The translations under genes and the position numbers were made by a program. From Clostridia bacterium (GTDB taxonomy: Bacteria; Bacillota_A; Clostridia; Oscillospirales; CAG-272), in the NCBI GenBank assembly GCA_017501345.1, contig JAFVXC010000030.1, forward strand, positions 44,556-108,555: 64,000 bases of DNA, given 5' to 3'. The notes under the pieces were generated by a model. It saw nothing but the letters and a program-made list of their open reading frames with translations, was not told where the DNA came from and made no database searches. Below, piece by piece: positions 1 through 64,000 of the stretch. How positions within the stretch are numbered: position 1 is the first letter of the stretch; every line of letters begins with the position of its first letter.

Positions 1-801
1 TGGCTTACCATTCTGTCGATCGGTAGCACCGAGATCACGGTACAGCCGTCGGAGTTCATCAAAATGACCTTTATCTGCACCTTCGCGAAGCATCTGTCGA
101 TGGTGGGACGGTACATCAATCACCCAAAATATCTCCTCGGGCTCGCACTTCACGCGGGTGCGATCGTTGGCACGATCCTTCTGTCGGGGGACCTCGGTGT
201 CGCGCTCGTTTACGTTGCGATCATTCTCTTTATGCTCTTTGCGGCGGGAATGAGTCTTTTCTACGATCTCGGTCTTGCGGCGATCCTCGTGGCACTTTTT
301 CCGTTTCTGTGGGATTTCCTCGGGGATTATCAGCAGGAGCGCATCCTTGTAGGCTTTAACCCGAGCCTCGATCCGCTCGGGAAGGGAATGCAGCCCCTTT
401 TGTCGCGCGATGCGATCCTGAACGGCGGCTGGCTCGGTCGGGGCTTTCGCGGCGGAGAGGTCTATGAGATCCTGCCCGCGTCGCATACCGACTTTATGTT
501 TGCAACGGTATGCGAGAAATTCGGCTTCGTTGGTGGGGCACTCGTGATCCTTGCGCTTGGCGTGCTTGTTTCCCGCATTCTGTATCTTGCGGTAAGGCTG
601 AAGGATGATATGGGACGGTTGATCGCTGTGGGTGTTGCGGCGATGGTGATCGTGCAGTCGATCGAAAACGTCGGGATGTGTCTTGCACAGCTTCCCGTCG
701 TCGGCATTACGCTTCCTTTCATCAGCTACGGCGGCTCGTCGATGCTTGCGATCTATCTGCTCTTCGGCGTACTGCATAGCGTTGCGGCATACGGAAAATA
801 A
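1..801 (+). CDS. SEDS-family peptidoglycan glycosyltransferase (RodA/FtsW/SpoVE type), 5' truncated
   Basis: C-terminal portion of an integral-membrane SEDS protein, the family that polymerises lipid II into glycan strands together with a class B penicillin-binding protein. The reading frame is open from base 1, so the gene starts outside the window. Family signatures are visible: QPSEFIKM near the start, SHTDFMFA followed by EKFGFVGG in the middle, and LPFISYGGSS close to the end. Several hydrophobic stretches of membrane-segment length lie between them. The IENVGMCLAQLPVVG stretch looks slightly more like RodA than FtsW, but I cannot separate the subfamilies from a fragment. It stops about 60 bases before the pyr promoter, so it belongs to an upstream transcription unit. 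Confidence 0.9.
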   Translation, partial: WLTILSIGSTEITVQPSEFIKMTFICTFAKHLSMVGRYINHPKYLLGLALHAGAIVGTILLSGDLGVALVYVAIILFMLFAAGMSLFYDLGLAAILVALFPFLWDFLGDYQQERILVGFNPSLDPLGKGMQPLLSRDAILNGGWLGRGFRGGEVYEILPASHTDFMFATVCEKFGFVGGALVILALGVLVSRILYLAVRLKDDMGRLIAVGVAAMVIVQSIENVGMCLAQLPVVGITLPFISYGGSSMLAIYLLFGVLHSVAAYGK

Positions 802-864
802 TAAGACGTACGGAGCGCGACAAAATTTTGTGAGAAAATTCCTCTTCTTTCGGCAAAATATCTA

Positions 865-893
865 TTGACGAGAAGGGCGAACTGTGATATAAT
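865..893 (+). promoter_or_regulatory. Promoter of the pyrimidine operon
   Basis: TTGACG at 865-870 and TATAAT at 888-893 with a 17-base spacer, a near-perfect housekeeping sigma promoter. The expected start is at about 899-900. It is the only good promoter between the SEDS gene and pyrC and probably drives the whole operon to the terminator at 10531. Confidence 0.85.
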
Positions 894-901
894 AAAGTGA
901 T

Positions 902-936
902 CTGTGAGCGTATGCCCGGCTACGGGCATTTCACAG
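902..936 (+). promoter_or_regulatory. Stem-loop at the 5' end of the pyr operon transcript
   Basis: An outer arm CTGTGA (902-907) pairs with TCACAG (931-936), and an inner arm ATGCCCG (912-918) pairs with CGGGCAT (923-929) around a GCTA loop. It would form in the first 40 bases of the mRNA. No T-run follows and the ribosome site (957-961) is outside, so it is not an evident attenuator. mRNA stabilisation or a protein site are possible. It does not match the PyrR anti-antiterminator pattern I know. Confidence 0.5.
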
Positions 937-968
937 CAAACCGCATAAGAAAAAACGGAGGAACGGCA

Positions 969-2183
969 ATGATTCAGACGATGGATATTAGGAATTTCAA
1001 GACCGATCTTCTTTCTTCTTTTGATATGAAGTCTGCAGCTAAGGTTGCGGGCGATGCTGTCGCTTTTCCCGATTCGGGTGAGTTTGTTTTAATTCCCAGT
1101 TTCTGTGACGTGCACGTGCACTTCAGAGAGCCGGGATTTTTTTATAAGGAAACGATGGAAACAGGATCCGCTTCGGCGGCACGTGGGGGCTACACAGCGG
1201 TCTGCACGATGGCAAACCTGAATCCCGTCCCCGACAGTGTGGAAAATCTGCAGGCACAGCTCGATCTAATCGAGAGGGGCGCGTCGGTATCGGTCTATCC
1301 GTACGGCGCGATCACGGTCGGAGAGAAGGGCGAGGTGCTTGCCGATCTCGAGGGAATCTCGGATAAGGTCATCGCCTTTTCGGATGACGGCAGAGGCGTG
1401 CAGAATGACGGGATGATGCGTGAGGCGATGCAGAAGGCAAGGGCGCTCGGCAAGATGATCGTTGCACATTGCGAGGTCAACGATCTGCTTCGCGGCGGAT
1501 ATATTCACGACGGTGCATATGCGAAGGCACACGGACACAGGGGTATCTGCTCTGCGAGTGAATACGAGCAAATCGCACGAGACCTGCGACTTGCGAAGGA
1601 GACCGGAGTAAAATACCACGTCTGTCATATCTCGACGAAGGAAAGCGTTGATCTCATCAGACGCGCGAAGGCGGACGGTGTGGACGTAACGTGTGAGACC
1701 GCGCCGCATTACCTCATCCTGGATGACAGCGATCTCAGAGAGGACGGCCGCTTCAAAATGAACCCGCCGCTTCGGAGCGCGGAGGATAAGGCTGCGCTGA
1801 TCGAGGGACTGCTCGACGGCACGATCGATATGATCGCGACCGACCACGCCCCCCACTCCGCCGAGGAGAAGGGGAAGGGGCTTATGGGCAGTGCGTTCGG
1901 CGTTGTCGGACTCGAAACGGCATTCCCTGCGATGTATACGCATTTCGTAAAAACGGGGATCATCTCGCTCGAAAGGCTTGTTGAGGTGATGGCGATAAAG
2001 CCGCGTGAGCGCTTCGGCATTCCGATGGGCACCGAGTTTTCGGTCTGGGAGCTTTCGCGGGAGTTCACGGTCGATCCCGATGAATTTGCGACGAAGGGAA
2101 GAGCGACGCCGTTCACGGGTATGCAATTCTTTGGTGTCAATCATCTGACCGTGCAGAACGGAAGGATCGTATATAAAAAGTAA
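969..2183 (+). CDS. pyrC: Dihydroorotase (class I), third step of UMP synthesis
   Basis: 404-residue zinc amidohydrolase that cyclises carbamoyl-aspartate to dihydroorotate. The metal motif DVHVHFREPG lies at residues 47-56. Further histidines at 167 and 220, the MNPPLRS substrate segment, and TDHAPHS with Asp292 complete a class I active site. The ATG at 969 is chosen because GGAGG ends 7 bases upstream at 957-961; an in-frame start at 897 would precede the predicted transcription start. First gene of the operon, 51 bases before carB. Confidence 0.93.
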   Translation: MIQTMDIRNFKTDLLSSFDMKSAAKVAGDAVAFPDSGEFVLIPSFCDVHVHFREPGFFYKETMETGSASAARGGYTAVCTMANLNPVPDSVENLQAQLDLIERGASVSVYPYGAITVGEKGEVLADLEGISDKVIAFSDDGRGVQNDGMMREAMQKARALGKMIVAHCEVNDLLRGGYIHDGAYAKAHGHRGICSASEYEQIARDLRLAKETGVKYHVCHISTKESVDLIRRAKADGVDVTCETAPHYLILDDSDLREDGRFKMNPPLRSAEDKAALIEGLLDGTIDMIATDHAPHSAEEKGKGLMGSAFGVVGLETAFPAMYTHFVKTGIISLERLVEVMAIKPRERFGIPMGTEFSVWELSREFTVDPDEFATKGRATPFTGMQFFGVNHLTVQNGRIVYKK

Positions 2184-2234
2184 TAAAACAGGAAAAGATT
2201 CATATATAGAAGTTGCTTTCGGAGGTACAGAACA

Positions 2235-5200
2235 ATGGCAAAAAGAACAGATCTGAAAAAAATTCTGATCATCGGCTCGGGACCGATCGTCATCGGTCAG
2301 GCGGCGGAATTTGACTATGCGGGCACGCAGGCCTGCCTTGCGCTGAAGGAGGAGGGCTATGAGGTCGTCCTTGTCAACTCTAATCCTGCGACGATCATGA
2401 CCGACACGACAATCGCGGACAAGGTCTATATGGAGCCCTTGACGCTTGAATATATTGCGAAGATCCTGCGGTACGAGCGTCCCGACGCGATCGTTCCCGG
2501 TATCGGCGGTCAGACCGGCCTCAACCTTGCGATGCAGCTTGAGAAAAAGGGCGTGCTGAAGGAATGCGGCGTTGAGCTGCTCGGTACGAGCTCCGAGAGC
2601 ATCGAGCGCGCGGAGGACAGAGAACTCTTCAAGGAGCTTTGTATGTCGATCGGCGAGCCCGTCATCCCGTCGGAGATTACCTATAATCTTGAAGAAGCAA
2701 AGGAAGCGGCAAACCGCATCGGTTACCCCGTTGTCCTTCGTCCCGCGTTCACCCTCGGTGGCACGGGTGGCGGATTTGCGTATAGTGAGGAGGAGCTCAT
2801 CGAGGTCGGTATGAATGCCTTTAAGCTCTCTCCCGTGCATCAGGTCCTGATCGAGAAGAGCGTCAAGGGCTATAAGGAGATCGAATTCGAAGTCATGCGT
2901 GACTCGAACGACCACGCCATCACGATCTGCGGTATGGAAAACGTCGACCCCGTCGGGGTTCACACCGGCGACTCGATCGTTGTCGCGCCGATCCTCTCGC
3001 TTTCCGATCACGATCTCAAGATGCTGAATGACAGTGCGATCAAGATCATCCGCGAGCTCAAGATCGAGGGTGGCTGTAACGTACAGTTTGCTTTGAATCC
3101 CGATTCGAGTGAGTACTACCTCATCGAGGTCAACCCCCGCGTTTCGCGCTCCTCGGCGCTTGCGTCGAAGGCATCGGGCTATCCGATCGCGCGCGTGACT
3201 GCAAAGATCGCTGTCGGTATGGCGCTTGAGGATATTCCCGTTGCGGGTGGTACCGCCGCGATCGAGCCGAGACTCGACTACATCGTTGCAAAGTTCCCGC
3301 GCTTCCCGTTTGATAAATTTACAAATGCCGCAAACGTACTCGGTACGCAGATGAAGGCGACCGGTGAGGTTATGGGCATCGGTGCGACCCTTGACGAATG
3401 TATGCTGAAGTCGGTCCGCTCGCTTGAGATCGGTGTTTGTCACTTCCACCTCGCGAAGTTTGATTCGTGGACGGACGACGCACTCGTTGATTACCTCACG
3501 AAGGCATTCCACGATGACAGTGTTTATGCAGTCTGCGAGCTTCTGCGCCGCGGAATGTCGATCGAGCAGCTCCACGAGATCACGAAGATTACCGAGCTCT
3601 TCCTCGAGTCCTTCAAGCGTATCATCGATATGGAAAAGACCCTGAAGGAGAACAAGGGAAGCGAGGAGATTCTGAAGGCCGCGAAGGTGATGGGCTTCTC
3701 CGATAAATTCATTGCAAGACTCTGGGGTGTAAGTGAGCTTGACATTTACAACAAGCGTCACGAAATGAAGCTTTTCCCCGTCTTCCCGATGGTCGATACT
3801 CTCCACACGGGCAAGTATATCGCGTATCTCTACTCCTCCTACACAGGAAAGAACGAGTCGCGTCTTACCGATAAGAAGAAGATCGTCGTGCTCGGTGCGG
3901 GCCCGATCCGTATCGGACAGGGTGTTGAATTCGACTATTCCACCGTCCACGCAGTGCAGACCATCAAGCGCGCGGGCTACGAGGCGATCATCATCAACAA
4001 CAATCCCGAAACCGTTTCGACCGACTACACCACGGCGGATAAGCTCTATTTTGAGCCCCTTACCCCCGAGGATGTTATGAATATCATCGAGTTCGAGCAG
4101 CCCGAGGGCGTCGTTGCTTCTCTCGGCGGTCAGACCGCGATCAACCTCGCAGAGCCCCTGCGTGCACGCGGTGTCAAGATCATTGGAACCGACTGCGACG
4201 CGATCGAGCGTGCGGAGAACCGCGACAGCTTCGAGCATATTCTGAACGAGCTGAACATCCCGCAGCCGAAGGGCCACGCCGTTACGAAGATCGAGGACGG
4301 CATCAAGGCAGCGGCAGAGATCGGATATCCCGTTCTCGTTCGTCCGAGCTTCGTGCTCGGCGGCAGAGCGATGCAGATCGTTGCGAACGAGGAGCAGCTC
4401 CGTCATTACCTCAGAACCGCCGTTGAGATCGATGAGGACAAGCCCGTTCTGGTCGACAAATATATCCAGGGCAAGGAGGTCGAGGTCGATGCGATCTGCG
4501 ACGGCAGAGACGTCTTCGTTCCCGGCATTATGGAGCTCGTCGAGCGTACCGGTGTCCATTCGGGCGACTCGATCAGCGTTTATCCTACCTTCTCGATCTC
4601 TGATAAGGTCAAGGGCATTATTCTGCAGTACGCGAAGAAGCTCGGTCTCGGCATCGGCATCATCGGACTTTATAACATCCAGTTTATCGTCGATAAGGAC
4701 GAAAATGTCTTTATCATCGAGGTCAATCCGCGTTCCTCCCGTACCGTGCCCTTCCTTTCGAAGGCAACGGGCTACAGCCTCGCGGACATCGCGACTGAGG
4801 TCATCCTCGGTAAGTCCCTCAAGGAGCAGGGTATCTTCGACATTTACCCTGCAGAGAAAAAGCGTTGGTACGTTAAGGTTCCCGTATTCTCCTGGAGCAA
4901 GCTCCGCGGTCTTGACGCATACCTTTCCCCCGAGATGAAGTCCACGGGTGAGGCGATCGGCTACGACGACAAGCTCAACCGCGCACTGTATAAGGCGCTT
5001 CAGGCAGGCGGCACGCACCTTCAGAATTACGGAACCGTGCTTGTTACCATCGCCGATAAGGATAAGGACGAGGCGCTCCCGCTGATCCGTCGCTTCTACG
5101 ATCTCGGCTTCAACATTGAGGCGACCGAGGGTACGACGAAGTTCCTGAAGGCAAACGGCATCCGTACGCATATGCTGAAGAAGATCAGCGACGGAAGCTC

Positions 5201-5411
5201 CGAGATCGTTGATTCGATCCGTCAGGGACACATTGCATACGTTATCAATACTCGCGACATTGGTGCGCAGGGTCAGGAATCGGATGGCGCAGAGATCCGT
5301 CTTACGGCAACCGAAAACAACGTGACGATTTTCACCTCGCTTGATACCGTTAAGGTTCTGCTTGATGTTCTCGACGAGACCACGCTTCGCATCTCGACGA
5401 TCGACGCGTAA
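2235..5411 (+). CDS. carB: Carbamoyl-phosphate synthase large subunit
   Basis: 1058 residues, the normal length for CarB, which makes carbamoyl phosphate from bicarbonate, two ATP and ammonia channelled from the glutaminase CarA. The two homologous synthetase halves are visible: IIGSGPIVIGQAAEFDYAG near residue 12 and VLGAGPIRIGQGVEFDYS near 553. Each is followed by ATP-grasp features (VLRPAFTLGGTGGG; VRPSFVLGGRAMQ). The last 120 or so residues form the methylglyoxal-synthase-like allosteric domain. GGAGG at 2221-2225 fits the start. Oddly, carA, usually directly upstream, is not in this operon or window. Confidence 0.96.
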   Translation: MAKRTDLKKILIIGSGPIVIGQAAEFDYAGTQACLALKEEGYEVVLVNSNPATIMTDTTIADKVYMEPLTLEYIAKILRYERPDAIVPGIGGQTGLNLAMQLEKKGVLKECGVELLGTSSESIERAEDRELFKELCMSIGEPVIPSEITYNLEEAKEAANRIGYPVVLRPAFTLGGTGGGFAYSEEELIEVGMNAFKLSPVHQVLIEKSVKGYKEIEFEVMRDSNDHAITICGMENVDPVGVHTGDSIVVAPILSLSDHDLKMLNDSAIKIIRELKIEGGCNVQFALNPDSSEYYLIEVNPRVSRSSALASKASGYPIARVTAKIAVGMALEDIPVAGGTAAIEPRLDYIVAKFPRFPFDKFTNAANVLGTQMKATGEVMGIGATLDECMLKSVRSLEIGVCHFHLAKFDSWTDDALVDYLTKAFHDDSVYAVCELLRRGMSIEQLHEITKITELFLESFKRIIDMEKTLKENKGSEEILKAAKVMGFSDKFIARLWGVSELDIYNKRHEMKLFPVFPMVDTLHTGKYIAYLYSSYTGKNESRLTDKKKIVVLGAGPIRIGQGVEFDYSTVHAVQTIKRAGYEAIIINNNPETVSTDYTTADKLYFEPLTPEDVMNIIEFEQPEGVVASLGGQTAINLAEPLRARGVKIIGTDCDAIERAENRDSFEHILNELNIPQPKGHAVTKIEDGIKAAAEIGYPVLVRPSFVLGGRAMQIVANEEQLRHYLRTAVEIDEDKPVLVDKYIQGKEVEVDAICDGRDVFVPGIMELVERTGVHSGDSISVYPTFSISDKVKGIILQYAKKLGLGIGIIGLYNIQFIVDKDENVFIIEVNPRSSRTVPFLSKATGYSLADIATEVILGKSLKEQGIFDIYPAEKKRWYVKVPVFSWSKLRGLDAYLSPEMKSTGEAIGYDDKLNRALYKALQAGGTHLQNYGTVLVTIADKDKDEALPLIRRFYDLGFNIEATEGTTKFLKANGIRTHMLKKISDGSSEIVDSIRQGHIAYVINTRDIGAQGQESDGAEIRLTATENNVTIFTSLDTVKVLLDVLDETTLRISTIDA

Positions 5412-5415
5412 AAAT

Positions 5416-5446
5416 ACCGAAGCGGAGGCTTGCCTCCGCTTTCGGT
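5416..5446 (+). promoter_or_regulatory. Intercistronic hairpin between carB and pyrK
   Basis: ACCGAAGCGGAGGC (5416-5429) pairs with GCCTCCGCTTTCGGT (5432-5446) around a two-base turn, with one bulged T. No T-run follows, so it is unlikely to terminate. It probably protects or marks an mRNA processing point inside the operon and may reduce expression of downstream genes. Confidence 0.55.
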
Positions 5447-5488
5447 GCAATATGGAAACGATAAAAACGACGGCAAAGGAGATAACGC

Positions 5489-6238
5489 GTGAAACAAAGT
5501 CTTTTTGAAATCATTGAAAATACCCCTCTGACCGACAGTGTAATGCGGATGCGCCTGAAGGGCGACACCTCTGAAATTACGCGCTCCGGACAGTTTGTTA
5601 ACATTCTGCTCGACGGCTTTTATTTGCGTCGTCCGATCTCGGTCAACGACGTTGAGGGAGACGTTCTGACGATCATCTACAAGGTCGTCGGTAAGGGAAC
5701 CGAGAAAATGCGCACGATGGAAGGCGGCACGCTCGATATCCTCACGGGTCTCGGCAACGGCTACGATCTTTCGCCTGCAGGCGACTGCCCGCTTCTCGTT
5801 GGAGGCGGCGTTGGCGTTCCTCCTCTCTATATGCTTGCGAGAAAGCTGATCGCACAAGGGAAGTCGGTTTCGGTCATCCTCGGCTTTAACACGAAGAGTG
5901 AGATCTTTTACGAGGAGGAATTCAAAGCCCTCGGCTGTGACGTGACCGTTGCAACTGCGGACGGCTCGTACGGCGTGAAGGGATTTGTGACCGATGCTTT
6001 GAAGGCCCTTGAGGAAGAGGGAAGGACCTACACGTACTTCTACACCTGTGGTCCCGAGCCGATGCTGAAGGCACTGTATCACGCTACTGCGACGAGCGGA
6101 CAGTTCAGCTTTGAAGAGCGTATGGGCTGTGGCTTCGGTGCTTGTATGGGCTGCTCCTGCAAGACGCTGTACGGCAATAAGCGCATCTGTAAGGACGGTC
6201 CCGTCCTCGTGAAGGAGGAGATCATATGGGAAAAATGA
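5489..6238 (+). CDS. pyrK: Dihydroorotate dehydrogenase electron-transfer subunit
   Basis: 249 residues. PyrK carries FAD and a [2Fe-2S] cluster and passes electrons from the FMN of PyrD to NAD+. The flavin-binding LRRPISV lies at residues 46-52, the nucleotide-binding VGGGVGVPPLY at about 104-114, and the cluster cysteines C214-x4-C219-x2-C222-x11-C234 are all present. The start is GTG (5489), supported by AAAGGAG about 7 bases upstream. The end overlaps pyrD by 13 bases, which indicates translational coupling of the two subunits. Confidence 0.93.
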   Translation: MKQSLFEIIENTPLTDSVMRMRLKGDTSEITRSGQFVNILLDGFYLRRPISVNDVEGDVLTIIYKVVGKGTEKMRTMEGGTLDILTGLGNGYDLSPAGDCPLLVGGGVGVPPLYMLARKLIAQGKSVSVILGFNTKSEIFYEEEFKALGCDVTVATADGSYGVKGFVTDALKALEEEGRTYTYFYTCGPEPMLKALYHATATSGQFSFEERMGCGFGACMGCSCKTLYGNKRICKDGPVLVKEEIIWEK

Positions 6239-7137
6239 ACGTAAATCTTTGTGGCATCGAGCTCGATAATCCGATCATTCCCGCAAGCGGAACCTTCGGG
6301 TACGGATATGAGTTCGCGGAGCTGTACGATATCAATCTCCTCGGCACGTTCTCCTTTAAGGGAACGACGAGGGATCCTCGCTTCGGCAACCCTACCCCTC
6401 GTATTGCAGAGTGCTATGCGGGGATGATCAACGCGGTCGGATTGCAGAATCCGGGTGTGGAGAAGGTCATTTCCGAAGAGCTTCCGAAGCTCCGCAAATG
6501 CTTCTCGAAGCCCGTAATGGCGAATGTCAGCGGCTTCTCGATCGAGGACTATGCATATACCGCGCAGAGACTCGACGCCTGCCCTGAGGTCGGTTGGATC
6601 GAGGTCAACGTCAGCTGTCCGAACGTACACGGCGGCGGTATGAGCTTCGGCACGTCGCCCGAGGCGGCTGCCGAGGTCACGAGGGCAGTCAAGGCGGTTA
6701 CAACGAAGCCGATCCTTGTGAAGCTTTCTCCGAACGTCACCGATATCGTCTCGATCGCGAAGGCGTGCGAGGATGCGGGTGCGGACGGCATCAGCCTCAT
6801 TAACACCCTGCTCGGAATGCGTATCGATCTTGCGAGACGGAGACCCGTGATCGCAAATAAGATGGGTGGCTTCTCGGGAGCGGCGATCTTTCCCGTCGCG
6901 GTGCGGATGGTCTATCAGGTGTCACACGCTGTAAAGATCCCCGTCGTCGGTATGGGCGGCGTATCGAGCGCCGAGGATGTCATCGAAATGATGATGGCGG
7001 GTGCGACCGCAGTTGAGGTCGGCGCCGCGAATCTCGTAAACCCGTATGCGTGCAGAGATATTATAAACGATCTGCCTGCCGTTATGGAAAAATATCGAAT
7101 CGAATCGCTCGAAAGCATCATCGGAGCGGTCAACTAA
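6226..7137 (+). CDS. pyrD: Dihydroorotate dehydrogenase catalytic subunit, class 1B
   Basis: 303 residues, an FMN TIM-barrel enzyme oxidising dihydroorotate to orotate. The class 1 catalytic cysteine is Cys131 in VNVSCPNVHGG. NPIIPASGTFGYG near the N-terminus and GMGGVSSAEDVIEMMMAGA near the C-terminus match the FMN and phosphate-binding segments. Pairing with pyrK defines the NAD-linked 1B type. ATG 6226 is preferred over the in-frame ATG 6235 because AAGGAGG lies 6212-6218. Confidence 0.94.
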   Translation: MGKMNVNLCGIELDNPIIPASGTFGYGYEFAELYDINLLGTFSFKGTTRDPRFGNPTPRIAECYAGMINAVGLQNPGVEKVISEELPKLRKCFSKPVMANVSGFSIEDYAYTAQRLDACPEVGWIEVNVSCPNVHGGGMSFGTSPEAAAEVTRAVKAVTTKPILVKLSPNVTDIVSIAKACEDAGADGISLINTLLGMRIDLARRRPVIANKMGGFSGAAIFPVAVRMVYQVSHAVKIPVVGMGGVSSAEDVIEMMMAGATAVEVGAANLVNPYACRDIINDLPAVMEKYRIESLESIIGAVN

Positions 7138-7155
7138 AAAAGGACGGATAGAAAA

Positions 7156-7854
7156 ATGGGAAAAGACGTAATTATTGCCTGCGATTTTGACAGTGCGGAA
7201 AAAACATTTGCATTTCTTGACAAATTTACCGGAAGAAAGCCCTTCGTGAAGATCGGTATGGAGCTTTTCTATGCGGAAGGCCCCGCGATCGTGCGTGAGA
7301 TCAAGAAGAGAGGACATAAGATCTTCCTCGACCTCAAGCTCCACGATATCCCCAATACCGTAAAGAAGAGTATGGCGGTTCTTTCGGGACTTGACGTTGA
7401 TATGACCAATCTCCACGCATCGGGCACGAAGCGTATGATGGAGGCGGCGCTCGAGGGACTTACTCGCCCCGACGGAACGAGACCGATCCTCATCGCCGTC
7501 ACCCAGCTTACCTCGACCGACGAGGAGAGTATGAGAGCGGATCTGCTCATAAACGAGCCGATCGATAAGGTCGTTATGCACTACGCGAGGAACGCGAAGG
7601 ACTCGGGCCTCGACGGTGTCGTTTGCTCGCCCCTTGAAGCCGGCAAGGTTCACGATACCTGCGGCAAGGGCTTCGTTACCGTTACCCCCGGTGTTCGCTT
7701 TGCGGACGGCGATAAGGGCGACCAGAAGCGCGTGATGACGCCCGAGGAGGCGAAGAAGATCGGATCCGACTATATCGTTGTCGGCAGGCCGATCACTGCG
7801 GCGGAGGATCCCGTTGCGGCGTATGAAAGATGCGTCCGCGAATTCGTTGATTAA
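7156..7854 (+). CDS. pyrF: Orotidine-5'-phosphate decarboxylase
   Basis: 232-residue TIM-barrel enzyme making UMP from OMP. The catalytic D-x-K-x-x-D array is Asp59, Lys61, Asp64 in LDLKLHDIPNT. VTPGVRF and VVGRPIT near the end bind the phosphate. It follows pyrD by 18 bases in the same operon. Confidence 0.94.
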   Translation: MGKDVIIACDFDSAEKTFAFLDKFTGRKPFVKIGMELFYAEGPAIVREIKKRGHKIFLDLKLHDIPNTVKKSMAVLSGLDVDMTNLHASGTKRMMEAALEGLTRPDGTRPILIAVTQLTSTDEESMRADLLINEPIDKVVMHYARNAKDSGLDGVVCSPLEAGKVHDTCGKGFVTVTPGVRFADGDKGDQKRVMTPEEAKKIGSDYIVVGRPITAAEDPVAAYERCVREFVD

Positions 7855-7877
7855 AAAGCAAATACGGAGGATAACAA

Positions 7878-8084
7878 ATGCCGGAATACGTTGTATTACA
7901 GGTAACGCTCAAGGAAAAGATCGTCGGGACAGGCTCGAGGAATCTCTCTGAGCTGGAAGAGGTCATCAATCAGCAGGCGGCGAAGGGATATCGTCTGCAT
8001 ACCATTTCTACGGCGTCGGCTCACAGCACGGGCCTCGGAGGTGGGGACAGGATCCAGGCAACGATGGTATTTGAAAAACTATAA
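7878..8084 (+). CDS. Small DUF4177-like protein inside the pyr operon
   Basis: 68 residues preceded by CGGAGG (7866-7871). The sequence MPEYVVLQVTLKEK, then LEEVINQQAAKGYRLHTIS and a terminal MVFEK, has the beta-helix-beta layout and aromatic/glycine spacing of the DUF4177 family (small proteins of unknown function). No signal peptide or membrane segment. It lies between pyrF and pyrE with 23-base gaps on both sides and the same strand, so it is co-transcribed with pyrimidine genes. No role in nucleotide synthesis is known to me; the family call is from pattern recognition. Confidence 0.75.
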   Translation: MPEYVVLQVTLKEKIVGTGSRNLSELEEVINQQAAKGYRLHTISTASAHSTGLGGGDRIQATMVFEKL

Positions 8085-8107
8085 CTTCGAGACAAAGGAG
8101 ATAAAAA

Positions 8108-8764
8108 ATGGAAAGCTATAAGAGAGAATTTATTCAGTTTTTGCAGAGTGCAGGCGTGCTCAAGTTCGGTGACTTCACCGCAAAGAGTGGCAGAAAAATC
8201 CCTTATTTCATCAATGCAGGTATGATCAAGACGGGTAACGACATTGCAACGCTCGGTGAGTTTTACGCAAGGGCTTACTTCGAAAAGCTCGGTAAAAAGC
8301 AGGCCGTTCTTTACGGTCCCGCATACAAGGGCATTTCGCTCTCCGTTTCCGCGGCAGTTGCACTGTCGAAAAACGGTCTGAACGTGCCGTTCTTCTTTAA
8401 CCGCAAGGAGGTCAAGGACCACGGCGAGGGCGGCGTTTTTGTCGGCTACGTTCCGAATGCGGGCGAGGAGATCGTCATTATCGAGGACGTGATCACCGCA
8501 GGTACGGCGATCCGCGAGAGCATGGAGATCCTTTCGCATCTGGAAGGCACTAAGGTCGCCGCCACCTTTATTATGGTTGACCGCAAGGAAAAGGGCCAGG
8601 GCGAAAAGGGCGCAATGCAGGAGATCGAGGAGCAGTTCGGCTTCCCCGTATACTCCATTGTTGACGTTTACGATATCATCGAGTACCTCGAGGAGGATCC
8701 CGCAAACGAGGAGAACGTTACCCGTATCAAGAATTATCTTGCAGTGAACGGAGCGAAGGTATGA
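8108..8764 (+). CDS. pyrE: Orotate phosphoribosyltransferase
   Basis: 218 residues, transfers ribose phosphate from PRPP to orotate. The PRPP-binding signature occupies residues 121-138 ([18 protein letters not shown]). The flexible-loop region around 99-108 ([10 protein letters not shown]) is typical. RBS AAAGGAG precedes it. Its stop overlaps the pyrB start in an ATGA arrangement, so the two are translationally coupled. Confidence 0.95.
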
Positions 8765-9861
8765 GAAGCCTCATTGATATTCCCGAGCTTTCGATCGAAG
8801 AGATCGATGAGCTGATCCGGACGGCAAACGACATCATTGAGCATCCCGATCGGTATGCTGACAAGTGTAAAGGAAAGAAGCTCGCGACGCTGTTCTTCGA
8901 GCCCTCGACGCGTACCCGCCTCAGCTTTGAGGCGGCAATGCTCGAGCTCGGAGGCAGTGTGATCGGCTTCTCGGAGGCAAGCAGCTCCTCTGCGGCAAAG
9001 GGCGAAAGCATCGCTGATACCGTGAAGGTCATCAGCTGCTACGCCGATATCGTTGCGATGCGCCATCCGAAGGAGGGCGCACCCTACGTGGCATCGCGCA
9101 ACGCTTCGATCCCCGTGATCAATGCGGGTGACGGTAGCCATTGCCATCCGACGCAGACGCTCGCAGATCTATGCACGATCTCGCGTGAGAAGGGTCGCCT
9201 CGACCATCTGACCGTTGGATTCTGCGGTGATCTCAAATACGGAAGAACGGTGCATTCGCTCATCGCGGCGCTCTCGCGATATGAGGGGATCAAGATCGTT
9301 CTGATCTCCCCCGAGGAGCTTCGCCTGCCAAGTCATATTATGACCGACGTGATCTATAAGAATCATATGGAATATGTCGTGACGGGTAGCCTTGAGGAGT
9401 CGATCCCAGAGCTTGACATTCTCTATATGACACGTGTCCAGGGTGAGCGCTTTGCCGATCAGGCAGAGTATCTGCGCCTTCGCGACCGATACATCCTGAC
9501 ACCCGACAAGCTGTCTATGGCAAAGCCCAATATGGCGATCCTGCATCCGCTGCCGCGTGTCAACGAGATCAGTGTCAAGATCGACGATGATCCTCGTGCT
9601 TGCTACTTTAAGCAGGTCAACAACGGCAAATATATGCGTATGGCGCTGATCTTGAAGCTTCTTGAGGAGGCAAAGGAAAATCCTGCTCGTGAGAGCATCT
9701 CCTATACTGAGGAGGACGGATATCTCGTTGATCGCGTACGCTGCCATAACAATCGGTGCATCAGCACGATCGAGCAGGAGCTTCCGCAGGTGTTCCGCAT
9801 TACGAACGCCGAAAAGCGCGAATGCCGCTGTATTTATTGCGAAAAAAAGGAGGCATACTGA
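8761..9861 (+). CDS. pyrB: Aspartate carbamoyltransferase fused to a PyrI-type zinc domain
   Basis: 366 residues. Residues 1 to about 305 are a complete catalytic chain: carbamoyl-phosphate loop FFEPSTRTR (45-53), [11 protein letters not shown] (123-133), [11 protein letters not shown] (157-167) and HPLPR (262-266). Residues about 322-366 match the zinc half of the regulatory chain PyrI. Cys328-x4-Cys333 sits in RCHNNRCIS, and Cys357-x2-Cys360 in CRCIYCEKK, like E. coli PyrI (NCIS and CKYCEK). The PyrI nucleotide-binding domain is missing, and no separate pyrI is in the window. The protein is therefore neither a plain PyrB nor a full PyrB-PyrI fusion. Expected to trimerise; ATP/CTP control is probably absent. 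Confidence 0.93.
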
Positions 9862-9902
9862 TCTCCTTTGACGTACGAAAATATTAGGAAGAGGAAATCA
9901 AT

Positions 9903-10523
9903 ATGCGTATTTTGAAAATTATACTGACCGTTATGCTGGCAGGACTGTTGCTTGCACTTTCGCTGTCCTCCTGCAATTCGTCATCATCCGCAGGAGGGGG
10001 AGAGGGCTCCTCCGAGGAATCGACGGGGAGACCTGTCGTGCTTCTTCCCGAGGATACCGCCCCGACGATCGTCCCCTCCGCTTCGCTTGACAGCGTGGAA
10101 GACATCGAGACGGTCGGTATTATGGGGAACGGTATCATCCTCGAAGCAGAATGCTCTCGAGGGAAGGGGGTGTTCTACGACGGACTCAATGCAAACGGAA
10201 AGCGGCTTTGGAAGCCGTCGCCTGCAGAGGATTGGGCGGTAAATCCGAACGTCGCGATCCCCGACGGCTTTCCGACGCTCTCGGCCCCCGTCGGAACCGA
10301 GATTACGGTGTATAATCATACCGACTATGACGTATCGGACGATTATTATATGAATTTCTCGAGCGGAGAGACCTGTGCTCCCGATGAGCTTCCCGAAGAG
10401 GCGGGCGTGTACATCCGTGTCGTTACCTTCGATATTCCGAGACCGTCAGCGACCGACCAAGAGCCCGAAATCGGGGATTTCTTCGGTGAATATCTCTACT
10501 TCGTCGTAATATCGTTTGAATAA
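9903..10523 (+). CDS. Predicted lipoprotein of unknown function at the end of the pyr operon
   Basis: 206 residues. Residues 1-24 form a lipoprotein signal with lipobox LSSC (Cys24), followed by a Ser/Gly-rich linker, so the mature protein is tethered outside the membrane. The remaining 150 residues are acidic and contain no family I recognise. It starts 41 bases after pyrB with a weak GAGGAA ribosome site and no visible promoter, so it is probably read from the pyr promoter. It ends 7 bases before the terminator. Confidence 0.75.
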   Translation: MRILKIILTVMLAGLLLALSLSSCNSSSSAGGGEGSSEESTGRPVVLLPEDTAPTIVPSASLDSVEDIETVGIMGNGIILEAECSRGKGVFYDGLNANGKRLWKPSPAEDWAVNPNVAIPDGFPTLSAPVGTEITVYNHTDYDVSDDYYMNFSSGETCAPDELPEEAGVYIRVVTFDIPRPSATDQEPEIGDFFGEYLYFVVISFE

Positions 10524-10530
10524 GAAAAAA

Positions 10531-10560
10531 GGGGCTGAGTCGTTGACTCAGCCCCCTTTT
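10531..10560. terminator. Bidirectional terminator ending the pyr operon and GH43
   Basis: GGGGCTGAGTC (10531-10541) pairs with GACTCAGCCCC (10545-10555) around GTT, flanked by an A-run and a TTTT run, so it works in both directions between convergent genes. The same 25-base hairpin recurs exactly at 11879-11903. Confidence 0.9.
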
Positions 10561-10564
10561 CCGT

Positions 10565-11818
10565 TTATTTGGAGAACCGGAATTCTGAAAGCTCAAAATC
10601 TTCTCCCGAAAAATCAAATCGGATCGATTTGATATCGGACAACCCGCTGATGTCAAACGTATAGGTCTGAAACGTATCGCTTGACAGGATGCAAGAGCCG
10701 CAGATGAGGTTCTGATCGGTGCGAAGCCTGACCCTGCAGTTGCCCTTTGCGGTGATCGTGCATTTGTCAGCTCCATCTCGAAAATTCAGATATTGATATT
10801 CGATCCAGGTCAGAAAGGTTCCGGTGTCCCCCTTTCCGACGATCCACTCCTTCATTTTTCCGCCATCAAGCTCCATATGGATCCGCACGTTTCTGTGGAG
10901 TCGGCAGGCACACGATGCAGGAATACGCGAAAAAGCGTCGAGGGGAGCGGAGGCTCCGTTGCTTGTCATCGGCACCTCCTTGATGTGTCCATCGGAATCA
11001 AAGAAGATCGGCTCAACGCAGACGCGACGCCAATATTTTGTTCCGTTGCAGGCTCTGTGATAAAAAACGTACCACTGACCGTTATAGCATTCGATAGAGC
11101 CGTGATTGTTCCACGTTTCGGCGTCGCAGAGGATATTGTCTATGATGACTCCGCCCTTTTCGTATGGGCCGAGGGGGTGGTCTGCTACCGCATAGCTAAG
11201 GCAGGATGCCTTTCCGCGTGAAATGTCGCAATAGACCAGATAGTACCGTCCATTTCTTTTACGAAGTGATGCCCCCTCGTGAAATCCGTGCTCGGGTTCG
11301 GTCAAGATACAAGGATTGAGGGTGGTTTCGTCGATGGTACACATATCCTCCATCAACGCGGCGCCACGGAGCTCGTATTGCCCCCAAAAATAATATGCCC
11401 GTCCGTCGTCGTCCACGAAAATAGCGGGATCAATGGCATCTCCATCGGCAACAGAGATTGGCCGGGGGGCTGTGAACGGCCCTTCGGGATGCTCGGAAAC
11501 GGCAACCCCTTCATAACGGCCTTCTCCGCAAAAGTAGAGATAATACTTCCCGTTCTTATAAATTGCATCCGGCGCATAAAGTCGCTTTCCGACCTGCCAA
11601 TAGACCTGCCCATCTTCGGCGCGGTTCTGAAAGATCTCACCGTGATCTGTCCAATTTTCCAGCCTGTCGTCGCCGCAGGAGAACAGTCGGTAATCATGAC
11701 TGCACCAACGATCCTTTTCGTATAGATCGTGAGAGCCGTAAATATACAGGCGACCGTCGGGCATAACGTGCGCCTCGACGTCGGGAATCAGAAATTCGGA
11801 GCTCAAAATAGGATTCAT
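10565..11818 (-). CDS. Glycoside hydrolase family 43 protein with C-terminal beta-sandwich
   Basis: 417 residues. The N-terminal 290 or so residues look like the five-bladed propeller of GH43 (arabinofuranosidase/xylosidase type). PDVEAHVMPDGRLYIYGSHD supplies the candidate base Asp, DAIDPAIFVDDDGRAYYFWG the modulating Asp, and HEGASLRKRNGRYYLVY the acid Glu. The last 110 residues resemble a CBM6-like or accessory sandwich ending in FRFSK. No signal peptide, so it probably acts on imported oligosaccharides. No promoter is evident in the 60 bases upstream, and it lies between two copies of one terminator hairpin. Substrate cannot be assigned. Confidence 0.88.
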   Translation of the reverse strand: MNPILSSEFLIPDVEAHVMPDGRLYIYGSHDLYEKDRWCSHDYRLFSCGDDRLENWTDHGEIFQNRAEDGQVYWQVGKRLYAPDAIYKNGKYYLYFCGEGRYEGVAVSEHPEGPFTAPRPISVADGDAIDPAIFVDDDGRAYYFWGQYELRGAALMEDMCTIDETTLNPCILTEPEHGFHEGASLRKRNGRYYLVYCDISRGKASCLSYAVADHPLGPYEKGGVIIDNILCDAETWNNHGSIECYNGQWYVFYHRACNGTKYWRRVCVEPIFFDSDGHIKEVPMTSNGASAPLDAFSRIPASCACRLHRNVRIHMELDGGKMKEWIVGKGDTGTFLTWIEYQYLNFRDGADKCTITAKGNCRVRLRTDQNLICGSCILSSDTFQTYTFDISGLSDIKSIRFDFSGEDFELSEFRFSK

Positions 11819-11878
11819 AAACTCGTTTGCACCTCTTACTTGATAAAGGCTTGTGTCATTGCCGGAATTTTAGACAAA

Positions 11879-11903
11879 GGGGCTGAGTCGTTGACTCAGC
11901 CCC
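11879..11903. terminator. Second copy of the GGGGCTGAGTC hairpin
   Basis: Exact copy of the 10531-10555 hairpin, here upstream of GH43 and downstream of tyrS on the minus strand. No long T-run on the plus side (CTCCGC follows); on the minus strand TTTGTCTAAAA follows. It may act as a weak terminator that insulates GH43. Confidence 0.6.
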
Positions 11904-11943
11904 TCCGCAAAAAGACGATGGTAGGCTTTTTTGACGGGCGAGA

Positions 11944-11995
11944 TTTGTGGCTTTCGTCTGTTTTACAGATGAAAAGTGTGGCGTTCAGCCACAAA
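11944..11995. other. Structured element with alternative pairing, downstream of tyrS
   Basis: TGTGGC occurs at 11946-11951 and 11977-11982, and both can pair with GCCACA at 11988-11993. A separate 9-bp stem with one G-U pair forms around TTT at 11960-11962 (TTCGTCTGT with ACAGATGAA). The nearer copy makes a short hairpin, and the distant copy encloses the other stem. No ORF or family match is visible. Confidence 0.4.
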
Positions 11996-12001
11996 GCCGT
12001 C

Positions 12002-12049
12002 GGGGGGGGGGGAGTACCAAATGCTTTTTAGCATTTGACTTACCCCCCC
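12002..12049. terminator. Composite hairpin after tyrS, with a poly-G tract
   Basis: A run of 11 G (12002-12012) and AGT pair with ACT and a run of C (12043-12049). An inner AAATGC (12019-12024) pairs with GCATTT (12031-12036). It shares the pattern GAGyACCAAATG...CATTTGACTyACC with the hairpin at 47276-47317. It is placed to end tyrS transcription, although no T-run follows on that strand. Confidence 0.6.
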
Positions 12050-12062
12050 ATTTTGCAGTGTT

Positions 12063-13286
12063 TTATTTTACAACGACCTTCTTGTAGGTCTTCTTGCCGC
12101 GGCGGATGATCACGCCGTCGCCGAAATCCTCTGCCGTGAAGGTAGCCTTGACGTCGCTTATCTTGGCGTTACCGAAGGTCACGCCGCCCTGCTCGATCGC
12201 ACGTCTGCCCTCACTTCTCGTCGGAACGAGACCTGCCTTGACGAGTACCGTGATCAGATCGATTGCGCCGTCCGTGAAATCAGATGTGGAAAGCTCTGCC
12301 GTGGGAACGTCTGCGCTTGCAGTTGCCGCACCGAAAAGTGCGCGAGCCGATGCCTGCGCCTTTTCTGCCTCCTCTTCACCGTGGACGAGCTTGGTCAATT
12401 CATATGCGAGGATCTCCTTCGCGGTGTTGAGCTGTGCGTCCTTCCAGTCTGCCATAGCATCAATCTCTTCAAGCGGCAGGAAGGTCAGCATACGGATGCA
12501 CTTCAGGACGTCCGCATCTCCGACGTTTCTCCAGTACTGATAGAAATCGTAGGGAGAGGTCTTCTTGGGATCGAGCCATACTGCGCCCGACTGCGTCTTG
12601 CCCATCTTCTTGCCCTCGGAATTGAGGAGCAGGGTAATGGTCATAGCGTACGCATCCTTGCCGAGCTTCTTACGGATAAGCTCGGTGCCGCCGAGCATAT
12701 TCGACCATTGATCGTCGCCACCAAACTGCATATTACAGCCGTAGTGCTGATACAGGTGATAGAAGTCGTAGCTCTGCATAATCATATAGTTGAACTCAAG
12801 GAAGGAGAGGCCGCGCTCCATACGCTGCTTATAGCATTCTGCAGACAGCATCTTGTTGACCGAGAAGCAGGCACCGACGTCGCGGAGCATATCGACGTAA
12901 TTGAGGCCGAGGAGCCAATCGGCGTTGTTGACCATAATCGCCTTGTCCTCGCCGAATTCAATGAAGCGCTCCATCTGCTTCTTGAAGCAATCGCAGTTGT
13001 GCTGAATGGTCTCAGCCGTCATCATCGAGCGCATATCGGTGCGTCCCGAGGGGTCGCCGATGTAGCCCGTGCCGCCGCCGATCAGGACGACGGGGCGGTT
13101 GCCTGCCATCTGCAGACGCTTCATCAGGCAGAGTGCCATAAAATGTCCGACGTGGAGGCTGTCTGCGGTCGGGTCAAAGCCGATATAGAAGGTCGCCTTG
13201 CCCGCATTGACAAGCTCGCGGATCTCCGCTTCGTCGGTGACTTGAGCGATTAGCCCGCGCGCTTCGAGTTCTTCGTAAATTTCCAT
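12063..13286 (-). CDS. tyrS: Tyrosyl-tRNA synthetase
   Basis: 407 residues, class I synthetase charging tRNA-Tyr. HIGH-type motif HVGH at 45-48, KMSKS-type KMGKT at 227-231, and an S4 RNA-binding domain in the last 70 residues (GRRAIEQGGVTFGNAKIS). The start MEIYEELEARG is chosen because AAGGAGA lies upstream; an in-frame ATG further upstream (13340) precedes the predicted transcription start. The leader is only about 36 bases, so there is no room for a T-box. Confidence 0.95.
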   Translation of the reverse strand: MEIYEELEARGLIAQVTDEAEIRELVNAGKATFYIGFDPTADSLHVGHFMALCLMKRLQMAGNRPVVLIGGGTGYIGDPSGRTDMRSMMTAETIQHNCDCFKKQMERFIEFGEDKAIMVNNADWLLGLNYVDMLRDVGACFSVNKMLSAECYKQRMERGLSFLEFNYMIMQSYDFYHLYQHYGCNMQFGGDDQWSNMLGGTELIRKKLGKDAYAMTITLLLNSEGKKMGKTQSGAVWLDPKKTSPYDFYQYWRNVGDADVLKCIRMLTFLPLEEIDAMADWKDAQLNTAKEILAYELTKLVHGEEEAEKAQASARALFGAATASADVPTAELSTSDFTDGAIDLITVLVKAGLVPTRSEGRRAIEQGGVTFGNAKISDVKATFTAEDFGDGVIIRRGKKTYKKVVVK

Positions 13287-13328
13287 AGGTATATATCTCC
13301 TTGTGTAAGGCTTTCTTTTCAATATAAT

Positions 13329-13357
13329 ATTATAACACACGAAATCCCGTCTGTCAA
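13329..13357 (-). promoter_or_regulatory. Promoter of tyrS
   Basis: On the minus strand TTGACA (13352-13357), 17 bases, TATAAT (13329-13334): an exact consensus promoter. Start near 13322. Confidence 0.9.
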
Positions 13358-13417
13358 GGATAACCGCGAAAAATGAAGGGAAGAAGAGCGGCTATCGGAG
13401 AAATCCGAGAAAAATCC

Positions 13418-13446
13418 TTGACAAAAGACGTGATCGGCGGTAAAAT
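13418..13446 (+). promoter_or_regulatory. Promoter of the fruK-rlmL-rsmA unit
   Basis: TTGACA (13418-13423), 17-base spacer, TAAAAT (13441-13446), 36 bases before the fruK start. Back to back with the tyrS promoter. Confidence 0.85.
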
Positions 13447-13481
13447 AATAGAAACACCGAAAGGAAGAGAGGGAGCGGCGA

Positions 13482-14408
13482 ATGGTTTACACCCTGACAA
13501 TGAACCCAGCGATTGACTATACGGTCTACCTCGACGAGCTGCGAGTCGGGGAGATCCAACGCGCGTGTCGCGAGGGGATCTGCTTCGGCGGCAAGGGGAT
13601 CAACGTGTCGCGCGTGCTGACGGTGCTCGGTGTGGAGAACGTCGCACTTGGCTTTCTCGCGGGCTTTACGGGGCGGGCGATCGCGGACGGACTGTCTGCC
13701 GAGGGGCTTCGGACCGATTTTTGCTTTCTTCCGTCGGGAATGACGCGCATCAACGTCAAGCTCCGTCACGGGACAGAGACCGATGTGAACTGTACGGGAG
13801 CGGATGTATCCGCAGAAGCACTGGCAGGGCTTTGCGATAAGCTGGAGGTGCTTCGGGAGGGGGACGTTCTCGTGCTCGCGGGATCGACGCCTCGGGAAAT
13901 TCCCAAGACCGTGTACGCAGATATCCTCGCGCTTGTTTCAGGTCGCGGCATCCTTCCGGTTGTGGATGCCGACGGGGAATTACTGCTTCGGTCACTGCCG
14001 TGCGCTCCCTTCCTGATAAAGCCAAACCGCGAGGAGCTTGAATCGGTTCTCGGACGGTCTCTCAAGGACGACCGCAGTGTGGTCGACGGTGCGAGAGATC
14101 TTCAGAGGTGCGGTGCGCGGAACGTCCTCGTGTCTCTTGGCGGTGATGGCGCGCTTCTTCTTACTGAGTCAGGCGAGGTTTACAGAATGGACGCCGCAGC
14201 GGGCGAATGCGTTAACAGCGTTGGTGCGGGCGATTCGATGCTTGCGGGCTTTATTGCAGGGTATCTTGCGTCAAGCGGGAATGTTGAATACGCGCTCCGT
14301 CTCGGAACGGCGGCGGGTGCTGCCTCCGCGTTTTCGGAGGGGCTCGCAACAAGAGAGGGAATCGACGCAATTCTCCGCACCCTGCCCGACGCACGGCGCG
14401 GCGTGTAG
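13482..14408 (+). CDS. fruK: 1-phosphofructokinase family (PfkB superfamily)
   Basis: 308 residues, a ribokinase-fold kinase expected to phosphorylate fructose 1-phosphate at C6. N-terminal VYTLTMNPAIDYTV and GGKGINVSR (36-44) are typical of FruK/LacC-type enzymes. The anion hole and catalytic base are in SVGAGDSMLAGF (Asp251). No fructose PTS gene is adjacent, so tagatose-6-phosphate kinase (LacC) is an alternative. It is followed by rlmL after 23 bases and seems to share its promoter with two rRNA methyltransferases. Confidence 0.82.
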   Translation: MVYTLTMNPAIDYTVYLDELRVGEIQRACREGICFGGKGINVSRVLTVLGVENVALGFLAGFTGRAIADGLSAEGLRTDFCFLPSGMTRINVKLRHGTETDVNCTGADVSAEALAGLCDKLEVLREGDVLVLAGSTPREIPKTVYADILALVSGRGILPVVDADGELLLRSLPCAPFLIKPNREELESVLGRSLKDDRSVVDGARDLQRCGARNVLVSLGGDGALLLTESGEVYRMDAAAGECVNSVGAGDSMLAGFIAGYLASSGNVEYALRLGTAAGAASAFSEGLATREGIDAILRTLPDARRGV

Positions 14409-14431
14409 AATTTACGAAAAGGAAAAACGAT

Positions 14432-15967
14432 ATGCAGTTTGTTGCAACCTGTCTATTTGGACTTGAAAAATATCTCGGAGATGAAATCGAGGCGCTCGGG
14501 CTTCGAAAGCTCGAAACGATGGATGGTCGTGTTACCTTTGAAGGTGAGCCGATCGATTGTGCGCGCGCAAATATCGGTCTCCGTACCGCAGAGCGCGTGC
14601 TGATCAAGGTCGGCTCGTTTCCCGCAACCGATTTTTCGATGCTGTTTGACGGCACAAAGGCGCTTCCGTGGGAGACCTTTATCGGTGAAAACGATGCGTT
14701 TCCCGTGAGAGGACACAGCATCCGCAGCGGGCTTACCTCACTTCCCGATTGTCAGAGCATTATCAAAAAGGCGGTCGTGTCGCGTCTGCAGGAGTTTTAC
14801 ACCTACGACATTTTCCCCGAGACGGGCGCGAAATATCAGATCGAGTTCTTTCTGTTTAAGGATGTCGTTACGCTGATGATCGACACCTCGGGCGAGCCGC
14901 TCCACAAGCGCGGCTACCGTCCTGCATCGGGCGGAGCCCCCCTTCGTGAGACGCTTGCCGCCGCGATGGTGATGAATGCGCGACTTTCGGAGGATATTCT
15001 TCTGTGGGATCCCTTCTGCGGCTCGGGAACGATCCTCATTGAGGCGGTGCTTTATATGAATCGTATCGCGCCGGGACTTGACCGATCCTTCTCGGGCGAG
15101 CAGCTTGCCTGCCTCCCGCCCGAGCTGTGGGAGAAGGCGCGTGCTGAGGCGGAGGCAGAGATCCGATACGACAGCGCCTTTGAGGCGTGGGGCTCGGATC
15201 TCGACGAGGAGGTTCTCGGGATCGCGAAGGAGAATGCCCTCCGTGCGGGTGTGCTCGATCAGATTAAATTCTTCCGCGCCGATGCGAGAGGAATCCGAAA
15301 GCCCGAGGGGCGGAAGGGAACCATTCTGACGAATCCTCCGTACGGCGAACGCCTTCTCACGGTAGATGAGGCAGAGGAGCTTTACCGCGCGATTGGACGG
15401 AATTTCAGCTTTTTCGCGCCGTGGCAGATCTACGTGCTCACGATGTCCGAAACCTTTGAACGTGCGTACGGCAGGCGCGCCGATCGCGTGCGAAAGCTGT
15501 ATAACGGTATGATCCCGTGTAACCTCTATCAGTATTATCTTTCCGACGCGGCGCGTGTCGAGCGGGGGATCGAGCGCGGCAAAGGGGGCTATCATCCCTT
15601 CGATCGCCCGAAAGATAAGGGCCGCGGAGGTGCTGTGCCGCGTGACGGGTACGATCGGAGCGACAAGGGCAACCGATACGACAAGGGCGACCGATACGAC
15701 AGAAGCAGACGAGACGATAGAAAATCTTACGGCGGACGCGAGGAAAGAGCACCGCGCGGGGAAAAGTCCTACGTGAGAGGCAACCAAGGGCAGACCGACC
15801 GTGGAAACGGTGGAAAACCTCGCGACGCGCGCGGTGGAGATCCGAAGCGCACGCAGGTTTGGAGAGAACGGAACGAGCGCGAGATCCCTGTACGTTATAT
15901 GAATCCGCAGAAGAGAAATGCTTCTGCGGGCGAGACCGAACCCCAAAATGATGACAAGAAGGACTAA
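14432..15967 (+). CDS. rlmL: THUMP-domain rRNA methyltransferase (RlmL type) with long basic tail
   Basis: 511 residues. A ferredoxin-like/THUMP N-terminal half (about 1-160) is followed by a Rossmann methyltransferase with DPFCGSGT (193-200) for SAM and the amino-methylase motif NPPYGER (301-307). This matches the UPF0020/RlmL family that makes m2G in 23S rRNA. The catalytic core ends at about 370. Residues 371-511 are a low-complexity tail rich in Arg, Gly, Asp, Lys and Tyr (repeats such as RYDKGDRYDRSRRDDR), like the RNA-binding tails of DEAD-box helicases. It precedes rsmA by 6 bases. Confidence 0.87.
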   Translation: MQFVATCLFGLEKYLGDEIEALGLRKLETMDGRVTFEGEPIDCARANIGLRTAERVLIKVGSFPATDFSMLFDGTKALPWETFIGENDAFPVRGHSIRSGLTSLPDCQSIIKKAVVSRLQEFYTYDIFPETGAKYQIEFFLFKDVVTLMIDTSGEPLHKRGYRPASGGAPLRETLAAAMVMNARLSEDILLWDPFCGSGTILIEAVLYMNRIAPGLDRSFSGEQLACLPPELWEKARAEAEAEIRYDSAFEAWGSDLDEEVLGIAKENALRAGVLDQIKFFRADARGIRKPEGRKGTILTNPPYGERLLTVDEAEELYRAIGRNFSFFAPWQIYVLTMSETFERAYGRRADRVRKLYNGMIPCNLYQYYLSDAARVERGIERGKGGYHPFDRPKDKGRGGAVPRDGYDRSDKGNRYDKGDRYDRSRRDDRKSYGGREERAPRGEKSYVRGNQGQTDRGNGGKPRDARGGDPKRTQVWRERNEREIPVRYMNPQKRNASAGETEPQNDDKKD

Positions 15968-15973
15968 AGAGCT

Positions 15974-16855
15974 ATGGCGATGAATCTATGTGATATGCGA
16001 ACCGTGAAGCAGGTGATGCAGATGTTTTCTCTCAGCTTCCATAAGGAGTTCGGGCAGAACTTTCTCGTGAACCGCGCGGTGGTCGAGAACACTGCGGAAT
16101 ACTGCTGTGACGACAAGGATTCGACGATCCTTGAGATCGGTCCCGGAATCGGGACGCTGACGCGAGAGATCGCAGCACGGCACAGAGAGGTCATCTGTCT
16201 CGAGATCGACACGGCACTGATCCCCGTCCTTCGGTTCACGCTTGAGGATTTCGATAACGTCACGGTCTATAACGAGGACGTGATGAAGGTCGACCTTGAC
16301 GCTCTTCTTGCGCCTGCCTTTGAAAAGGGCAGGGTATCGGTCTGCGCGAATCTTCCGTATTACATCACGACGCCGATTCTGATGAAGCTTCTCGAAAGCT
16401 GCCTCTCCTTTGATTCGATCACCGTTATGGTGCAAAAGGAGGTTGCAGATCGGCTTGCCGCAAGGGCAGGAAGCAAGGATTACGGCGCGATCACGGCGGT
16501 GCTTGGATACTACGGTACGGCACGGCGGCTCTTTGACGTGCCTGCGGAGGAATTCGTTCCCGCGCCGAAGGTCGATTCGGCTGTGGTGCGGATCGATCTC
16601 TACAAGGAAAAGCCCTACCGCCCGAAGGACGAGGCGATCTTTTTCCGTACGGTCAAGGCGGCGTTCGAGCAGAGACGCAAAACTCTGCCGAATTCGTTAA
16701 TGACTGGATTTTCGGCGCTCGGAAAGGAAAAGCTGACTGCGATCATCGAGTCCTGCGGGCATCCCGCGAATATCCGTGGGGAGCGCCTTTCGACCGAGGA
16801 TTTCGTAAGGCTGTCCGATGCGCTCTGTGATGAACTGAGAGAAAGCGGAAACTAA
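15974..16855 (+). CDS. rsmA: 16S rRNA dimethyladenosine transferase
   Basis: 293 residues. RsmA/KsgA dimethylates two adjacent adenosines near the 3' end of 16S rRNA. FGQNFL (26-31), the SAM motif EIGPGIGTL (54-62) and the catalytic NLPYYITTPI (126-135) are intact. The C-terminal helical domain has FEQRRKTLPNSL. The start is uncertain: in-frame Met residues at 3, 8, 15 and 17 could also serve, and no strong ribosome site is seen. Confidence 0.94.
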   Translation: MAMNLCDMRTVKQVMQMFSLSFHKEFGQNFLVNRAVVENTAEYCCDDKDSTILEIGPGIGTLTREIAARHREVICLEIDTALIPVLRFTLEDFDNVTVYNEDVMKVDLDALLAPAFEKGRVSVCANLPYYITTPILMKLLESCLSFDSITVMVQKEVADRLAARAGSKDYGAITAVLGYYGTARRLFDVPAEEFVPAPKVDSAVVRIDLYKEKPYRPKDEAIFFRTVKAAFEQRRKTLPNSLMTGFSALGKEKLTAIIESCGHPANIRGERLSTEDFVRLSDALCDELRESGN

Positions 16856-16861
16856 AAAATG

Positions 16862-16896
16862 GGGCTGTCTCACTGTGCGGTGAGGCAGCCCTTTTT
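16862..16896. terminator. Bidirectional terminator between rsmA and the VanY-like gene
   Basis: GGGCTGTCTCAC (16862-16873) pairs with GTGAGGCAGCCC (16880-16891), with TTTTT at 16892 and an A-run before it. Member of a hairpin family also at 26348 and 41214. Confidence 0.9.
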
Positions 16897-16920
16897 CTTT
16901 CTCTTTGTATATTTCGGAAG

Positions 16921-17868
16921 TCAATTGACCGTGACGGTCACGATGAAGCCGTCCGTGTTGTTGCCGGAGTAGGAATATTCCGCGCCCTCTGGGACGGGAA
17001 GCTGGGTGACGGCGTTTTCGTCTGCAAGGTTTTCGGCAGGAACGTAGTAGATCTCATAGGATACACCGTCTGCCGTAACGGTCAGGTGCGTTCCTTCGTA
17101 CGTATAGCTTTTAAGGAGTGCCACGTATTCCTCAAGGCAAAGTCCATTTTCATAAATGTACGTTGCGTGCGGAATGCCGACGAAGCGGAAGCAATCAACG
17201 TAATCCTGTTCGTCGAACGTAACATCCTCCTTGCCCACGGGGTAACGCTGAATAAAGCCGTATTTGTGCCCGTTTCCGTAGATCCAATGATCAGACGGGA
17301 GATTGGAAACAGCCGAATTCTTATTGCGGCGCAGTCTGACGGAAAGTGCGAGGTGATGCTCGGAATAGCCTGCTTGCACCTTACTTGACGTAAGAGCCGC
17401 CTGCTCGGCCTCGGTGCGATATGCGGAGGTGACCGTAGTAGAGTCATCCGCTGTTTCGAGGAGGTATACGTCCATCATCGCGTTGAGTGCGGTAAGTGCT
17501 TCTCTTCTGAGACGGAAGGAGGCAAGATTGACCTTATAGGAGTCGGTTTTGTTTTCACCGTAGATAGTGACGAGTGCGTCGTCCGACGGATAAACCTGTA
17601 TTTTCGTATGTGTATTTACGACAAGAAGAGTGCCCTTCGAGTAAACGTCACTTGATGCCACGGGGATAAGGGAGTAGGTAATACCGCCGCTGTCGTTGCC
17701 CGGGACGTCGCCCGAATCGTCTGAAGGACCCGTGCCTGCGTTATTTCCGAACAGCTGTACAAAAAGAAGGGAAATGAGGCAGATTGCGAGAATCAGGGTT
17801 GATGCGGGAAGGGTGTAAAGCAGGATGCGCTTCGGACCCGAAGCATTTTTTATAAAATCAAACCGCAT
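16921..17868 (-). CDS. VanY-family D,D-carboxypeptidase homologue, probably inactive
   Basis: 315 residues from the ATG at 17868 (GGAG 11 bases upstream; an in-frame upstream start lacks a ribosome site). A short cytoplasmic end, one membrane segment at about 14-38, a Gly/Asp/Ser linker, then a VanY (M15) domain. SAYRTEAEQ (148-156) and GFIQRYP (204-210) are well kept. The zinc site is not: SEHxxGxAxD reads SEHHLALSVR (His171 kept, Asp to Arg178), and the EPWH motif reads YVDC (223-226), losing the catalytic Glu and a zinc His. I infer a pseudoenzyme, perhaps a cell-wall binding protein. A C-terminal 60-residue extension is unassigned. Confidence 0.82.
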   Translation of the reverse strand: MRFDFIKNASGPKRILLYTLPASTLILAICLISLLFVQLFGNNAGTGPSDDSGDVPGNDSGGITYSLIPVASSDVYSKGTLLVVNTHTKIQVYPSDDALVTIYGENKTDSYKVNLASFRLRREALTALNAMMDVYLLETADDSTTVTSAYRTEAEQAALTSSKVQAGYSEHHLALSVRLRRNKNSAVSNLPSDHWIYGNGHKYGFIQRYPVGKEDVTFDEQDYVDCFRFVGIPHATYIYENGLCLEEYVALLKSYTYEGTHLTVTADGVSYEIYYVPAENLADENAVTQLPVPEGAEYSYSGNNTDGFIVTVTVN

Positions 17869-17919
17869 ATCGTAGGGCACTCCTTTCTTGTGATGCTGAA
17901 AAAATTTGCCGTAAATTCT

Positions 17920-17960
17920 CAAATCGGATGTGGCACGAAAAGCTTGTCACATCCGATTTG
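17920..17960 (-). terminator. Terminator-like hairpin after pnp
   Basis: CAAATCGGATGTG (17920-17932) pairs with CACATCCGATTTG (17948-17960). The T-run is poor on either strand, so termination may be partial and pnp transcripts may continue into the VanY-like gene. Confidence 0.65.
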
Positions 17961-17973
17961 AAGTGTATTTTAA

Positions 17974-20115
17974 TTAGAATGCGTCACGGATCGAGAAGTC
18001 CATACGGCCCTTCTTGTCGAGACCCATATACTTGACCTTGACCGAGGAGCCGACGTCGATGCCTGCATCGGTGACCTTATTGATACGGCGGTTCGCGATC
18101 TTCGAGATGTGAACCATACCTTCCTTACCGGGAGCATATTCAACGAAGCAGCCTACGTCCTCGTTGGGCTTGTCCTTGCTGGCAAGGATCTTAACGACTG
18201 TACCGTTGTAGATCGCTCCTACCTCGGGCTCGAACACGATCGCATCGATCATTGCCTTTGCGACGTTTGCCTGCTCGGCGTTAACCGCGGCGATATGAAT
18301 GATGCCGTCGTCGTTGATGTCGACCTTCGCACCGCTCTCTGCGACGATGCCCTGAATGACCGAGCCACCCTTACCGATGACCTCACGGATCTTGTCGGGA
18401 TCGATCTGCATCGTCATCATCTTGGGGGCGTACTTCGAAACCTCTGCACGGGGAGCGGGAATTGCCTTGAGGATGACCTCGTCAATGATATAATCGCGTC
18501 CCTTGTGGGTCTGTTCAAGTGCAGCCTTGATGATCTCGGGAGTCAGACCGTCGATCTTCAGGTCCATCTGAATCGAGGTGATGCCCTTCTTGGTGCCTGC
18601 GACCTTGAAGTCCATATCGCCGTAGAAGTCCTCGAGCCCCTGAATGTCGATCATCGTGGTCCAGCCACCGTTGTCGTCGGTGATCAGACCGCAGGAGATG
18701 CCTGCAACGGGAGCCTTGATCGGAACGCCTGCATCCATCAGAGCGAGGGTCGAGCCGCAGACAGAGCCCTGCGAGGTCGAGCCGTTCGAGGAAACAACGT
18801 CCGAAACGAGACGGATTGCGTAGGGGAATTCCTCCTCAGAGGGAAGAACGGGAACGAGCGAACGCTCTGCGAGCGCGCCGTGACCGATCTCGCGGCGTCC
18901 GGGGGAACGGGTAGCCTTTGCTTCACCGGTGGAGAAGCCGGGCATATTGTAGTGGTGCATATAGCGCTTGGAGGTCTCGTTGTCGATACCGTCAAGCATC
19001 TGTGCCTCGGAAAGCGTGCCGAGGGTAGCAACGGTCAGAACCTGCGTCTGACCTCTCGTGAAGAGACCCGAGCCGTGGGTACGGGGCAGAACGCCAACCT
19101 CGGATGCGAGGGGGCGGATCTGATCCATCGATCTGCCGTCAACACGCTTCTTATCTTCAAGAAGCCAACGGCGAACGACCTTCTTCTGGAGCTTGTAGAT
19201 GAGCTCGGGCATAATTGCGCCGATCTCGGGATATTCTTCGGAGAACTTTGCCTCGATCGCGTCCTGGATCGGGATCATCTTTGCATCGCGAACCGTCTTG
19301 TCGTCGGTATCGAGTGCTTCCATCAGGTCCTTTTCGCAGAATGCGAAGACCTTGTCGAACATATCGTGGTCGAGCTCGCAGGAGGGGTAATCGAACTTCG
19401 GCTTGCCGACCTCCTTTACGATCGCATTTACGAAGCAAAGGAGCTCCTTGATCTCCTTGTGTGCGAGCATAATGGCGGTGTACATCGTTTCGTCATCGAC
19501 CTCGTTTGCACCTGCCTCGATCATAACGACCTTTTCCATAGAAGCGGCTACGGTGAGCTGAAGGTCGGACTTCTTCTGCTGCTCCTCGGTGGGGTTGACG
19601 ACGAGCTGGCCGTCAACGAGACCCATAAATACGCCGCCGATCGGACCGTTCCACGGAATGTCCGAAATCGAAAGGGCGATCGAGGCACCGAGCATAGCGG
19701 TGATCTCGGGCGAGCAGTCGGGGTCTACCGACATAACGGTAAGGGTCAGGGCAACGTCGTTGCGAAGATCCTTCGGGAAGAGGGGACGGATCGGGCGGTC
19801 GATCACACGCGAGGTGAGGACTGCCTTCTCGGAGGGCTTGCCCTCTCTCTTCAGATAGCCGCCGGGGATCTTGCCCGCTGCGTACATTCTTTCCTCGTAG
19901 TCAACGGAAAGGGGCAGGAAGTCGATGCCGTCGCGGGGCTTTGCGGATGCGGTCGCACAGCAGAGCAGTGCGGTCTCACCGTACTTTACAAAAACAGAGC
20001 CGTTTGCGAGGCCTGCCATTTTGCCGGTCTCGACAATGAGATCACGGCCTGCGAAGGTATAACGGAACTGCTTGTAGTTACGGAATACCATCTGGGAACT
20101 GGTAACTTCAGACAT
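17974..20115 (-). CDS. pnp: Polynucleotide phosphorylase
   Basis: 713 residues, the 3'-5' phosphorolytic exoribonuclease of RNA turnover. Two RNase PH domains flank an all-alpha linker. MVSSNGSTSQGSVCG-like catalytic core (VVSSNGSTSQGSVCGSTLALMDAG) is intact. A KH domain (PDKIREVIGKGGSVIQGI) and a terminal S1 domain (GAIYNGTVVKI...GLDKKGRMDFSIRD) follow. GGAGG with a 9-10-base gap supports the start; Met8 is a less likely alternative. It lies downstream of rpsO on the same strand, the classic order. Confidence 0.97.
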   Translation of the reverse strand: MSEVTSSQMVFRNYKQFRYTFAGRDLIVETGKMAGLANGSVFVKYGETALLCCATASAKPRDGIDFLPLSVDYEERMYAAGKIPGGYLKREGKPSEKAVLTSRVIDRPIRPLFPKDLRNDVALTLTVMSVDPDCSPEITAMLGASIALSISDIPWNGPIGGVFMGLVDGQLVVNPTEEQQKKSDLQLTVAASMEKVVMIEAGANEVDDETMYTAIMLAHKEIKELLCFVNAIVKEVGKPKFDYPSCELDHDMFDKVFAFCEKDLMEALDTDDKTVRDAKMIPIQDAIEAKFSEEYPEIGAIMPELIYKLQKKVVRRWLLEDKKRVDGRSMDQIRPLASEVGVLPRTHGSGLFTRGQTQVLTVATLGTLSEAQMLDGIDNETSKRYMHHYNMPGFSTGEAKATRSPGRREIGHGALAERSLVPVLPSEEEFPYAIRLVSDVVSSNGSTSQGSVCGSTLALMDAGVPIKAPVAGISCGLITDDNGGWTTMIDIQGLEDFYGDMDFKVAGTKKGITSIQMDLKIDGLTPEIIKAALEQTHKGRDYIIDEVILKAIPAPRAEVSKYAPKMMTMQIDPDKIREVIGKGGSVIQGIVAESGAKVDINDDGIIHIAAVNAEQANVAKAMIDAIVFEPEVGAIYNGTVVKILASKDKPNEDVGCFVEYAPGKEGMVHISKIANRRINKVTDAGIDVGSSVKVKYMGLDKKGRMDFSIRDAF

Positions 20116-20168
20116 TTTTTGTTTCCTCCATTTTGGATTGATGTTGTAGATATCCCGAGCGGAGGTTT

Positions 20169-20302
20169 AGCACTTAATCGAAGGCTCGAACCGTGGGACC
20201 GAGGGGGGGCGGGCACTCGATTAAATGCTGATCCCGGCGCGGGATACCGGATGTGGGGGCCTTGTTACAGCAGAAGAGCAGAACGACGCGCGCTCTGCTC
20301 TT
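20169..20302 (-). promoter_or_regulatory. Structured rpsO-pnp intercistronic region
   Basis: Three stems lie between rpsO and pnp: 20169-20181 with 20217-20229 (12 of 13 pairs), ATCCCG 20231-20236 with CGGGAT 20240-20245, and AAGAGCAGA 20274-20282 with TCTGCTCTT 20294-20302. The last sits just after rpsO and could be a weak terminator or an RNase III site. In E. coli a hairpin in this position is cut by RNase III and mediates PNPase autocontrol; whether this holds here is inference. Confidence 0.6.
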
Positions 20303-20328
20303 CGCCGGCACAAGTGGCTACCGAAGAA

Positions 20329-20592
20329 TTACTTACGCAGACCGAGCTTCTCGATGATCGCGCGGTAACGCTCGATATCGGTCTTCTGGAGGTATGCGAG
20401 AAGATTTCTTCTGTGACCGACCATCTTCAGAAGGCCGCGGCCACTGTGGTGGTCCTTGTGGTTCGCCTTCATGTGCTCAGTCAGGTTGTTGATACGGTAG
20501 GTCAGAAGTGCGATCTGCACCTCGGGCGAGCCGGTATCGCCTTCGTGAATTGCGTACTGGTCGATGATAGCCTGCTTAACGTTCTTGTCCAT
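20329..20592 (-). CDS. rpsO: Ribosomal protein S15
   Basis: 87 residues of the small-subunit protein that binds 16S rRNA helices 20-22. [25 protein letters not shown] and [21 protein letters not shown] are diagnostic. ATG 20592 (MDKNVKQ) is chosen because AAAGGTG lies 8 bases upstream; the in-frame GTG at 20604 overlaps that ribosome site. Confidence 0.96.
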
Positions 20593-20604
20593 TTTGATTT
20601 TCAC

Positions 20605-20700
20605 CTTTCAAAATAAAATATTAACGGGAACCCAGATTACGGCGGGTGAAGATCCGCGATAAACACGGCTTTTTCCGCAACCCGAGTATCGTCAGTTTAC
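20605..20700 (-). promoter_or_regulatory. rpsO 5' leader, possibly S15-responsive
   Basis: About 100 bases of leader containing CGGGT...ACCCG and GCGG...CCGT complementary segments (about 20639-20682), which could form a branched structure upstream of the ribosome site. S15 represses its own mRNA in several bacteria through unrelated leader folds; a similar role here is inference. Confidence 0.35.
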
Positions 20701-20729
20701 ATTATAACATATCAGATTCCTTTTGTAAA
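20701..20729 (-). promoter_or_regulatory. Promoter of rpsO-pnp
   Basis: Minus strand TTTACA (20724-20729), 17 bases, TATAAT (20701-20706). Confidence 0.88.
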
Positions 20730-20866
20730 GGGTTTTTTGAAAGAATTGCCGCATTTTTTGAAAAAGTTTTCGGGAAATAGGCTGACTGTTCGACGAGAGT
20801 CGATGTTTTCGACCGATCTCGGGGCTTTTCGACGGGATCCGTGCGAAAAGTTTTTCGTTTCCCCTC
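20730..20866. other. Spacer between divergent rpsO and ftsK promoters
   Basis: No gene is visible. The stretch carries four TTCGAC/GTCGA-like hexamers (about 20788-20835) that could be protein-binding sites, but I recognise no known operator. Confidence 0.35.
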
Positions 20867-20895
20867 TTGAAAAAAGAGGAAATATATGTTATACT
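20867..20895 (+). promoter_or_regulatory. Promoter of ftsK
   Basis: TTGAAA (20867-20872), 17 bases, TATACT (20890-20895). The leader to ftsK is about 105 bases. Confidence 0.85.
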
Positions 20896-20933
20896 AATTA
20901 AGTATAGCTGCACGCGATCGCGGGTGGAATATT

Positions 20934-20990
20934 ATGAAACAAATAGGTCGGGCAACGACGGGCTTTCGCGTTGTGTCGATGCTCCGCTGA
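20934..20990 (+). CDS. Possible 18-residue leader peptide before ftsK
   Basis: ATG to TGA open frame (MKQIGRATTGFRVVSMLR) ending 16 bases before ftsK. Only a weak GGTGGA site precedes it. Could be a translated upstream ORF or chance. Confidence 0.25.
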   Translation: MKQIGRATTGFRVVSMLR

Positions 20991-21006
20991 AAGGATAAAC
21001 TGATAT

Positions 21007-24000
21007 ATGGCAAAGGCAACCGAGCAAAAGAAGAAAACGGCAGGGAAAAAGCCTGTCGCAGGTGGTACGAGAACGGTGAAAAGCTACTCAGCGCATCACA
21101 GCTCCGCAACCGATGAGAAAAAGAAAAGATCTACCGACAAGGTGAAGAAGGACGAGCTCAAAGCGGGCAAGCCCCACAAGCAGGAGCATACGCGTACACC
21201 GTCCGAAAACTGGAACGTTGTGATGCCGTTCCTGCTTGGAGCGATCGCGCTTCTCGTTATCCTGCTTTATGTCATCGTCTTTGTGGACAAGCAGAGGAAT
21301 GGTACTGCGGACGTAGGAGCAGTCGGAACGATGCTTTATAATTTCCTGGTATGGCTTCTCGGACCGTCTGCCTATATCATTCCGACGGCGCTTCTTGTGA
21401 CGGCGTTCCGTTGGCGCGGTATAACGGCCAAGGGAAAGGGGCACGTTGGTCTTTGGATGCAGATGATCTTCGTGCTGATCCTGACGTCTGCGATTTGCGA
21501 GCTTTTCTTCGGCGGACTCATCGCCGCTCCCGCAGGGGAGCTGTGGAGTACATACGGAAACGCGCTGATGATCTTTGACGCGAACGATGCCACACTCGTC
21601 GGCGGCTTTGTCGGCGGCTTTGTTGCCCTTGTGATGTATTGGGCTCTGAAAAAGGTCCTTTCACTTGCTGTTCTGATCCTTGTTGATCTCATAATCCTGA
21701 TGTTCTTTGTCGGTCTGACCCCCGACAGGATCTTTGCGATCCTGAAGGCACGCCACGAGCGGAAACTTGAGCGAAGTGCTGCAAGCCTTTCCGAATATGA
21801 GGAGGCGCGCAGAGCCGAAAAGGAGGCCGCTAAGGCGGAGCGAGAGGCGAAGGCGGCGCTGAAGGAAGAGGAGAAGCGCCTGAAGAAGGAGGAAGAGGCA
21901 GTTCGCCGCATTCGCGAGCGCGAGGAAAAGCGACGCGCCGAGGAGGATGCTAAGCTGCAGATGGAGCTTGAGCGTGAGTCGGAGGATGACACCGAGCAGG
22001 CAGAGACGGATGCTTCCCAAGGGGTAGCTCAATCCGCAGAGGATGGAGCCGTTCCCAAGGATGAGGCGGTTTCCGGTTCTGAAGAGAATGAGACTGCTTG
22101 TGCAGAGGGTGACCGCGCGGAAAGCGAAGCGCCTGCGGAGAATGCGTCTCCGGAGAACGTCTCGGGCGATGACGCTGAGGATGCCGTGAGCGAGGCCTCG
22201 GAAGAGCCTTCGGAGGATGCGGAGGAGGGTATGCCGATCATAGGTGAAACACATCCGCTTGCCACCGATCTCGATTTCGGACTGGATGAAAATTCTGCCA
22301 AGCTCCCGCGTTCCAGGCTTCCCGGGGATGCCGAGCTGTTCGGTTCCTTCGGAAAAGAGCCGCAAAAGCGTGAAACGGTCAAAGCGACTGTTGCTGAAGA
22401 CGTCCACACTATGGAAGTCCGGGAGGAGAATGATCTCTCAAGTGATGAGATCATTCCAGCTCCTATGCAGGAAGGGACGGTCGAGCCTATCGAGTCCGCC
22501 GCTCTCTCCGAGCCGGAATATATCTATCCGCCCACGGCGCTCCTTGTAGAGGGCAAGCCCTCTGCCGATGTTTCGGAGTTTGCAGACGAGATCGAGGCGA
22601 AAAAGGAGGAGCTTGCGGCGGTGCTGACGAGCTTCGGCGTTCGCTTCCGCAGCATTGAATTCTCGCGCGGTCCGACGATCACGCGGTATGAGATCCAGCC
22701 CGAGCCCGGTCAGCGCGTGAAGGCGATCCAGAACCTGATGGACGATATCGCGCTCAGTATGGCGGTCTCGGGCGTACGCTTTGAGCCGTCTATTCAAGGT
22801 AAGGCGGCCGTCGGCATCGAGGTGCCGAACACCACCCGTGAGACCGTCACGCTGCGCAGTCTCGTGGAAAGCGACACCTTTACCTCTGAAAAGAGCAAGC
22901 TGACCGCTTGTCTTGGTGCCGATATCACGGGTAAACCGGTCGTGTTTGACGTGTCGAAGATGCCCCACCTGCTCGTTGCGGGTGCAACCGGTATGGGTAA
23001 GTCGGTCTGTATCAACTCGATCATCGTTTCTTTGATGTATAAGGCAACGCCCGACGAGGTTCGCCTTATTCTGGTCGACCCGAAGAAGGTCGAATTTGCG
23101 ATGTACCGCGATATGCCGCATCTGCTCACACCGATCATTACCGATCCGCAGAAGGCGGCAGGCGCACTTTGCTCGGCGGTGAGCGAGATGGAAAAGCGCT
23201 TCGAACTCATCGAGCGCGTCGGTGCGCGTGATATCGCAGGCTATAAGAAGATCACGGCGGGAGACCCCGATATGCCGAGGATGTGTCATATCGTCATCAT
23301 CATCGACGAGCTTGCCGATCTGATGATGACTGCCTCAAACGACGTTGAGGCGGCGATTATGCGTATCGCGCAAAAGGCGCGTGCAGCAGGTATCCACCTG
23401 ATCATCGGTACACAGAGACCGTCCGTTGACGTCATTACGGGTACGATCAAGGCGAATATCCCGTCCCGTATCGCTTGTACGGTCGCGTCGCAGACCGACT
23501 CGCGTACGATCCTTGATTCGCAGGGCGCTGAAAAGCTTTGCGGTCGCGGCGATATGCTCTTCGCTCCCGTCGGTGCGTCGAGACCGAGACGTGTGCAGGG
23601 CTCGTTCGTCAGTGAGGACGAGGTCGTCCGCGTTGTGAACTTTATGATCAACAACAACGGCACTGCCGTTTACGACGAGCAGTTTATGGAGAACATCAAC
23701 ATCGAGGCCGAGCGCTGTGCGAAGAGTAAGAAGGCATCGAGCGAGGCGGCGATGGTTGCCGAATGTGAGGAGGACCCGAAGCTTGACGAGGCGATCGAGC
23801 TTGCGATCGAATGCGGTAAGGTCGCGACCTCGCTCCTGCAGAGACGCCTCGGCGTTGGCTACGGCAGAGCGGCGAAGATCATCGACCGTATGGAGCAGCT
23901 CGGCGTTGTCAGTGCGGCGGATGGCAATAAGCCGCGTCAGGTGCTCATCACGATGGAGGAGTACCGTGAGCGGCGCGCCGCGCAGGAGGACTGCGGCGAA

Positions 24001-24012
24001 AACGAGGAATGA
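21007..24012 (+). CDS. ftsK: DNA translocase FtsK/SpoIIIE
   Basis: 1001 residues. A basic N-terminus is followed by about four membrane segments (about 70-240) that anchor it at the septum. A long Lys/Glu/Arg coiled coil then gives way to an acidic Ala/Glu/Ser linker (about 250-500). The motor follows: alpha and beta domains with Walker A GATGMGKS (659-666) and Walker B IIIIDELADLM (Asp767). The C-terminal gamma domain (LLQRRLGVGYGRAAKIIDRME) is the winged helix that reads polar DNA motifs. It pumps chromosome DNA through the closing septum. Which of FtsK or SpoIIIE it is cannot be decided from sequence. Confidence 0.95.
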   Translation: MAKATEQKKKTAGKKPVAGGTRTVKSYSAHHSSATDEKKKRSTDKVKKDELKAGKPHKQEHTRTPSENWNVVMPFLLGAIALLVILLYVIVFVDKQRNGTADVGAVGTMLYNFLVWLLGPSAYIIPTALLVTAFRWRGITAKGKGHVGLWMQMIFVLILTSAICELFFGGLIAAPAGELWSTYGNALMIFDANDATLVGGFVGGFVALVMYWALKKVLSLAVLILVDLIILMFFVGLTPDRIFAILKARHERKLERSAASLSEYEEARRAEKEAAKAEREAKAALKEEEKRLKKEEEAVRRIREREEKRRAEEDAKLQMELERESEDDTEQAETDASQGVAQSAEDGAVPKDEAVSGSEENETACAEGDRAESEAPAENASPENVSGDDAEDAVSEASEEPSEDAEEGMPIIGETHPLATDLDFGLDENSAKLPRSRLPGDAELFGSFGKEPQKRETVKATVAEDVHTMEVREENDLSSDEIIPAPMQEGTVEPIESAALSEPEYIYPPTALLVEGKPSADVSEFADEIEAKKEELAAVLTSFGVRFRSIEFSRGPTITRYEIQPEPGQRVKAIQNLMDDIALSMAVSGVRFEPSIQGKAAVGIEVPNTTRETVTLRSLVESDTFTSEKSKLTACLGADITGKPVVFDVSKMPHLLVAGATGMGKSVCINSIIVSLMYKATPDEVRLILVDPKKVEFAMYRDMPHLLTPIITDPQKAAGALCSAVSEMEKRFELIERVGARDIAGYKKITAGDPDMPRMCHIVIIIDELADLMMTASNDVEAAIMRIAQKARAAGIHLIIGTQRPSVDVITGTIKANIPSRIACTVASQTDSRTILDSQGAEKLCGRGDMLFAPVGASRPRRVQGSFVSEDEVVRVVNFMINNNGTAVYDEQFMENINIEAERCAKSKKASSEAAMVAECEEDPKLDEAIELAIECGKVATSLLQRRLGVGYGRAAKIIDRMEQLGVVSAADGNKPRQVLITMEEYRERRAAQEDCGENEE

Positions 24013-24066
24013 CCGTCGGATCATCAGATCTATGCAGAATACATATTTTGAAGGAGAATTCAGATT

Positions 24067-24711
24067 ATGGAAAACATTTTGGAAGGCAAGACCCTTGTTG
24101 CGATCGGCGACTCGCTGATCTACGGAAATCTCCTCGGAAACGAGGCAACGTGGGTGAATAAGCTCGGCAAAAAAAATAATATGACCGTATATAACCACGG
24201 CATTAACGGAAACACCCTCGCGTGCCAGAACCGTGAAACCAAGGTTCCCGCAATGTGTGTCCGCTATGCGGATATGGAGGACGGCGCGGACTACGTCGTC
24301 GTGCTCGGCGGCGCAAACGATAAGAGACTGGACGTCCCGATCGGCGGTAACGACAGCTCGGACCCCTATACCTTTAAGGGGGCTATGAACCAGCTTATTC
24401 TCGGATTGACGGAAAAATATCCGAAGGCGAGGATCCTCTTTATGACCAACTACAACCGTTGGACCTCGAAGAATAAGCTCGGGCTTTCCGATATCGACTA
24501 CGTTATCGCGATGGAGGAGGTCTGCCGCAAATGGTCGATCCCTTGCTACAACAACTACTATAACTGCGGACTTTCCTTCCAGAATCCCGCGCACCTCCCG
24601 TGGCTTGACGAGGGACTCGTGCTCGGTAAGGAGAAGGCAAATCACCATTTCTCGGACGAGGCGTACGATTGGCTCGTGCCGCGCTATGAGGCGCTCCTGA
24701 AGGCACTTTGA
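24067..24711 (+). CDS. SGNH/GDSL-family hydrolase
   Basis: 214 residues, cytoplasmic by sequence (no signal). The nucleophile is Ser16 in GDS (14-16), block III is GGAND (81-85), and the C-terminal HHFSDEAY gives the catalytic His194. The Asp expected three residues before this His is replaced by Ala191, so a Ser-His dyad is likely. Probably an esterase; substrate unknown. AAGGAG precedes the start. It follows ftsK by 54 bases and nrdR follows by 30. Confidence 0.82.
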   Translation: MENILEGKTLVAIGDSLIYGNLLGNEATWVNKLGKKNNMTVYNHGINGNTLACQNRETKVPAMCVRYADMEDGADYVVVLGGANDKRLDVPIGGNDSSDPYTFKGAMNQLILGLTEKYPKARILFMTNYNRWTSKNKLGLSDIDYVIAMEEVCRKWSIPCYNNYYNCGLSFQNPAHLPWLDEGLVLGKEKANHHFSDEAYDWLVPRYEALLKAL

Positions 24712-24741
24712 TCCGAGATCCCATTATTTCGAGGTGTACTT

Positions 24742-25209
24742 ATGAAATGTCCGTATTGCTCATATCTTGACAGCAAGGTTATAGATTCCCGTCCGAGCCC
24801 CGACGGCTCGTCGATCCGCAGAAGGCGGGAGTGCCTCGGCTGTCAGCGCCGCTTCACGACCTTTGAGATGACCGAGACGATGCAGATCGTCGTACTCAAG
24901 AAGGATGGCTCAAAGGAGCTTTTTGATCGTTCAAAGCTTCTGTCAGGACTTCTCAAGGCGTGCTATAAGCGTCCCGTGGATGCCGATAATCTCGCGATCG
25001 AGATCGAAGCCGAGCTGCAAAACAGCCTGCGCGGCGAGATCAGCACGCGCGAGATCGGTGAGATCGTGATGGAGAAGCTCCGTCTGCTTGACGAGGTTGC
25101 GTATGTTCGGTTTGCATCGGTCTACCGCGAATTCAAGGACATCGAAACCTTCCTTGCGGCGCTGAAGCATTTGCGCACCCCCGGAGGAGAGGGAAGCGGT
25201 GCGGAGTGA
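24742..25209 (+). CDS. nrdR: Transcriptional repressor NrdR
   Basis: 155 residues, the ATP/dATP-sensing repressor of ribonucleotide reductase genes. The zinc ribbon is Cys3-x2-Cys6 and Cys31-x2-Cys34, with RRRRECLGCQRRFTTFE. An ATP-cone spans about 49-139. No reductase gene is in the window, so it acts in trans. Confidence 0.96.
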   Translation: MKCPYCSYLDSKVIDSRPSPDGSSIRRRRECLGCQRRFTTFEMTETMQIVVLKKDGSKELFDRSKLLSGLLKACYKRPVDADNLAIEIEAELQNSLRGEISTREIGEIVMEKLRLLDEVAYVRFASVYREFKDIETFLAALKHLRTPGGEGSGAE

Positions 25210-25279
25210 CAAGACACCGGAAAAATCCCCAAAACAGAAAAATGTTTACAAACCCCGAGCCATAATCTTTTGAAATCTA

Positions 25280-25308
25280 TTGACAATTACGACGGATTGT
25301 GGTATCAT
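25280..25308 (+). promoter_or_regulatory. Promoter of the leucine-rich-repeat lipoprotein gene
   Basis: TTGACA (25280-25285), 17 bases, TATCAT (25303-25308); a TATAAT also occurs at 25314-25319 but with no matching upstream box. Confidence 0.8.
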
Positions 25309-25387
25309 AATTCTATAATGTGCCCCGATGCGTGGTACAGGACAAGATATTTTGTTCAGAAATATTCGAACCCTATGGAGGCTATTT

Positions 25388-26329
25388 ATGAAACATATTC
25401 GGTTATTCCGACTTTCTTCGCTGATTCTTCTCGGTGTACTTGTGCTTGGACTTTGCTCCTGTGTCGGAGGCGGCACGCTTGTAATTGGTGGTGACGACAG
25501 TACCGCAGATGAAACCGAAGCGACCGAGGTCGGTGGACACGGAACCTTTGAGTATAAGATTAACGACAACGGATATTATGAGATCGTTCGCTACAATCCC
25601 TATGGAACGAGCGTTGAGAGCGTTGAGATCCCCGAGCGTATCGGTGAGATCGCGGTTACGAGTATTGCCGCGGACGCATTTGCTGCCTGCACCTACGTTA
25701 AGGAAATCAAGATCCCCTCTTCGGTGACTAAGATCGGTGATTGCGCATTCCGTGAGTGCACTTATCTTGAAAGCATCGTGATCCCGGATAGCGTTACCTC
25801 GATCGGAGAAGGTCTCTTCGTAAAGTGTACCTCGCTCACGTCGGTAACCCTTCCCGCAGGGCTGACCACGATTCCGGCGCACACCTTCTCGGGTTGCACC
25901 TCGCTTGCGGCTTACACGATCTCTGATAAGATCACGGAGATCGGCAAGGGCGCGTTCAGAGACTGCTCGGCTCTCACCTCGATGATCGTCCCCGCAACGG
26001 TTGAGCGGATCGGCTCGGAGGCATTCTATAACTGCTCGAGCCTGACCTACTTTGAAATGAACGCAATGCTTGACTTCGTTCTGAAGGTTGATGCAAACGG
26101 AAATCCCGTAGTTGATAAGAACGGTTACCGCGTGGTGGACGAAAAGCTTTCTACCCTCGGTGAATATATGCTTTATCGCTTCTCGCCCGATATGGATGCC
26201 GAGACGGGAATCGTATATGACAAGGAAAACAACCTCGGTATGGCGGCTTACTTCGCTTATTACGCACTTGACAAGGAGCCTTTGCCTCTCGAGGAGGAGA
26301 CTACCGTGTTGCCCTACGCTGTAAATTGA
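25388..26329 (+). CDS. BspA-like leucine-rich repeat lipoprotein
   Basis: 313 residues from ATG 25388 (GGAGG about 8 bases upstream). A lipoprotein signal ends at Cys25 (LCSC). About five LRR_5-type repeats of 23 residues follow at about 85-220, with the recurring form IPxxVTxIGxxAFxxCxxL. These surface repeats often mediate adhesion. The last 90 residues are non-repetitive and acidic. A single-gene unit between its own promoter and the terminator at 26348. Confidence 0.85.
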   Translation: MKHIRLFRLSSLILLGVLVLGLCSCVGGGTLVIGGDDSTADETEATEVGGHGTFEYKINDNGYYEIVRYNPYGTSVESVEIPERIGEIAVTSIAADAFAACTYVKEIKIPSSVTKIGDCAFRECTYLESIVIPDSVTSIGEGLFVKCTSLTSVTLPAGLTTIPAHTFSGCTSLAAYTISDKITEIGKGAFRDCSALTSMIVPATVERIGSEAFYNCSSLTYFEMNAMLDFVLKVDANGNPVVDKNGYRVVDEKLSTLGEYMLYRFSPDMDAETGIVYDKENNLGMAAYFAYYALDKEPLPLEEETTVLPYAVN

Positions 26330-26347
26330 CCTTTTATAGAGAGATTT

Positions 26348-26387
26348 GGGGCTGTCTCACGCTCTTTGGTGAGACAGTCCCTTTTTT
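26348..26387 (+). terminator. Terminator after the LRR lipoprotein
   Basis: GGGGCTGTCTCAC (26348-26360) pairs with GTGAGACAGTCCC (26369-26381), then TTTTTT. Same family as 16862 and 41214. Confidence 0.9.
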
Positions 26388-26548
26388 GTGAAAAGCGGTG
26401 CGGCGCCCCGCGCGCTCCTATGAATGTGTAAAAGCCCTGAAGTATAAAAATACGCCGATGGCTTGACGCGGCACGGCTTTTTTGAATAATGATTATGAAA
26501 ACAGCTTCTTGAGATATAACTGTAACAGATTTAAGGAGAAGAAAAAAT

Positions 26549-27361
26549 ATGATGAAAAAATTTTTGACGGTGCTTCTTGCACTCGTAATGCTTCTTTCGA
26601 TCGTCGCTTGCCGTGGATCGGGAGACAACGGTGGAGGCAACGAGGGCGGTGAAACCACCTCTGCGAGCGGCGCAGTAGGACGTGGTGATGACCCGAAGAG
26701 TGAGGGTACCGTGACGTATGCGGAGTATATCGAGGCAGAGATTGGCACCGCTGTGCAGATCGAGGCTTACGTTCAGGCGGCGACGTATTGGCGCGTCAAC
26801 AAGGAGGACGGAGCGGGTAAGATCACAGTCTATCTGCAGGACTGCGACGGCGCGTATCTTGTGCAGGATATGATCTGCACAGAGGCGGATGCGGCAAAGC
26901 TCACACGCGGTGCTCGTGTTCGTGTGACTGGTGATAAGGCTGTCTGGAACGGCAGGACCCAGGTTGATCACGGTGCGTTCGAGCTCATCTCGGGCGAGAC
27001 CTTCATTGCAGCAGCGACTGACCTCTCTGCTCTGCTCGGAACGGAAGAGCTTGTCAATCACCAGAACAAGCGCATTTCCTTCAAGGGTATGACAGTTGAG
27101 GCGATCAGCGAAGAGGAAGATCTGGCGTTTTTCTACAGATGGGATAATTCGGGCTCTGACGGAGACGACCTCTATTTCATAGCATCTGATGGAAAAGAAA
27201 CCTACACCTTTACGGTGGAATCCGATCTTATGAATAAGGATTCCGACGTTTACAAGGCGGTCAAGGCACTGAAAATCGGCGACAAGATCGATATGGAGGG
27301 CTTCCTCTATTGGAATGAGGGAGCAAGACCCCACATTACCTCGGTGACGGCGGCATCGTAA
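26549..27361 (+). CDS. Predicted lipoprotein with OB-fold-like domains
   Basis: 270 residues. A lipoprotein signal ends at Cys21 (IVAC), followed by a Gly/Ser/Glu linker. Residues about 53-145 (TYAEYIEAEIGTAVQIEAYV...VRVTGDKAVWNGRTQVDHG) and about 150-265 look like two OB-fold-like barrels of the kind found in secreted nucleic-acid or ligand-binding proteins. No catalytic motif is seen. The upstream 160 bases hold no clear promoter. Function unknown. Confidence 0.72.
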   Translation: MMKKFLTVLLALVMLLSIVACRGSGDNGGGNEGGETTSASGAVGRGDDPKSEGTVTYAEYIEAEIGTAVQIEAYVQAATYWRVNKEDGAGKITVYLQDCDGAYLVQDMICTEADAAKLTRGARVRVTGDKAVWNGRTQVDHGAFELISGETFIAAATDLSALLGTEELVNHQNKRISFKGMTVEAISEEEDLAFFYRWDNSGSDGDDLYFIASDGKETYTFTVESDLMNKDSDVYKAVKALKIGDKIDMEGFLYWNEGARPHITSVTAAS

Positions 27362-27374
27362 GAGCATTTATAAT

Positions 27375-27429
27375 AAAACAGGCGTAACAGTATTGTATCC
27401 GAAAGGACACGGGCCGTTACGCCTGTTTT
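27375..27429. terminator. Bidirectional terminator, lipoprotein / TraX
   Basis: AAAACAGGCGTAAC (27375-27388) pairs with GTTACGCCTGTTTT (27416-27429), with T-runs on both strands. Its right arm abuts the TraX stop codon. Confidence 0.9.
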
Positions 27430-28176
27430 TTATCGCGTAATCAGTATCGCGATCAGCTCGATCAGGAGAAGATGAAGCGGATAGAAGAGGTAAAAGCCGT
27501 ATTTCATCCGTTTTGATCCGGCAGCGCCATTGTAGAGCGCGAGGAGCAGGATCGCGGGAAGGCACCATACTTGAAGCGAGGAAAAGCCCTTCGTGTAGAC
27601 GAGGAGTAAAAGTCCGATGAAGAAGAAGCATAGCCTGTATGGCAAAAGGTCGAGCGGCTTGAAGCACGCGGGAGTCTCGCCGTCCTTATAGTCAAGGAGA
27701 GAGGCGAAGATCGGGAGAATAACACCCGCGAAGCCGTAGTCAAGGTCAAGGAGGATCGAGAGCGGATACGCTGCCACAAGGGCTGCGGTGAACAGCAGGG
27801 AAGCCAAAACGATCTGTACGGGACGCCATGACGCGATGCACCGCTTTAGCAGCTGTAAGCAATAGATCAGGGCGATCGATGCAGAGAAGGTCAGGAGAAT
27901 ATTGCCCTGCAGGCGATGGGTGTACAGAATATACGCGCTTTCGCAGAGCACGCCGAGGATGAAAACAAGCAGGAAGCGCTTTGCTCGATTTCGCGTATAT
28001 CGACAGCCCTCTGCAATAAAATACGCGAAGATCGGGAAGGACAGACGGCCGATGATGCGGAAGATGTCCTCGCTCGGAAAAAACTTGAGTCCGATGTGAT
28101 CGACGAGCATCAGAATGCAGGCGAGGAGCTTAAGTGTAGATGCGGACAGTCCGCGGCGTGAGGTTGAGGATTTCAT
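27430..28176 (-). CDS. TraX-family membrane protein
   Basis: 248 residues, almost entirely hydrophobic with about seven or eight membrane segments. The N-terminal LKLLACILMLVDHIGLKFF and IGRLSFPIFAYFIAEGCRYTRNR are the TraX signature. TraX of the F plasmid acetylates pilin, and chromosomal relatives are thought to be acyltransferases. Here there are no conjugation genes nearby, so the substrate is unknown. No clear ribosome site is seen before the ATG. Confidence 0.8.
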   Translation of the reverse strand: MKSSTSRRGLSASTLKLLACILMLVDHIGLKFFPSEDIFRIIGRLSFPIFAYFIAEGCRYTRNRAKRFLLVFILGVLCESAYILYTHRLQGNILLTFSASIALIYCLQLLKRCIASWRPVQIVLASLLFTAALVAAYPLSILLDLDYGFAGVILPIFASLLDYKDGETPACFKPLDLLPYRLCFFFIGLLLLVYTKGFSSLQVWCLPAILLLALYNGAAGSKRMKYGFYLFYPLHLLLIELIAILITR

Positions 28177-28237
28177 AAGAATACCGGGTCTCTCGCATTG
28201 GCGGGAGGCTTTCTTTTTTCATTTGAACGCTTGAAAG

Positions 28238-28303
28238 CATCCGCCCCCGTGTGTGCCGCTATCGGTACGTTTAGGGGCGGATGGCAAAGCCTCGCTAGGC
28301 TTT
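28238..28303 (-). terminator. Two hairpins after the GH13 gene
   Basis: AAAGCCT (28286-28292) pairs with AGGCTTT (28297-28303), and GCATCCGCCCC (28237-28247) pairs with GGGGCGGATG (28274-28283). They separate GH13 from traX on the minus strand. The T-run is clearer on the plus side, so termination strength on the minus strand is uncertain. Confidence 0.65.
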
Positions 28304-28309
28304 TTGAAA

Positions 28310-29680
28310 TTAAAGCTCTGCTACGATATATCCGTGGGACGGGATCACGAGCGTGTCGCCCTTGATTTCTGCCCTTGCCTCGCTCTCGAGGATCACCTTA
28401 TATCTATTGTTGAGATCGACGCCGCTGAGCTTGACGGTCACGGGATCGGAGGAGATGTTTCCGACGGTGACGATCTTGCCACTGTCTACAACACGCATAA
28501 AGGAAAGAACCTTTTCGGGCTCTGTGTTGTCGATCCAGACGGTCTCACCGTCTCTGAGAATTTCGGAGGTTGCCTTCAGCGTGTTCAGTGCGCGCATCAC
28601 CGCAAGGCGGCGGAGCACTGCGGGCTCATTCTTTTTCGCGTCTGAGCGATCGGTTATTTCAAATTTGCCCATATAGAAGCGATTTGCGAACATATTGATG
28701 GTTGCCTCATCGCACAGCTCGTTGCCGCAGTAGATCATCGGGACACCGTCGATCGTATAGTTCAGTACCTCGATCAGCTCCATTCCGTCGTGTCCTGCAA
28801 AAATTTCAACGCGCTGAGCACGATCGGTTACGGTGTCGTGGTTATCGATGTCGTGCATCACAAACGCGTCCCGCGGGATCTTTGCGGCGAATTCCTCGTG
28901 GCACTGACGGACGTCGGCGGCAGTGATCCCGTCTTCCTTCGCGAATGCCTTGTACATTCTTCCGTGCCAAGCGAAATGATAGCACGAGTCAAATGCTTGT
29001 TCAAGATAGTCGACCTTAATGCCTTCGACCAGCAGAACTGCATCGGGCTTGATCGCCGTGATGCGGCGGCGCCCCTCGACCCAGAAATCGAGCGGTACCT
29101 TATCGCCGACGTCACAGCGGAAGCCGTCTACGCCGAAGGCGCCGACGTAGTAGGTCATATTACACCACAGATACTCGCGAAGTCCCGCGTTTTCAAAATT
29201 GAGGTAGGGGAACTTCCATTTCGTCAGACGCATATTGCCGTTTTCGTCGTGCTGTGCGAATTCGGGATGCTCCTTGATGATCGGCGCATTGGGACCGATG
29301 TGGAGATAGACGAGGTCGAGCATAACCCTCAGACCGAGGCGATGCGCTTCTGCAACGAATTCACGGAGATCGTCTATCGTGCCGTACTCGGAATCGATCT
29401 TAAAGTAGTCGTTCATTCGGTAGGGATTTTTCGGATTTCCCGTTTGGGAGGCGAGCTGTCGGGGGCTGAGGTAAGTGGGATCGTCGCTGTCGTCCTCCTC
29501 GAAGATGGGGCAGAGATACATAACGGTAAATCCGAGCTCCTTCAGGAAGGGGAGCTCCTTCGTGACCGCCGCGATCGTGCCCTCGGGGGAGAAGGTGCGG
29601 GGATTGATCTGATAAATGCTGCCCATCGTAAACCAATCGGGGCTATGGATGCTTCTTTCGTTCTTTGTAGGGATACACAT
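28310..29680 (-). CDS. Alpha-amylase family (GH13) glycosidase
   Basis: 456 residues without signal peptide, so cytoplasmic. The (beta/alpha)8 barrel motifs are present: DLVYLH (122-127), GFRCDVGDK with nucleophile Asp190, LLVEG with acid Glu219, and DIDNHDTV with Asp282. A C-terminal all-beta domain follows. It lacks the usual Asn of region I (DxVxNH reads DLVYLH). Likely acts on alpha-glucan oligosaccharides or disaccharides; the specificity cannot be assigned. Confidence 0.88.
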   Translation of the reverse strand: MCIPTKNERSIHSPDWFTMGSIYQINPRTFSPEGTIAAVTKELPFLKELGFTVMYLCPIFEEDDSDDPTYLSPRQLASQTGNPKNPYRMNDYFKIDSEYGTIDDLREFVAEAHRLGLRVMLDLVYLHIGPNAPIIKEHPEFAQHDENGNMRLTKWKFPYLNFENAGLREYLWCNMTYYVGAFGVDGFRCDVGDKVPLDFWVEGRRRITAIKPDAVLLVEGIKVDYLEQAFDSCYHFAWHGRMYKAFAKEDGITAADVRQCHEEFAAKIPRDAFVMHDIDNHDTVTDRAQRVEIFAGHDGMELIEVLNYTIDGVPMIYCGNELCDEATINMFANRFYMGKFEITDRSDAKKNEPAVLRRLAVMRALNTLKATSEILRDGETVWIDNTEPEKVLSFMRVVDSGKIVTVGNISSDPVTVKLSGVDLNNRYKVILESEARAEIKGDTLVIPSHGYIVAEL

Positions 29681-29712
29681 AACGGATTCCTTTCTGTAAT
29701 GAAGTTACCTTT

Positions 29713-29741
29713 ATTATAGCCTGCTTCGACGGCTTTGTAAA
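29713..29741 (-). promoter_or_regulatory. Promoter of the GH13 gene
   Basis: Minus strand TTTACA (29736-29741), 17 bases, TATAAT (29713-29718). The remaining bases up to 29835 show nothing. Confidence 0.85.
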
Positions 29742-29835
29742 TCCGAGAAATGAGCAAAAAGGTTTGAAAAACGAAACAAAAGGGCGAACCAAAAGCGCAG
29801 GATGCGTTTCGGATTCAACCCTTTCGTATCACGGA

Positions 29836-30186
29836 TTATTCCTTTGCCATACTCTTTGTTACGACGATATCAACGCCGCATCCGAGTACGTTTTCGAACA
29901 CCGTGTCGCCAAGTGCGACGGGTGCCTCCAGCGTGACGGTGTCAAGAAGACGCATAATGCGCGGGACAAGCTCGCGCGGAACGTCGGAGGCCGTTTTGAT
30001 GGGGCAACGGCGGTGGAGCGCACCGTTGATCTTCACCGTAGAGGTGATCGTACGCGTAGGGGCAGTGACCTCCTTGATGCCATATGCAGCACCACGGGGG
30101 CAAAGATTGCCCGAAACGACATTGTTTTCGATATCGACGGTAAGGTGACAGCCCTTGGGGCAAACCGTGCAAATTACTTTATTCAT
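29836..30186 (-). CDS. DUF1667 protein, third member of a G3P dehydrogenase-like operon
   Basis: 116 residues. Four cysteines (6, 9, 13, 29) in CTVCPKGC and NLCPRGAAYG suggest an iron-sulfur or zinc site. The family is DUF1667, commonly encoded after the two FAD proteins found here. ATG 30186 is chosen because AAAGAGG lies upstream. Likely an electron-transfer or assembly partner; this is inference from context. Confidence 0.85.
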   Translation of the reverse strand: MNKVICTVCPKGCHLTVDIENNVVSGNLCPRGAAYGIKEVTAPTRTITSTVKINGALHRRCPIKTASDVPRELVPRIMRLLDTVTLEAPVALGDTVFENVLGCGVDIVVTKSMAKE

Positions 30187-30227
30187 ACCAGATGAAACCT
30201 CTTTCTTTCGTGATAGGCGCGGAGTGA

Positions 30228-31484
30228 TCACTCCACGACCTCGACTGTGAGGGTGCTCTCGACCTTCTCAAGGAGCGCTTTCGGAAGAACGATCTTTTCC
30301 ATTTCACCGGGTGCCATATGGTCACGCTTGAAGGAAGCGATCTCGTTCTCACCGCTCGTGACGCGGATCACAGAGGCACCGCGAACCTTGTTCGTGCGGA
30401 AGAGGATCTCAAGAGACTTTTCGATGTTGCAGGGACGTACGCGCTGGGGAACGGTGTAGTTGACGCCGTTGCCGTTTACGATCGTGACGATCTCGCCCTC
30501 GACGGGATTGCCGCAGGCGAATTCTGCAGCCGCCTTACCCGCCTTCATACTCTCGACTGTGACGTAGTCGACAAGGTCGTGAACGTGAACGACGTTTCCG
30601 CAGGCGAAGATGCCGTTCTTGTCGGTTTCCATATTCTCATAAACGTATGCGCCGTTCGTGCGGCGGTCAATGCCGATGCCCGCCTCGCGGGAAAGCTCAT
30701 TCTCGGGGATCAGACCGACCGACAGGAGAAGGGTATCGCACTCGATTTCGAATTCGGTTCCGGGGATGGGGGTAAAGCCGTCCACCTTGCTGATCTGCAC
30801 CTTTTGGAGTCGTCTCTTGCCGATGACGTTCGTGACGGTGTGCGAGAGGTAGAGCGGGATACCGAAATCATCAAGGCACTGAACGATATTTCTCGAAAGA
30901 CCGTTGCAGTGCGGAGCAAGCTCAATGCACGCAAGGACCTTCGCGCCCTCAAGCGTCATACGGCGTGCCATAATGAGGCCGATGTCGCCCGATCCGAGAA
31001 TAACGACGCGCTTGCCGGGGAGGTAGCCGTTGATGTTTACGTATCTCTGCGCGGTTCCTGCCGTGAAGACACCGGAGGGGCGGTCGCCGGGGATCGAGAT
31101 CGCACCGCGGGTACGCTCGCGACAGCCCATAGCAAGCACGATCGCGCCTGCGTGATAGACCTGATATCCCTTGTTCTTGCTGACGCACGCGACGGTGCGG
31201 TCAGAGCCGACGTGCAGAACCATCGTGTCGCAAAGGACCGTAATGCTTTCGCGCTTTTTGACCTCTTCAGCGAAGCGCTCGGCGTATTCGGGACCGGTCA
31301 GCGCCTCCTTGAAGTAGTGAAGGCCGAAGCCGTTGTGAACGCATTGATTGAGAATGCCGCCAACCTCGCGGTCGCGCTCGAGGACCAGAACACTGCGGGC
31401 ACCGTTGTCACTTGCGGAAACAGCCGCAGCAAGACCTGCGGGGCCGCCGCCGACTACGATCACGTCATAATTCTTTTCAAGCAT
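30228..31484 (-). CDS. FAD-dependent oxidoreductase (GlpB-like/NADH-linked subunit)
   Basis: 418 residues. An N-terminal FAD site VIVVGGGPAGLAAA (about 8-21), a second nucleotide site VVILGSGDIGLIMARR in the middle, and the C-terminal FACGNVVHVHDLVDYV are typical of pyridine-nucleotide-disulfide-oxidoreductase-like proteins. The redox cysteine region GGILNQCVHNGFG is the version seen with anaerobic G3P dehydrogenase. The start at 31484 overlaps the end of the upstream gene by 8 bases (coupling). Probably passes electrons from the GlpA-like subunit to NAD+. Confidence 0.88.
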   Translation of the reverse strand: MLEKNYDVIVVGGGPAGLAAAVSASDNGARSVLVLERDREVGGILNQCVHNGFGLHYFKEALTGPEYAERFAEEVKKRESITVLCDTMVLHVGSDRTVACVSKNKGYQVYHAGAIVLAMGCRERTRGAISIPGDRPSGVFTAGTAQRYVNINGYLPGKRVVILGSGDIGLIMARRMTLEGAKVLACIELAPHCNGLSRNIVQCLDDFGIPLYLSHTVTNVIGKRRLQKVQISKVDGFTPIPGTEFEIECDTLLLSVGLIPENELSREAGIGIDRRTNGAYVYENMETDKNGIFACGNVVHVHDLVDYVTVESMKAGKAAAEFACGNPVEGEIVTIVNGNGVNYTVPQRVRPCNIEKSLEILFRTNKVRGASVIRVTSGENEIASFKRDHMAPGEMEKIVLPKALLEKVESTLTVEVVE

Positions 31485-32925
31485 TGCCCTTTGCCTCCTT
31501 CGTTTCTTCCACGAGAATGTAGCTGCCGTCGTCGCCGAGCGTGATGTCGAGCGGGGAAACGCCGAGCTCACGGGCGAGGATATCGTGGATCCTTGTTGAG
31601 CAGAAGCCGCCCTGGCAACGTCCGATGCTTGCGCCTGTGCGGCGCTTGATCGAGTCAAGCGAGCGGGGCTGGATCGGACGGTGGATTGCGTCAAGGATCT
31701 CGCCCTCGGTTACCGTCTCACAGCGGCAGATAATGCGGCCATACAGCGGATTCTTGCGAATAAGCTCTGCCTGCTCCTCGGGGGACATACGGTTGAAGCG
31801 AACGACGTGACGCTCGTCGACGATCTCCTTCTTAGGCTCGAGCTTCAGCCCGATGCGTGAAAGGATCTTGATGCCCTCAAGTGCGATCGCGGGAGCCGCA
31901 GAAAGACCGGGGGACTTGATGCCTGCGAGATGCAGGAAATTATCGTTCAGGTACGAGGAGCGGATGATGAAGTCATGGCTGTCAGAGATCGGACGGATAC
32001 CTGCATATTCGTGAATGCTCTTCGAGAAATCGATCGAGGGGACGGACTTGAGTCCGCTCGGCTTCAGCATTCTCAAGGTCTCTGCAACGGTAGCGACCGA
32101 ATCGGCACGGTCAACGATGTAGGCGTCGGGGCCGATGATAAGGTTGCCGTGGACGGTCGGGGAAACGAGAACGCCCTTTCCGTTTTCGTCGGGGCAACGG
32201 AATATGACCGAGTTCACGCGTGTGCCCTCGACCTTGTCGAGCACGTAGTATTCGCCGCAGCGGTGATGCTGCTTGAAGGAGAAGTCACCGATCATTTCGG
32301 CGATCTTATCGGCGTGAGAGCCCGCCGCGTTCACGACGTAGTCCGCGGTATAGGTACCCTTCGAGGTCGTAACGAGGAAGATTCCGTTTACGTACTTGAT
32401 CGTGTCAACTCTGTTTGAAAGATGTACGTCCGCACCGTTCAGAACGGCGGTCTCCGCCATTGCGCAGGTGTACTCCCACGGGTCAACGATCGCAGAGGGA
32501 GCATAGAGTGCACCGAGCACCTCGGGATTGATGTTTGGCTCCATTGCAAGCGTCTCTGCGGTTGAGAGGATACGAATACCCTCAACGCCGTTTGCACGGC
32601 CCTGGTAGTAAAGCTCCTCAATGTGGTCGAGATCCTTTTGCGTGAAAGCGAGAACGAGAGAAGGAAGCTCACGGCGCAGGACCGATAGCTTCTTGCAGAT
32701 CTCCTTCGCGAGACGGACGCCCTCGATGTTCAGCTTTGCGCAAAGCGTTCCGGGGACGGGGTCGTAGCCTGCGTGGAGGATCGCGCTGTTCGCCTTCGTT
32801 GCACCGCAACCGACGTCGTTGCAAGCCTCGACAACACCGACCGAGAGCTGGTATTTGGACAACTCGTACGCCATAGCGGCACCGGTAATGCCGCATCCGA
32901 CGATAAGTACGTTATAATGCTTCAT
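31477..32925 (-). CDS. Glycerol-3-phosphate dehydrogenase-like FAD protein (GlpA type)
   Basis: 482 residues. A DAO-fold FAD oxidase domain (VLIVGCGITGAAMAYELS near the start; GIRPISDSHDFIIR; FLHLAGIKSPGLSAAPAIA) is followed by a C-terminal BFD-like [2Fe-2S] domain with CRCETVTEGEI and RCQGGFC. Predicted to oxidise glycerol 3-phosphate to dihydroxyacetone phosphate. ATG 32925 (MKHYNVLIVG) fits the fold start; its ribosome site is weak (AGGGA). First gene of a three-gene operon. It lies next to an operon with a predicted glycerophosphodiesterase whose product would be its substrate. Confidence 0.87.
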   Translation of the reverse strand: MKHYNVLIVGCGITGAAMAYELSKYQLSVGVVEACNDVGCGATKANSAILHAGYDPVPGTLCAKLNIEGVRLAKEICKKLSVLRRELPSLVLAFTQKDLDHIEELYYQGRANGVEGIRILSTAETLAMEPNINPEVLGALYAPSAIVDPWEYTCAMAETAVLNGADVHLSNRVDTIKYVNGIFLVTTSKGTYTADYVVNAAGSHADKIAEMIGDFSFKQHHRCGEYYVLDKVEGTRVNSVIFRCPDENGKGVLVSPTVHGNLIIGPDAYIVDRADSVATVAETLRMLKPSGLKSVPSIDFSKSIHEYAGIRPISDSHDFIIRSSYLNDNFLHLAGIKSPGLSAAPAIALEGIKILSRIGLKLEPKKEIVDERHVVRFNRMSPEEQAELIRKNPLYGRIICRCETVTEGEILDAIHRPIQPRSLDSIKRRTGASIGRCQGGFCSTRIHDILARELGVSPLDITLGDDGSYILVEETKEAKGNA

Positions 32926-33026
32926 AGATTTCCCTGTATCGCGGGTCTGACCGCGAATCCTTTCGTTCGGGTATCGCCGAGCGGCATTTGCCGCAGGATT
33001 CATACCCGCATAATTCAGCACCCCAC

Positions 33027-33055
33027 ATTATAGCACGTTTTGTAGGTGTTGTCAA
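33027..33055 (-). promoter_or_regulatory. Promoter of the G3P dehydrogenase-like operon
   Basis: Minus strand TTGACA (33050-33055), 17 bases, TATAAT (33027-33032): exact consensus. Confidence 0.9.
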
Positions 33056-33168
33056 GATTATTTCTTTTTTTCTTTTGACTTTTGTATGAATTGACATTTT
33101 TTTAACAAGAGAGATGGGTGGAACGTCACGTGTAGGCGATTACATCCCATTCAGAAACCGCTGATCTG

Positions 33169-33193
33169 AAAAAAGCGAGGCGGGGAAACCGCC
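33169..33193 (-). terminator. Terminator of the 33-39 kb operon
   Basis: GGCGG (33179-33183) pairs with CCGCC (33189-33193), with G-C rich flanks; on the minus strand a TTTTTT run follows (A-run at 33169-33174). Confidence 0.65.
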
Positions 33194-33236
33194 CGAAAGC
33201 GCATAATCCCCACCTTATCAAAAGCGAAATATTCTT

Positions 33237-34274
33237 TTATGAATTCAAAAGCTCATCAAACGTATCCCACGAAAGATCGGCATAGAATCGGTGTCCCTCG
33301 GGACCCGTGATGTTGCGGCAGTTATTTTCTGCGCCAAATGCTTTGTAGATCTGCTTTACACGGGCGAATTCGTTTTTCACCGCTTCATTCGGAGCAAGCC
33401 TGTCATACTGCCCGCTCACAATGACCAGCGGGCGGGGAGCCATAAGAAGCGTGATATCTGCCATATCCATATACGGTAAGATGCCGCTGATATATCCGCA
33501 ATCGCAGTGATGGACCGAGCCCCATGAATCGGCGAGTGAGCAGAAGGCGCAGGAGGGCATCGAGGCCTTGATCCGTTCATCGACGCATGCTGCATAGAAG
33601 GAGGAGGTACCACCACCCGAGTTGCCCATAGCCCCGATCCGTGTTTCGTCGATACAATCAAAGCTCGTGAGAACCGCGTCGATCGCGCAGGAGATGTCGA
33701 GAAGGCGTTCTCCGATCAGGGTTGTACCCATCATCTCCGACTGCCAGACAAGTTCATGGCAAGAGAACTTGAGGTCTTTTATGCCGTTGAGCTCTCCGAA
33801 TCCGCGCTGTTCCATACAAAGTGCCGCGTAGCCGCGCGATACTGCCTGAATGCCGAAGTCTCGGTCTCCCTTGATCTCGATCGGCTCTTTTCCGGGGTAC
33901 GCCTCTCTTGCGAGCGAAACGTGCATTCCTGTGGAATGTCCCTGCAGGCAGATGACGAGAGGGAGCTTTTCCGGTCTGTCCTTCGGGAGAAGCAGATGTG
34001 CGGGAACAAAGAAGCCGGGCTCACTTTCAAAAACGAAGCGGTATTCGTCAAAACGAGGATCGCTCGTGTCGTAGTATTCGATGATCGCTTCGGATTTGAC
34101 TGTTTTTTCGGGAATCTTCAAAAGCTCAAGAAGCTTTTCTGAAATCGCCGTCTTTTGCTCGAATACGTCCTTATTCGGGTCGAAGCGCAGGGAAGGGACG
34201 ATGCGCTTTTGCTTCTCTATGTTGAGGCGAAGCGGATCGACTAAAGTAACCTTTTTGAAATTTGTGTTTGACAT
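33237..34274 (-). CDS. Alpha/beta hydrolase of the acetyl-xylan-esterase/dienelactone-hydrolase type
   Basis: 345 residues, no signal peptide. The nucleophile elbow GNSGGG has Ser219, the oxyanion segment QGHSTG is at 111-116, and the acid/base are Asp291 (GQYDRLAP) and His328 (PEGHRF). Probably cleaves an ester or a small amide. ATG 34274 is supported by AGGAGA. Last gene of the five-gene operon with the D-serine enzymes. Confidence 0.84.
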   Translation of the reverse strand: MSNTNFKKVTLVDPLRLNIEKQKRIVPSLRFDPNKDVFEQKTAISEKLLELLKIPEKTVKSEAIIEYYDTSDPRFDEYRFVFESEPGFFVPAHLLLPKDRPEKLPLVICLQGHSTGMHVSLAREAYPGKEPIEIKGDRDFGIQAVSRGYAALCMEQRGFGELNGIKDLKFSCHELVWQSEMMGTTLIGERLLDISCAIDAVLTSFDCIDETRIGAMGNSGGGTSSFYAACVDERIKASMPSCAFCSLADSWGSVHHCDCGYISGILPYMDMADITLLMAPRPLVIVSGQYDRLAPNEAVKNEFARVKQIYKAFGAENNCRNITGPEGHRFYADLSWDTFDELLNS

Positions 34275-34294
34275 TTTGATTCTCCTATGTTCAG

Positions 34295-34924
34295 TCAAAT
34301 TATGTAGCTCTTGAGCTGCTGTGCAACGTATTTGCCGAGCATAGCGAAGGCGTCTGCCGTCAGATGGCAGTAATCGGCATAGCATTCGCTGCCAAAGGGG
34401 CGAACAAACGTGTTGATATCATTTACGGTGATCCCGTTTCTCTGCATCACGGCAGTTGCAATCGCGTTGTAACGGTCGATCTCCTCGTCGGTTCGTACGT
34501 TCGTGCCCAGCTTACCGCTTGGATTCATCGGCGACGTCGTAGCAAATATCAGGCGGGCGCGCGGGAAGAAATGACGAAGCTGATCGATGATGATCTGCAA
34601 ATTCCTTTCATATTCGGCCTCGCTGGTCAGCGGAAGCGCGTGTCCGTTCCAATGTGCGATATCCCAATGTCCGCAGTTAAACTGAACGATATCGACAAGT
34701 GAGGGATCGCTGAATAATCCTGCCCACTTCTTCATATTGAAGATGATATACTGCGAGCTTCTGCAGTTGTCCTTAAAATAAAAGACCTCAGCAACATCCG
34801 AAAGCTCGTTCTTTACCGTTTCGCAGTAGCCCTGACGGATCGAGTCTCCGATCAGAAAAATGTTGGGCTTTTCCGTGCTGCAGCAGAATACTGCGGTGGA
34901 TTCTCCGTTTTCAACCCATTTCAT
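34295..34924 (-). CDS. SGNH/GDSL-type esterase
   Basis: 209 residues, cytoplasmic. GDS at 26-28 (Ser28), an N-rich block FNCGHWD in place of block III, and a C-terminal D-Y-C-H (DYCHLTADAF) supplying Asp and His. ATG 34924 has GAGG 8 bases upstream. Twenty bases separate it from the downstream alpha/beta hydrolase, so the two hydrolases are co-expressed. Substrate unknown. Confidence 0.82.
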   Translation of the reverse strand: MKWVENGESTAVFCCSTEKPNIFLIGDSIRQGYCETVKNELSDVAEVFYFKDNCRSSQYIIFNMKKWAGLFSDPSLVDIVQFNCGHWDIAHWNGHALPLTSEAEYERNLQIIIDQLRHFFPRARLIFATTSPMNPSGKLGTNVRTDEEIDRYNAIATAVMQRNGITVNDINTFVRPFGSECYADYCHLTADAFAMLGKYVAQQLKSYII

Positions 34925-34984
34925 AGTTCTTACCTCGTTTTTTGCATTTGGATCAGACGTCACTACCATAAAAGTGGCTCCCTG

Positions 34985-36613
34985 TCAAGCCTTTGCCTTT
35001 CTTTTGTCGAGGGCGTTTTTGATGGCGAGACAATCGTTCGTCAAGATGCAATCGACGCCCAGATCGAAAAGAGCCATTGCCTTTTCGGGGTTATCAGAAT
35101 GGCAGTAGTTAACCTTGATCCCGTGCTTGTGTGCGTTAGTGATCATTTCGGGCTTCCACGCGCGATTTACGAGCTGAATCTTGTCAGCCCCGACCGCGAT
35201 CGCGCGCTCGACCATCTCATATTCGCGGTGACCTGCTCCGACGCAAGTGCCGATCTGTGGATACTTCTTCTTCGAGAGTGCGAGCATATCATCGTTTCGG
35301 CTCATAAAATAGCAGTGCTTTTCGCAGTCGTACTTATGAATGAGTGCCGCCATTTCGTCGAGTGATGCTTCGTCGTAGGCCTTGTCCCAGATCTTCACGT
35401 GGATGTTCATAATGCATCTGCCTGCAAATTTCTGAAGGATCTCCTCAAAGGTTGGGATCTTAATTCCCGCAAACTTTTCGCCCTTTTTGATTCCGAAATC
35501 AAGCTCGAGAAGCTCCGCATAGGTGTGATCATACACCTTGCCCGTTCCGGTCGAAACGCGCTCAAGCTTGCTGTCGTGGCTGGAAACGAGCACGCCGTCC
35601 GTTGTTCTCCAGACGTCGAACTCGATCTCCTCGGCGCCGAGCGCGATCGCCGCACCGAAGGCTGCCATGGAGTTTTCGGGTGCTACGGCGTTAAGGCCTC
35701 TGTGGGCGCAGATTCTGGGGTAGGGCATCAGATCGTCGAAGCGGACAACGCTTGCGCCGCCGTTGCGGTAGATCCAGGGGCGTCTGCCGTCCTCAATGTA
35801 TTCGTAGTGAGGCTTGTCGGCTTTTCCGACACCGCCGAAGCCTGCCGCCTTATAATATTTTTTCGTGGGATCGATCTCAACCGTCTCGTAGCCCGCGTGG
35901 CTCTTCATATCGACAAGCACGGTGCCGTCGGGTGCGATCACGCAGCTGCAGCCGCCGATCGGGGATTCCTCTCCTAGAGAGACCGACGCGCGGATCAGGT
36001 AGGAGTTGGTATTGTAGGAAAGAAAGCGGTTGATGATCTCAAGCGCCTGATGGGTATCGGTTCTCTGATGCGAGCAGCCGATGATGACGTCTACGTTCTC
36101 ACGTGCGAGACGCGGGAAGGTCTCGTACATATAGAAGTCGTAGCAGGTCATAAAGCCGTATCTTACCCCTTCGACCTCGATCGTGTAGGGGAGCGCACCG
36201 GGGGTCGAGTAGGAGCTGTCGATCTCAAGACCTCCCACGCTTTCGGGCTTATCCTCCTTCGGAGCGGGGTGAGCCTTATAGTATCTTCCGATCTCGTTTC
36301 CGTCCCGGTCGAGGACGTGTGTGGTGTTCCTCCAACCGTAGTCGCCCTTGTGACCGCAGTTGATGAAAACGTTCGAGTGGCAGCGCTTCGCCATTGCGAC
36401 TGCCGCTTCCATAACGGGCGCGTTGTAACGCTCGATCGACGACATATATGCCTGCTTGCCCTTTTGTGCGGCAGGGATATCGCAGTATTCGGGCATTACG
36501 ATCACGTCGAGGGGCTCGTTGCATTCCTCCATCAGAGCGATCATTCCCTCGAAATTCTTTTGCAGATCATCGGGGTTAAAGGTGTATGCAGGTTGAATAA
36601 TACGTACCTTCAT
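34985..36613 (-). CDS. Nitrilase-superfamily amidase fused to a glycerophosphodiester phosphodiesterase
   Basis: 542 residues with two catalytic domains. Residues 1 to about 290 are a carbon-nitrogen hydrolase with the triad Glu42 (MPEYC), Lys113 (YYKAHPAP) and Cys157 (MTCYD). Residues about 296-535 are a GDPD barrel: CAHRG with His304, APENS, EFDVW with Glu331 and Asp333, and His346 in SSHD. The third metal Glu of the usual NIE(I/L)K is a His (NIHVK, His405). Predicted to cleave an amide (or nitrile) and a phosphodiester, possibly of the same molecule, giving glycerol 3-phosphate. No signal peptide. Located between a D-amino-acid enzyme and two esterases in one operon. Confidence 0.87.
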   Translation of the reverse strand: MKVRIIQPAYTFNPDDLQKNFEGMIALMEECNEPLDVIVMPEYCDIPAAQKGKQAYMSSIERYNAPVMEAAVAMAKRCHSNVFINCGHKGDYGWRNTTHVLDRDGNEIGRYYKAHPAPKEDKPESVGGLEIDSSYSTPGALPYTIEVEGVRYGFMTCYDFYMYETFPRLARENVDVIIGCSHQRTDTHQALEIINRFLSYNTNSYLIRASVSLGEESPIGGCSCVIAPDGTVLVDMKSHAGYETVEIDPTKKYYKAAGFGGVGKADKPHYEYIEDGRRPWIYRNGGASVVRFDDLMPYPRICAHRGLNAVAPENSMAAFGAAIALGAEEIEFDVWRTTDGVLVSSHDSKLERVSTGTGKVYDHTYAELLELDFGIKKGEKFAGIKIPTFEEILQKFAGRCIMNIHVKIWDKAYDEASLDEMAALIHKYDCEKHCYFMSRNDDMLALSKKKYPQIGTCVGAGHREYEMVERAIAVGADKIQLVNRAWKPEMITNAHKHGIKVNYCHSDNPEKAMALFDLGVDCILTNDCLAIKNALDKRKAKA

Positions 36614-36678
36614 AGTGGGAGACTCCTTTTATGCTTTTCTTTTTATTGTCTTGCTTTTATGATGTGCGCTTGCTTCGA

Positions 36679-37740
36679 TCAATGGAAGCAGCCTCTTGCC
36701 GTAACCAAAAATCGATCGACGACCTTGTCACCGTCAAAAAGATAGATGCGGTCGTGAAGATTGACGGTGGAGCAGCAATGCGCGGGAACGAGCAACACCT
36801 TGTCGCCTACGCGAAGCGTCTGTGAAGGATCGTGCAGCTGAAAATGCTCCTCGCTGGCTACGATATGCGACACCGAAAAATCGCGGGGGACGGGCATTCC
36901 CTGATCGACCCCACAGGATTTCACACCTGCGTCGACTACGGCGATCTTGTCATTGACGCTGACTACCGTGGTGAGAATAAACAGGGAAGAGCGGAAGGGG
37001 AGCGCAAGGTCTCCGTAGGTAGCGTCCATAAACAGATAGCTTCCTGCCTGAAGCTCCGTATAAAGATTTTCACGCGCCTTGATGACCGACGTTCCCGTGC
37101 TACCGCCCGAAAGAACTCTGACCTCGATGCCTTTCCCCTTGAGATACTGAAGCAGCGCTTTGATCTTTTCTGTGTTGGCTTTCGTTTGTGCAGCTCTGTC
37201 CTCGATCGAAGCGACGTGAGAGATGTGACCTGCATACGCTTGTATTCCGTCGAACACGAGGTGAGGGCAACGCCCGATCAGCGCGGCAAGCTCCGCTACC
37301 TTTTCCTTGTCCGAAACGCCGCAGCGCTCCATACCGATCTCATATTCCACGAGGCAGTATACCGTGGAGCCTGCCGAGGCAGCCGCCTCTTCGATATCCA
37401 ATATGTTTTTTTCATTGTCAACACATACCGTCAGGCGGCAGGCGTTTGCAAGATGAGCGAGTCGAGATATTTTTTTCTTGTCCACGATCTGATTTGCGAT
37501 CAGGATATCGTCGATCCCGCTGTCCGCGAGGTCAAGTGCCTCGTCGAGCTTTGCGCAGGTGATGCCGACGGCTCCCATCCGCATTTGCTCGTGCGCGATC
37601 GCAGAGCACTTATGGGACTTGTAATGAGGGCGCAGCTTCAGTGAGCTGCCCGACAAAAGCTCGGACATTTTTTCTGCGTTTTCTTCAAAGATCCTTTTGT
37701 CCACGACCAAAGCGGGGGTCGAAATGTTGTTCAGAGTCAT
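36679..37740 (-). CDS. DSD1-type PLP enzyme (D-serine dehydratase / D-threonine aldolase family)
   Basis: 353 residues, fold type III (alanine-racemase-like barrel). The PLP lysine is Lys41 in RPHYKSHKC, and the C-terminal metal motif H-x-C is His321/Cys323 in VPAHCCS. GGSTGTS binds the cofactor phosphate. Members deaminate D-serine or cleave D-threonine to glycine and acetaldehyde; I cannot choose. The start has GAGGAGG upstream. It follows a fold type II D-serine dehydratase by 68 bases. Confidence 0.86.
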   Translation of the reverse strand: MTLNNISTPALVVDKRIFEENAEKMSELLSGSSLKLRPHYKSHKCSAIAHEQMRMGAVGITCAKLDEALDLADSGIDDILIANQIVDKKKISRLAHLANACRLTVCVDNEKNILDIEEAAASAGSTVYCLVEYEIGMERCGVSDKEKVAELAALIGRCPHLVFDGIQAYAGHISHVASIEDRAAQTKANTEKIKALLQYLKGKGIEVRVLSGGSTGTSVIKARENLYTELQAGSYLFMDATYGDLALPFRSSLFILTTVVSVNDKIAVVDAGVKSCGVDQGMPVPRDFSVSHIVASEEHFQLHDPSQTLRVGDKVLLVPAHCCSTVNLHDRIYLFDGDKVVDRFLVTARGCFH

Positions 37741-37808
37741 AATGGTATGAATCCTCCTCTATGTAAGATAATATTGATTTGCAGGCTTGTGCTTTGTAAT
37801 GGGAATGA

Positions 37809-39152
37809 TCAAAATTTATCGTAAACGGCGGCTCCTTGACGGTAATACTTTTCGTATTCGCTCGGCGGCACCATACTTCCGCCGGTAGCCCATACCAGAT
37901 GATAGCCGCGGGGTAGCTTTCCAAGCTTCCTTGCGAGCATAACGGGACCGAACATCCCCGCCAAAGCGCTTGGCTCGAGATGGAGCTCCTCCCGATCTGC
38001 CACCATTTTTAGTAGTGCGCTCATTCTTTCATCGGAAACCGAGTAACAGCCGTCCATAAAATCATACATTTGCTTTCCGACGAAGCCCGATGCTCTTCCA
38101 ACGGCAAGCCCGTCCGCTATCGTTCGGTTATGAATGCCGAAATCGCTTGTGGATATTTGATTGTGCAGGCCGGTTGCCATCCCAAGGAGCATACAGCAGG
38201 ACTGTGTGGGCTCAGCAAAAAAGCAATGAACGTTGTCTCCATACTGCATTTTAAGCCCAAAGGCAACACCTCCGGGACCTCCTCCGACGCCGCAAGGTAA
38301 ATATACGTAAAGGGGCATCTCGTCGGTTATTCTTACGCCTTGCTCGTCAAGCTGCTTTTTGAGTCTTTCTGCAGCAACGGAATATCCCAGAAAAAGCGTC
38401 CTCGAATTCTCGTCGTCAATGAAAAAGCAACGATCGTTTTTGAGAGCGGCTTTTCTGCCGTTTTCAACCGCAGCACTGTAGTCGCTCGCGTATTCTATGA
38501 CCGTAACGCCCCTTGCGCGCAGCAGATCCTTTTTCCACTGTCTTGCATCGGCGGACATATGCACGGTGACCTTGAAGCCAAGTTGTGCGCTTATAATGCC
38601 GATGGAAAGCCCTAAATTCCCGGTTGATCCTACGGCAATCTCGTATTGAGAAAGGATGTCACGGTATTTTTTCTCTGCGAAAGCTGCGTAATCATCTGTT
38701 TCCTTAAGTCCGCACTCCCGCATTGCTATCTTTTCTGCGATGCACAGGACCTCATATATCCCGCCCCGAGCCTTGATCGAGCCGGAAATAGGCAAATGGC
38801 TGTCCAGCTTGATCAGAAGCTCGCCGTTTATGCTCACACCGTATTTTTCTTGTAAGCTCTTCTTCATATTGGGAATCGCCCGAAGCGGAGATTCTATGAT
38901 CCCGTCGTCCTTGGCTGTTTCAGGAAAGGCGATCTTAAAATATCTTGCAAATCGCTGCAGTCTGTCGGATGCATCCTTGATATGAGAACGATTGATCTCG
39001 GATTTTTCAAGTGCTTCGTCAAAAGGAAGCTTGTTTTTATTGATCCAAAGCGTCTCTTCTCCCTTGATTGCATCGCCGAGCACAGGCACCTCGGTGATCC
39101 ATTCATTCACCGTTTTGCCGAATATCTCTTTATTCAAATTTGTATGACTCAT
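37809..39152 (-). CDS. dsdA: D-serine ammonia-lyase
   Basis: 447 residues, the usual DsdA length. It is a fold type II PLP enzyme converting D-serine to pyruvate and ammonia. The PLP lysine is Lys127 in SGSIKARGG, with LDSHLPISG before it; [12 protein letters not shown] and [13 protein letters not shown] are the cofactor loops. First gene of the operon. No dsdX transporter or dsdC regulator is adjacent, which is unusual for dsdA loci. Confidence 0.92.
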
Positions 39153-39175
39153 CTTAGGCTGTTTCCTTTCATCCT

Positions 39176-39192
39176 GATATAACGATTATATC
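39176..39192. promoter_or_regulatory. Perfect inverted repeat in the dsdA leader
   Basis: GATATAA-cga-TTATATC, 7-base arms with a 3-base centre, lying between the dsdA promoter and its start codon. A repressor site is plausible. Part of it (AACGATTATAT) recurs at 39287. Confidence 0.45.
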
Positions 39193-39210
39193 GTATCGAT
39201 CGCCCTGTTC

Positions 39211-39239
39211 ATTATAGCATAAAAAATCTTGCTTTTCAA
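39211..39239 (-). promoter_or_regulatory. Promoter of the dsdA operon
   Basis: Minus strand TTGAAA (39234-39239), 17 bases, TATAAT (39211-39216). Confidence 0.87.
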
Positions 39240-39306
39240 CCTATATATGAAAAATGCTTGGTAAATGTTTTTTAGAAAGTGAAAAACGATTATATATATA
39301 TAAGAT

Positions 39307-39338
39307 AAGGAAACGGCACGATTGTGTGCCGTTTCCTT
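39307..39338 (-). terminator. Hairpin after the epimerase gene
   Basis: AAGGAAACGGCAC (39307-39319) pairs perfectly with GTGCCGTTTCCTT (39326-39338). An AT-rich run follows on the minus strand, so partial termination is likely. Confidence 0.65.
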
Positions 39339-39380
39339 GCGTTATGCGCCCTTAACAAAGCAGATAGGATCACATTTGTA

Positions 39381-40328
39381 TTAAAGCTTTTCCAGTTCAT
39401 ACCGAATACCGTCCTCCACAGAGGTAAAGTCCTCCTGTGAAAGTCCGGTTACCCGCAGGACCTTGGAGCAGTCAACGTCGCGATTGTAGCGTCTGTCGTG
39501 CTTCCAGGCGAAGGAAAGAGAAGGGCGCGTCCTTACGGAGCTGTGGAAGTCCAGATATTCCTCTTCCTCGCACCAGCGCAGCGTTACCCCCGTGAGCTTC
39601 TGATAGATCGATGCTATTTCTCCCCAGGTAAGCCCGTGCCCGGAATAGATTGAGAAGGCTTCTCCGATCGCATCAGGCTTGAAGAGCAGATTTGCGATCA
39701 GCTTGCCCGAATTGCCTGCCCAGTCAAGTCCTGCGGTGTAGTCACGCGCGATCATCGGGAGAAGAAGCTCCTTCCCCTCCTTCGCACAGCGAACGACTGT
39801 GTCTCCCGAATACATCAACAGGTCGAGCCGTTTGTGTGAAAATGAGATCACGGGACGAACGATCGTCCACGGTTCGCCGCTTCGCTCATTTTTTAAATAA
39901 TCCTCACACTTTGACTTTGAAACGGCATATTTTTCTGTTTCAAGAAATTCCGTGTCGGTGATCACGTCATAAAGCCTCGGCGCAGTCTCCGTGATCGGAT
40001 GCTGCTCATCCGCATACACTCTGTACGAGGAAAGAAAGATGAGATGGTCGGTATTCTCTATCAAGAGGGGATGGATCCTTTTGTAATCGTCAACCTCCTT
40101 GTAGTGAATAAAGTTGACGATCCCATCGTAATGCTTTCTCGAAAACAAATCCTTCAGCAGCTCTTCCGTTGCAAGGCTTTGATGAAAGACGAGCCGTTCA
40201 TTTTCAGATATCTTTTCCTCGGGGCAGATCACCTCCACAACCGCGCCGAGACGAAGAAGCTCCTCCGAAACGTAGGTGCCGAGCGTACCTCCACCAGCAA
40301 TCAGCAAAACTTTTTTATTGGAATACAT
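39381..40328 (-). CDS. NAD-dependent epimerase/dehydratase (extended SDR)
   Basis: 315 residues. The Rossmann motif is AGGGTLGTY (11-19) and the catalytic pair is Tyr134/Lys138 (YAVSK), with Ser100/101 in FLSSYRVY. Nucleotide-sugar epimerases and reductases share this fold; the substrate is unknown. Divergent from an AraC regulator, which probably controls it. Confidence 0.82.
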   Translation of the reverse strand: MYSNKKVLLIAGGGTLGTYVSEELLRLGAVVEVICPEEKISENERLVFHQSLATEELLKDLFSRKHYDGIVNFIHYKEVDDYKRIHPLLIENTDHLIFLSSYRVYADEQHPITETAPRLYDVITDTEFLETEKYAVSKSKCEDYLKNERSGEPWTIVRPVISFSHKRLDLLMYSGDTVVRCAKEGKELLLPMIARDYTAGLDWAGNSGKLIANLLFKPDAIGEAFSIYSGHGLTWGEIASIYQKLTGVTLRWCEEEEYLDFHSSVRTRPSLSFAWKHDRRYNRDVDCSKVLRVTGLSQEDFTSVEDGIRYELEKL

Positions 40329-40348
40329 AACGATACCTCCTTTTTTAC

Positions 40349-40388
40349 ATTATACCGTATTGACAGAAAATCCGAAATATGGTATTCT
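40349..40388. promoter_or_regulatory. Overlapping divergent promoters, epimerase and AraC regulator
   Basis: Plus strand: TTGACA (40360-40365), 17 bases, TATTCT (40383-40388). Minus strand: TATAAT (40349-40354) with only a weak upstream box. The plus -35 lies inside the minus promoter spacer, so one regulator could control both. Confidence 0.7.
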
Positions 40389-40432
40389 ATTTATACGGCA
40401 TATTATTCTGCAAAAGGATGGTGTGAATAGAA

Positions 40433-41188
40433 GTGAATGATACAGTATTCTGCAAAAGCTTCAGATTCAACGAGTTTCGCTTTTATGAAGCGGCGCATCG
40501 GGACAACAGCCGAGGCGTTGACTTTCATTTTATCGGCTTTATGAAGCACGGAAGAGGGCGCATTGTGTCAAAGGATCGTGTTATCGAGATCGAAGAAAAC
40601 GAGATGTTTTATATTCCGAAGGGGTGCAAATATCATTCCTATTGGATTGCCGACGATTACGTTTGCTTTGATTCGATCGGTTTTTTATATTTTCCAACGG
40701 CAGCGCCAAACGGTTACTGCCTGCAAAAAATCGAGCACGATAGCGTCGTGCTTGATGCGTTTATGCCGCTATCGCGTGATAAGACCGTAAACGTGACCTC
40801 AATAGGGACACTGTATCATCTGTTGGGGATTCTGGAATCAAGTCTTGAGGTTGCACCGACCGGTAGGGATGTCGCTGTATATGAAAAGCTCCTCCTGCTC
40901 ATTCAAAAGAATCCGCAGCTGACGATTCCCGAATATGCGGTGCTTTGTGAGGTGAGTGAATCCTTGCTTTACCATTACGTAAAGAGAGCAGTGGGGAAAA
41001 CCCCGAACCGTCTGCGCCAGGAGATCCTGTGTAAAAAAGCGGCAGAGCTGTTGTCTACCACAAACTATACGGTAGAAGAGATATGTGACAAGCTTGGATT
41101 TAGCTCGGCGGCTTATTTCAGGAAGGTCTTTAAGAGCGTATACCAAAAGTCTCCGTCCCATATACGGAAGAATAGACATATGATCTGA
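40433..41188 (+). CDS. AraC-family transcriptional regulator
   Basis: 251 residues. An N-terminal cupin-like sensor domain (VIEIEENEMFYIPKGCKYH) is followed by a C-terminal pair of helix-turn-helix units at about 160-248 (EYAVLCEVSESLLYHYVKRAVG; VEEICDKLGFSSAAYFRKVFK). The start is a GTG at 40433, because an upstream in-frame GTG is followed by a stop; the ribosome site AAAGGA is about 14 bases away, so initiation may be weak. Confidence 0.85.
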   Translation: MNDTVFCKSFRFNEFRFYEAAHRDNSRGVDFHFIGFMKHGRGRIVSKDRVIEIEENEMFYIPKGCKYHSYWIADDYVCFDSIGFLYFPTAAPNGYCLQKIEHDSVVLDAFMPLSRDKTVNVTSIGTLYHLLGILESSLEVAPTGRDVAVYEKLLLLIQKNPQLTIPEYAVLCEVSESLLYHYVKRAVGKTPNRLRQEILCKKAAELLSTTNYTVEEICDKLGFSSAAYFRKVFKSVYQKSPSHIRKNRHMI

Positions 41189-41211
41189 CGGAAGCTTGAA
41201 TTCACATAAAA

Positions 41212-41256
41212 AGTAGGGCTGTCTCACTGAGGTGAGACAGCCCTACTTGGTTTTTT
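41212..41256. terminator. Terminator between the AraC gene and glnA
   Basis: A perfect 17-bp stem, AAGTAGGGCTGTCTCAC (41212-41228) with its complement at 41233-41249 around TGAG, then GGTTTTTT. Same family as 16862 and 26348. Confidence 0.92.
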
Positions 41257-41257
41257 A

Positions 41258-42682
41258 TCAAAGATTGTAATATCGCTCAAATTCAGCGGGATGCGGGATC
41301 TTTGAGAGCTCGAGGCACTCTGCCCGCTTGGTTTTGATGAGATTTGCGATAAGCTCCTTCGGGAAAACGCCTTCCGCGGTGAGATAGTCGTTATCAGCCT
41401 CCAGCGCGTCGAGCGCTTCGGGAAGCGAGGTGGGAAGACCCTTGAGCTTCGCCTTCTCCTCGTCGGAAAGATGGAAGAGGTTGAAGTCGTAGGGGCCCCA
41501 GCCGTTTTCGTGCGGGTCGATCTTGTTCTTGATACCGTCGAGACCTGCCATCAGGATCGCCGCGTAGCAGAAATAGGGGTTGCAGGTTGCATCGGGATTA
41601 CGAAGCTCGAAGCGACGCTTTTCGGGGCTCTTGGCGTAGGCGGGGATGCGAATGACCGCCGAGCGGTTCGAGGTCGCATATCCGACCGTAACGGGTGCCT
41701 CAAAGCCGGGAACGAGACGCTTAAAGGAGTTCGTCGAGGGGTTCGTGATCGCGCAGAGCGACGCGATGTGTCGGAGAAGTCCGCCCATAAAGTAGTGCGC
41801 GGCCTTTGAGAGATGCGCGTAGCCGTTATCATCAGAGAAGACGGGCTGTCCGTCCTTCATAAGAAGCATATGGACGTGCATACCGCTGCCCGCCTCGCCA
41901 TAGATGGGCTTCGGCATAAAGGTCGCGGTCTTGTCATACCTCAGCGCGGTGTTGTGGATGATATACTTGATCATCATCGTTGCGTCCGCCATATGAACGA
42001 CCTCTCCGAGCTGGGGCTCGATCTCAAACTGACCCGATGCGGCAACCTCGGGGTGATGGTAGTTGATCTCGATGCCTGCGTCCTTCATATGCATACACAT
42101 TTCACTGCGGCACTCATAGGAGACGTCAAACGGCTTTGCAATGTGGTAGTTTTTCTGCTTCTGCACGATGACGCCCTTGCCATTGACCGAGCTGTTCCAA
42201 TAGGACTGCTGTGCATCGACCGACGCACCTACGCAGTTCGGTTCAACACTCCAATTTACGTTGTCGAATAGATAGAATTCAAACTCGGGAAGGATATACA
42301 TTTCGTCTGCGACGCCGCTGTCCTGCATTGCTTTTACCGCCGCTTTGATGACGTTTCTCGGATATTGGGGAAGAGGACGGTTCTCGGGAGTGTCGATGAT
42401 CATTGCATTTCCCGTCATCGAGAGCGTGGGGATCGAGCAGAAGGGATCGATCACAGCAGTGTCGGGATCGGGAATGAATACCATATCACTCTTTTCGACG
42501 ACCGCGTAGCCGTAATTCGACGCATCAAAGCCGATTCCGCTTTTCATCGTATCCTCCGAGAAATTTTCTGCGGGGATGGTTACGTGACGGTACTGACCGT
42601 TGATGTCGACCATCTTGAAGTCGACCATTTTGATGCCCTTTTCTGTGATGAGGGCAAGGATGTCTTGTACGCTTTTTGCCAT
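41258..42682 (-). CDS. glnA: Glutamine synthetase type I
   Basis: 474 residues, ATP-dependent synthesis of glutamine from glutamate and ammonia. The N-terminal beta-grasp (DFKMVDINGQYRHVTIP), metal glutamates in LPEFEFYLF and SGQFEIE, and the active-site segments GSGMHVHM and NRSAVIRIP are intact. The adenylylation tyrosine motif is replaced by NLFHLSDEEK (Phe), as in unmodified Gram-positive enzymes. A monocistronic unit with its own promoter; no glnR alongside. Confidence 0.95.
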   Translation of the reverse strand: MAKSVQDILALITEKGIKMVDFKMVDINGQYRHVTIPAENFSEDTMKSGIGFDASNYGYAVVEKSDMVFIPDPDTAVIDPFCSIPTLSMTGNAMIIDTPENRPLPQYPRNVIKAAVKAMQDSGVADEMYILPEFEFYLFDNVNWSVEPNCVGASVDAQQSYWNSSVNGKGVIVQKQKNYHIAKPFDVSYECRSEMCMHMKDAGIEINYHHPEVAASGQFEIEPQLGEVVHMADATMMIKYIIHNTALRYDKTATFMPKPIYGEAGSGMHVHMLLMKDGQPVFSDDNGYAHLSKAAHYFMGGLLRHIASLCAITNPSTNSFKRLVPGFEAPVTVGYATSNRSAVIRIPAYAKSPEKRRFELRNPDATCNPYFCYAAILMAGLDGIKNKIDPHENGWGPYDFNLFHLSDEEKAKLKGLPTSLPEALDALEADNDYLTAEGVFPKELIANLIKTKRAECLELSKIPHPAEFERYYNL

Positions 42683-42718
42683 TTTACGCCTCCGGATTTT
42701 AATTTTTTATATAAGAAA

Positions 42719-42747
42719 AGTATATCATTTCGAGAAACCGATGTCAA
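42719..42747 (-). promoter_or_regulatory. Promoter of glnA
   Basis: Minus strand TTGACA (42742-42747), 17 bases, TATACT (42719-42724). Confidence 0.87.
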
Positions 42748-42801
42748 TAGCTTTTTGGGGGGAATCGGGCGAGAAGCTCGCCCGTGCAGCGTCAGATCGG
42801 A

Positions 42802-44358
42802 TCAGACCGTACGCTTTTTCAGGATGAACGCAGCAGATACCGCGATGATCGCCGTGAGAAGAGCCTCGGCTGTCGAAGTCACGGCACTGCAGCCGTTTGC
42901 CTTTCCGTCGGTTGATTTCGTTTCCGATGCGGAGCCCGAATTCATCGGAGGAGGGGCTGTCGGCGCTTCGAAGCTTTCGTGCCCGCAAACCGTGCAACGG
43001 TAGAAGGGAAGCCCCTCTGCGTTCGTTTCGGGATTTTCGGTCCCGACGTAACGATGTCCAAGTGCCGGGAGCCTTACGCTGTTTTTGCCCGTGATCTCTG
43101 TCTCGGCATCGGGATCTTCAAACCATTTCCCACAGGAGCAGACGAAATACGCATCGTTTCCCATCTCTGTGCAGGTGGGATCCTTTGCCGTAATGGGCGT
43201 CAAGGTCGTATGCTCGCAGACCGAGACCTCGAGCATCAGCTTTACCTCTCTGCCGAGCACCGCACAGCCCATCGTAAACCCACTTGTGATACCGATCCGC
43301 GTTGCGATCTCTGCGGAGTTCTCCTCAAACCACGCGGTGAGATCTGACGGATCTCCCTTTACGTAGACGTCTGCCCGCATACCGTTATTCTTGAGAAGAA
43401 GCGCGATCGATTCGATTGAATACGTCCCGCTCTCAAGCAGAGCCCCCCTTGTTCCAAAGTAGAAGTGATCCTCCGAGGTGCAGGACGGCACGGAATATGC
43501 GCAGGGAAGGATCTCGTGGTCCTCCCTGATGCGTGCATCCGTCACGTTGAAATATGCGTGATAGAGCTCCGAGCCCTGATCATTCCACGTGAGGTCGACG
43601 TGATAGTATTGTCCGTCGATCTGAACGTAGTTCCAAGCGTGATTTTCGGTCGTTCCCGTTGAGGGATTCAGACTCGAGCCGAGTGCGATAAAGGAAGGGA
43701 TCCCGACGCGGTGCAGAAGATATTGCAGAGCCTCAGCATATCCCTCGCATACCGCCCGTCCTTCAACGATCGCCCCATACGCATTGTGTGCGTTTGCGCT
43801 CTCTACGTATACGACACGCTCGGCAAGTGCGTCGTGCAGATACAGCTCCTTGTCGAAATCGCTCATTGAATCCGAAATGCCCGAGAGGATCTCGTCGGCA
43901 GAGCCTTCAAAGGCAGTCTTGGCCGTTTCCAATGCGCCTCCCGTCATAAGATAAGAGGGGAGAAGGTTGTGGACCGTCTTGCTATCGTATTCGTAGCTAT
44001 AAGTGCTTCCGAACCAGAAGTGGTGTGTGTAATCTCTGCGGTAGGCATCTATGACGGTCTGAAGCTCCTCGGGCGTGATGGAGTCTCTTCCGTTATAGAT
44101 CGCGATCTTTTCAGACGATGCCTCCACCCCGAGAGCAAGCTGATCGTATGCATAAAGGAGAGCCGTCGAGTTCGGCAGAGAGGCAAGTGCCTGACGTCCA
44201 TAATAAATACTGTTCCCGCGTTCCTCGTATCCGATCGCTGTGACCGCTCCCGTCAAAAGCTTCGCAGCCGTCGCCGAAAGAGGAGACATCAGCAGTGCAC
44301 ATAGGACCGGCAGCATACAGAAAACGAGTCGAATGCGCATCCCGATCGCCTTTTTCAT
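42802..44358 (-). CDS. Secreted transglutaminase-like protein with a Gly-Cys-Ser C-terminal tail
   Basis: 518 residues from ATG 44358 (GGAGG 8 bases upstream). A signal peptide spans 1-31. The transglutaminase core has Cys204 (GRAVCEGYAEALQYLL), His240 (NHAWNYVQIDGQYYHVDLTWND) and Asp255. A Cys-pair module (CSCGKWFEDPDA...YRCTVCGHE) resembles the Cys-rich repeats of the protein at 60035. The end has Gly-Cys490-Ser, a hydrophobic segment and KKR, probably a membrane or wall anchor. Family roles are protease or cross-linker; its target is unknown. Confidence 0.85.
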   Translation of the reverse strand: MKKAIGMRIRLVFCMLPVLCALLMSPLSATAAKLLTGAVTAIGYEERGNSIYYGRQALASLPNSTALLYAYDQLALGVEASSEKIAIYNGRDSITPEELQTVIDAYRRDYTHHFWFGSTYSYEYDSKTVHNLLPSYLMTGGALETAKTAFEGSADEILSGISDSMSDFDKELYLHDALAERVVYVESANAHNAYGAIVEGRAVCEGYAEALQYLLHRVGIPSFIALGSSLNPSTGTTENHAWNYVQIDGQYYHVDLTWNDQGSELYHAYFNVTDARIREDHEILPCAYSVPSCTSEDHFYFGTRGALLESGTYSIESIALLLKNNGMRADVYVKGDPSDLTAWFEENSAEIATRIGITSGFTMGCAVLGREVKLMLEVSVCEHTTLTPITAKDPTCTEMGNDAYFVCSCGKWFEDPDAETEITGKNSVRLPALGHRYVGTENPETNAEGLPFYRCTVCGHESFEAPTAPPPMNSGSASETKSTDGKANGCSAVTSTAEALLTAIIAVSAAFILKKRTV

Positions 44359-44444
44359 AAGATTTACCTCCATTTGGACATCTTCGTAAAGTGGATTGTT
44401 GTCGATCAACAAAAATCACATACCGCTTTTAATGATATATAATA

Positions 44445-44473
44445 TTTACAAAATTACGCATATCCATTATACT
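44445..44473 (+). promoter_or_regulatory. Promoter facing the glycosidase remnant
   Basis: TTTACA (44445-44450), 17 bases, TATACT (44468-44473), upstream of the broken frame at 44519. Confidence 0.65.
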
Positions 44474-44474
44474 G

Positions 44475-44503
44475 ATTATACTACCGTTATGACTGTTTGT
44501 CAA
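44475..44503 (-). promoter_or_regulatory. Promoter of the transglutaminase-like gene
   Basis: Minus strand TTGACA (44498-44503), 17 bases, TATAAT (44475-44480). It gives a leader of about 110 bases. Confidence 0.85.
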
Positions 44504-44518
44504 CAGAGAGGATAAAAA

Positions 44519-44632
44519 ATGAAAATCCACGAATTGTCCTTCTACAAGGATCCCAAGATCTTTCAACTGAATGAATTGGCATATCGCAGCTGTTTTATCC
44601 CTTTTAATGCAGTGATTCATTCACGCGATCCA
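44519..44632 (+). pseudogene. 5' remnant of a GH2 (beta-galactosidase-like) gene
   Basis: ATG with AGAGGAT upstream and a promoter at 44445. The first 38 or so codons (MKIHELSFYKDPKIFQLNEL, then IPFNAVIHSRDP) resemble the N-terminus of family 2 glycosidases, which begin with a YYxDPxxFxxNRLP-type segment. The homology stops near 44632, where an A/T hairpin and a tRNA 3' fragment follow. The rest of the gene appears deleted. The family assignment rests on a short stretch. Confidence 0.5.
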
Positions 44633-44635
44633 CAG

Positions 44636-44680
44636 AATAAAAGAAAAACGGCACGTGATGCGTACCGTTTTCTTTTATTG
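44636..44680 (-). terminator. Hairpin next to the tRNA fragment
   Basis: An A-rich left arm ending AAAACGG (to 44652) pairs with CCGTTTTCTTTTATT (44666-44680), with small bulges. On the minus strand it directly follows the tRNA-like fragment and looks like its terminator. Confidence 0.6.
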
Positions 44681-44700
44681 CGGGGAGGGGATTTGAACCG
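44674..44700 (-). repeat. tRNA 3'-end fragment, direct repeat copy 1
   Basis: 27 bases matching 44899-44925 with one mismatch. On the minus strand it is the T-loop and 3' acceptor half (GGTTCAAATCC...CCCCGCA) of initiator tRNA, without any 5' half. Tandem tRNA ends of this kind are typical of integrase attachment sites. Confidence 0.65.
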
Positions 44701-44867
44701 ACGGTCGAAAATATAGTCGTTTCCGCGCGGGCGCAAGCACCCACTTGAAACTCCTTATTTTCTCCCTTCTCGCGCTCCCTTCATCCGCCACAGGCGGCGG
44801 TCGCGCTCGAAGCTTGATCTCCGGTCACCCGGAGCCGCACATGGTTCAAGTCTTCTCGGAGATAAAA
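44701..44867. other. Hairpin-rich spacer between tRNA repeats
   Basis: No credible gene. It holds CCGCC/GGCGG (44785-44789, 44793-44797), CTCCGG/CCGGAG (44819-44824, 44829-44834), and a longer pairing of ATCTCCG (44817-44823) with CGGAGAT (near 44857-44863) enclosing GGTTCAAGTC. The latter looks like a degenerate, shortened tRNA on the plus strand. Confidence 0.4.
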
Positions 44868-44897
44868 AGCAAAGCAGTCCGAGTGGACTGCTTTGCT
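44868..44897 (-). terminator. Terminator of the tRNA unit
   Basis: AGCAAAGCAGTCC (44868-44880) pairs perfectly with GGACTGCTTTGCT (44885-44897). A T-run follows in the minus direction. Confidence 0.88.
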
Positions 44898-44898
44898 T

Positions 44899-44925
44899 TT
44901 TTATTGCGGGGATGGGATTTGAACC
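44899..44925 (-). repeat. tRNA 3'-end direct repeat copy 2, within tRNA-fMet
   Basis: The intact-tRNA copy of the 27-base repeat, 225 bases from copy 1. Confidence 0.65.
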
Positions 44926-44977
44926 ACATGATCTCCGGGTTATGAGCCCGACGAGTTAACCGCTTCTCTACCCCGCG
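44904..44977 (-). tRNA. Initiator tRNA-fMet (CAT)
   Basis: Anticodon CAT in CTCATAA. The first base pair is the C1-A72 mismatch (CGCGGGG with CCCCGCA), and three G-C pairs (GGG/CCC) close the anticodon stem, the two hallmarks of the initiator. CCA is not encoded. The T-stem is odd: the 5' side reads ATGTGG against CCCAT, so one base must bulge. Confidence 0.85.
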
Positions 44978-44989
44978 ATATTCGTTATG

Positions 44990-45075
44990 TGCCGGAAACG
45001 GGAATCGAACCCGTACGATACTTACGTATCACGGGATTTTAAGTCCCGGGCGTCTACCAATTCCGCCATTCCGGC
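44990..45075 (-). tRNA. tRNA-Leu (TAA)
   Basis: 86 bases with a long variable arm (class II). Acceptor GCCGGAA/TTCCGGC, anticodon stem CGGGA-CTTAAAA-TCCCG with anticodon TAA, T-arm ACGGG-TTCGATT-CCCGT. CCA not encoded. Transcribed first, 12 bases before tRNA-fMet. Confidence 0.93.
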
Positions 45076-45110
45076 AGATGGGCATCTGCCCCTTATCCGA
45101 TTGCCATAAT

Positions 45111-45139
45111 ATTATATCACGATGATTCTGCTTTGTCAA
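45111..45139 (-). promoter_or_regulatory. Promoter of the tRNA-Leu/tRNA-fMet unit
   Basis: Minus strand TTGACA (45134-45139), 17 bases, TATAAT (45111-45116). A GCAGATG/CATCTGC hairpin (45074-45089) lies at the 5' edge of tRNA-Leu. Confidence 0.9.
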
Positions 45140-45317
45140 TACCTTTCCCGAAAAAAGTTTTTGGAAAGTTTCGCGTTATTTTGACTGCATTCGTCTTTGC
45201 GCGTTGCGGTGACGAGATTTCTTGAAGAATGCGCTCTAGGTCGGTCGGAGTCAAGCGCGCGTTTTCTGCGGTGCCGGATCAGATCGTAAAATTTCCGAAC
45301 AAAAGTGCATAAATGCC
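45140..45317. other. Intergenic stretch without recognisable features
   Basis: No ORF with a ribosome site, RNA gene or strong hairpin was found between the tRNA promoter and the promoter of the next gene. Confidence 0.5.
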
Positions 45318-45346
45318 TTGCTTTTTGTGAAAATGCTTGTTATAAT
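45318..45346 (+). promoter_or_regulatory. Promoter of the hydrolase gene
   Basis: TTGCTT (45318-45323), 17 bases, TATAAT (45341-45346). A TCGGAAA/TTTCCGA hairpin (45359-45374) sits directly before the GGAG ribosome site. Confidence 0.8.
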
Positions 45347-45390
45347 CTATAAGAGGAATCGGAAATTTTTCCGAAGGAGAGGGATATCAG

Positions 45391-46347
45391 ATGGAATGGA
45401 TCATTTTTTCAACAGGACTTATCCTGCTTTTCATACTCGGTGTTTCCTATTACGCATACCGTCGGGCGTTTTATCACGCAAAGCCGAAGCCGGGTAGGAA
45501 AGAGAAGGCGGATACGACCTATGCCGACGAGAGCGGTGCCTTTCGTGAGCTTTCTGAAAGGCTACGAGGCTGGAGCGAGGATTTCTCGCGCGTGCCGTTT
45601 GAAAAGGTTTACATTCGCTCGGAGGATGGAGGGCAACTATTCGGTCGGTACTATCACGTCCGTGACGGTGCGCCCCTTCAGATCGAATTTCACGGCTACA
45701 AGGGCGGAGCGATCCGTGATTTCTGCGGAGGGGATCCCTTTGCGCGGAGGCTCGGATTCAACACGCTGCTCGTTGACCAGCGATCCCACGGCGAAAGCGA
45801 TGGGCGCACAATTACCTTCGGGGTGCTCGAACGACTCGATTGTCTTGCGTGGGTGAATTACGCAGTCGGGCGCTTCGGCTCTGACGTTAAGATCATTCTG
45901 ACGGGCATTTCAATGGGAGCGGCGACCGTTTTGATGGCGGCGGATCTTGCACTTCCCGAGAACGTGGTCGGGATCATTGCAGATAGCCCGTACTCCTCTC
46001 CGAAGGAGATCCTGCAGAAGGTTTGCGGCGATATGAAGCTCCCGCCGAGGATGATCTATCCATTTCTTTGGCTTGGTGCTCTTTTGTTCGGGCATTTTCG
46101 CATACGGGGCGGAGCGATTGAATCGGTTACGCGGGCGAGGGTTCCGATCCTTATTCTGCACGGGGAGGGAGACGGCTTTGTGCCGTGTGATATGAGCCGC
46201 AGGATCTGCGATGCGTGTGTAACCGACGTGACTCTTGTCACTATTGCGGGTGCGGATCATTGTCTTGGGTACGTGGTCGATCCGAAAAAATATGAGGAAG
46301 CGATAGAGGACTTCGTTGAAAAGTGCCTTGGCACGAGAACCGTATAA
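45391..46347 (+). CDS. Membrane-anchored alpha/beta hydrolase
   Basis: 318 residues. One N-terminal membrane segment (about 2-21) is followed by a basic linker and an alpha/beta hydrolase domain. The nucleophile elbow is TGISMGAA (Ser174), the acid Asp261 in GEGDGFVP and the base His290 in GADHCLGY. VDQRSHGES is the typical loop after strand 4. Probably a serine esterase or acyl hydrolase facing outward or lining the membrane. Followed by an AraC gene 41 bases on. Confidence 0.85.
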   Translation: MEWIIFSTGLILLFILGVSYYAYRRAFYHAKPKPGRKEKADTTYADESGAFRELSERLRGWSEDFSRVPFEKVYIRSEDGGQLFGRYYHVRDGAPLQIEFHGYKGGAIRDFCGGDPFARRLGFNTLLVDQRSHGESDGRTITFGVLERLDCLAWVNYAVGRFGSDVKIILTGISMGAATVLMAADLALPENVVGIIADSPYSSPKEILQKVCGDMKLPPRMIYPFLWLGALLFGHFRIRGGAIESVTRARVPILILHGEGDGFVPCDMSRRICDACVTDVTLVTIAGADHCLGYVVDPKKYEEAIEDFVEKCLGTRTV

Positions 46348-46388
46348 ATGGCGGATACAATTGATCTTTCCGAGAGAGGAGGGAGGAT

Positions 46389-47270
46389 ATGTCAGATTAC
46401 GAGGAGCGTTTTTTCGGTTGGGAGGAAATCTACGCCCTGCTAGACAGGGAGAAGATCTTACTCAAATATCATAAAAATATGCGGTACGTGCCGCGACACG
46501 GACATAATTGTCTTGAGCTGACCTACATTGAGTCGGGTACGGTCGAGCACACGTTGAACGGTCAAGTAACCGTTCTGCAGCCGGGAGATTACCTCATTGT
46601 TGATCACGGAAGCATTCACTCATATCGTACGCTCGACAAGGAAGGGTACGAAAATATCGATTGTCTCTTCCGACCTGAGCTGCTTGATCCCGCGCTGAAG
46701 GGGTTCCATTCGCTCCGCTCGGTGCTTGAGCATTATCTCTTGCACTTCAATATACAGGCCTTCGTACAGGATCCCGCCGCGATGGTATTCCACGATGAAG
46801 ACGGTCGTGTGCGCGAGCTTCTCACGCGTATGGGTGAGGAGGCAGACCGAAAGGAGGCCGGATATACCGAGATGCTGCGCTGTCACCTGATCGAGCTGCT
46901 TGTCTTAACGATGCGGAAGCTTGACGATGCCGAGGCGCTCGCTACAGGGCAGGATATCAGCGCCTTTCTCACAGCGTACGTTGCCGAGCATTATATGGAG
47001 GAATTGACGCTGTGCGAGCTTGCTGCGCGGCTGAAGTACAGTCTGCCGTACGTCAGCAAGCGCTTCAAGGAGGATACGGGCGTGAATTTCGTTCGCTATC
47101 TTCAGAATTATCGCGTCGCGCAGGCGTGCAGGCTTTTGGTCTCGACCGAAAAAACGCTGTCTGAGATCGCTGAAATGGTCGGCTATCACGACGTCAAATT
47201 TTTCTCGGGGCTCCTGAAAAGAGAAACCGGGCTTTCTCCGTCGGAATACAGGCGGAGAAGGGGAAAATAA
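46389..47270 (+). CDS. AraC-family regulator with cupin sensor
   Basis: 293 residues. A cupin-type ligand domain at about 35-110 (RHGHNCLELTYIESG; LQPGDYLIVDHGSIHSY), and two HTH motifs at about 205-290 (LCELAARLKYSLPYVSKRFKEDTG; LSEIAEMVGYHDVKFFSGLLKRETGLSPSEYRRR). RBS GGAGGGAGG. Probably co-transcribed with the hydrolase; no sugar genes adjoin it, so its effector is unknown. Confidence 0.88.
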   Translation: MSDYEERFFGWEEIYALLDREKILLKYHKNMRYVPRHGHNCLELTYIESGTVEHTLNGQVTVLQPGDYLIVDHGSIHSYRTLDKEGYENIDCLFRPELLDPALKGFHSLRSVLEHYLLHFNIQAFVQDPAAMVFHDEDGRVRELLTRMGEEADRKEAGYTEMLRCHLIELLVLTMRKLDDAEALATGQDISAFLTAYVAEHYMEELTLCELAARLKYSLPYVSKRFKEDTGVNFVRYLQNYRVAQACRLLVSTEKTLSEIAEMVGYHDVKFFSGLLKRETGLSPSEYRRRRGK

Positions 47271-47275
47271 AAACG

Positions 47276-47322
47276 AGGGGTGAGCACCAAATGTGATTAC
47301 ACATTTGACTCACCCCTTTTTG
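47276..47322. terminator. Composite hairpin terminator, AraC / citrate synthase
   Basis: Outer AGGGGTGAG (47276-47284) with CTCACCCCT (47309-47317), inner AAATGTG (47289-47295) with CACATTT (47300-47306), followed by TTTTT. Related to 12002-12049. Confidence 0.85.
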
Positions 47323-47330
47323 AAGGCAGA

Positions 47331-48740
47331 TTATTTTTCGAAGGAGAATTCGTATCCGTTCGGCGAGCGCTCTGCCATCGGAACGTACGGCTTTGCACGG
47401 TCGATACATTTGTATGCGGGGCGGATGATCTTCTTTGCGGTGGTATATTCCTCGATGCGGTGTGCACACCAGCCTGCGACACGAGCGATCGCGAAGAGGG
47501 GCGTGTACATAACCACGGGAATGCCGAGCATACGGTAAACAAGTCCCGAATAAAGGTCGACGTTTGCACACATCGGGCGATTACTGCGCTTGTATTCGGC
47601 GAATACTGAAGGCGTGAGACGCTCGATCGATTCGAGCAGCTCGAAATCATTTCCGTAGCCATTGTCGTAGGCGAGCTTACGAGCAGCATTTTTGAGAAGC
47701 ACGGCACGGGGGTCGGATTGGGTATAGACCGCGTGTCCCATACCGTAAACAAGACCGCTGTGGTCGTACGCATCACCGCGCAGACACTTCCAGAGGTAAT
47801 CGCGGATCGCGCCCTCGGAGGGATTATCACCGATATTTTCCTTCATATCGTCGAACATTTCCTGTACCTTGATATTCGCGCCGCCGTGACGGGGACCCTT
47901 GAGCGAGCCAATCGCCGCGCTGATCGCCGAATAGGTGTCGGTGCCCGAGGAGGACAGAACACGGCAGGAGAATGCTGAGTTGTTACCGCCGCCGTGCTCG
48001 GCGTGAATGACGAGGCACATATCAAGCAGACGCGCCTCCTCCTCGGTATATTTCTTGTTGGGACGCAGAATGCGCAGGAAATTTTCTGCCGTGCTGAGTT
48101 CGGCGCGCGGATTGTGCAGATTCAGAGACTTATCAAAGAAATAGTTGTTGTAGACTGCATAGGAGTGCGCCGCGATCACGGGCAGACGCGAGATGATCTC
48201 GATGCTCTGACGGAGCATATTGTCGAGGGTGGTCTCGTCGGGATTTTCGTCGTACGCATACAGTGCGAGCACGCCCATAGACAGCTTGTTCATAATCGAT
48301 CTTGAGGGAGCCTTCATCAGGATATCCTCGGTAAAGCGTGCGGGCAGGCGACGGTAATAGTCGAGCATCGCGTTGAATTCCTTGAGCTCCGTCTCGGTCG
48401 GAAGCGAGCCGAAGAACAGGAGATATGCACATTCCTCAAAGCCGAAGCGGCCTTCTTTTTCCGCGTTCAGGATCAGATCGTTAACGTTGTAGCCTCGGTA
48501 GGAAAGCACGCCGTCGACGGGCATTTTTTCGCCCTCGTTCATAACGTAGCCGTGTGCGTTTCCGATGCGTGTGACGCCTGCGACGACACCCGTGCCGTCG
48601 ATTTCGCGGAGGCCGCGCTTGACGCGATAGCTCTGAAATGCCTTTTCAGGAATGACGTATGAGCTTTCAGCCTCGCGGACAAAGCCATCCATTTGCGAAT
48701 GGATCTGAGCGTTTTTTTCGTTTTGATCAAAGTTCTGCAT
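47331..48740 (-). CDS. gltA: Citrate synthase
   Basis: 469 residues, condensing acetyl-CoA and oxaloacetate. The catalytic residues are visible: His in HAEHGGGNNSAFSCR, His in GMGHAVYTQSDPR, and Asp in ANVDLYSG. The start MQNFDQNEKN has AAGGGAG upstream. No aconitase or isocitrate dehydrogenase is nearby, so a truncated TCA branch for glutamate synthesis is likely. Confidence 0.93.
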   Translation of the reverse strand: MQNFDQNEKNAQIHSQMDGFVREAESSYVIPEKAFQSYRVKRGLREIDGTGVVAGVTRIGNAHGYVMNEGEKMPVDGVLSYRGYNVNDLILNAEKEGRFGFEECAYLLFFGSLPTETELKEFNAMLDYYRRLPARFTEDILMKAPSRSIMNKLSMGVLALYAYDENPDETTLDNMLRQSIEIISRLPVIAAHSYAVYNNYFFDKSLNLHNPRAELSTAENFLRILRPNKKYTEEEARLLDMCLVIHAEHGGGNNSAFSCRVLSSSGTDTYSAISAAIGSLKGPRHGGANIKVQEMFDDMKENIGDNPSEGAIRDYLWKCLRGDAYDHSGLVYGMGHAVYTQSDPRAVLLKNAARKLAYDNGYGNDFELLESIERLTPSVFAEYKRSNRPMCANVDLYSGLVYRMLGIPVVMYTPLFAIARVAGWCAHRIEEYTTAKKIIRPAYKCIDRAKPYVPMAERSPNGYEFSFEK

Positions 48741-48776
48741 AACAGGTATATCTCCCTTGGGGTATGTGATTTGCAT

Positions 48777-48805
48777 AGTATAGCACATTTTTTCTTAAAA
48801 TGCAA
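48777..48805 (-). promoter_or_regulatory. Promoter of citrate synthase
   Basis: Minus strand TTGCAT (48800-48805), 17 bases, TATACT (48777-48782). Confidence 0.82.
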
Positions 48806-48965
48806 GAGCTTTTTGAAAATATTTCAAAAAAAATATGTTTTTTAAGGAAAACAAACTTGTTTTGCAGTTTGCGGTGCGGATTCGTGCAATAATTTGAGCT
48901 TTTTGTCTTTTGCGGCGTAAAGAACGGAAAGAGAGGAGAAAAATATGTGAATATTGAGATTACGC

Positions 48966-48994
48966 TTGACTTTGAAGACGGAAGATAGTATAAT
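48966..48994 (+). promoter_or_regulatory. Promoter of rubrerythrin
   Basis: TTGACT (48966-48971), 17 bases, TATAAT (48989-48994). The leader carries an ATACGG/CCGTAT hairpin (49008-49013, 49018-49023). No clear PerR box is seen. Confidence 0.87.
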
Positions 48995-49068
48995 AAAGGT
49001 AGTCGGCATACGGATGTCCGTATCGATCAAATTCAAAAAATAAAAATAAAATTAAGGAGAATTTCGCT

Positions 49069-49614
49069 ATGGAAAACAAGAATCCCTACAAGGGCACGAA
49101 GACCGAAAAGAATCTGTGGGAGGCATTTGCCGGTGAATCGCAGGCAAGAAATAAGTACACGTATTTTGCATCGGTCGCAAAGAAGCAGGGATACGAACAG
49201 ATCGCGGCGCTGTTTTTAGAGACTGCGGAAAACGAGAAGGAGCACGCAAAGCTGTGGTTCAAGGCACTCGGTGAGCTCGGCGACACGCCCGAGAATCTCC
49301 TTCACGCCGCTGAGGGCGAGAATATGGAATGGACCGAGATGTATGACCGTATGGCAAGAGAGGCTGAGGAGGAGGGCTTTACCGCTCTCGCGGCACAGTT
49401 CAGAGGCGTTGCGGCGATCGAAAGAATGCACGAGGAGCGCTACCGCGCACTGCTCCGAAACGTCGAAATGCAGGAGGTCTTCAAGAAGAGCGAGGTTCAG
49501 GTATGGGAATGTCGCAACTGCGGGCACGTCGTCGTTGGCACGAACGCTCCCGAGGTCTGCCCCGTATGCAAGCATCCGCAGGCATTCTTTGAAGTGAAAA
49601 AGCAGAATTATTGA
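49069..49614 (+). CDS. rbr: Rubrerythrin
   Basis: 181 residues, a peroxide-scavenging enzyme of anaerobes. A four-helix ferritin-like domain carries diiron ligands ([11 protein letters not shown] near 20, ENEKEHA near 54, [11 protein letters not shown] near 115). It is followed by a C-terminal rubredoxin domain with Cys148, Cys151, Cys164 and Cys167. RBS AAGGAG. A single-gene unit. Confidence 0.95.
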
Positions 49615-49622
49615 TCATACGA

Positions 49623-49654
49623 AAAGGCTCGACTCCATTTGGAGTCGAGCCTTT
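49623..49654. terminator. Bidirectional terminator, rubrerythrin / DUF1846
   Basis: AAAGGCTCGACTCC (49623-49636) pairs with GGAGTCGAGCCTTT (49641-49654), between convergent genes. Confidence 0.9.
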
Positions 49655-49660
49655 GAATTT

Positions 49661-51160
49661 TCAGATGTGAAACAGCTTTTTGCTTGCAAAGATCGGATCG
49701 GACGTGATATTCATCTTCATCTTGCGAAGCACGTTGGCATCGCCCGCGTTCAGAATGTGGGTCGTGTGGAGCTCGCAGTCGCGGAGTCGCGGAAGCTGCT
49801 CGACTGCACGTCTTGCGACGGGATCCGTGACGGCGCAGATGTAGAGCGCGGAGAGGACGTCATCCGCCTTCAGAACGCTGTATCCGCTGGTGCTTCCGCC
49901 GAGCAGATCGTTTTTGAGAGAGAGCAGAGGCTCGAGAACGGTGGGGCTCATCAGAAGGGTGGATTTCGGAATATCCGCCATCACCTTGATGCTGTTGAGA
50001 AGTGCACCGCTGGCGGCGCTCATCAGCTCGGTCGCCTTGCCCGTGATGATGCGTCCGTCGGGCATTTCGATCGCGGCGGCGGGAACACCTCCGCATGCGG
50101 CACTCTTTCTTCGTGCAGGGAGCACGACGGGGCGATCCTCCTCCTTGATTGCGAGCTGCTCCATAATATCACGGATCTTTTCGACCGTTTCGATCGGCTC
50201 CTTCCCCTGCTTATGGTCACAGGCTGCACGGAAATACCGACGGATGATCTCCTGGTTGCTCGCTTCGCGGCAGGCTTCGTCGTCAAAGATCGCGTAGCCT
50301 ACCATATTAACGCCCATATCGGTCGGGCTGCAGTAGAAGGTCGCGTCGCCCGTGATGCGCGAAAGGATACGCTGAACGATCGGGAACGCCTTGACGTCGC
50401 GGTTGTAGTTGACCGTAGATACACCGTAGTGCTCGAGGTGGAAGGGGTCGATCATATTGACGTCCTGCAGGTCGGCGGTCGCCGCCTCGTATGCAAGATT
50501 GACGGGGTGCTTCAGGGGAAGATTCCAGATCGGGAAGGTCTCGTACTTGCCGTAGCCCGCTTTTCTGCCGCGCTCGTGCTCGTGATAAACCTGCGAGAGA
50601 CAGGTCGCGAGCTTGCCGCTTCCGGGACCGGGGGCGGTTACGACGACAAGGGGCTTCGTCGTTTCGATATAGGGATTTGAACCGAATCCGCGGTCGCTTG
50701 CGATGAAGTCGAGATCGTGCGGGTATCCCTTGATATCTCTGTGGACGTAGCAACGGATATCGCTTGCCTCGAGCTTCGTGCGGAGCTGATCTGCCGCCGC
50801 CTGACCATTGTATCGTGTGATCACGACGCTGTTTACCTCGATGCACATTCCCTTGACGAGGTCGATCTGACGAAGCAGATCCTGATCGTAGCTGATGCCG
50901 AGATCAGCACGGATCTTGCTTTTTTCGATGTTTTCAGCACTGATGCAGAAGATGATCTCCACCTTCTCGTGCATCGTCTGAAGCATACGAATCTTTGCAT
51001 CGGGCATAAAGCCCGGGAGCACGCGCGAGGCGTGGAAATCATCGAACAGCTTTCCTCCGAATTCAAGATAAAGCTTGCCGTCGAAGCGATCGATACGCTC
51101 GAGAATGTTTTTCCATTGCTTTTCTGTGTATAGTGCGTTGTCAAAGCCCTTGCGAATCAT
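49661..51160 (-). CDS. DUF1846 family protein
   Basis: 499 residues, full family length. MIRKGFDNALYTEKQWKNI, HVHRDIKGYPHD-like CYVHRDIKGYPHDLDFI and VVTAPGPGSGKLATCLSQVYHE are hallmarks of DUF1846, a conserved cytoplasmic family with an NTPase-like fold and no settled function. APGPGSGKLATC resembles a nucleotide-binding loop. A single gene with its own promoter. Confidence 0.92.
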   Translation of the reverse strand: MIRKGFDNALYTEKQWKNILERIDRFDGKLYLEFGGKLFDDFHASRVLPGFMPDAKIRMLQTMHEKVEIIFCISAENIEKSKIRADLGISYDQDLLRQIDLVKGMCIEVNSVVITRYNGQAAADQLRTKLEASDIRCYVHRDIKGYPHDLDFIASDRGFGSNPYIETTKPLVVVTAPGPGSGKLATCLSQVYHEHERGRKAGYGKYETFPIWNLPLKHPVNLAYEAATADLQDVNMIDPFHLEHYGVSTVNYNRDVKAFPIVQRILSRITGDATFYCSPTDMGVNMVGYAIFDDEACREASNQEIIRRYFRAACDHKQGKEPIETVEKIRDIMEQLAIKEEDRPVVLPARRKSAACGGVPAAAIEMPDGRIITGKATELMSAASGALLNSIKVMADIPKSTLLMSPTVLEPLLSLKNDLLGGSTSGYSVLKADDVLSALYICAVTDPVARRAVEQLPRLRDCELHTTHILNAGDANVLRKMKMNITSDPIFASKKLFHI

Positions 51161-51193
51161 ATTTTGATTCCTCCCCCAAAAAACATCGTTACT

Positions 51194-51222
51194 ATTCTAC
51201 CACAAGTTCGGCCAAATTTCAA
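51194..51222 (-). promoter_or_regulatory. Promoter of the DUF1846 gene
   Basis: Minus strand TTGAAA (51217-51222), 17 bases, TAGAAT (51194-51199). Confidence 0.82.
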
Positions 51223-51298
51223 CCGTCTTTTCAGATTTTTTGGATTTTATTTATACAGCTGCCAAGCGGCAGGAGAGCGACTCCGTTCTAAGCAAATG

Positions 51299-52093
51299 CT
51301 ACGTCAAGCGCTTAGGGTGATCCTCCTGGGGAGAGTGTCCGAGGACCTTTTTGTACTGCCTGTAAAAGGTCGAATAGCTTTCAAAATGGCAGAGCTTTGC
51401 GACCGTTGTCGGCGATTTCCCGGTGCGGATCTGTTCTTCGGCGTAGAGGATGCGCTTTTTTTCAATATACTGCATCAGGCTGATGCCGAGGCTTTTTTTG
51501 AAGGTGTGCACGATCCACGAGGTGCTCATATAGAATTTTGCCGAGAGGATCTCTGCGGAAAGTGGCTCCTCGGGGTGCGCGTCAATGTAGTGCAGAATGC
51601 TTTCGAGCGTGTGGTTTTCACGGATCGGCTCGACCGTTTCCTCTTCGGGCAGATGCTTCAGGAAAAGAAGCACAGTCGATAGTGCGGTGTCAAGATACTC
51701 CAGTGATTCCTCCTCGGGGAATTCGATCTCAGCACGCGCCCAAGCCTCAAAAAATAGATCGAGAAGCGCCCCCTTCGGGACACGATAGATCTCCTTTGAG
51801 CTTTCGACGAAGGAGCGTAAGGACGGGGGAATACGACTTTCGGGAAAATTGATCACGAAGCGCTCGTAGGTCGCATCCGATAGGGGATTCAAATAGTGAA
51901 AGGTACGGGGATGGATGAAGAGCAGGTCGCGCGGCTTCAGTCGATAGACCGATCCCTCTATGATATATTCGGCATCTCCGCGCAGAAAGTAAAGGATCTC
52001 ATATCCGTTGTGCATATGGCGGTGAAAGCCGTCTTTTTGCGGGATCTTTGCTGCGTGATGGAAGGAATAGTGCTTGCTGTCGAATTGATACAT
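51299..52093 (-). CDS. AraC-family regulator of the hexuronate operon
   Basis: 264 residues. A cupin sensor (FHRHMHNGYEILYFLRGDAEYIIEG; LKPRDLLFIHPRTFHY) and two C-terminal HTH units at about 175-258 (LSAEILSAKFYMSTSWIVHTFKKSLG; VAKLCHFESYSTFYRQYKKVLGHSP). Divergent from the uronate operon with 154 bases between them, so it probably responds to a uronate-pathway intermediate. Confidence 0.86.
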   Translation of the reverse strand: MYQFDSKHYSFHHAAKIPQKDGFHRHMHNGYEILYFLRGDAEYIIEGSVYRLKPRDLLFIHPRTFHYLNPLSDATYERFVINFPESRIPPSLRSFVESSKEIYRVPKGALLDLFFEAWARAEIEFPEEESLEYLDTALSTVLLFLKHLPEEETVEPIRENHTLESILHYIDAHPEEPLSAEILSAKFYMSTSWIVHTFKKSLGISLMQYIEKKRILYAEEQIRTGKSPTTVAKLCHFESYSTFYRQYKKVLGHSPQEDHPKRLT

Positions 52094-52129
52094 CGTATAC
52101 CTCGCGTTGTGTGGGCTCGTAATGACTCT

Positions 52130-52158
52130 ATTATATCACACAAATGCCAAAAATGCAA
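52130..52158 (-). promoter_or_regulatory. Promoter of the AraC regulator gene
   Basis: Minus strand TTGCAT (52153-52158), 17 bases, TATAAT (52130-52135). It overlaps the left half of the inverted repeat at 52145. Confidence 0.8.
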
Positions 52159-52198
52159 TACAAAATGCGGATTTTGCTATTTATTTTCGCTTTTGGCA
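52145..52198. promoter_or_regulatory. Inverted repeat, likely AraC-type operator
   Basis: TGCCAAAA (52145-52152) and TTTTGGCA (52191-52198), perfect 8-base arms 38 bases apart. The left half overlaps the regulator promoter, and the right half ends 4 bases before the operon -10. Centre spacing of about 46 bases is close to four helical turns. Confidence 0.55.
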
Positions 52199-52202
52199 GA
52201 GT

Positions 52203-52208
52203 TATAAT
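52203..52208 (+). promoter_or_regulatory. -10 box of the hexuronate operon
   Basis: TATAAT without a good -35 (TTTATT at the 17-base position), as expected of an activator-dependent promoter. Confidence 0.65.
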
Positions 52209-52247
52209 ATAGAAGGAAAATGCTTTTATGATGGGAGGATATAAATA

Positions 52248-53099
52248 ATGATCAGACTCAGTGCATTTTCGGATGAAGCAGGTAAGCCGCTTGAAGCACA
52301 GATCGCGGCGCTTCTTCGAAACAACATCCACTTAACCGAGCTCCGTTCGGTCGGAGATAAAAACGTCAAGGACCTGACCCTCGATGAGGCGCGGGCGATC
52401 TCCTGCGAGCTCAAAAAGAACGGCATTGCACTTTCTGCACTCGGATCGCCGATGGGCAAGGTCGATATCAGTGTCGATATGGATGAATATCTCGGTACCG
52501 TGCGCCATCTGTGTGAGCTTGCACAGGTACTCGGAACCGACCGCATCCGTATGTTCAGCTTCCGTAAATCGTACGAGAATCGCGAGAAGGTCATCGAAAA
52601 CCTCCGCCGTATGGTTGAAGTTGCGAAGGAATACGGCGTGACGCTCTGCCACGAAAACGAAAAAAAGATCTACGGTGACACGGTCGAGCGTGTGCTTGAC
52701 ATCAAGGAAAACGTACCGGGGCTTGCGTTCGTATACGACCCCGCGAACTTCCTGCAGTGTGATGAGATGCCCGATAAGACGCTCCCCGCGCTTCACGGCA
52801 TCAGTACTTATTTCCACATCAAGGACGTCATTCACGAAACGGGCGAGCTTGTCCCTGCAGGCTACGGAGACGGGCAGATCGCCCGCCTCGTGCAGATGAT
52901 CGAGGGCGACACCATCCTGACCCTCGAGCCGCACCTGAAGCTCTTCGGAAGCTACAAGGATATTGACGGCGAGGAAATGAAGCACCGTATGCGCTTCGAC
53001 ACGAATGATGAAGCGTTCGATGCGGCGGTCGCAGCACTGAAAAAGCTCCTTATGGAGAACGGTTACCGTGAGGAAAACGGAGGCTTTGTGAAGGCATGA
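52248..53099 (+). CDS. Sugar phosphate isomerase/epimerase-like TIM barrel, copy 1
   Basis: 283 residues of the xylose-isomerase-like (AP endonuclease 2) fold. Metal ligands are suggested by CHENEK (Glu near 146), VYDPANF, FHIKD (His near 190) and TLEPH (Glu). The substrate is unknown; relatives epimerise or cleave keto sugars. RBS GGGAGGAT. It overlaps the next gene by 4 bases (ATGA). Confidence 0.85.
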   Translation: MIRLSAFSDEAGKPLEAQIAALLRNNIHLTELRSVGDKNVKDLTLDEARAISCELKKNGIALSALGSPMGKVDISVDMDEYLGTVRHLCELAQVLGTDRIRMFSFRKSYENREKVIENLRRMVEVAKEYGVTLCHENEKKIYGDTVERVLDIKENVPGLAFVYDPANFLQCDEMPDKTLPALHGISTYFHIKDVIHETGELVPAGYGDGQIARLVQMIEGDTILTLEPHLKLFGSYKDIDGEEMKHRMRFDTNDEAFDAAVAALKKLLMENGYREENGGFVKA

Positions 53100-53875
53100 A
53101 GGCGGGCCTGAATATTTTTTCGATCAGAAATCTTCTTGAAACCGAGGAATCCTTTCTCTGTGCGGCAAAGCAGCTGAAGGAAATGGGTTACTCCTATCTG
53201 CAGTACTCGGGAATGCCCTTTGACGCACAAAAGGCAAAGCGCGTATCGGAGGAGACGGGAATGCCCTTCGTATTGACGCACGTGCCGATGGATCGCATCC
53301 TGAACGATACCGATGCGCTCGTATGGGAGCATCTCTCCTTCGGGTGCAGAAACATCGGGCTCGGAGCGATGCCGATCGCTGACATTATGAACAAGGAAAA
53401 GTGCTACGAAACGATCGCGGCGCTTGACCGTGCAGGTGCGCGTATGGAGGAGCTTGGATGCAGGTTCTTTTACCATCATCACTACTTTGAGTTTTACCGC
53501 CACGACGGTGTGACGGTATTTGATTACATCCTGGAGAACGCGCCGCACATCAATTTCACGCTTGACACCTACTGGCTTCAGTATGGCGGCGTGGACATCT
53601 GCGACACGATCGACCGCCTGAATGGGCGCATCGCGTGCGTTCATTTGAAGGATTATATGATCGCACAGAAGCCTGTGAAGGAGGGAGTAAAGCCCGGCTT
53701 TGAGCCTCGCTTTGCGCCTGTCGGTGACGGTACGATCAATATGAAGGCGGCGGTCGAGCACGCAAAGGCGGCGGGAGCGGAGTATTTCCTCGTTGAGCAG
53801 GACAATGCGTCAAAGCTCCCCGACACACTCGGTCAGGTCGAGCGAAGCATTCGCTACATCAATCAGTATTTATAA
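53096..53875 (+). CDS. Sugar phosphate isomerase/epimerase-like TIM barrel, copy 2
   Basis: 259 residues, same superfamily as the preceding gene but distantly related. HHHYFEF (about 122-128), LDTYWLQ, VHLKDY (His near 182) and VEQDN near the end supply the metal-site pattern. Translationally coupled to copy 1, so the two may act in sequence or as a complex. Confidence 0.85.
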   Translation: MKAGLNIFSIRNLLETEESFLCAAKQLKEMGYSYLQYSGMPFDAQKAKRVSEETGMPFVLTHVPMDRILNDTDALVWEHLSFGCRNIGLGAMPIADIMNKEKCYETIAALDRAGARMEELGCRFFYHHHYFEFYRHDGVTVFDYILENAPHINFTLDTYWLQYGGVDICDTIDRLNGRIACVHLKDYMIAQKPVKEGVKPGFEPRFAPVGDGTINMKAAVEHAKAAGAEYFLVEQDNASKLPDTLGQVERSIRYINQYL

Positions 53876-53893
53876 GATCCGGAGGAAGAAAAA

Positions 53894-55072
53894 ATGGAAC
53901 AGGTCAGATACGGTATTATCGGAGTCGGAAACCAAGGCTCGAACTATATGCTGAAGATCTTTGACGCGGGCAAGGCGGAAAACGCGGTCGTCACGGCGGT
54001 TTGCGATATCAACGAAAAGAAGATCGAGAATATTAAGAGCAAGACAAAGAATAAGGACGTAACGTATTTTACCGATTACAAGGAAATGCTCGACAGCGGG
54101 CTTTGTGACGCGGTGCTGGTCGAGGTGCCGCACTACAGCCACCCCGAAATGGTCGAGGAGTGCCTGAAGCGTGGCATCAACGTCATTTGCGAGAAGCCTG
54201 CGGGCGTTTACACGAAGCAAGTGCGCGAGATGAACGAGGCAGCGTCAAAGGGCTCGGCTCTTTTTGCTATGATGTTCAATCAGCGCACGAACTGTCTTTA
54301 CCGCAAGATGAGAGAGATCATCAGAGAGGGCGGCATCGGTGAGCTTCAGAGAGTGACCTGGATCATCACCGACTGGTTCAGATCCCAGCAGTATTACGAC
54401 AGCGGAAGCTGGCGTGCGACCTGGGAAGGGGAGGGCGGCGGCGTCCTCATCAATCAGTGCCCCCATCAGATCGACCTCGTGCAGTGGGTCGTCGGAGAGA
54501 TGCCCGTGTCGGTCAATGGCTTCTGCCAGTATGGCAAATGGCATGATATCGAGGTCGAGGACGAGGTCACGGCTTACTTCCGCTATAAGAATGGCGCGAC
54601 GGGTGTGTTCATCACCACGACGGGTGAGGCGCCCGGTACGAATCGCTTTGAGGTATCGGGAACGAAGGGCAAGCTCATTTGCGAGGGCGGTAAGCTCACC
54701 TGGGTAAAGAACGAGATCGACAGTATGGTATGGTCGAAGACGACCACGGAGGGCTTCAAGAAGCCGCCGAAAGAAACCGTAGAGGTCGAGACCGACGGAA
54801 AGAATCCGCAGCACGCGGGTATTATCAACAACTTCACCGCGGCGATCCTCGGCACAGAGCCCTTGTTCGTTGACGGCAGAGAGGGAATTGCGGGCGTTGA
54901 GCTGATGAATGCGATCGAGCTTTCGGGTTGGAACAATGGCGAAACGATCACGCTTCCCGTCGACGAGGATCGCTATCTCCGCGAGCTGAATGCGCACCGC
55001 GCGGTGTCGCGCCTCAAGGTCGTTGACGACAGTGCCGTGACCGATACGTCGGGAACCTTCGGCGATAAGTAA
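53894..55072 (+). CDS. Gfo/Idh/MocA oxidoreductase, copy 1
   Basis: 392 residues. NAD(P) Rossmann motif GIIGVGNQGSNY near residue 8, the EKP motif CEKPAG near 98, and the catalytic-domain segment EGGGVLINQCPHQIDLVQW with an active-site His. Predicted to oxidise or reduce a hydroxyl of a sugar or glycoside. RBS GGAGG. In operon with two TIM barrels and the mannonate genes. Confidence 0.87.
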   Translation: MEQVRYGIIGVGNQGSNYMLKIFDAGKAENAVVTAVCDINEKKIENIKSKTKNKDVTYFTDYKEMLDSGLCDAVLVEVPHYSHPEMVEECLKRGINVICEKPAGVYTKQVREMNEAASKGSALFAMMFNQRTNCLYRKMREIIREGGIGELQRVTWIITDWFRSQQYYDSGSWRATWEGEGGGVLINQCPHQIDLVQWVVGEMPVSVNGFCQYGKWHDIEVEDEVTAYFRYKNGATGVFITTTGEAPGTNRFEVSGTKGKLICEGGKLTWVKNEIDSMVWSKTTTEGFKKPPKETVEVETDGKNPQHAGIINNFTAAILGTEPLFVDGREGIAGVELMNAIELSGWNNGETITLPVDEDRYLRELNAHRAVSRLKVVDDSAVTDTSGTFGDK

Positions 55073-55091
55073 GGCTGAATCCGGAGGTCTT

Positions 55092-56054
55092 ATGAGATCG
55101 GCAATTATCGGATACGGTGTGATCGGTAAGGTGCACGCAAGAGCCATTCCGCAGTACGGTACGCTTGAAGCGATCTGCGACGTCAACGAGGAGGTGCTCG
55201 AAAACGCACCCGCCGAGCGGAAATATACCGATTACAGAAAAATGCTTGACGAGGTGCGACCCGATGTCGTGCACGTCTGTACACCGCATTATTTGCACGC
55301 AGAAATGGTGATCGAGGCGCTCGGACGCGGGATCAACGTGCTTTGCGAAAAGCCGCTTTGTATCCGCGAGGAGGACATCGGGCGCATTCTCGAGGCTGAG
55401 CGGAAATCGACCGCGAGCCTTGCGGTCTGTCACCAGAACAGATATAACAGTGCGAATCTGTTCGTGAAGGAATACCTTGCGGGAAAGACCGTTACGGCGG
55501 CAGTCGGGCAGGTCTCGTGGCACCGTGATGAAGACTACTATGCGTCGGGCGAATGGCGCGGCAGACGGGATACCGAGGGAGGGGGAGTGCTGATCAATCA
55601 GGCGCTCCATACCCTTGATCTTATGCAGTGGCTGTGTGGAATGCCCGAGGCGCTTACAGCAAGCATATCAAATCTGACCCTGCAGGAGAAGATCGAGGTT
55701 GAGGACACCGCAGCGGTGCTGTGTCGTGGGGAAAACGGTGGCAACTTCACCTTTTATGCGTCGAACGGAAGCGCGAAGTCCTGCCCTGTGGAGGTCACGC
55801 TGTGCATCGGCAAGGAAATCGTGAAGCTGATGCCACATTACGTGGTGATCGGAAACACGCTCCATACCTTTGAGGAAAAGCGCCGTGTGCTTGGAAAGGA
55901 CTGCTACGGAAGCGGCCACGAGGCGCTGATCGCGGATTACTACGACTGCATCGAGACGGGAAGACATTTTGAGATCGACGGCGCGGAGAGCGCAAAGGTC
56001 GTTCGGATGATCCTTGCGGCTTACAGGAGCCAAGGCAATCTTGTAGAGCTGTGA
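55092..56054 (+). CDS. Gfo/Idh/MocA oxidoreductase, copy 2
   Basis: 320 residues. GYGVIGKVHARA at the N-terminus, CEKPLC near 95, and EGGGVLINQALHTLDLMQW as in copy 1. Shorter C-terminal domain. The two copies keep the same unusual Asn-Gln where many relatives have Asp in this segment, so they probably share a substrate class. Confidence 0.87.
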   Translation: MRSAIIGYGVIGKVHARAIPQYGTLEAICDVNEEVLENAPAERKYTDYRKMLDEVRPDVVHVCTPHYLHAEMVIEALGRGINVLCEKPLCIREEDIGRILEAERKSTASLAVCHQNRYNSANLFVKEYLAGKTVTAAVGQVSWHRDEDYYASGEWRGRRDTEGGGVLINQALHTLDLMQWLCGMPEALTASISNLTLQEKIEVEDTAAVLCRGENGGNFTFYASNGSAKSCPVEVTLCIGKEIVKLMPHYVVIGNTLHTFEEKRRVLGKDCYGSGHEALIADYYDCIETGRHFEIDGAESAKVVRMILAAYRSQGNLVEL

Positions 56055-56134
56055 GGGCGCTGAGTCTGAGGCTCCAAGCACGGAAGGATATATTCAATGA
56101 ATGCCGTAAAATGAATTTTTGAGGAGAGATACAT

Positions 56135-57172
56135 ATGAAAATGACATTTCGCTGGTACGGGCCGTCCGATGTGATCCCGCTCCGGTATATCAGACAGATC
56201 CCGAATATGTCGGGGGTCGTGACCGCAGTCTACGACGAGCCCGTCGGAGAGATTTGGGGGGAAGAGAAGATCGCCCGCCTGAAGGCGCTATGTGATGACG
56301 AGTGCCTCGGAATGGAGGTCATCGAGTCGGTTCCCGTGCACGAGGACATCAAGCTCGGAAGACCCTCGCGCGACAGACTCATCGCGAATTACGCCGAGAC
56401 GATCCGCAACCTCGGAAAGCACGGCGTAAAGTGCATTTGTTATAATTTTATGCCCGTGTTCGATTGGCTTCGGACGAATCTGAAGACCGTTGCTCCGGAT
56501 GGGAGCAATTCGCTGTCCTATAACCATGAGGAGCTGATGAGCCTTGATCCGAAGAATCTACACCTTCCCGGTTGGGATGAGAGCTACAAGCCCGCAGAGC
56601 TGAATACACTACTCGAGTCCTATTCGGGAATGACACACGAGCAGCTCTTTGACAATCTCGTGTATTTTCTGAACGGAATTATGCCCGCGTGTGACGAGAC
56701 GGGCATCAATATGGCGATCCATCCCGACGATCCGCCGTGGGATATGTTCGGTCTGCCCCGTATCATTACAGGAGCGGATAGCTACGACAGGCTCTTTTCG
56801 GCGGTTCCGAATCCCCACAACGGCGTGACCTTCTGCACGGGCTCGCTCGGCGCGGGACGTGAGAACGATCTCGTGGCGATGGCAGAGAAGTACACAAGCC
56901 GTATCTTCTTTGCGCACATCCGTCAGCTCCGCTTCTCGGGCGAGAAGGACTTCTGCGAGGCGGGACATCTGACTTGCGGCGGAGACCTCGATATTTACGG
57001 TGTCGTCCGTGCGCTCGTTCGGAACGGCTTTGACGGCTACGTGCGCCCCGACCACGGGCGCAACATCTGGGGGGAGGACGGCAAGCCCGGTTACGGCCTT
57101 TACGACCGTGCCCTCGGTGCGGCATACCTCAACGGTCTCTTTGAAGCCGCTGAGAAAGAAACGGATAAATAA
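56135..57172 (+). CDS. uxuA: Mannonate dehydratase
   Basis: 345 residues, dehydrating D-mannonate to 2-keto-3-deoxygluconate. FRWYGPSDVIPL at the start, FMPVFDWLRT (about 104-113), MAIHPDDPPW and GSLGAGRENDL, FAHIRQ and RPDHGR are all UxuA signatures; His and Cys residues in these segments bind Mn/Fe. RBS GGAG. A gap of 80 bases from the previous gene contains no promoter I can see. Confidence 0.96.
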   Translation: MKMTFRWYGPSDVIPLRYIRQIPNMSGVVTAVYDEPVGEIWGEEKIARLKALCDDECLGMEVIESVPVHEDIKLGRPSRDRLIANYAETIRNLGKHGVKCICYNFMPVFDWLRTNLKTVAPDGSNSLSYNHEELMSLDPKNLHLPGWDESYKPAELNTLLESYSGMTHEQLFDNLVYFLNGIMPACDETGINMAIHPDDPPWDMFGLPRIITGADSYDRLFSAVPNPHNGVTFCTGSLGAGRENDLVAMAEKYTSRIFFAHIRQLRFSGEKDFCEAGHLTCGGDLDIYGVVRALVRNGFDGYVRPDHGRNIWGEDGKPGYGLYDRALGAAYLNGLFEAAEKETDK

Positions 57173-57185
57173 AGGAGTATAGAAG

Positions 57186-58016
57186 ATGAAGCTTCCATTC
57201 AGTGTAGATTTAAGCGATAAGGTTATAGCAGTAACGGGTGCGGGCGGTGTGATCTGCTCGGCGTTTTCGAAGGCGCTTGCCGAATGCGGTGCGCGGGTCG
57301 CTCTTCTCGATATCAACGAGGCGGCTGTCAACGCAGTTGCCGCAGAGATCGGCGAAAATGCACTTCCCATTGCCTGCAACTGTCTTGACAAGGAGAGCAT
57401 TACGGCGGCAAAGGAGCAGATCCATACAAAATGGGGACAGGTCAATTTCCTCATCAACGGTGCAGGCGGCAACAATCCGCGCGCGACCTGCGACAACGAG
57501 ACGATGACGCCCGACCTTACGGGTGTAAAGGACTTTTTTGCCCTTGACGAAAGCGGGCTCAAGTTCGTATTCGATCTGAACATCACCTCGGCATTCCTCG
57601 TGACACAGGTGTTTGCCGCAGATATGATCGAGACGGGCGGCAATATCATCAACATTTCGTCGATGAACGCCTTCCGTCCCCTCACGAAGATCCCTGCATA
57701 CTCTGCGGCAAAGGCAGGTATCTCGAACTTCACAGAATGGCTTGCCGTTCATTTCGCGCCCTGCAAGATCCGCTGTAATGCGATCGCCCCGGGCTTTTTC
57801 GTAACGAATCAGAATCGCGGGCTTCTCTTTAACGAGGACGGATCCCCCACGCCGCGTACGGGTAAGATCCTCGCGGCAACTCCGATGAAGAAGTTTGGAG
57901 AGATCGACGATCTCATCGGAACGCTCCTCTGGCTCTCCGATGACAGCGCCAGCGGCTTTGTCACGGGTACCGTCATTCCTGTCGACGGCGGCTTCTCCGC
58001 ATACAGTGGGGTCTGA
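57186..58016 (+). CDS. uxuB: Fructuronate reductase (D-mannonate oxidoreductase), SDR type
   Basis: 276 residues, a short-chain dehydrogenase. Glycine motif TGAGGVICSAF (17-27), NGAGG, and the catalytic Tyr172/Lys176 (YSAAKAG) with Ser158/159. It lies 14 bases after uxuA, where Gram-positive operons place SDR-type mannonate oxidoreductase (like B. subtilis UxuB). Interconverts D-fructuronate and D-mannonate with NAD(H). Confidence 0.87.
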   Translation: MKLPFSVDLSDKVIAVTGAGGVICSAFSKALAECGARVALLDINEAAVNAVAAEIGENALPIACNCLDKESITAAKEQIHTKWGQVNFLINGAGGNNPRATCDNETMTPDLTGVKDFFALDESGLKFVFDLNITSAFLVTQVFAADMIETGGNIINISSMNAFRPLTKIPAYSAAKAGISNFTEWLAVHFAPCKIRCNAIAPGFFVTNQNRGLLFNEDGSPTPRTGKILAATPMKKFGEIDDLIGTLLWLSDDSASGFVTGTVIPVDGGFSAYSGV

Positions 58017-58076
58017 TCTTATACCGTAATATCGTAAAATAATAGATAAAAACAGGAAAAATTTGTAATATAGCGG

Positions 58077-58105
58077 TAGACACGGAAAAAAGTTTGTGAT
58101 ATAAT
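58077..58105 (+). promoter_or_regulatory. Promoter of eda-kdgK
   Basis: TAGACA (58077-58082), 17 bases, TATAAT (58100-58105). It gives KDG/KDPG enzymes expression independent of the AraC-controlled genes. Confidence 0.8.
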
Positions 58106-58161
58106 AAGCATAAAATAGGGAAGATCTCCCGAAAACCATTATCTGAAAGAAGGATCAAGCT

Positions 58162-58752
58162 ATGTCTTACACGAACATTGATTGTCTCTTTGAAAAATCG
58201 AAATACGTTCCCGTTGTGGTCATCAAGAGCCTCGACGAGACCGTTCCTACTCTGACTGCACTTCGGAATGCAGGGATCCCGACTGCTGAGATCACATTCC
58301 GTACCGCCTGCGCCGCCGATGCGATCCGCCTCGGTGCAGAGCAGTTCCCCGATATGCTTATCGGTGCAGGTACCGTTGTAAATGCCGAGCAGGCTAAGGC
58401 GGCACTTGCGGCAGGTGCGAAGTTCATCGTGTCCCCCGGTCTCTCTGCCGCTGTTGCAGAGGTTTGCCGTGAGGCGGACGTTCCGTACATTCCCGGTTGT
58501 GTGACCCCCACTGAGATTATGCAGGCGCTTGACCTCGGCATCACTACGGTCAAGTTCTTCCCGGCAAATGTTTACGGCGGTCTGAAGGCACTTAAGGCAC
58601 TCGCGGCACCCTTCCCGCAGGTAAGATTCGTTCCCACGGGCGGTGTGGATCGCTCGAACATCGACGAATTCCTCGCCTTTGAGAAGATCGTGGCGATCGG
58701 TGGAAGCTTCTTCGTGAAGGAAGCATTTGAAAAAATGAATGCGGAGGCATAA
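58162..58752 (+). CDS. eda: 2-keto-3-deoxy-6-phosphogluconate aldolase
   Basis: 196 residues, class I aldolase splitting KDPG to pyruvate and glyceraldehyde 3-phosphate. The Schiff-base lysine is Lys131 (TVKFFPA), the catalytic Glu43 lies in AEITFRT, and GAGTV and PTGGV bind substrate. RBS AAGGA. It precedes kdgK by 3 bases. Confidence 0.94.
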   Translation: MSYTNIDCLFEKSKYVPVVVIKSLDETVPTLTALRNAGIPTAEITFRTACAADAIRLGAEQFPDMLIGAGTVVNAEQAKAALAAGAKFIVSPGLSAAVAEVCREADVPYIPGCVTPTEIMQALDLGITTVKFFPANVYGGLKALKALAAPFPQVRFVPTGGVDRSNIDEFLAFEKIVAIGGSFFVKEAFEKMNAEA

Positions 58753-58755
58753 AAA

Positions 58756-59778
58756 ATGAAAAGAATCGTAACCTTCGGAGAAATTATGCTCCGACTTGCA
58801 CCCAACGGTTATTACCGTTTCTTCCAGAATGATCAGATGCAGGCTACCTTTGGCGGCGGCGAAGCAAACGTTGCTGTCAGCCTTGCAAACTACGGTATGG
58901 ACAGCGTTTACGTCACGAAGCTCCCGAAGCACGCGATCGGTCAGGCGGCAGTCGATTCGCTCCGTTATTTCGGCGTTGACACCACGAAGATCGTACGCGG
59001 CGGTGATCGCGTCGGTATCTATTACCTCGAAAAGGGTGCATCGCAGAGAGGCTCTGTTTGTATTTACGACCGTGCACATTCCGCGATCGCAGAGGCAGCT
59101 CCCGCAGATTTTGATTGGGATGCGATCTTTGAGGGTGCCGATTGGTTCCACTTTACCGGCATCACGCCCGCTCTCGGCGGAAATATGGTCGAGATCTGTA
59201 AGGCAGCTTGCGTCGCGGCTAAGGCACACGGCGTCAAGATCTCCTGCGACCTCAACTACCGCGGTAAGCTTTGGACGAGAGCCGAGGCAAGAGAGGCTAT
59301 GACCGAGCTTTGTAAGTATGTTGACGTCTGCATCTCGAACGAGGAGGACGCAAAGGACGTCTTCGGCATCGAGGCAGAGGGAACCGATATCTACGGCGGC
59401 AAGCTCAACCACGAGGGCTATAAGTCGGTCGCAAAGCAGCTTATGGACAAGTTTGGCTTTGAAAAGGTTGCAATCACGCTCCGCACCTCGATCTCTGCGA
59501 ACGATAACGATTGGGCGGCTATGCTGTACGACGGCGAGAATTACTGCTTCTCGAAGACCTATCACCTCCACATCGTCGACCGTGTCGGCGGCGGTGACTC
59601 CTTCGGCGCAGGACTGATCTATTCGCTCCTTTCGGGCAAGTGTACGCAGGATGCGATCGAGTTCGCAGTTGCGGCATCCGCACTGAAGCATTCGGTCGAA
59701 GGTGACTTCAACCGCGTTTCGGTCTCCGAGGTCGAGAAGCTCTCGGGCGGCGACGGAAGCGGTCGTGTACAGAGATAA
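58756..59778 (+). CDS. kdgK: 2-keto-3-deoxygluconate kinase
   Basis: 340 residues, PfkB family. FGGGEANVAVSLA (32-44) and GGGDSFGAGL with base Asp281 are present, and NYRGKLW matches KDG kinases. Makes KDPG for Eda. Ends 30 bases before a terminator. Confidence 0.93.
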   Translation: MKRIVTFGEIMLRLAPNGYYRFFQNDQMQATFGGGEANVAVSLANYGMDSVYVTKLPKHAIGQAAVDSLRYFGVDTTKIVRGGDRVGIYYLEKGASQRGSVCIYDRAHSAIAEAAPADFDWDAIFEGADWFHFTGITPALGGNMVEICKAACVAAKAHGVKISCDLNYRGKLWTRAEAREAMTELCKYVDVCISNEEDAKDVFGIEAEGTDIYGGKLNHEGYKSVAKQLMDKFGFEKVAITLRTSISANDNDWAAMLYDGENYCFSKTYHLHIVDRVGGGDSFGAGLIYSLLSGKCTQDAIEFAVAASALKHSVEGDFNRVSVSEVEKLSGGDGSGRVQR

Positions 59779-59808
59779 GGCTGTATAAAATAATATCATA
59801 AAGAACGG

Positions 59809-59841
59809 GCTCGGCGCTTATGGCGTCGGGCGCGTTTTTTT
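59809..59841 (+). terminator. Terminator after kdgK
   Basis: GCTCGGCGC (59809-59817) pairs with GCGTCGGGC (59823-59831) using two G-U pairs, then TTTTTTT (59835-59841). Confidence 0.85.
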
Positions 59842-59895
59842 ACTCAAAAGAGCCTTGGTTTGATCGAATCGTGTTAAAAAATGTTGGATGTGTGC

Positions 59896-59924
59896 TTTAA
59901 AAAAGTGATTTGATATGTTATAAT
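59896..59924 (+). promoter_or_regulatory. Promoter of the large secreted SGNH protein
   Basis: TTTAAA (59896-59901), 17 bases, TATAAT (59919-59924). A 105-base AT-rich leader follows. Confidence 0.75.
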
Positions 59925-60034
59925 TATTTTGGAATAATTAAGATAATACATAGTTTTTTTGGCAAAACGGAACAAATCTCGCTGAAATTGTGGAAAGTGA
60001 TTGTAATAATTTTTATAAAATAAAGGAGGCCATT

Positions 60035-63000
60035 ATGAAAAATGTTAAAAAGTTGATATCCTTGCTTCTGATCTGTATAATGCTCTTGCCGAGCGTTATT
60101 CTGCCGATAAACGCGGCGGAAAACACGGAGAGTGTGAGCGAGGATACGGAAGCATTTTCGTTCGAAAATCTTTACGAGACGGTCGGAGGGATCGTTTCGA
60201 CCTTCGGAAGCAACGGAAAATCCGTAAGTGCGAGCGCTGCTAACGTAAGCTACTTCAGCTCAACGAATGCGATTGCTGTAAATCCCGGTGACAAGATCAC
60301 CTTTGGTCCGTTCCCCGAAAAGCTTTATGATTATTCTGTATATACGTACAGTGATGAGAAATCCGGTACGTTTGCGGCGAGATACAGAATATATAGCGAA
60401 AGCATTGATGCAAAGGTAACTGGAACGATTTTTAACAACTTGAAGATCTACACCTATACGGCTCCTGACGATGGGAGTGTAAAATCGATTCGCTTGTCGT
60501 TTCCTCAATTTCTTTCGGAGAATTTCCTGATAACGCGCAATTACGCCTTCACTGCTGAGGAGTACTTTGGCTATATGAAAAAGGTCCAGGGGGTTGACGT
60601 GAGCTTCCTCCCCGAGCTTACCACTATGGACGATCCGAGAGCCACCCTCGAAAATGCAAATATTTTTAAGGATCCCGACGATGGCCTTTCGGAAAATGGT
60701 GAGGCAAAGGCAAATGAAAACTACTGCTACTGTACGTATACGGATGTTACGGAAGGTGAAATGTTTTATTTCATTGCAAAAACTGATTTTCCGAATAAGG
60801 GCAGACTCGTCGACGTCGTTTATCCGAATGGTGACGGAACCACGAATAAGGTCCACAAGGCAGAGAATCTGATCCTTTGCGAGAGCTTGGGGAACGGAAG
60901 AGGGATTTTTGCTTATAAGGTGGCTAAGAATGTAGCGAATATAGCCATTTTATTGGACAAAACGGCAATCGATCCCTCCGAGATGCTCGTAACGAGAAAC
61001 CTGCGTTTTAACGGTGCAATGTACCGTAAATATCTCGGAATCGAAATTACGGAGCAAGAGAATCTGTTCGATCCTGACAAGCTGAACCACGGCTTCCCGA
61101 GTTCTACCTATGGTAACTTCAATGCCAGTGTTTCAAACGCCGATTGGTTTACGACCGATCCCATCACGGTTACCCCCGGTTCTACAATTACGATCGGTCC
61201 TATTTTCTACGATGTCAGAAATTACTTGTCTGTTGGTTACGATGAGACCGATGCCTATAAATCGGCAAGCAAGATCGGGCTTGATAATGCAGATCTGATG
61301 AGTGAGATTGATACGATTCTCGGCAGAGCAAGGATCTACTCCTATAAAGTGCCCGATAATATCGTAAAGCTCCGCATTGCGGTGCCCTCGATTTTTGCTG
61401 AGTGCACGCTGATCACGGAAAACGTGGGATTCTCTGCCAATGAATATTTTGCTTATATGGAAAGCAAGGGGATCAACGTAGATTTTTTGAAGCCCACGAC
61501 GGCGAGCGCGGCTGATGCCACGAATTATTTTGACAAAAATGACGGGAAGGAAACCATCAAGTATCCATATACTGCAAATGAGGACGGACTCGATGCGTCG
61601 CTCCAAACGGGTGCAGTGGATCGTGACCGTACCCGCGTTTGGAACGTCGGAAGCGGCGAAGGAGACCTGAAGGTCGGTGACATCATTTATGCTGTGGCGC
61701 TTTCATACGAGGAGCGATCAACCAATTTCTTTAACGTATGGTATGGTGATGATGAGAACTATCCCTACGGTTATGTTACCCTAAATCAAGGAAAAAGTGG
61801 AAATGCAACAGCCCTTTTCCTTGAGGATATCGGCAGGGGCTTCGGTATTTATGCGGTGCGCGTTCCTGAGGGCGCTACGAAGGTAGCCGTGACTCTCGGA
61901 GCAGGTAACTATTATGACGGCATATCCTTTATGACAGTCAACGAGCCCTTTTCGGGTGAGTCGTACATAGAGCTGTTTGATATTGATCTCACCGAGGATT
62001 CCTGTGACGAGAAGAGTCCCCTCAATGGACTTTCCGGTCTTTTCATCGGTGACTCGATCTCCAACGGCTCGAACGACTCCAAGAGCTACCTCGACGATCC
62101 CGATGATTGGAGAGGCTGGGCAGGCGGAATCGGTGCTGCAACCGGTTTAATCTCTACGAACAAATCAAACTCCGGTGCAAAGATCAGTTATTCCGGTGAG
62201 CTCGAAAGTGCGGATGGAGACTGGATCTGGAAGCAACAGGACCGTGTGAAGGATCAGCGGTTTGACATTGTTGTGATGCAGGGCGGTGTAAACGACGCAG
62301 GGTCAACGGGCGAGCTTGGTGAGATCCTTCCCGTGGACACGTCGATCGATGCGCTTCTGGCGGCAGAGATCAGGGGCACTTACCTCGGCGGTCTCCAGCT
62401 GCTGTTTGCAAGTGCGAAGGCAAATTGGCAGGATGCAACGCTATTTTTCATCGCAAACTACAAACTCTCGGGTAATAAAGCGACATCCGGACAGCGCGAG
62501 CATCTCGGTGAATGGTTTAAGCAGGCAGAGATTTTGTGCGAAATGTACGGCGTACACTTCATCGATCTTTATAACAATGAAGAGCTAAAGACCGCGCTCG
62601 ACATCGAGAGTGATTCCCGTATCTACATTCACGATGGAACACATCCGAATAAGCCCGGCTACGACATCATCACGCCTTACATTCAGAGAGAGATCGAAAA
62701 GGTAATGTGTGACGAATCGACGCACGAGTTTACGATCAACGATAACTCGGCGACCGACCACTGGACCGTCTGCCGTTACTGCGGTGCGGAGAACGGAAGA
62801 GACGCACACATTTACGACAATAATTGTGACACGACCTGTAATCTCGAAAGCTGCGGCTACGTGAGAACGGTAGAGCCGCACGATTTCAGCGTCGTTGACA
62901 AGAACGGTGAGCAGCACTGGAAGAAGTGTGCGCTTTGCGGAACGGCGGACGAAAGCACGAAGGTGGATCACGTTTACGACAACGCTTGCGACACGATCTG

Positions 63001-64000
63001 TAACGATGAGACCTGCGGATACGAGCGTGAGATCACGCACGACTTCAGCGCGTTCGACCGTAACGGTGAGCAACACTGGAAGAAGTGTGCGCTTTGCGGA
63101 ACGGCGGACGAAAGCACGAAGGCGGATCACGTTTATGATAACGCTTGCGACACGATCTGTAACGATGAGACCTGCGGATACGAGCGTGAGATTACGCACG
63201 ACTTCAGCGTGACCGATCATAACGACGTTCAGCACTGGAAGAAGTGCTCGGTCTGCGGATTGGAGCAGGAGGGATCGCGAGCCTCTCACATCTACGACGG
63301 TGCAGGGGATTCGGAGTGTGACTGCGGCTACTCGTCGACGTGCTCCTCGCACGAATTTACCGTTGTTGACAACGACGGCACACACCATTGGCTCGAGTGC
63401 TCGATCTGCGGCGTTCGCAATGAGAGCTCGGTTGCCGAACACAACTACTCGATGAACAAAACGGATGAAACCAAGCACTGGAGGATTTGCTCCTTCTGTC
63501 TCCTCGTTGAGGAGGGCTCGGCTGAGAACCACGTTTACGAGTCCGTCTGCGATCCGACCTGTGATTGTGGAAATACGAGAACGATCGTACACGATTACTG
63601 TGTCAAGGGAAGCGATGCGACGCATCACTGGGAGGCGTGCCTGCTTTGCGGCGCGGTCGACGAGACTGCAAAGGAAGCGCACACGTTCGGCGAATGGGTC
63701 GTAACGGGAGACACCCGCACGAGAAGCTGCGCTTGCGGCTACTCGGAAAGCGAGAAGATCCCCGTGGTCACGCCGCCTGATGACACGACGGATGTTCCCG
63801 GCAGTGACACGCCCGTTGATCCGGGTGACGACACGACCGCTCCCGACGGCGACGATACAACTGCCGATCTCGGCGACGACACGACCGAGCCTGATGATGA
63901 CGATACCACCGCAGACGTCGTAACCGACGGCGATGGCACCGATGCAGATACCGACGATGAGGATTCGGGCTGTGGCTCGGTCATCGGCGGAGCTACGGCA
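60035..64000 (+). CDS. Very large secreted SGNH-esterase surface protein, 3' truncated
   Basis: The frame is open from ATG 60035 (GGAGG upstream) to the last base, 1322 codons without a stop. Signal peptide about 1-29. Residues 44-650 hold an A-B-A-B arrangement: A units near 44-190 and 342-490 (ENLF/Y..., ITxGP, xxxEEYFxYM), B units after each. An SGNH domain spans about 665-885: GDS Ser674, GGVND Asn753, DGTH Asp867/His870. Residues about 897-1242 are seven or so Cys-rich repeats (HxWxxCxxCG, CDxxC). Then an Asp/Thr linker and the start of a Gly-Cys1313-Gly-Ser tail. Probably a cell-surface carbohydrate or polymer esterase. Confidence 0.88.
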   Translation, partial: MKNVKKLISLLLICIMLLPSVILPINAAENTESVSEDTEAFSFENLYETVGGIVSTFGSNGKSVSASAANVSYFSSTNAIAVNPGDKITFGPFPEKLYDYSVYTYSDEKSGTFAARYRIYSESIDAKVTGTIFNNLKIYTYTAPDDGSVKSIRLSFPQFLSENFLITRNYAFTAEEYFGYMKKVQGVDVSFLPELTTMDDPRATLENANIFKDPDDGLSENGEAKANENYCYCTYTDVTEGEMFYFIAKTDFPNKGRLVDVVYPNGDGTTNKVHKAENLILCESLGNGRGIFAYKVAKNVANIAILLDKTAIDPSEMLVTRNLRFNGAMYRKYLGIEITEQENLFDPDKLNHGFPSSTYGNFNASVSNADWFTTDPITVTPGSTITIGPIFYDVRNYLSVGYDETDAYKSASKIGLDNADLMSEIDTILGRARIYSYKVPDNIVKLRIAVPSIFAECTLITENVGFSANEYFAYMESKGINVDFLKPTTASAADATNYFDKNDGKETIKYPYTANEDGLDASLQTGAVDRDRTRVWNVGSGEGDLKVGDIIYAVALSYEERSTNFFNVWYGDDENYPYGYVTLNQGKSGNATALFLEDIGRGFGIYAVRVPEGATKVAVTLGAGNYYDGISFMTVNEPFSGESYIELFDIDLTEDSCDEKSPLNGLSGLFIGDSISNGSNDSKSYLDDPDDWRGWAGGIGAATGLISTNKSNSGAKISYSGELESADGDWIWKQQDRVKDQRFDIVVMQGGVNDAGSTGELGEILPVDTSIDALLAAEIRGTYLGGLQLLFASAKANWQDATLFFIANYKLSGNKATSGQREHLGEWFKQAEILCEMYGVHFIDLYNNEELKTALDIESDSRIYIHDGTHPNKPGYDIITPYIQREIEKVMCDESTHEFTINDNSATDHWTVCRYCGAENGRDAHIYDNNCDTTCNLESCGYVRTVEPHDFSVVDKNGEQHWKKCALCGTADESTKVDHVYDNACDTICNDETCGYEREITHDFSAFDRNGEQHWKKCALCGTADESTKADHVYDNACDTICNDETCGYEREITHDFSVTDHNDVQHWKKCSVCGLEQEGSRASHIYDGAGDSECDCGYSSTCSSHEFTVVDNDGTHHWLECSICGVRNESSVAEHNYSMNKTDETKHWRICSFCLLVEEGSAENHVYESVCDPTCDCGNTRTIVHDYCVKGSDATHHWEACLLCGAVDETAKEAHTFGEWVVTGDTRTRSCACGYSESEKIPVVTPPDDTTDVPGSDTPVDPGDDTTAPDGDDTTADLGDDTTEPDDDDTTADVVTDGDGTDADTDDEDSGCGSVIGGATA
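62879..63355 (+). repeat. 159-base tandem repeats coding for Cys-rich modules
   Basis: Units of 53 codons begin at 62879, 63038 and 63197, each starting CACGAyTTCAGCG. The first two are nearly identical in DNA over their length; the third diverges after about 20 codons. Each unit codes HDFS...HWKKCALCG...HVYDNACDTICNDETCGYER. Confidence 0.9.

Follow-up and report, generated by a model that had tools for sequence, protein, structure and literature searches.

The window, that is, the whole stretch of 64,000 nucleotides that we analysed from a Clostridia bacterium, carries five consecutive open reading frames on its minus strand, followed by a second operon of three genes. All five lie where an earlier note had placed them, and its gene-family assignments were borne out by Pfam and NCBIfam. 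The features of the region are as follows.

39307..39338, minus strand: hairpin separating an NAD-epimerase gene from the unit, likely the terminator of that upstream gene
39211..39239, minus strand: predicted sigma-70 promoter of the five-gene unit, TTGAAA-17 nt-TATAAT with TG before the -10 element (11/12 match)
37809..39152, minus strand: dsdA, D-serine ammonia-lyase, 447 aa (PALP and D-serine ammonia-lyase families)
36679..37740, minus strand: DSD1/D-threonine-aldolase-like PLP and metal enzyme, 353 aa (Ala_racemase_N and D-ser_dehydrat)
34985..36613, minus strand: nitrilase-GDPD fusion, 542 aa (CN_hydrolase 2-248, with E42, K113 and C157; GDPD 304-527)
34295..34969, minus strand: SGNH/GDSL hydrolase, up to 224 aa (Lipase_GDSL_2, PF13472, 37.6 bits, cutoff 32.9)
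33237..34274, minus strand: AXE1-like alpha/beta hydrolase, 345 aa (PF05448, 38.7 bits, cutoff 21)
33178..33194, minus strand: predicted intrinsic terminator at the end of the unit, a hairpin followed by a T-run
31477..32925, minus strand: GlpO-like FAD oxidoreductase, first gene of the next operon (DAO and Fer2_BFD; NF033460 324.8 bits, below its cutoff of 460)
30228..31694, minus strand: Pyr_redox_2 oxidoreductase, second gene, whose reading frame begins upstream of the likely start
29836..30231, minus strand: DUF1667 protein (Pfam), third gene

From dsdA to the alpha/beta hydrolase, the intergenic gaps measure 68, 65, 15 and 20 bp, with the hydrolase starting at 34274. The earlier note had one promoter (39211-39239) serving the set down to a hairpin near 33180. 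Both elements were found, and because compact same-strand genes lie between the promoter match and the hairpin, the five genes are likely to form one transcription unit, with co-transcription predicted from this layout. Within 29600-41300, three promoter-like sites reached at least 11/12 (33055, 39239 and 29741), compared with a mean of 0.1 and a maximum of one such site in 40 approximately dinucleotide-preserving shuffles. Weak terminator-like matches are present at two junctions, between the DSD1-type gene and the fusion (36733-36717) and between the fusion and the SGNH gene (34991-34976). A separate promoter, a 12/12 match at 33055-33027, precedes the next operon (29836 to about 32925). We also considered a riboswitch as regulator of the unit and rejected it: the leader region contains no Rfam family at gathering score, two tRNAs are the only matches in the window at that score, and the weaker leader matches resemble chance hits.

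The DsdA protein scores above both equivalog cutoffs (NF002823, 639.8 bits against 246; TIGR02035, 624.1 bits against 368.25). In its neighbour, the DSD1-like enzyme, the PLP lysine is Lys41, His175 aligns to His193 of the D-threonine aldolase AxDTA, and His321 and Cys323 are the putative metal ligands. The PLP lysine and the metal-site cysteine are found in all 120 relatives listed and the base histidine in 119 of them.

In the nitrilase half of the fusion, the residues of the Glu-Lys-Cys triad, the catalytic signature of the nitrilase superfamily, are invariant in 121 of 121 fusion sequences. Solved structures include nothing closely related to this half (best 28.6 bits with the domain by itself), and no NCBIfam model came near its cutoff (best 29.3 bits against 355). 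Its best solved relatives are N-carbamoyl-D-amino acid hydrolases, in which an Arg-Arg pair after the catalytic cysteine binds the carboxylate. That pair aligns to Phe160-Tyr161 of the fusion, and we rejected this identity because the pair is missing.

The GDPD half scores 117.8 bits (Pfam cutoff 23.6) and contains the motif HR-EN-ExD-HD described for this family in PMC4926365, with H304, E313, E331, D333 and H346 as the corresponding residues. H304 and E331 are conserved in 120 of 121 fusions and D333 and H346 in 121 of 121; in the motif scoring, no motif was obtained for two fusion and five single GDPDs, which therefore received no score. The metal ligands of TtGDPD are given as Glu44, Asp46 and Glu119 (PMC4926365, PMC5095149), and this set of three acidic ligands is not matched in the window fusion, where the position of Glu119 is occupied by His405. 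A histidine stands there in 120 of 121 fusion sequences and in 119 of the 120 proteins closest to a single-domain version, a similarity-selected list that includes some two-domain proteins. As alanine at any of the three ligands is reported to inactivate TtGDPD (Shi et al., cited in PMC4926365), it is possible, if somewhat doubtful, that the fusion GDPD has ceased to be a GlpQ-like hydrolase and uses another metal, performs another reaction or only binds a ligand. However, the remaining catalytic residues are kept and histidine is able to ligate metal; a working hydrolase with another metal is therefore no less likely.

The fusion model was matched in 44 of 186 sampled genomes from one gut Clostridia family (that of genome G004), a few of the matches being partial. 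Source names accompany five of the 120 fusion relatives listed, and all five read hypothetical protein. Three near relatives (P0002-P0004, 76-83% identical to the window fusion) lie on metagenome contigs and fell outside the neighbour readings. Among viral contigs, none of 45 pattern-matching stretches encodes a relative; among plasmids, partial matches to the fusion at less than 60% identity occur in 330 records, and none covers more than 80% of it. Titles and abstract openings in the literature, a search with subscription papers mostly outside its scope, yielded nothing on a nitrilase-GDPD fusion or on the DSD1-like clade.

The last two genes encode putative esterases. The AXE1-like protein probably starts at 34274, which has a ribosome-binding site, rather than at the reading-frame start at 34385, and its serine in a GNSGGG motif was recognized by eye. 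The SGNH gene has an in-frame ATG at 34922 with a seemingly better ribosome-binding site, also judged by eye. SGNH relatives (31-34% identity) lie directly upstream of the fusion on the same strand in four other loci (L028, L031, L036 and L066), the one in L028 falling outside every Pfam family at E<=1e-3. No transporter is encoded in the unit. No hydrophobic N-terminal signal was seen by eye in any of the five proteins, which are thus probably cytoplasmic.

We then compared the locus with others. The best 80 of 396 fusion relatives gave 79 loci, many with incomplete flanks; reading-frame calling sometimes returned antisense frames, marked the fusion in 71 of the 79 and missed a DSD1 or AXE frame in some loci carrying one. 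With many flanks incomplete, the full gene set was found beside the fusion in none of the 79. Near the fusion, dsdA occurred twice, in two sister species, an SGNH relative seven times, and a DSD1-type or AXE-like gene in no case. Four of the genes (fusion, dsdA, DSD1-type and AXE-like) were also searched in what we presume to be the same 396 genomes of one order, and no genome contained all four. Genome G371 came closest, with the fusion, dsdA and AXE-like genes on three separate contigs. Pairwise co-occurrence was counted at hand-chosen cut-offs of E<=1e-80 for DSD1 (45 of 54 matches dropped) and E<=1e-60 for AXE (27 of 45 dropped). These statistics ignore kinship between genomes, and the MAGs are incomplete, but two pairs stood out: dsdA accompanies the DSD1-type gene in eight of nine DSD1-type genomes (expected 0.48), and the AXE-like gene accompanies the fusion in four of nine fusion genomes (expected 0.41). 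Pairs across these two modules were at chance (fusion-dsdA 1, fusion-DSD1 0, dsdA-AXE 1, DSD1-AXE 0). The distribution of dsdA with the DSD1-type gene and of the fusion with the AXE-like gene suggests local joining and not a fixed pathway.

The earlier note had suggested that the five gene products together could break down D-amino acid conjugates with amide, ester and phosphodiester bonds, and that the complex encoded by the next operon could use the GDPD product. Taken as a dedicated pathway, the enzymes would act in turn on these bonds in a single conjugate of D-serine or D-threonine and deaminate the amino acid set free, and the GlpO-like complex would use the glycerol 3-phosphate released. 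The conservation of the gene neighbourhood, which that proposal had named as its own check, spoke against it: as far as tested, with flanks partly incomplete, the five genes do not co-occur elsewhere, and we regard such a pathway as improbable. The operon is compact, as the pathway would have it, and some arrangements in other genomes recall it. In L046 and L054, dsdA lies two genes downstream of the fusion, next to a SASA-like esterase (assigned by motif) and, in L046, also an M20 amidohydrolase; in L193, dsdA lies directly downstream of a GlpO-like/Pyr_redox/DUF1667 triad, as the fourth gene of that cluster; and G371 has three of the genes, though on separate contigs. However, the L046 and L054 fusions are 96.6% identical and belong to sister species, so their linkage to dsdA counts as one event, and a GlpO-like gene was found near the fusion in none of the 79 loci. 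Moreover, dsdA is absent from eight of nine fusion genomes of the order and from 41 of 44 in the G004 family. The resemblance of the nitrilase half to N-carbamoyl-D-amino acid hydrolases would also suit a D-amino acid conjugate, but this is a weak match (domain 28.6 bits, profile 44.9 bits), with Phe-Tyr replacing the Arg-Arg pair. As polymer substrates, teichoic acid or an intact lipid would be a poor fit, because the proteins show no N-terminal signal by eye and the unit has no transporter.

The surroundings of the fusion, DSD1-type and dsdA genes alike are variable. Among the adjacent same-strand neighbours of the fusion (82 scanned of 100 listed), the commonest families are SASA esterases and GH2 proteins, four times each, and APH, GDSL and PHP proteins, three times each; a fixed partner gene was sought among these neighbours and none emerged. 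In L191 a glnA gene is close to dsdA, and in L055 and L058 one is close to the fusion, but on different sides. Such variability, together with the chance-level co-occurrence across modules, would be expected if D-amino-acid and hydrolase genes had been joined by recent gene gain under a shared promoter with no functional relation. We consider this rather unlikely, given the tight spacing inside one bounded unit and the recurrence of dsdA near the fusion in another lineage (L046/L054).

We favour, as the probable explanation, a single locally assembled transcription unit, in a relative of herbivore-gut Clostridia, in which two modules with separate distributions have come together: one for breakdown of beta-hydroxy D-amino acids and one of scavenging hydrolases. 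The compact bounded unit, the within-module co-occurrence with chance-level counts across modules, the SGNH relatives upstream of the fusion, the lack of a fixed partner among the fusion neighbours scanned and the intact catalytic residues all argue for it. In the first module, DsdA would, at family level, convert D-serine to pyruvate and ammonia, and the DSD1/DTA-like enzyme would cleave or dehydrate a second beta-hydroxy D-amino acid, most likely D-threonine. In the second, the fusion may open a C-N bond through its Glu-Lys-Cys triad and a small phosphodiester at its modified GDPD site, the substrates and the metal being predicted, while the SGNH and AXE1-like enzymes may cleave off ester groups. 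Pyruvate, ammonia, glycine or 2-oxobutyrate, alcohols and possibly glycerol 3-phosphate would be released and enter central metabolism. Against this explanation, three of five dsdA genomes in the G004 family match the fusion model, compared with 44 of 186 overall (one-sided p 0.09), the SGNH relative of L028 lacks a Pfam match, and the modules could share a substrate used only by the window lineage and L046/L054, where dsdA follows the fusion. One specific version seems very unlikely to us: a bifunctional fusion with a new GDPD metal centre of two acids and a histidine would split small molecules that contain both kinds of bond, amide and phosphodiester (deacylated headgroups of N-acyl phospholipids, for example), and would be tied to D-serine catabolism in those lineages through the D-serine in its substrate.

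Taken as a whole, the operon is probably a local arrangement. Its novelty lies best in the fusion family, which brings together two hydrolase domains and an almost invariant substitution at the position of a metal ligand; replacing that ligand by alanine is reported to inactivate TtGDPD (PMC4926365). Knowing the substrate of the fusion would show what molecules with amide and phosphodiester bonds are recycled by gut bacteria.

Among known systems, DsdA is a full-length match to its characterized family (TIGR02035/NF002823), far above the curated cutoffs. The known dsdCXA locus includes a transporter gene; here, no transporter was found among the adjacent genes scanned, and dsdA instead sits with a DSD1-type gene and hydrolases. 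The nitrilase half has the fold and the Glu-Lys-Cys triad in common with the nitrilase superfamily (N-carbamoyl-D-amino acid hydrolase, Nit2, amidases). NitFhit (1ems) likewise couples a nitrilase to another hydrolase, but the partner there is, by name, Fhit, and here it is a GDPD, which, compared with its family (TtGDPD 2pz0, B. subtilis GlpQ 5t91), sits behind a nitrilase domain. The solved relatives nearest to the DSD1-like enzyme are the 3-hydroxy-D-aspartate aldolase BhcC (6qkb, 232.7 bits) and the D-threonine aldolases 7dib and 4v15, although its score of 304.5 bits lies below the NCBIfam equivalog cutoff of 690 for BhcC. AxDTA is described as having the base His193 and a His-x-Asp metal site, and chicken D-serine dehydratase as having His and Cys metal ligands and lacking that base (PMC4401734). 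The DSD1-like enzyme keeps the PLP lysine and the base histidine of AxDTA but has His321-x-Cys323 in place of His-x-Asp; its His-x-Cys agrees with the ligands described for the chicken enzyme, whereas its base histidine does not fit that type. Judging from these aligned residues, the clade combines a metal site of the dehydratase type with a base of the aldolase type, and studying it would directly address how the choice between the two reactions is made.

The five minus-strand genes at 33237..39152 (dsdA, a DSD1-type gene, the nitrilase-GDPD fusion, an SGNH hydrolase and an AXE1-like esterase) follow the order described in the earlier note, with the same promoter and closing hairpin. They likely form a single transcription unit, because the intergenic gaps are small (68, 65, 15 and 20 bp), the promoter matches the consensus at 11/12 positions with a TG ahead of the -10, and hairpins flank the unit on both outer sides. 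Promoter-like sites matching at ≥11/12 positions were scarce around the unit (3 observed versus a mean of 0.1 in 40 shuffles). For the esterase, 34274 is the most likely start. The adjacent oxidoreductase operon (29836 to ~32925), which encodes a GlpO-like/Pyr_redox/DUF1667 triad, has its own promoter with a 12/12 match.

A 17-pair hairpin with T-rich tails on either strand (41211-41248), located between glnA and an AraC-type gene, is likely a two-way terminator. The glutamine synthetase gene (41258-42682) lies within a few kb of both dsdA and the fusion; one is likewise found within a few kb of dsdA in locus L191 and of the fusion in L055 and L058. Elsewhere in the window, an aspartate carbamoyltransferase with a C-terminal PyrI metal-binding domain match (8761-9861) belongs to a pyrimidine gene cluster (~0.9-10 kb).

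A genome-contig scan identified 396 stretches encoding relatives of the fusion, and the best 80 of these yielded 79 loci, many of them with truncated flanks and 58 of herbivore gut origin (sheep, deer, goat, cattle, yak, buffalo, horse) according to record titles. The neighbourhood conservation expected from the proposed five-gene catabolic operon was not found: by tblastn (E<=1e-5), DSD1-type, AXE-like and GlpO-like genes were each present in 0/79 loci. SGNH relatives were found in seven (L002, L025, L028, L031, L036, L043, L066), in four directly upstream of the fusion; one of these four, in L028, was scanned and matched no Pfam family at E<=1e-3. The same search placed dsdA near the fusion in 2/79 loci, L046 and L054 (fusion 96.6% and dsdA 93.7% identical), which are sister species and therefore count as one case. 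Their order is a SASA-like esterase (by motif), the fusion, one protein, dsdA and, further on, an M20-type gene; in L046, a scan identified the latter and gave no Pfam match for the intervening protein.

Variants of the fusion were also observed. In L186 (G514:C59, 2935-4527), a GDPD with histidine at the position of the third metal ligand (as His405 of the fusion) is joined to a type I phosphodiesterase-like domain in place of the nitrilase. In L005, which by its length is the same contig as L194, a phosphodiesterase gene 87% identical to that domain directly precedes the nitrilase-GDPD gene. The L186 protein may have arisen by loss of the nitrilase part, or it may reflect an assembly error. 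L184 (G526:C204), with nitrilase and His-type GDPD matches in neighbouring, different frames and in fusion order, is, judging from these frames, a split or frameshifted version. Single-domain GDPD genes adjoin AXE-like esterase genes in 2/20 AXE loci fetched, L162 (G191:C64) and L152 (G142:C49).

Among 396 genomes of one order (cut-offs E<=1e-80 for DSD1-type, E<=1e-60 for AXE-like), the fusion was present in 9, dsdA in 21, the DSD1-type gene in 9 and the AXE-like gene in 18. Two pairs stood out, dsdA with the DSD1-type gene (8 genomes versus 0.48 expected) and the fusion with the AXE-like gene (4 versus 0.41), while cross-module pairs were at chance (fusion-dsdA 1, fusion-DSD1 0, dsdA-AXE 1, DSD1-AXE 0). 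All four genes occurred together in 0/396 genomes; G371 carries the fusion, dsdA and AXE-like genes on three contigs. In the family of genome G004, the fusion model matched in 44/186 genomes, dsdA in 5 and both in 3. The dsdA and DSD1-type genes adjoined in 0/8 co-carrying genomes, lying on separate contigs in seven and 91 kb apart in G170.

In L193 (G409:C106, 7167-11655), dsdA lies directly downstream of, and in the same orientation as, a triad of the type flanking the window's unit, with a DeoR-like gene (by eye) at the other side of the cluster. A search of 30 genomes, 27 with known dsdA, found the GlpO-like gene in 14, of which 13 also carry dsdA; the two were adjacent only in G409, and ~27 and ~19 kb apart on one contig in G371 and G373. 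In L166 (G083:C23, 3904-6791), the gene immediately preceding dsdA encodes an M81/MlrC-type metallopeptidase, and the two ORFs share a four-base overlap.

The reading that fits the unit best is of two modules sharing a promoter: one is a pair for beta-hydroxy D-amino acids, the other a group of scavenging hydrolases. Inspection by eye revealed no hydrophobic N-terminus in any of the five proteins; all therefore appear cytoplasmic, and small molecules are the expected substrates. A D-amino-acid conjugate common to both modules, in line with the earlier note's proposal, is possible, but its comparative support is limited to the L046/L054 lineage and the dsdA-triad link in one genome. The unusual part of the unit is the fusion family, with its altered metal ligand.

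The window DsdA is a clear equivalog family member by profile score. The nearest solved structures to the DSD1-type protein are BhcC and D-threonine aldolases (6qkb, 7dib, 4v15; 228-233 bits), with chicken D-serine dehydratase (3anu) more distant at 73.8 bits. According to PMC4401734, the metal ligands of the aldolase AxDTA are His347 and Asp349 and its base is His193, whereas the chicken enzyme binds metal through a histidine and a cysteine and has no such base. The window protein has His321-x-Cys323 and, aligned with the AxDTA base, His175; among 120 listed relatives, selected by similarity, all 120 retain the cysteine and 119 the base histidine. Because a putative dehydratase-type His-x-Cys metal site occurs together with an aldolase-type base, the protein is, as judged from the alignment, a mixed type.
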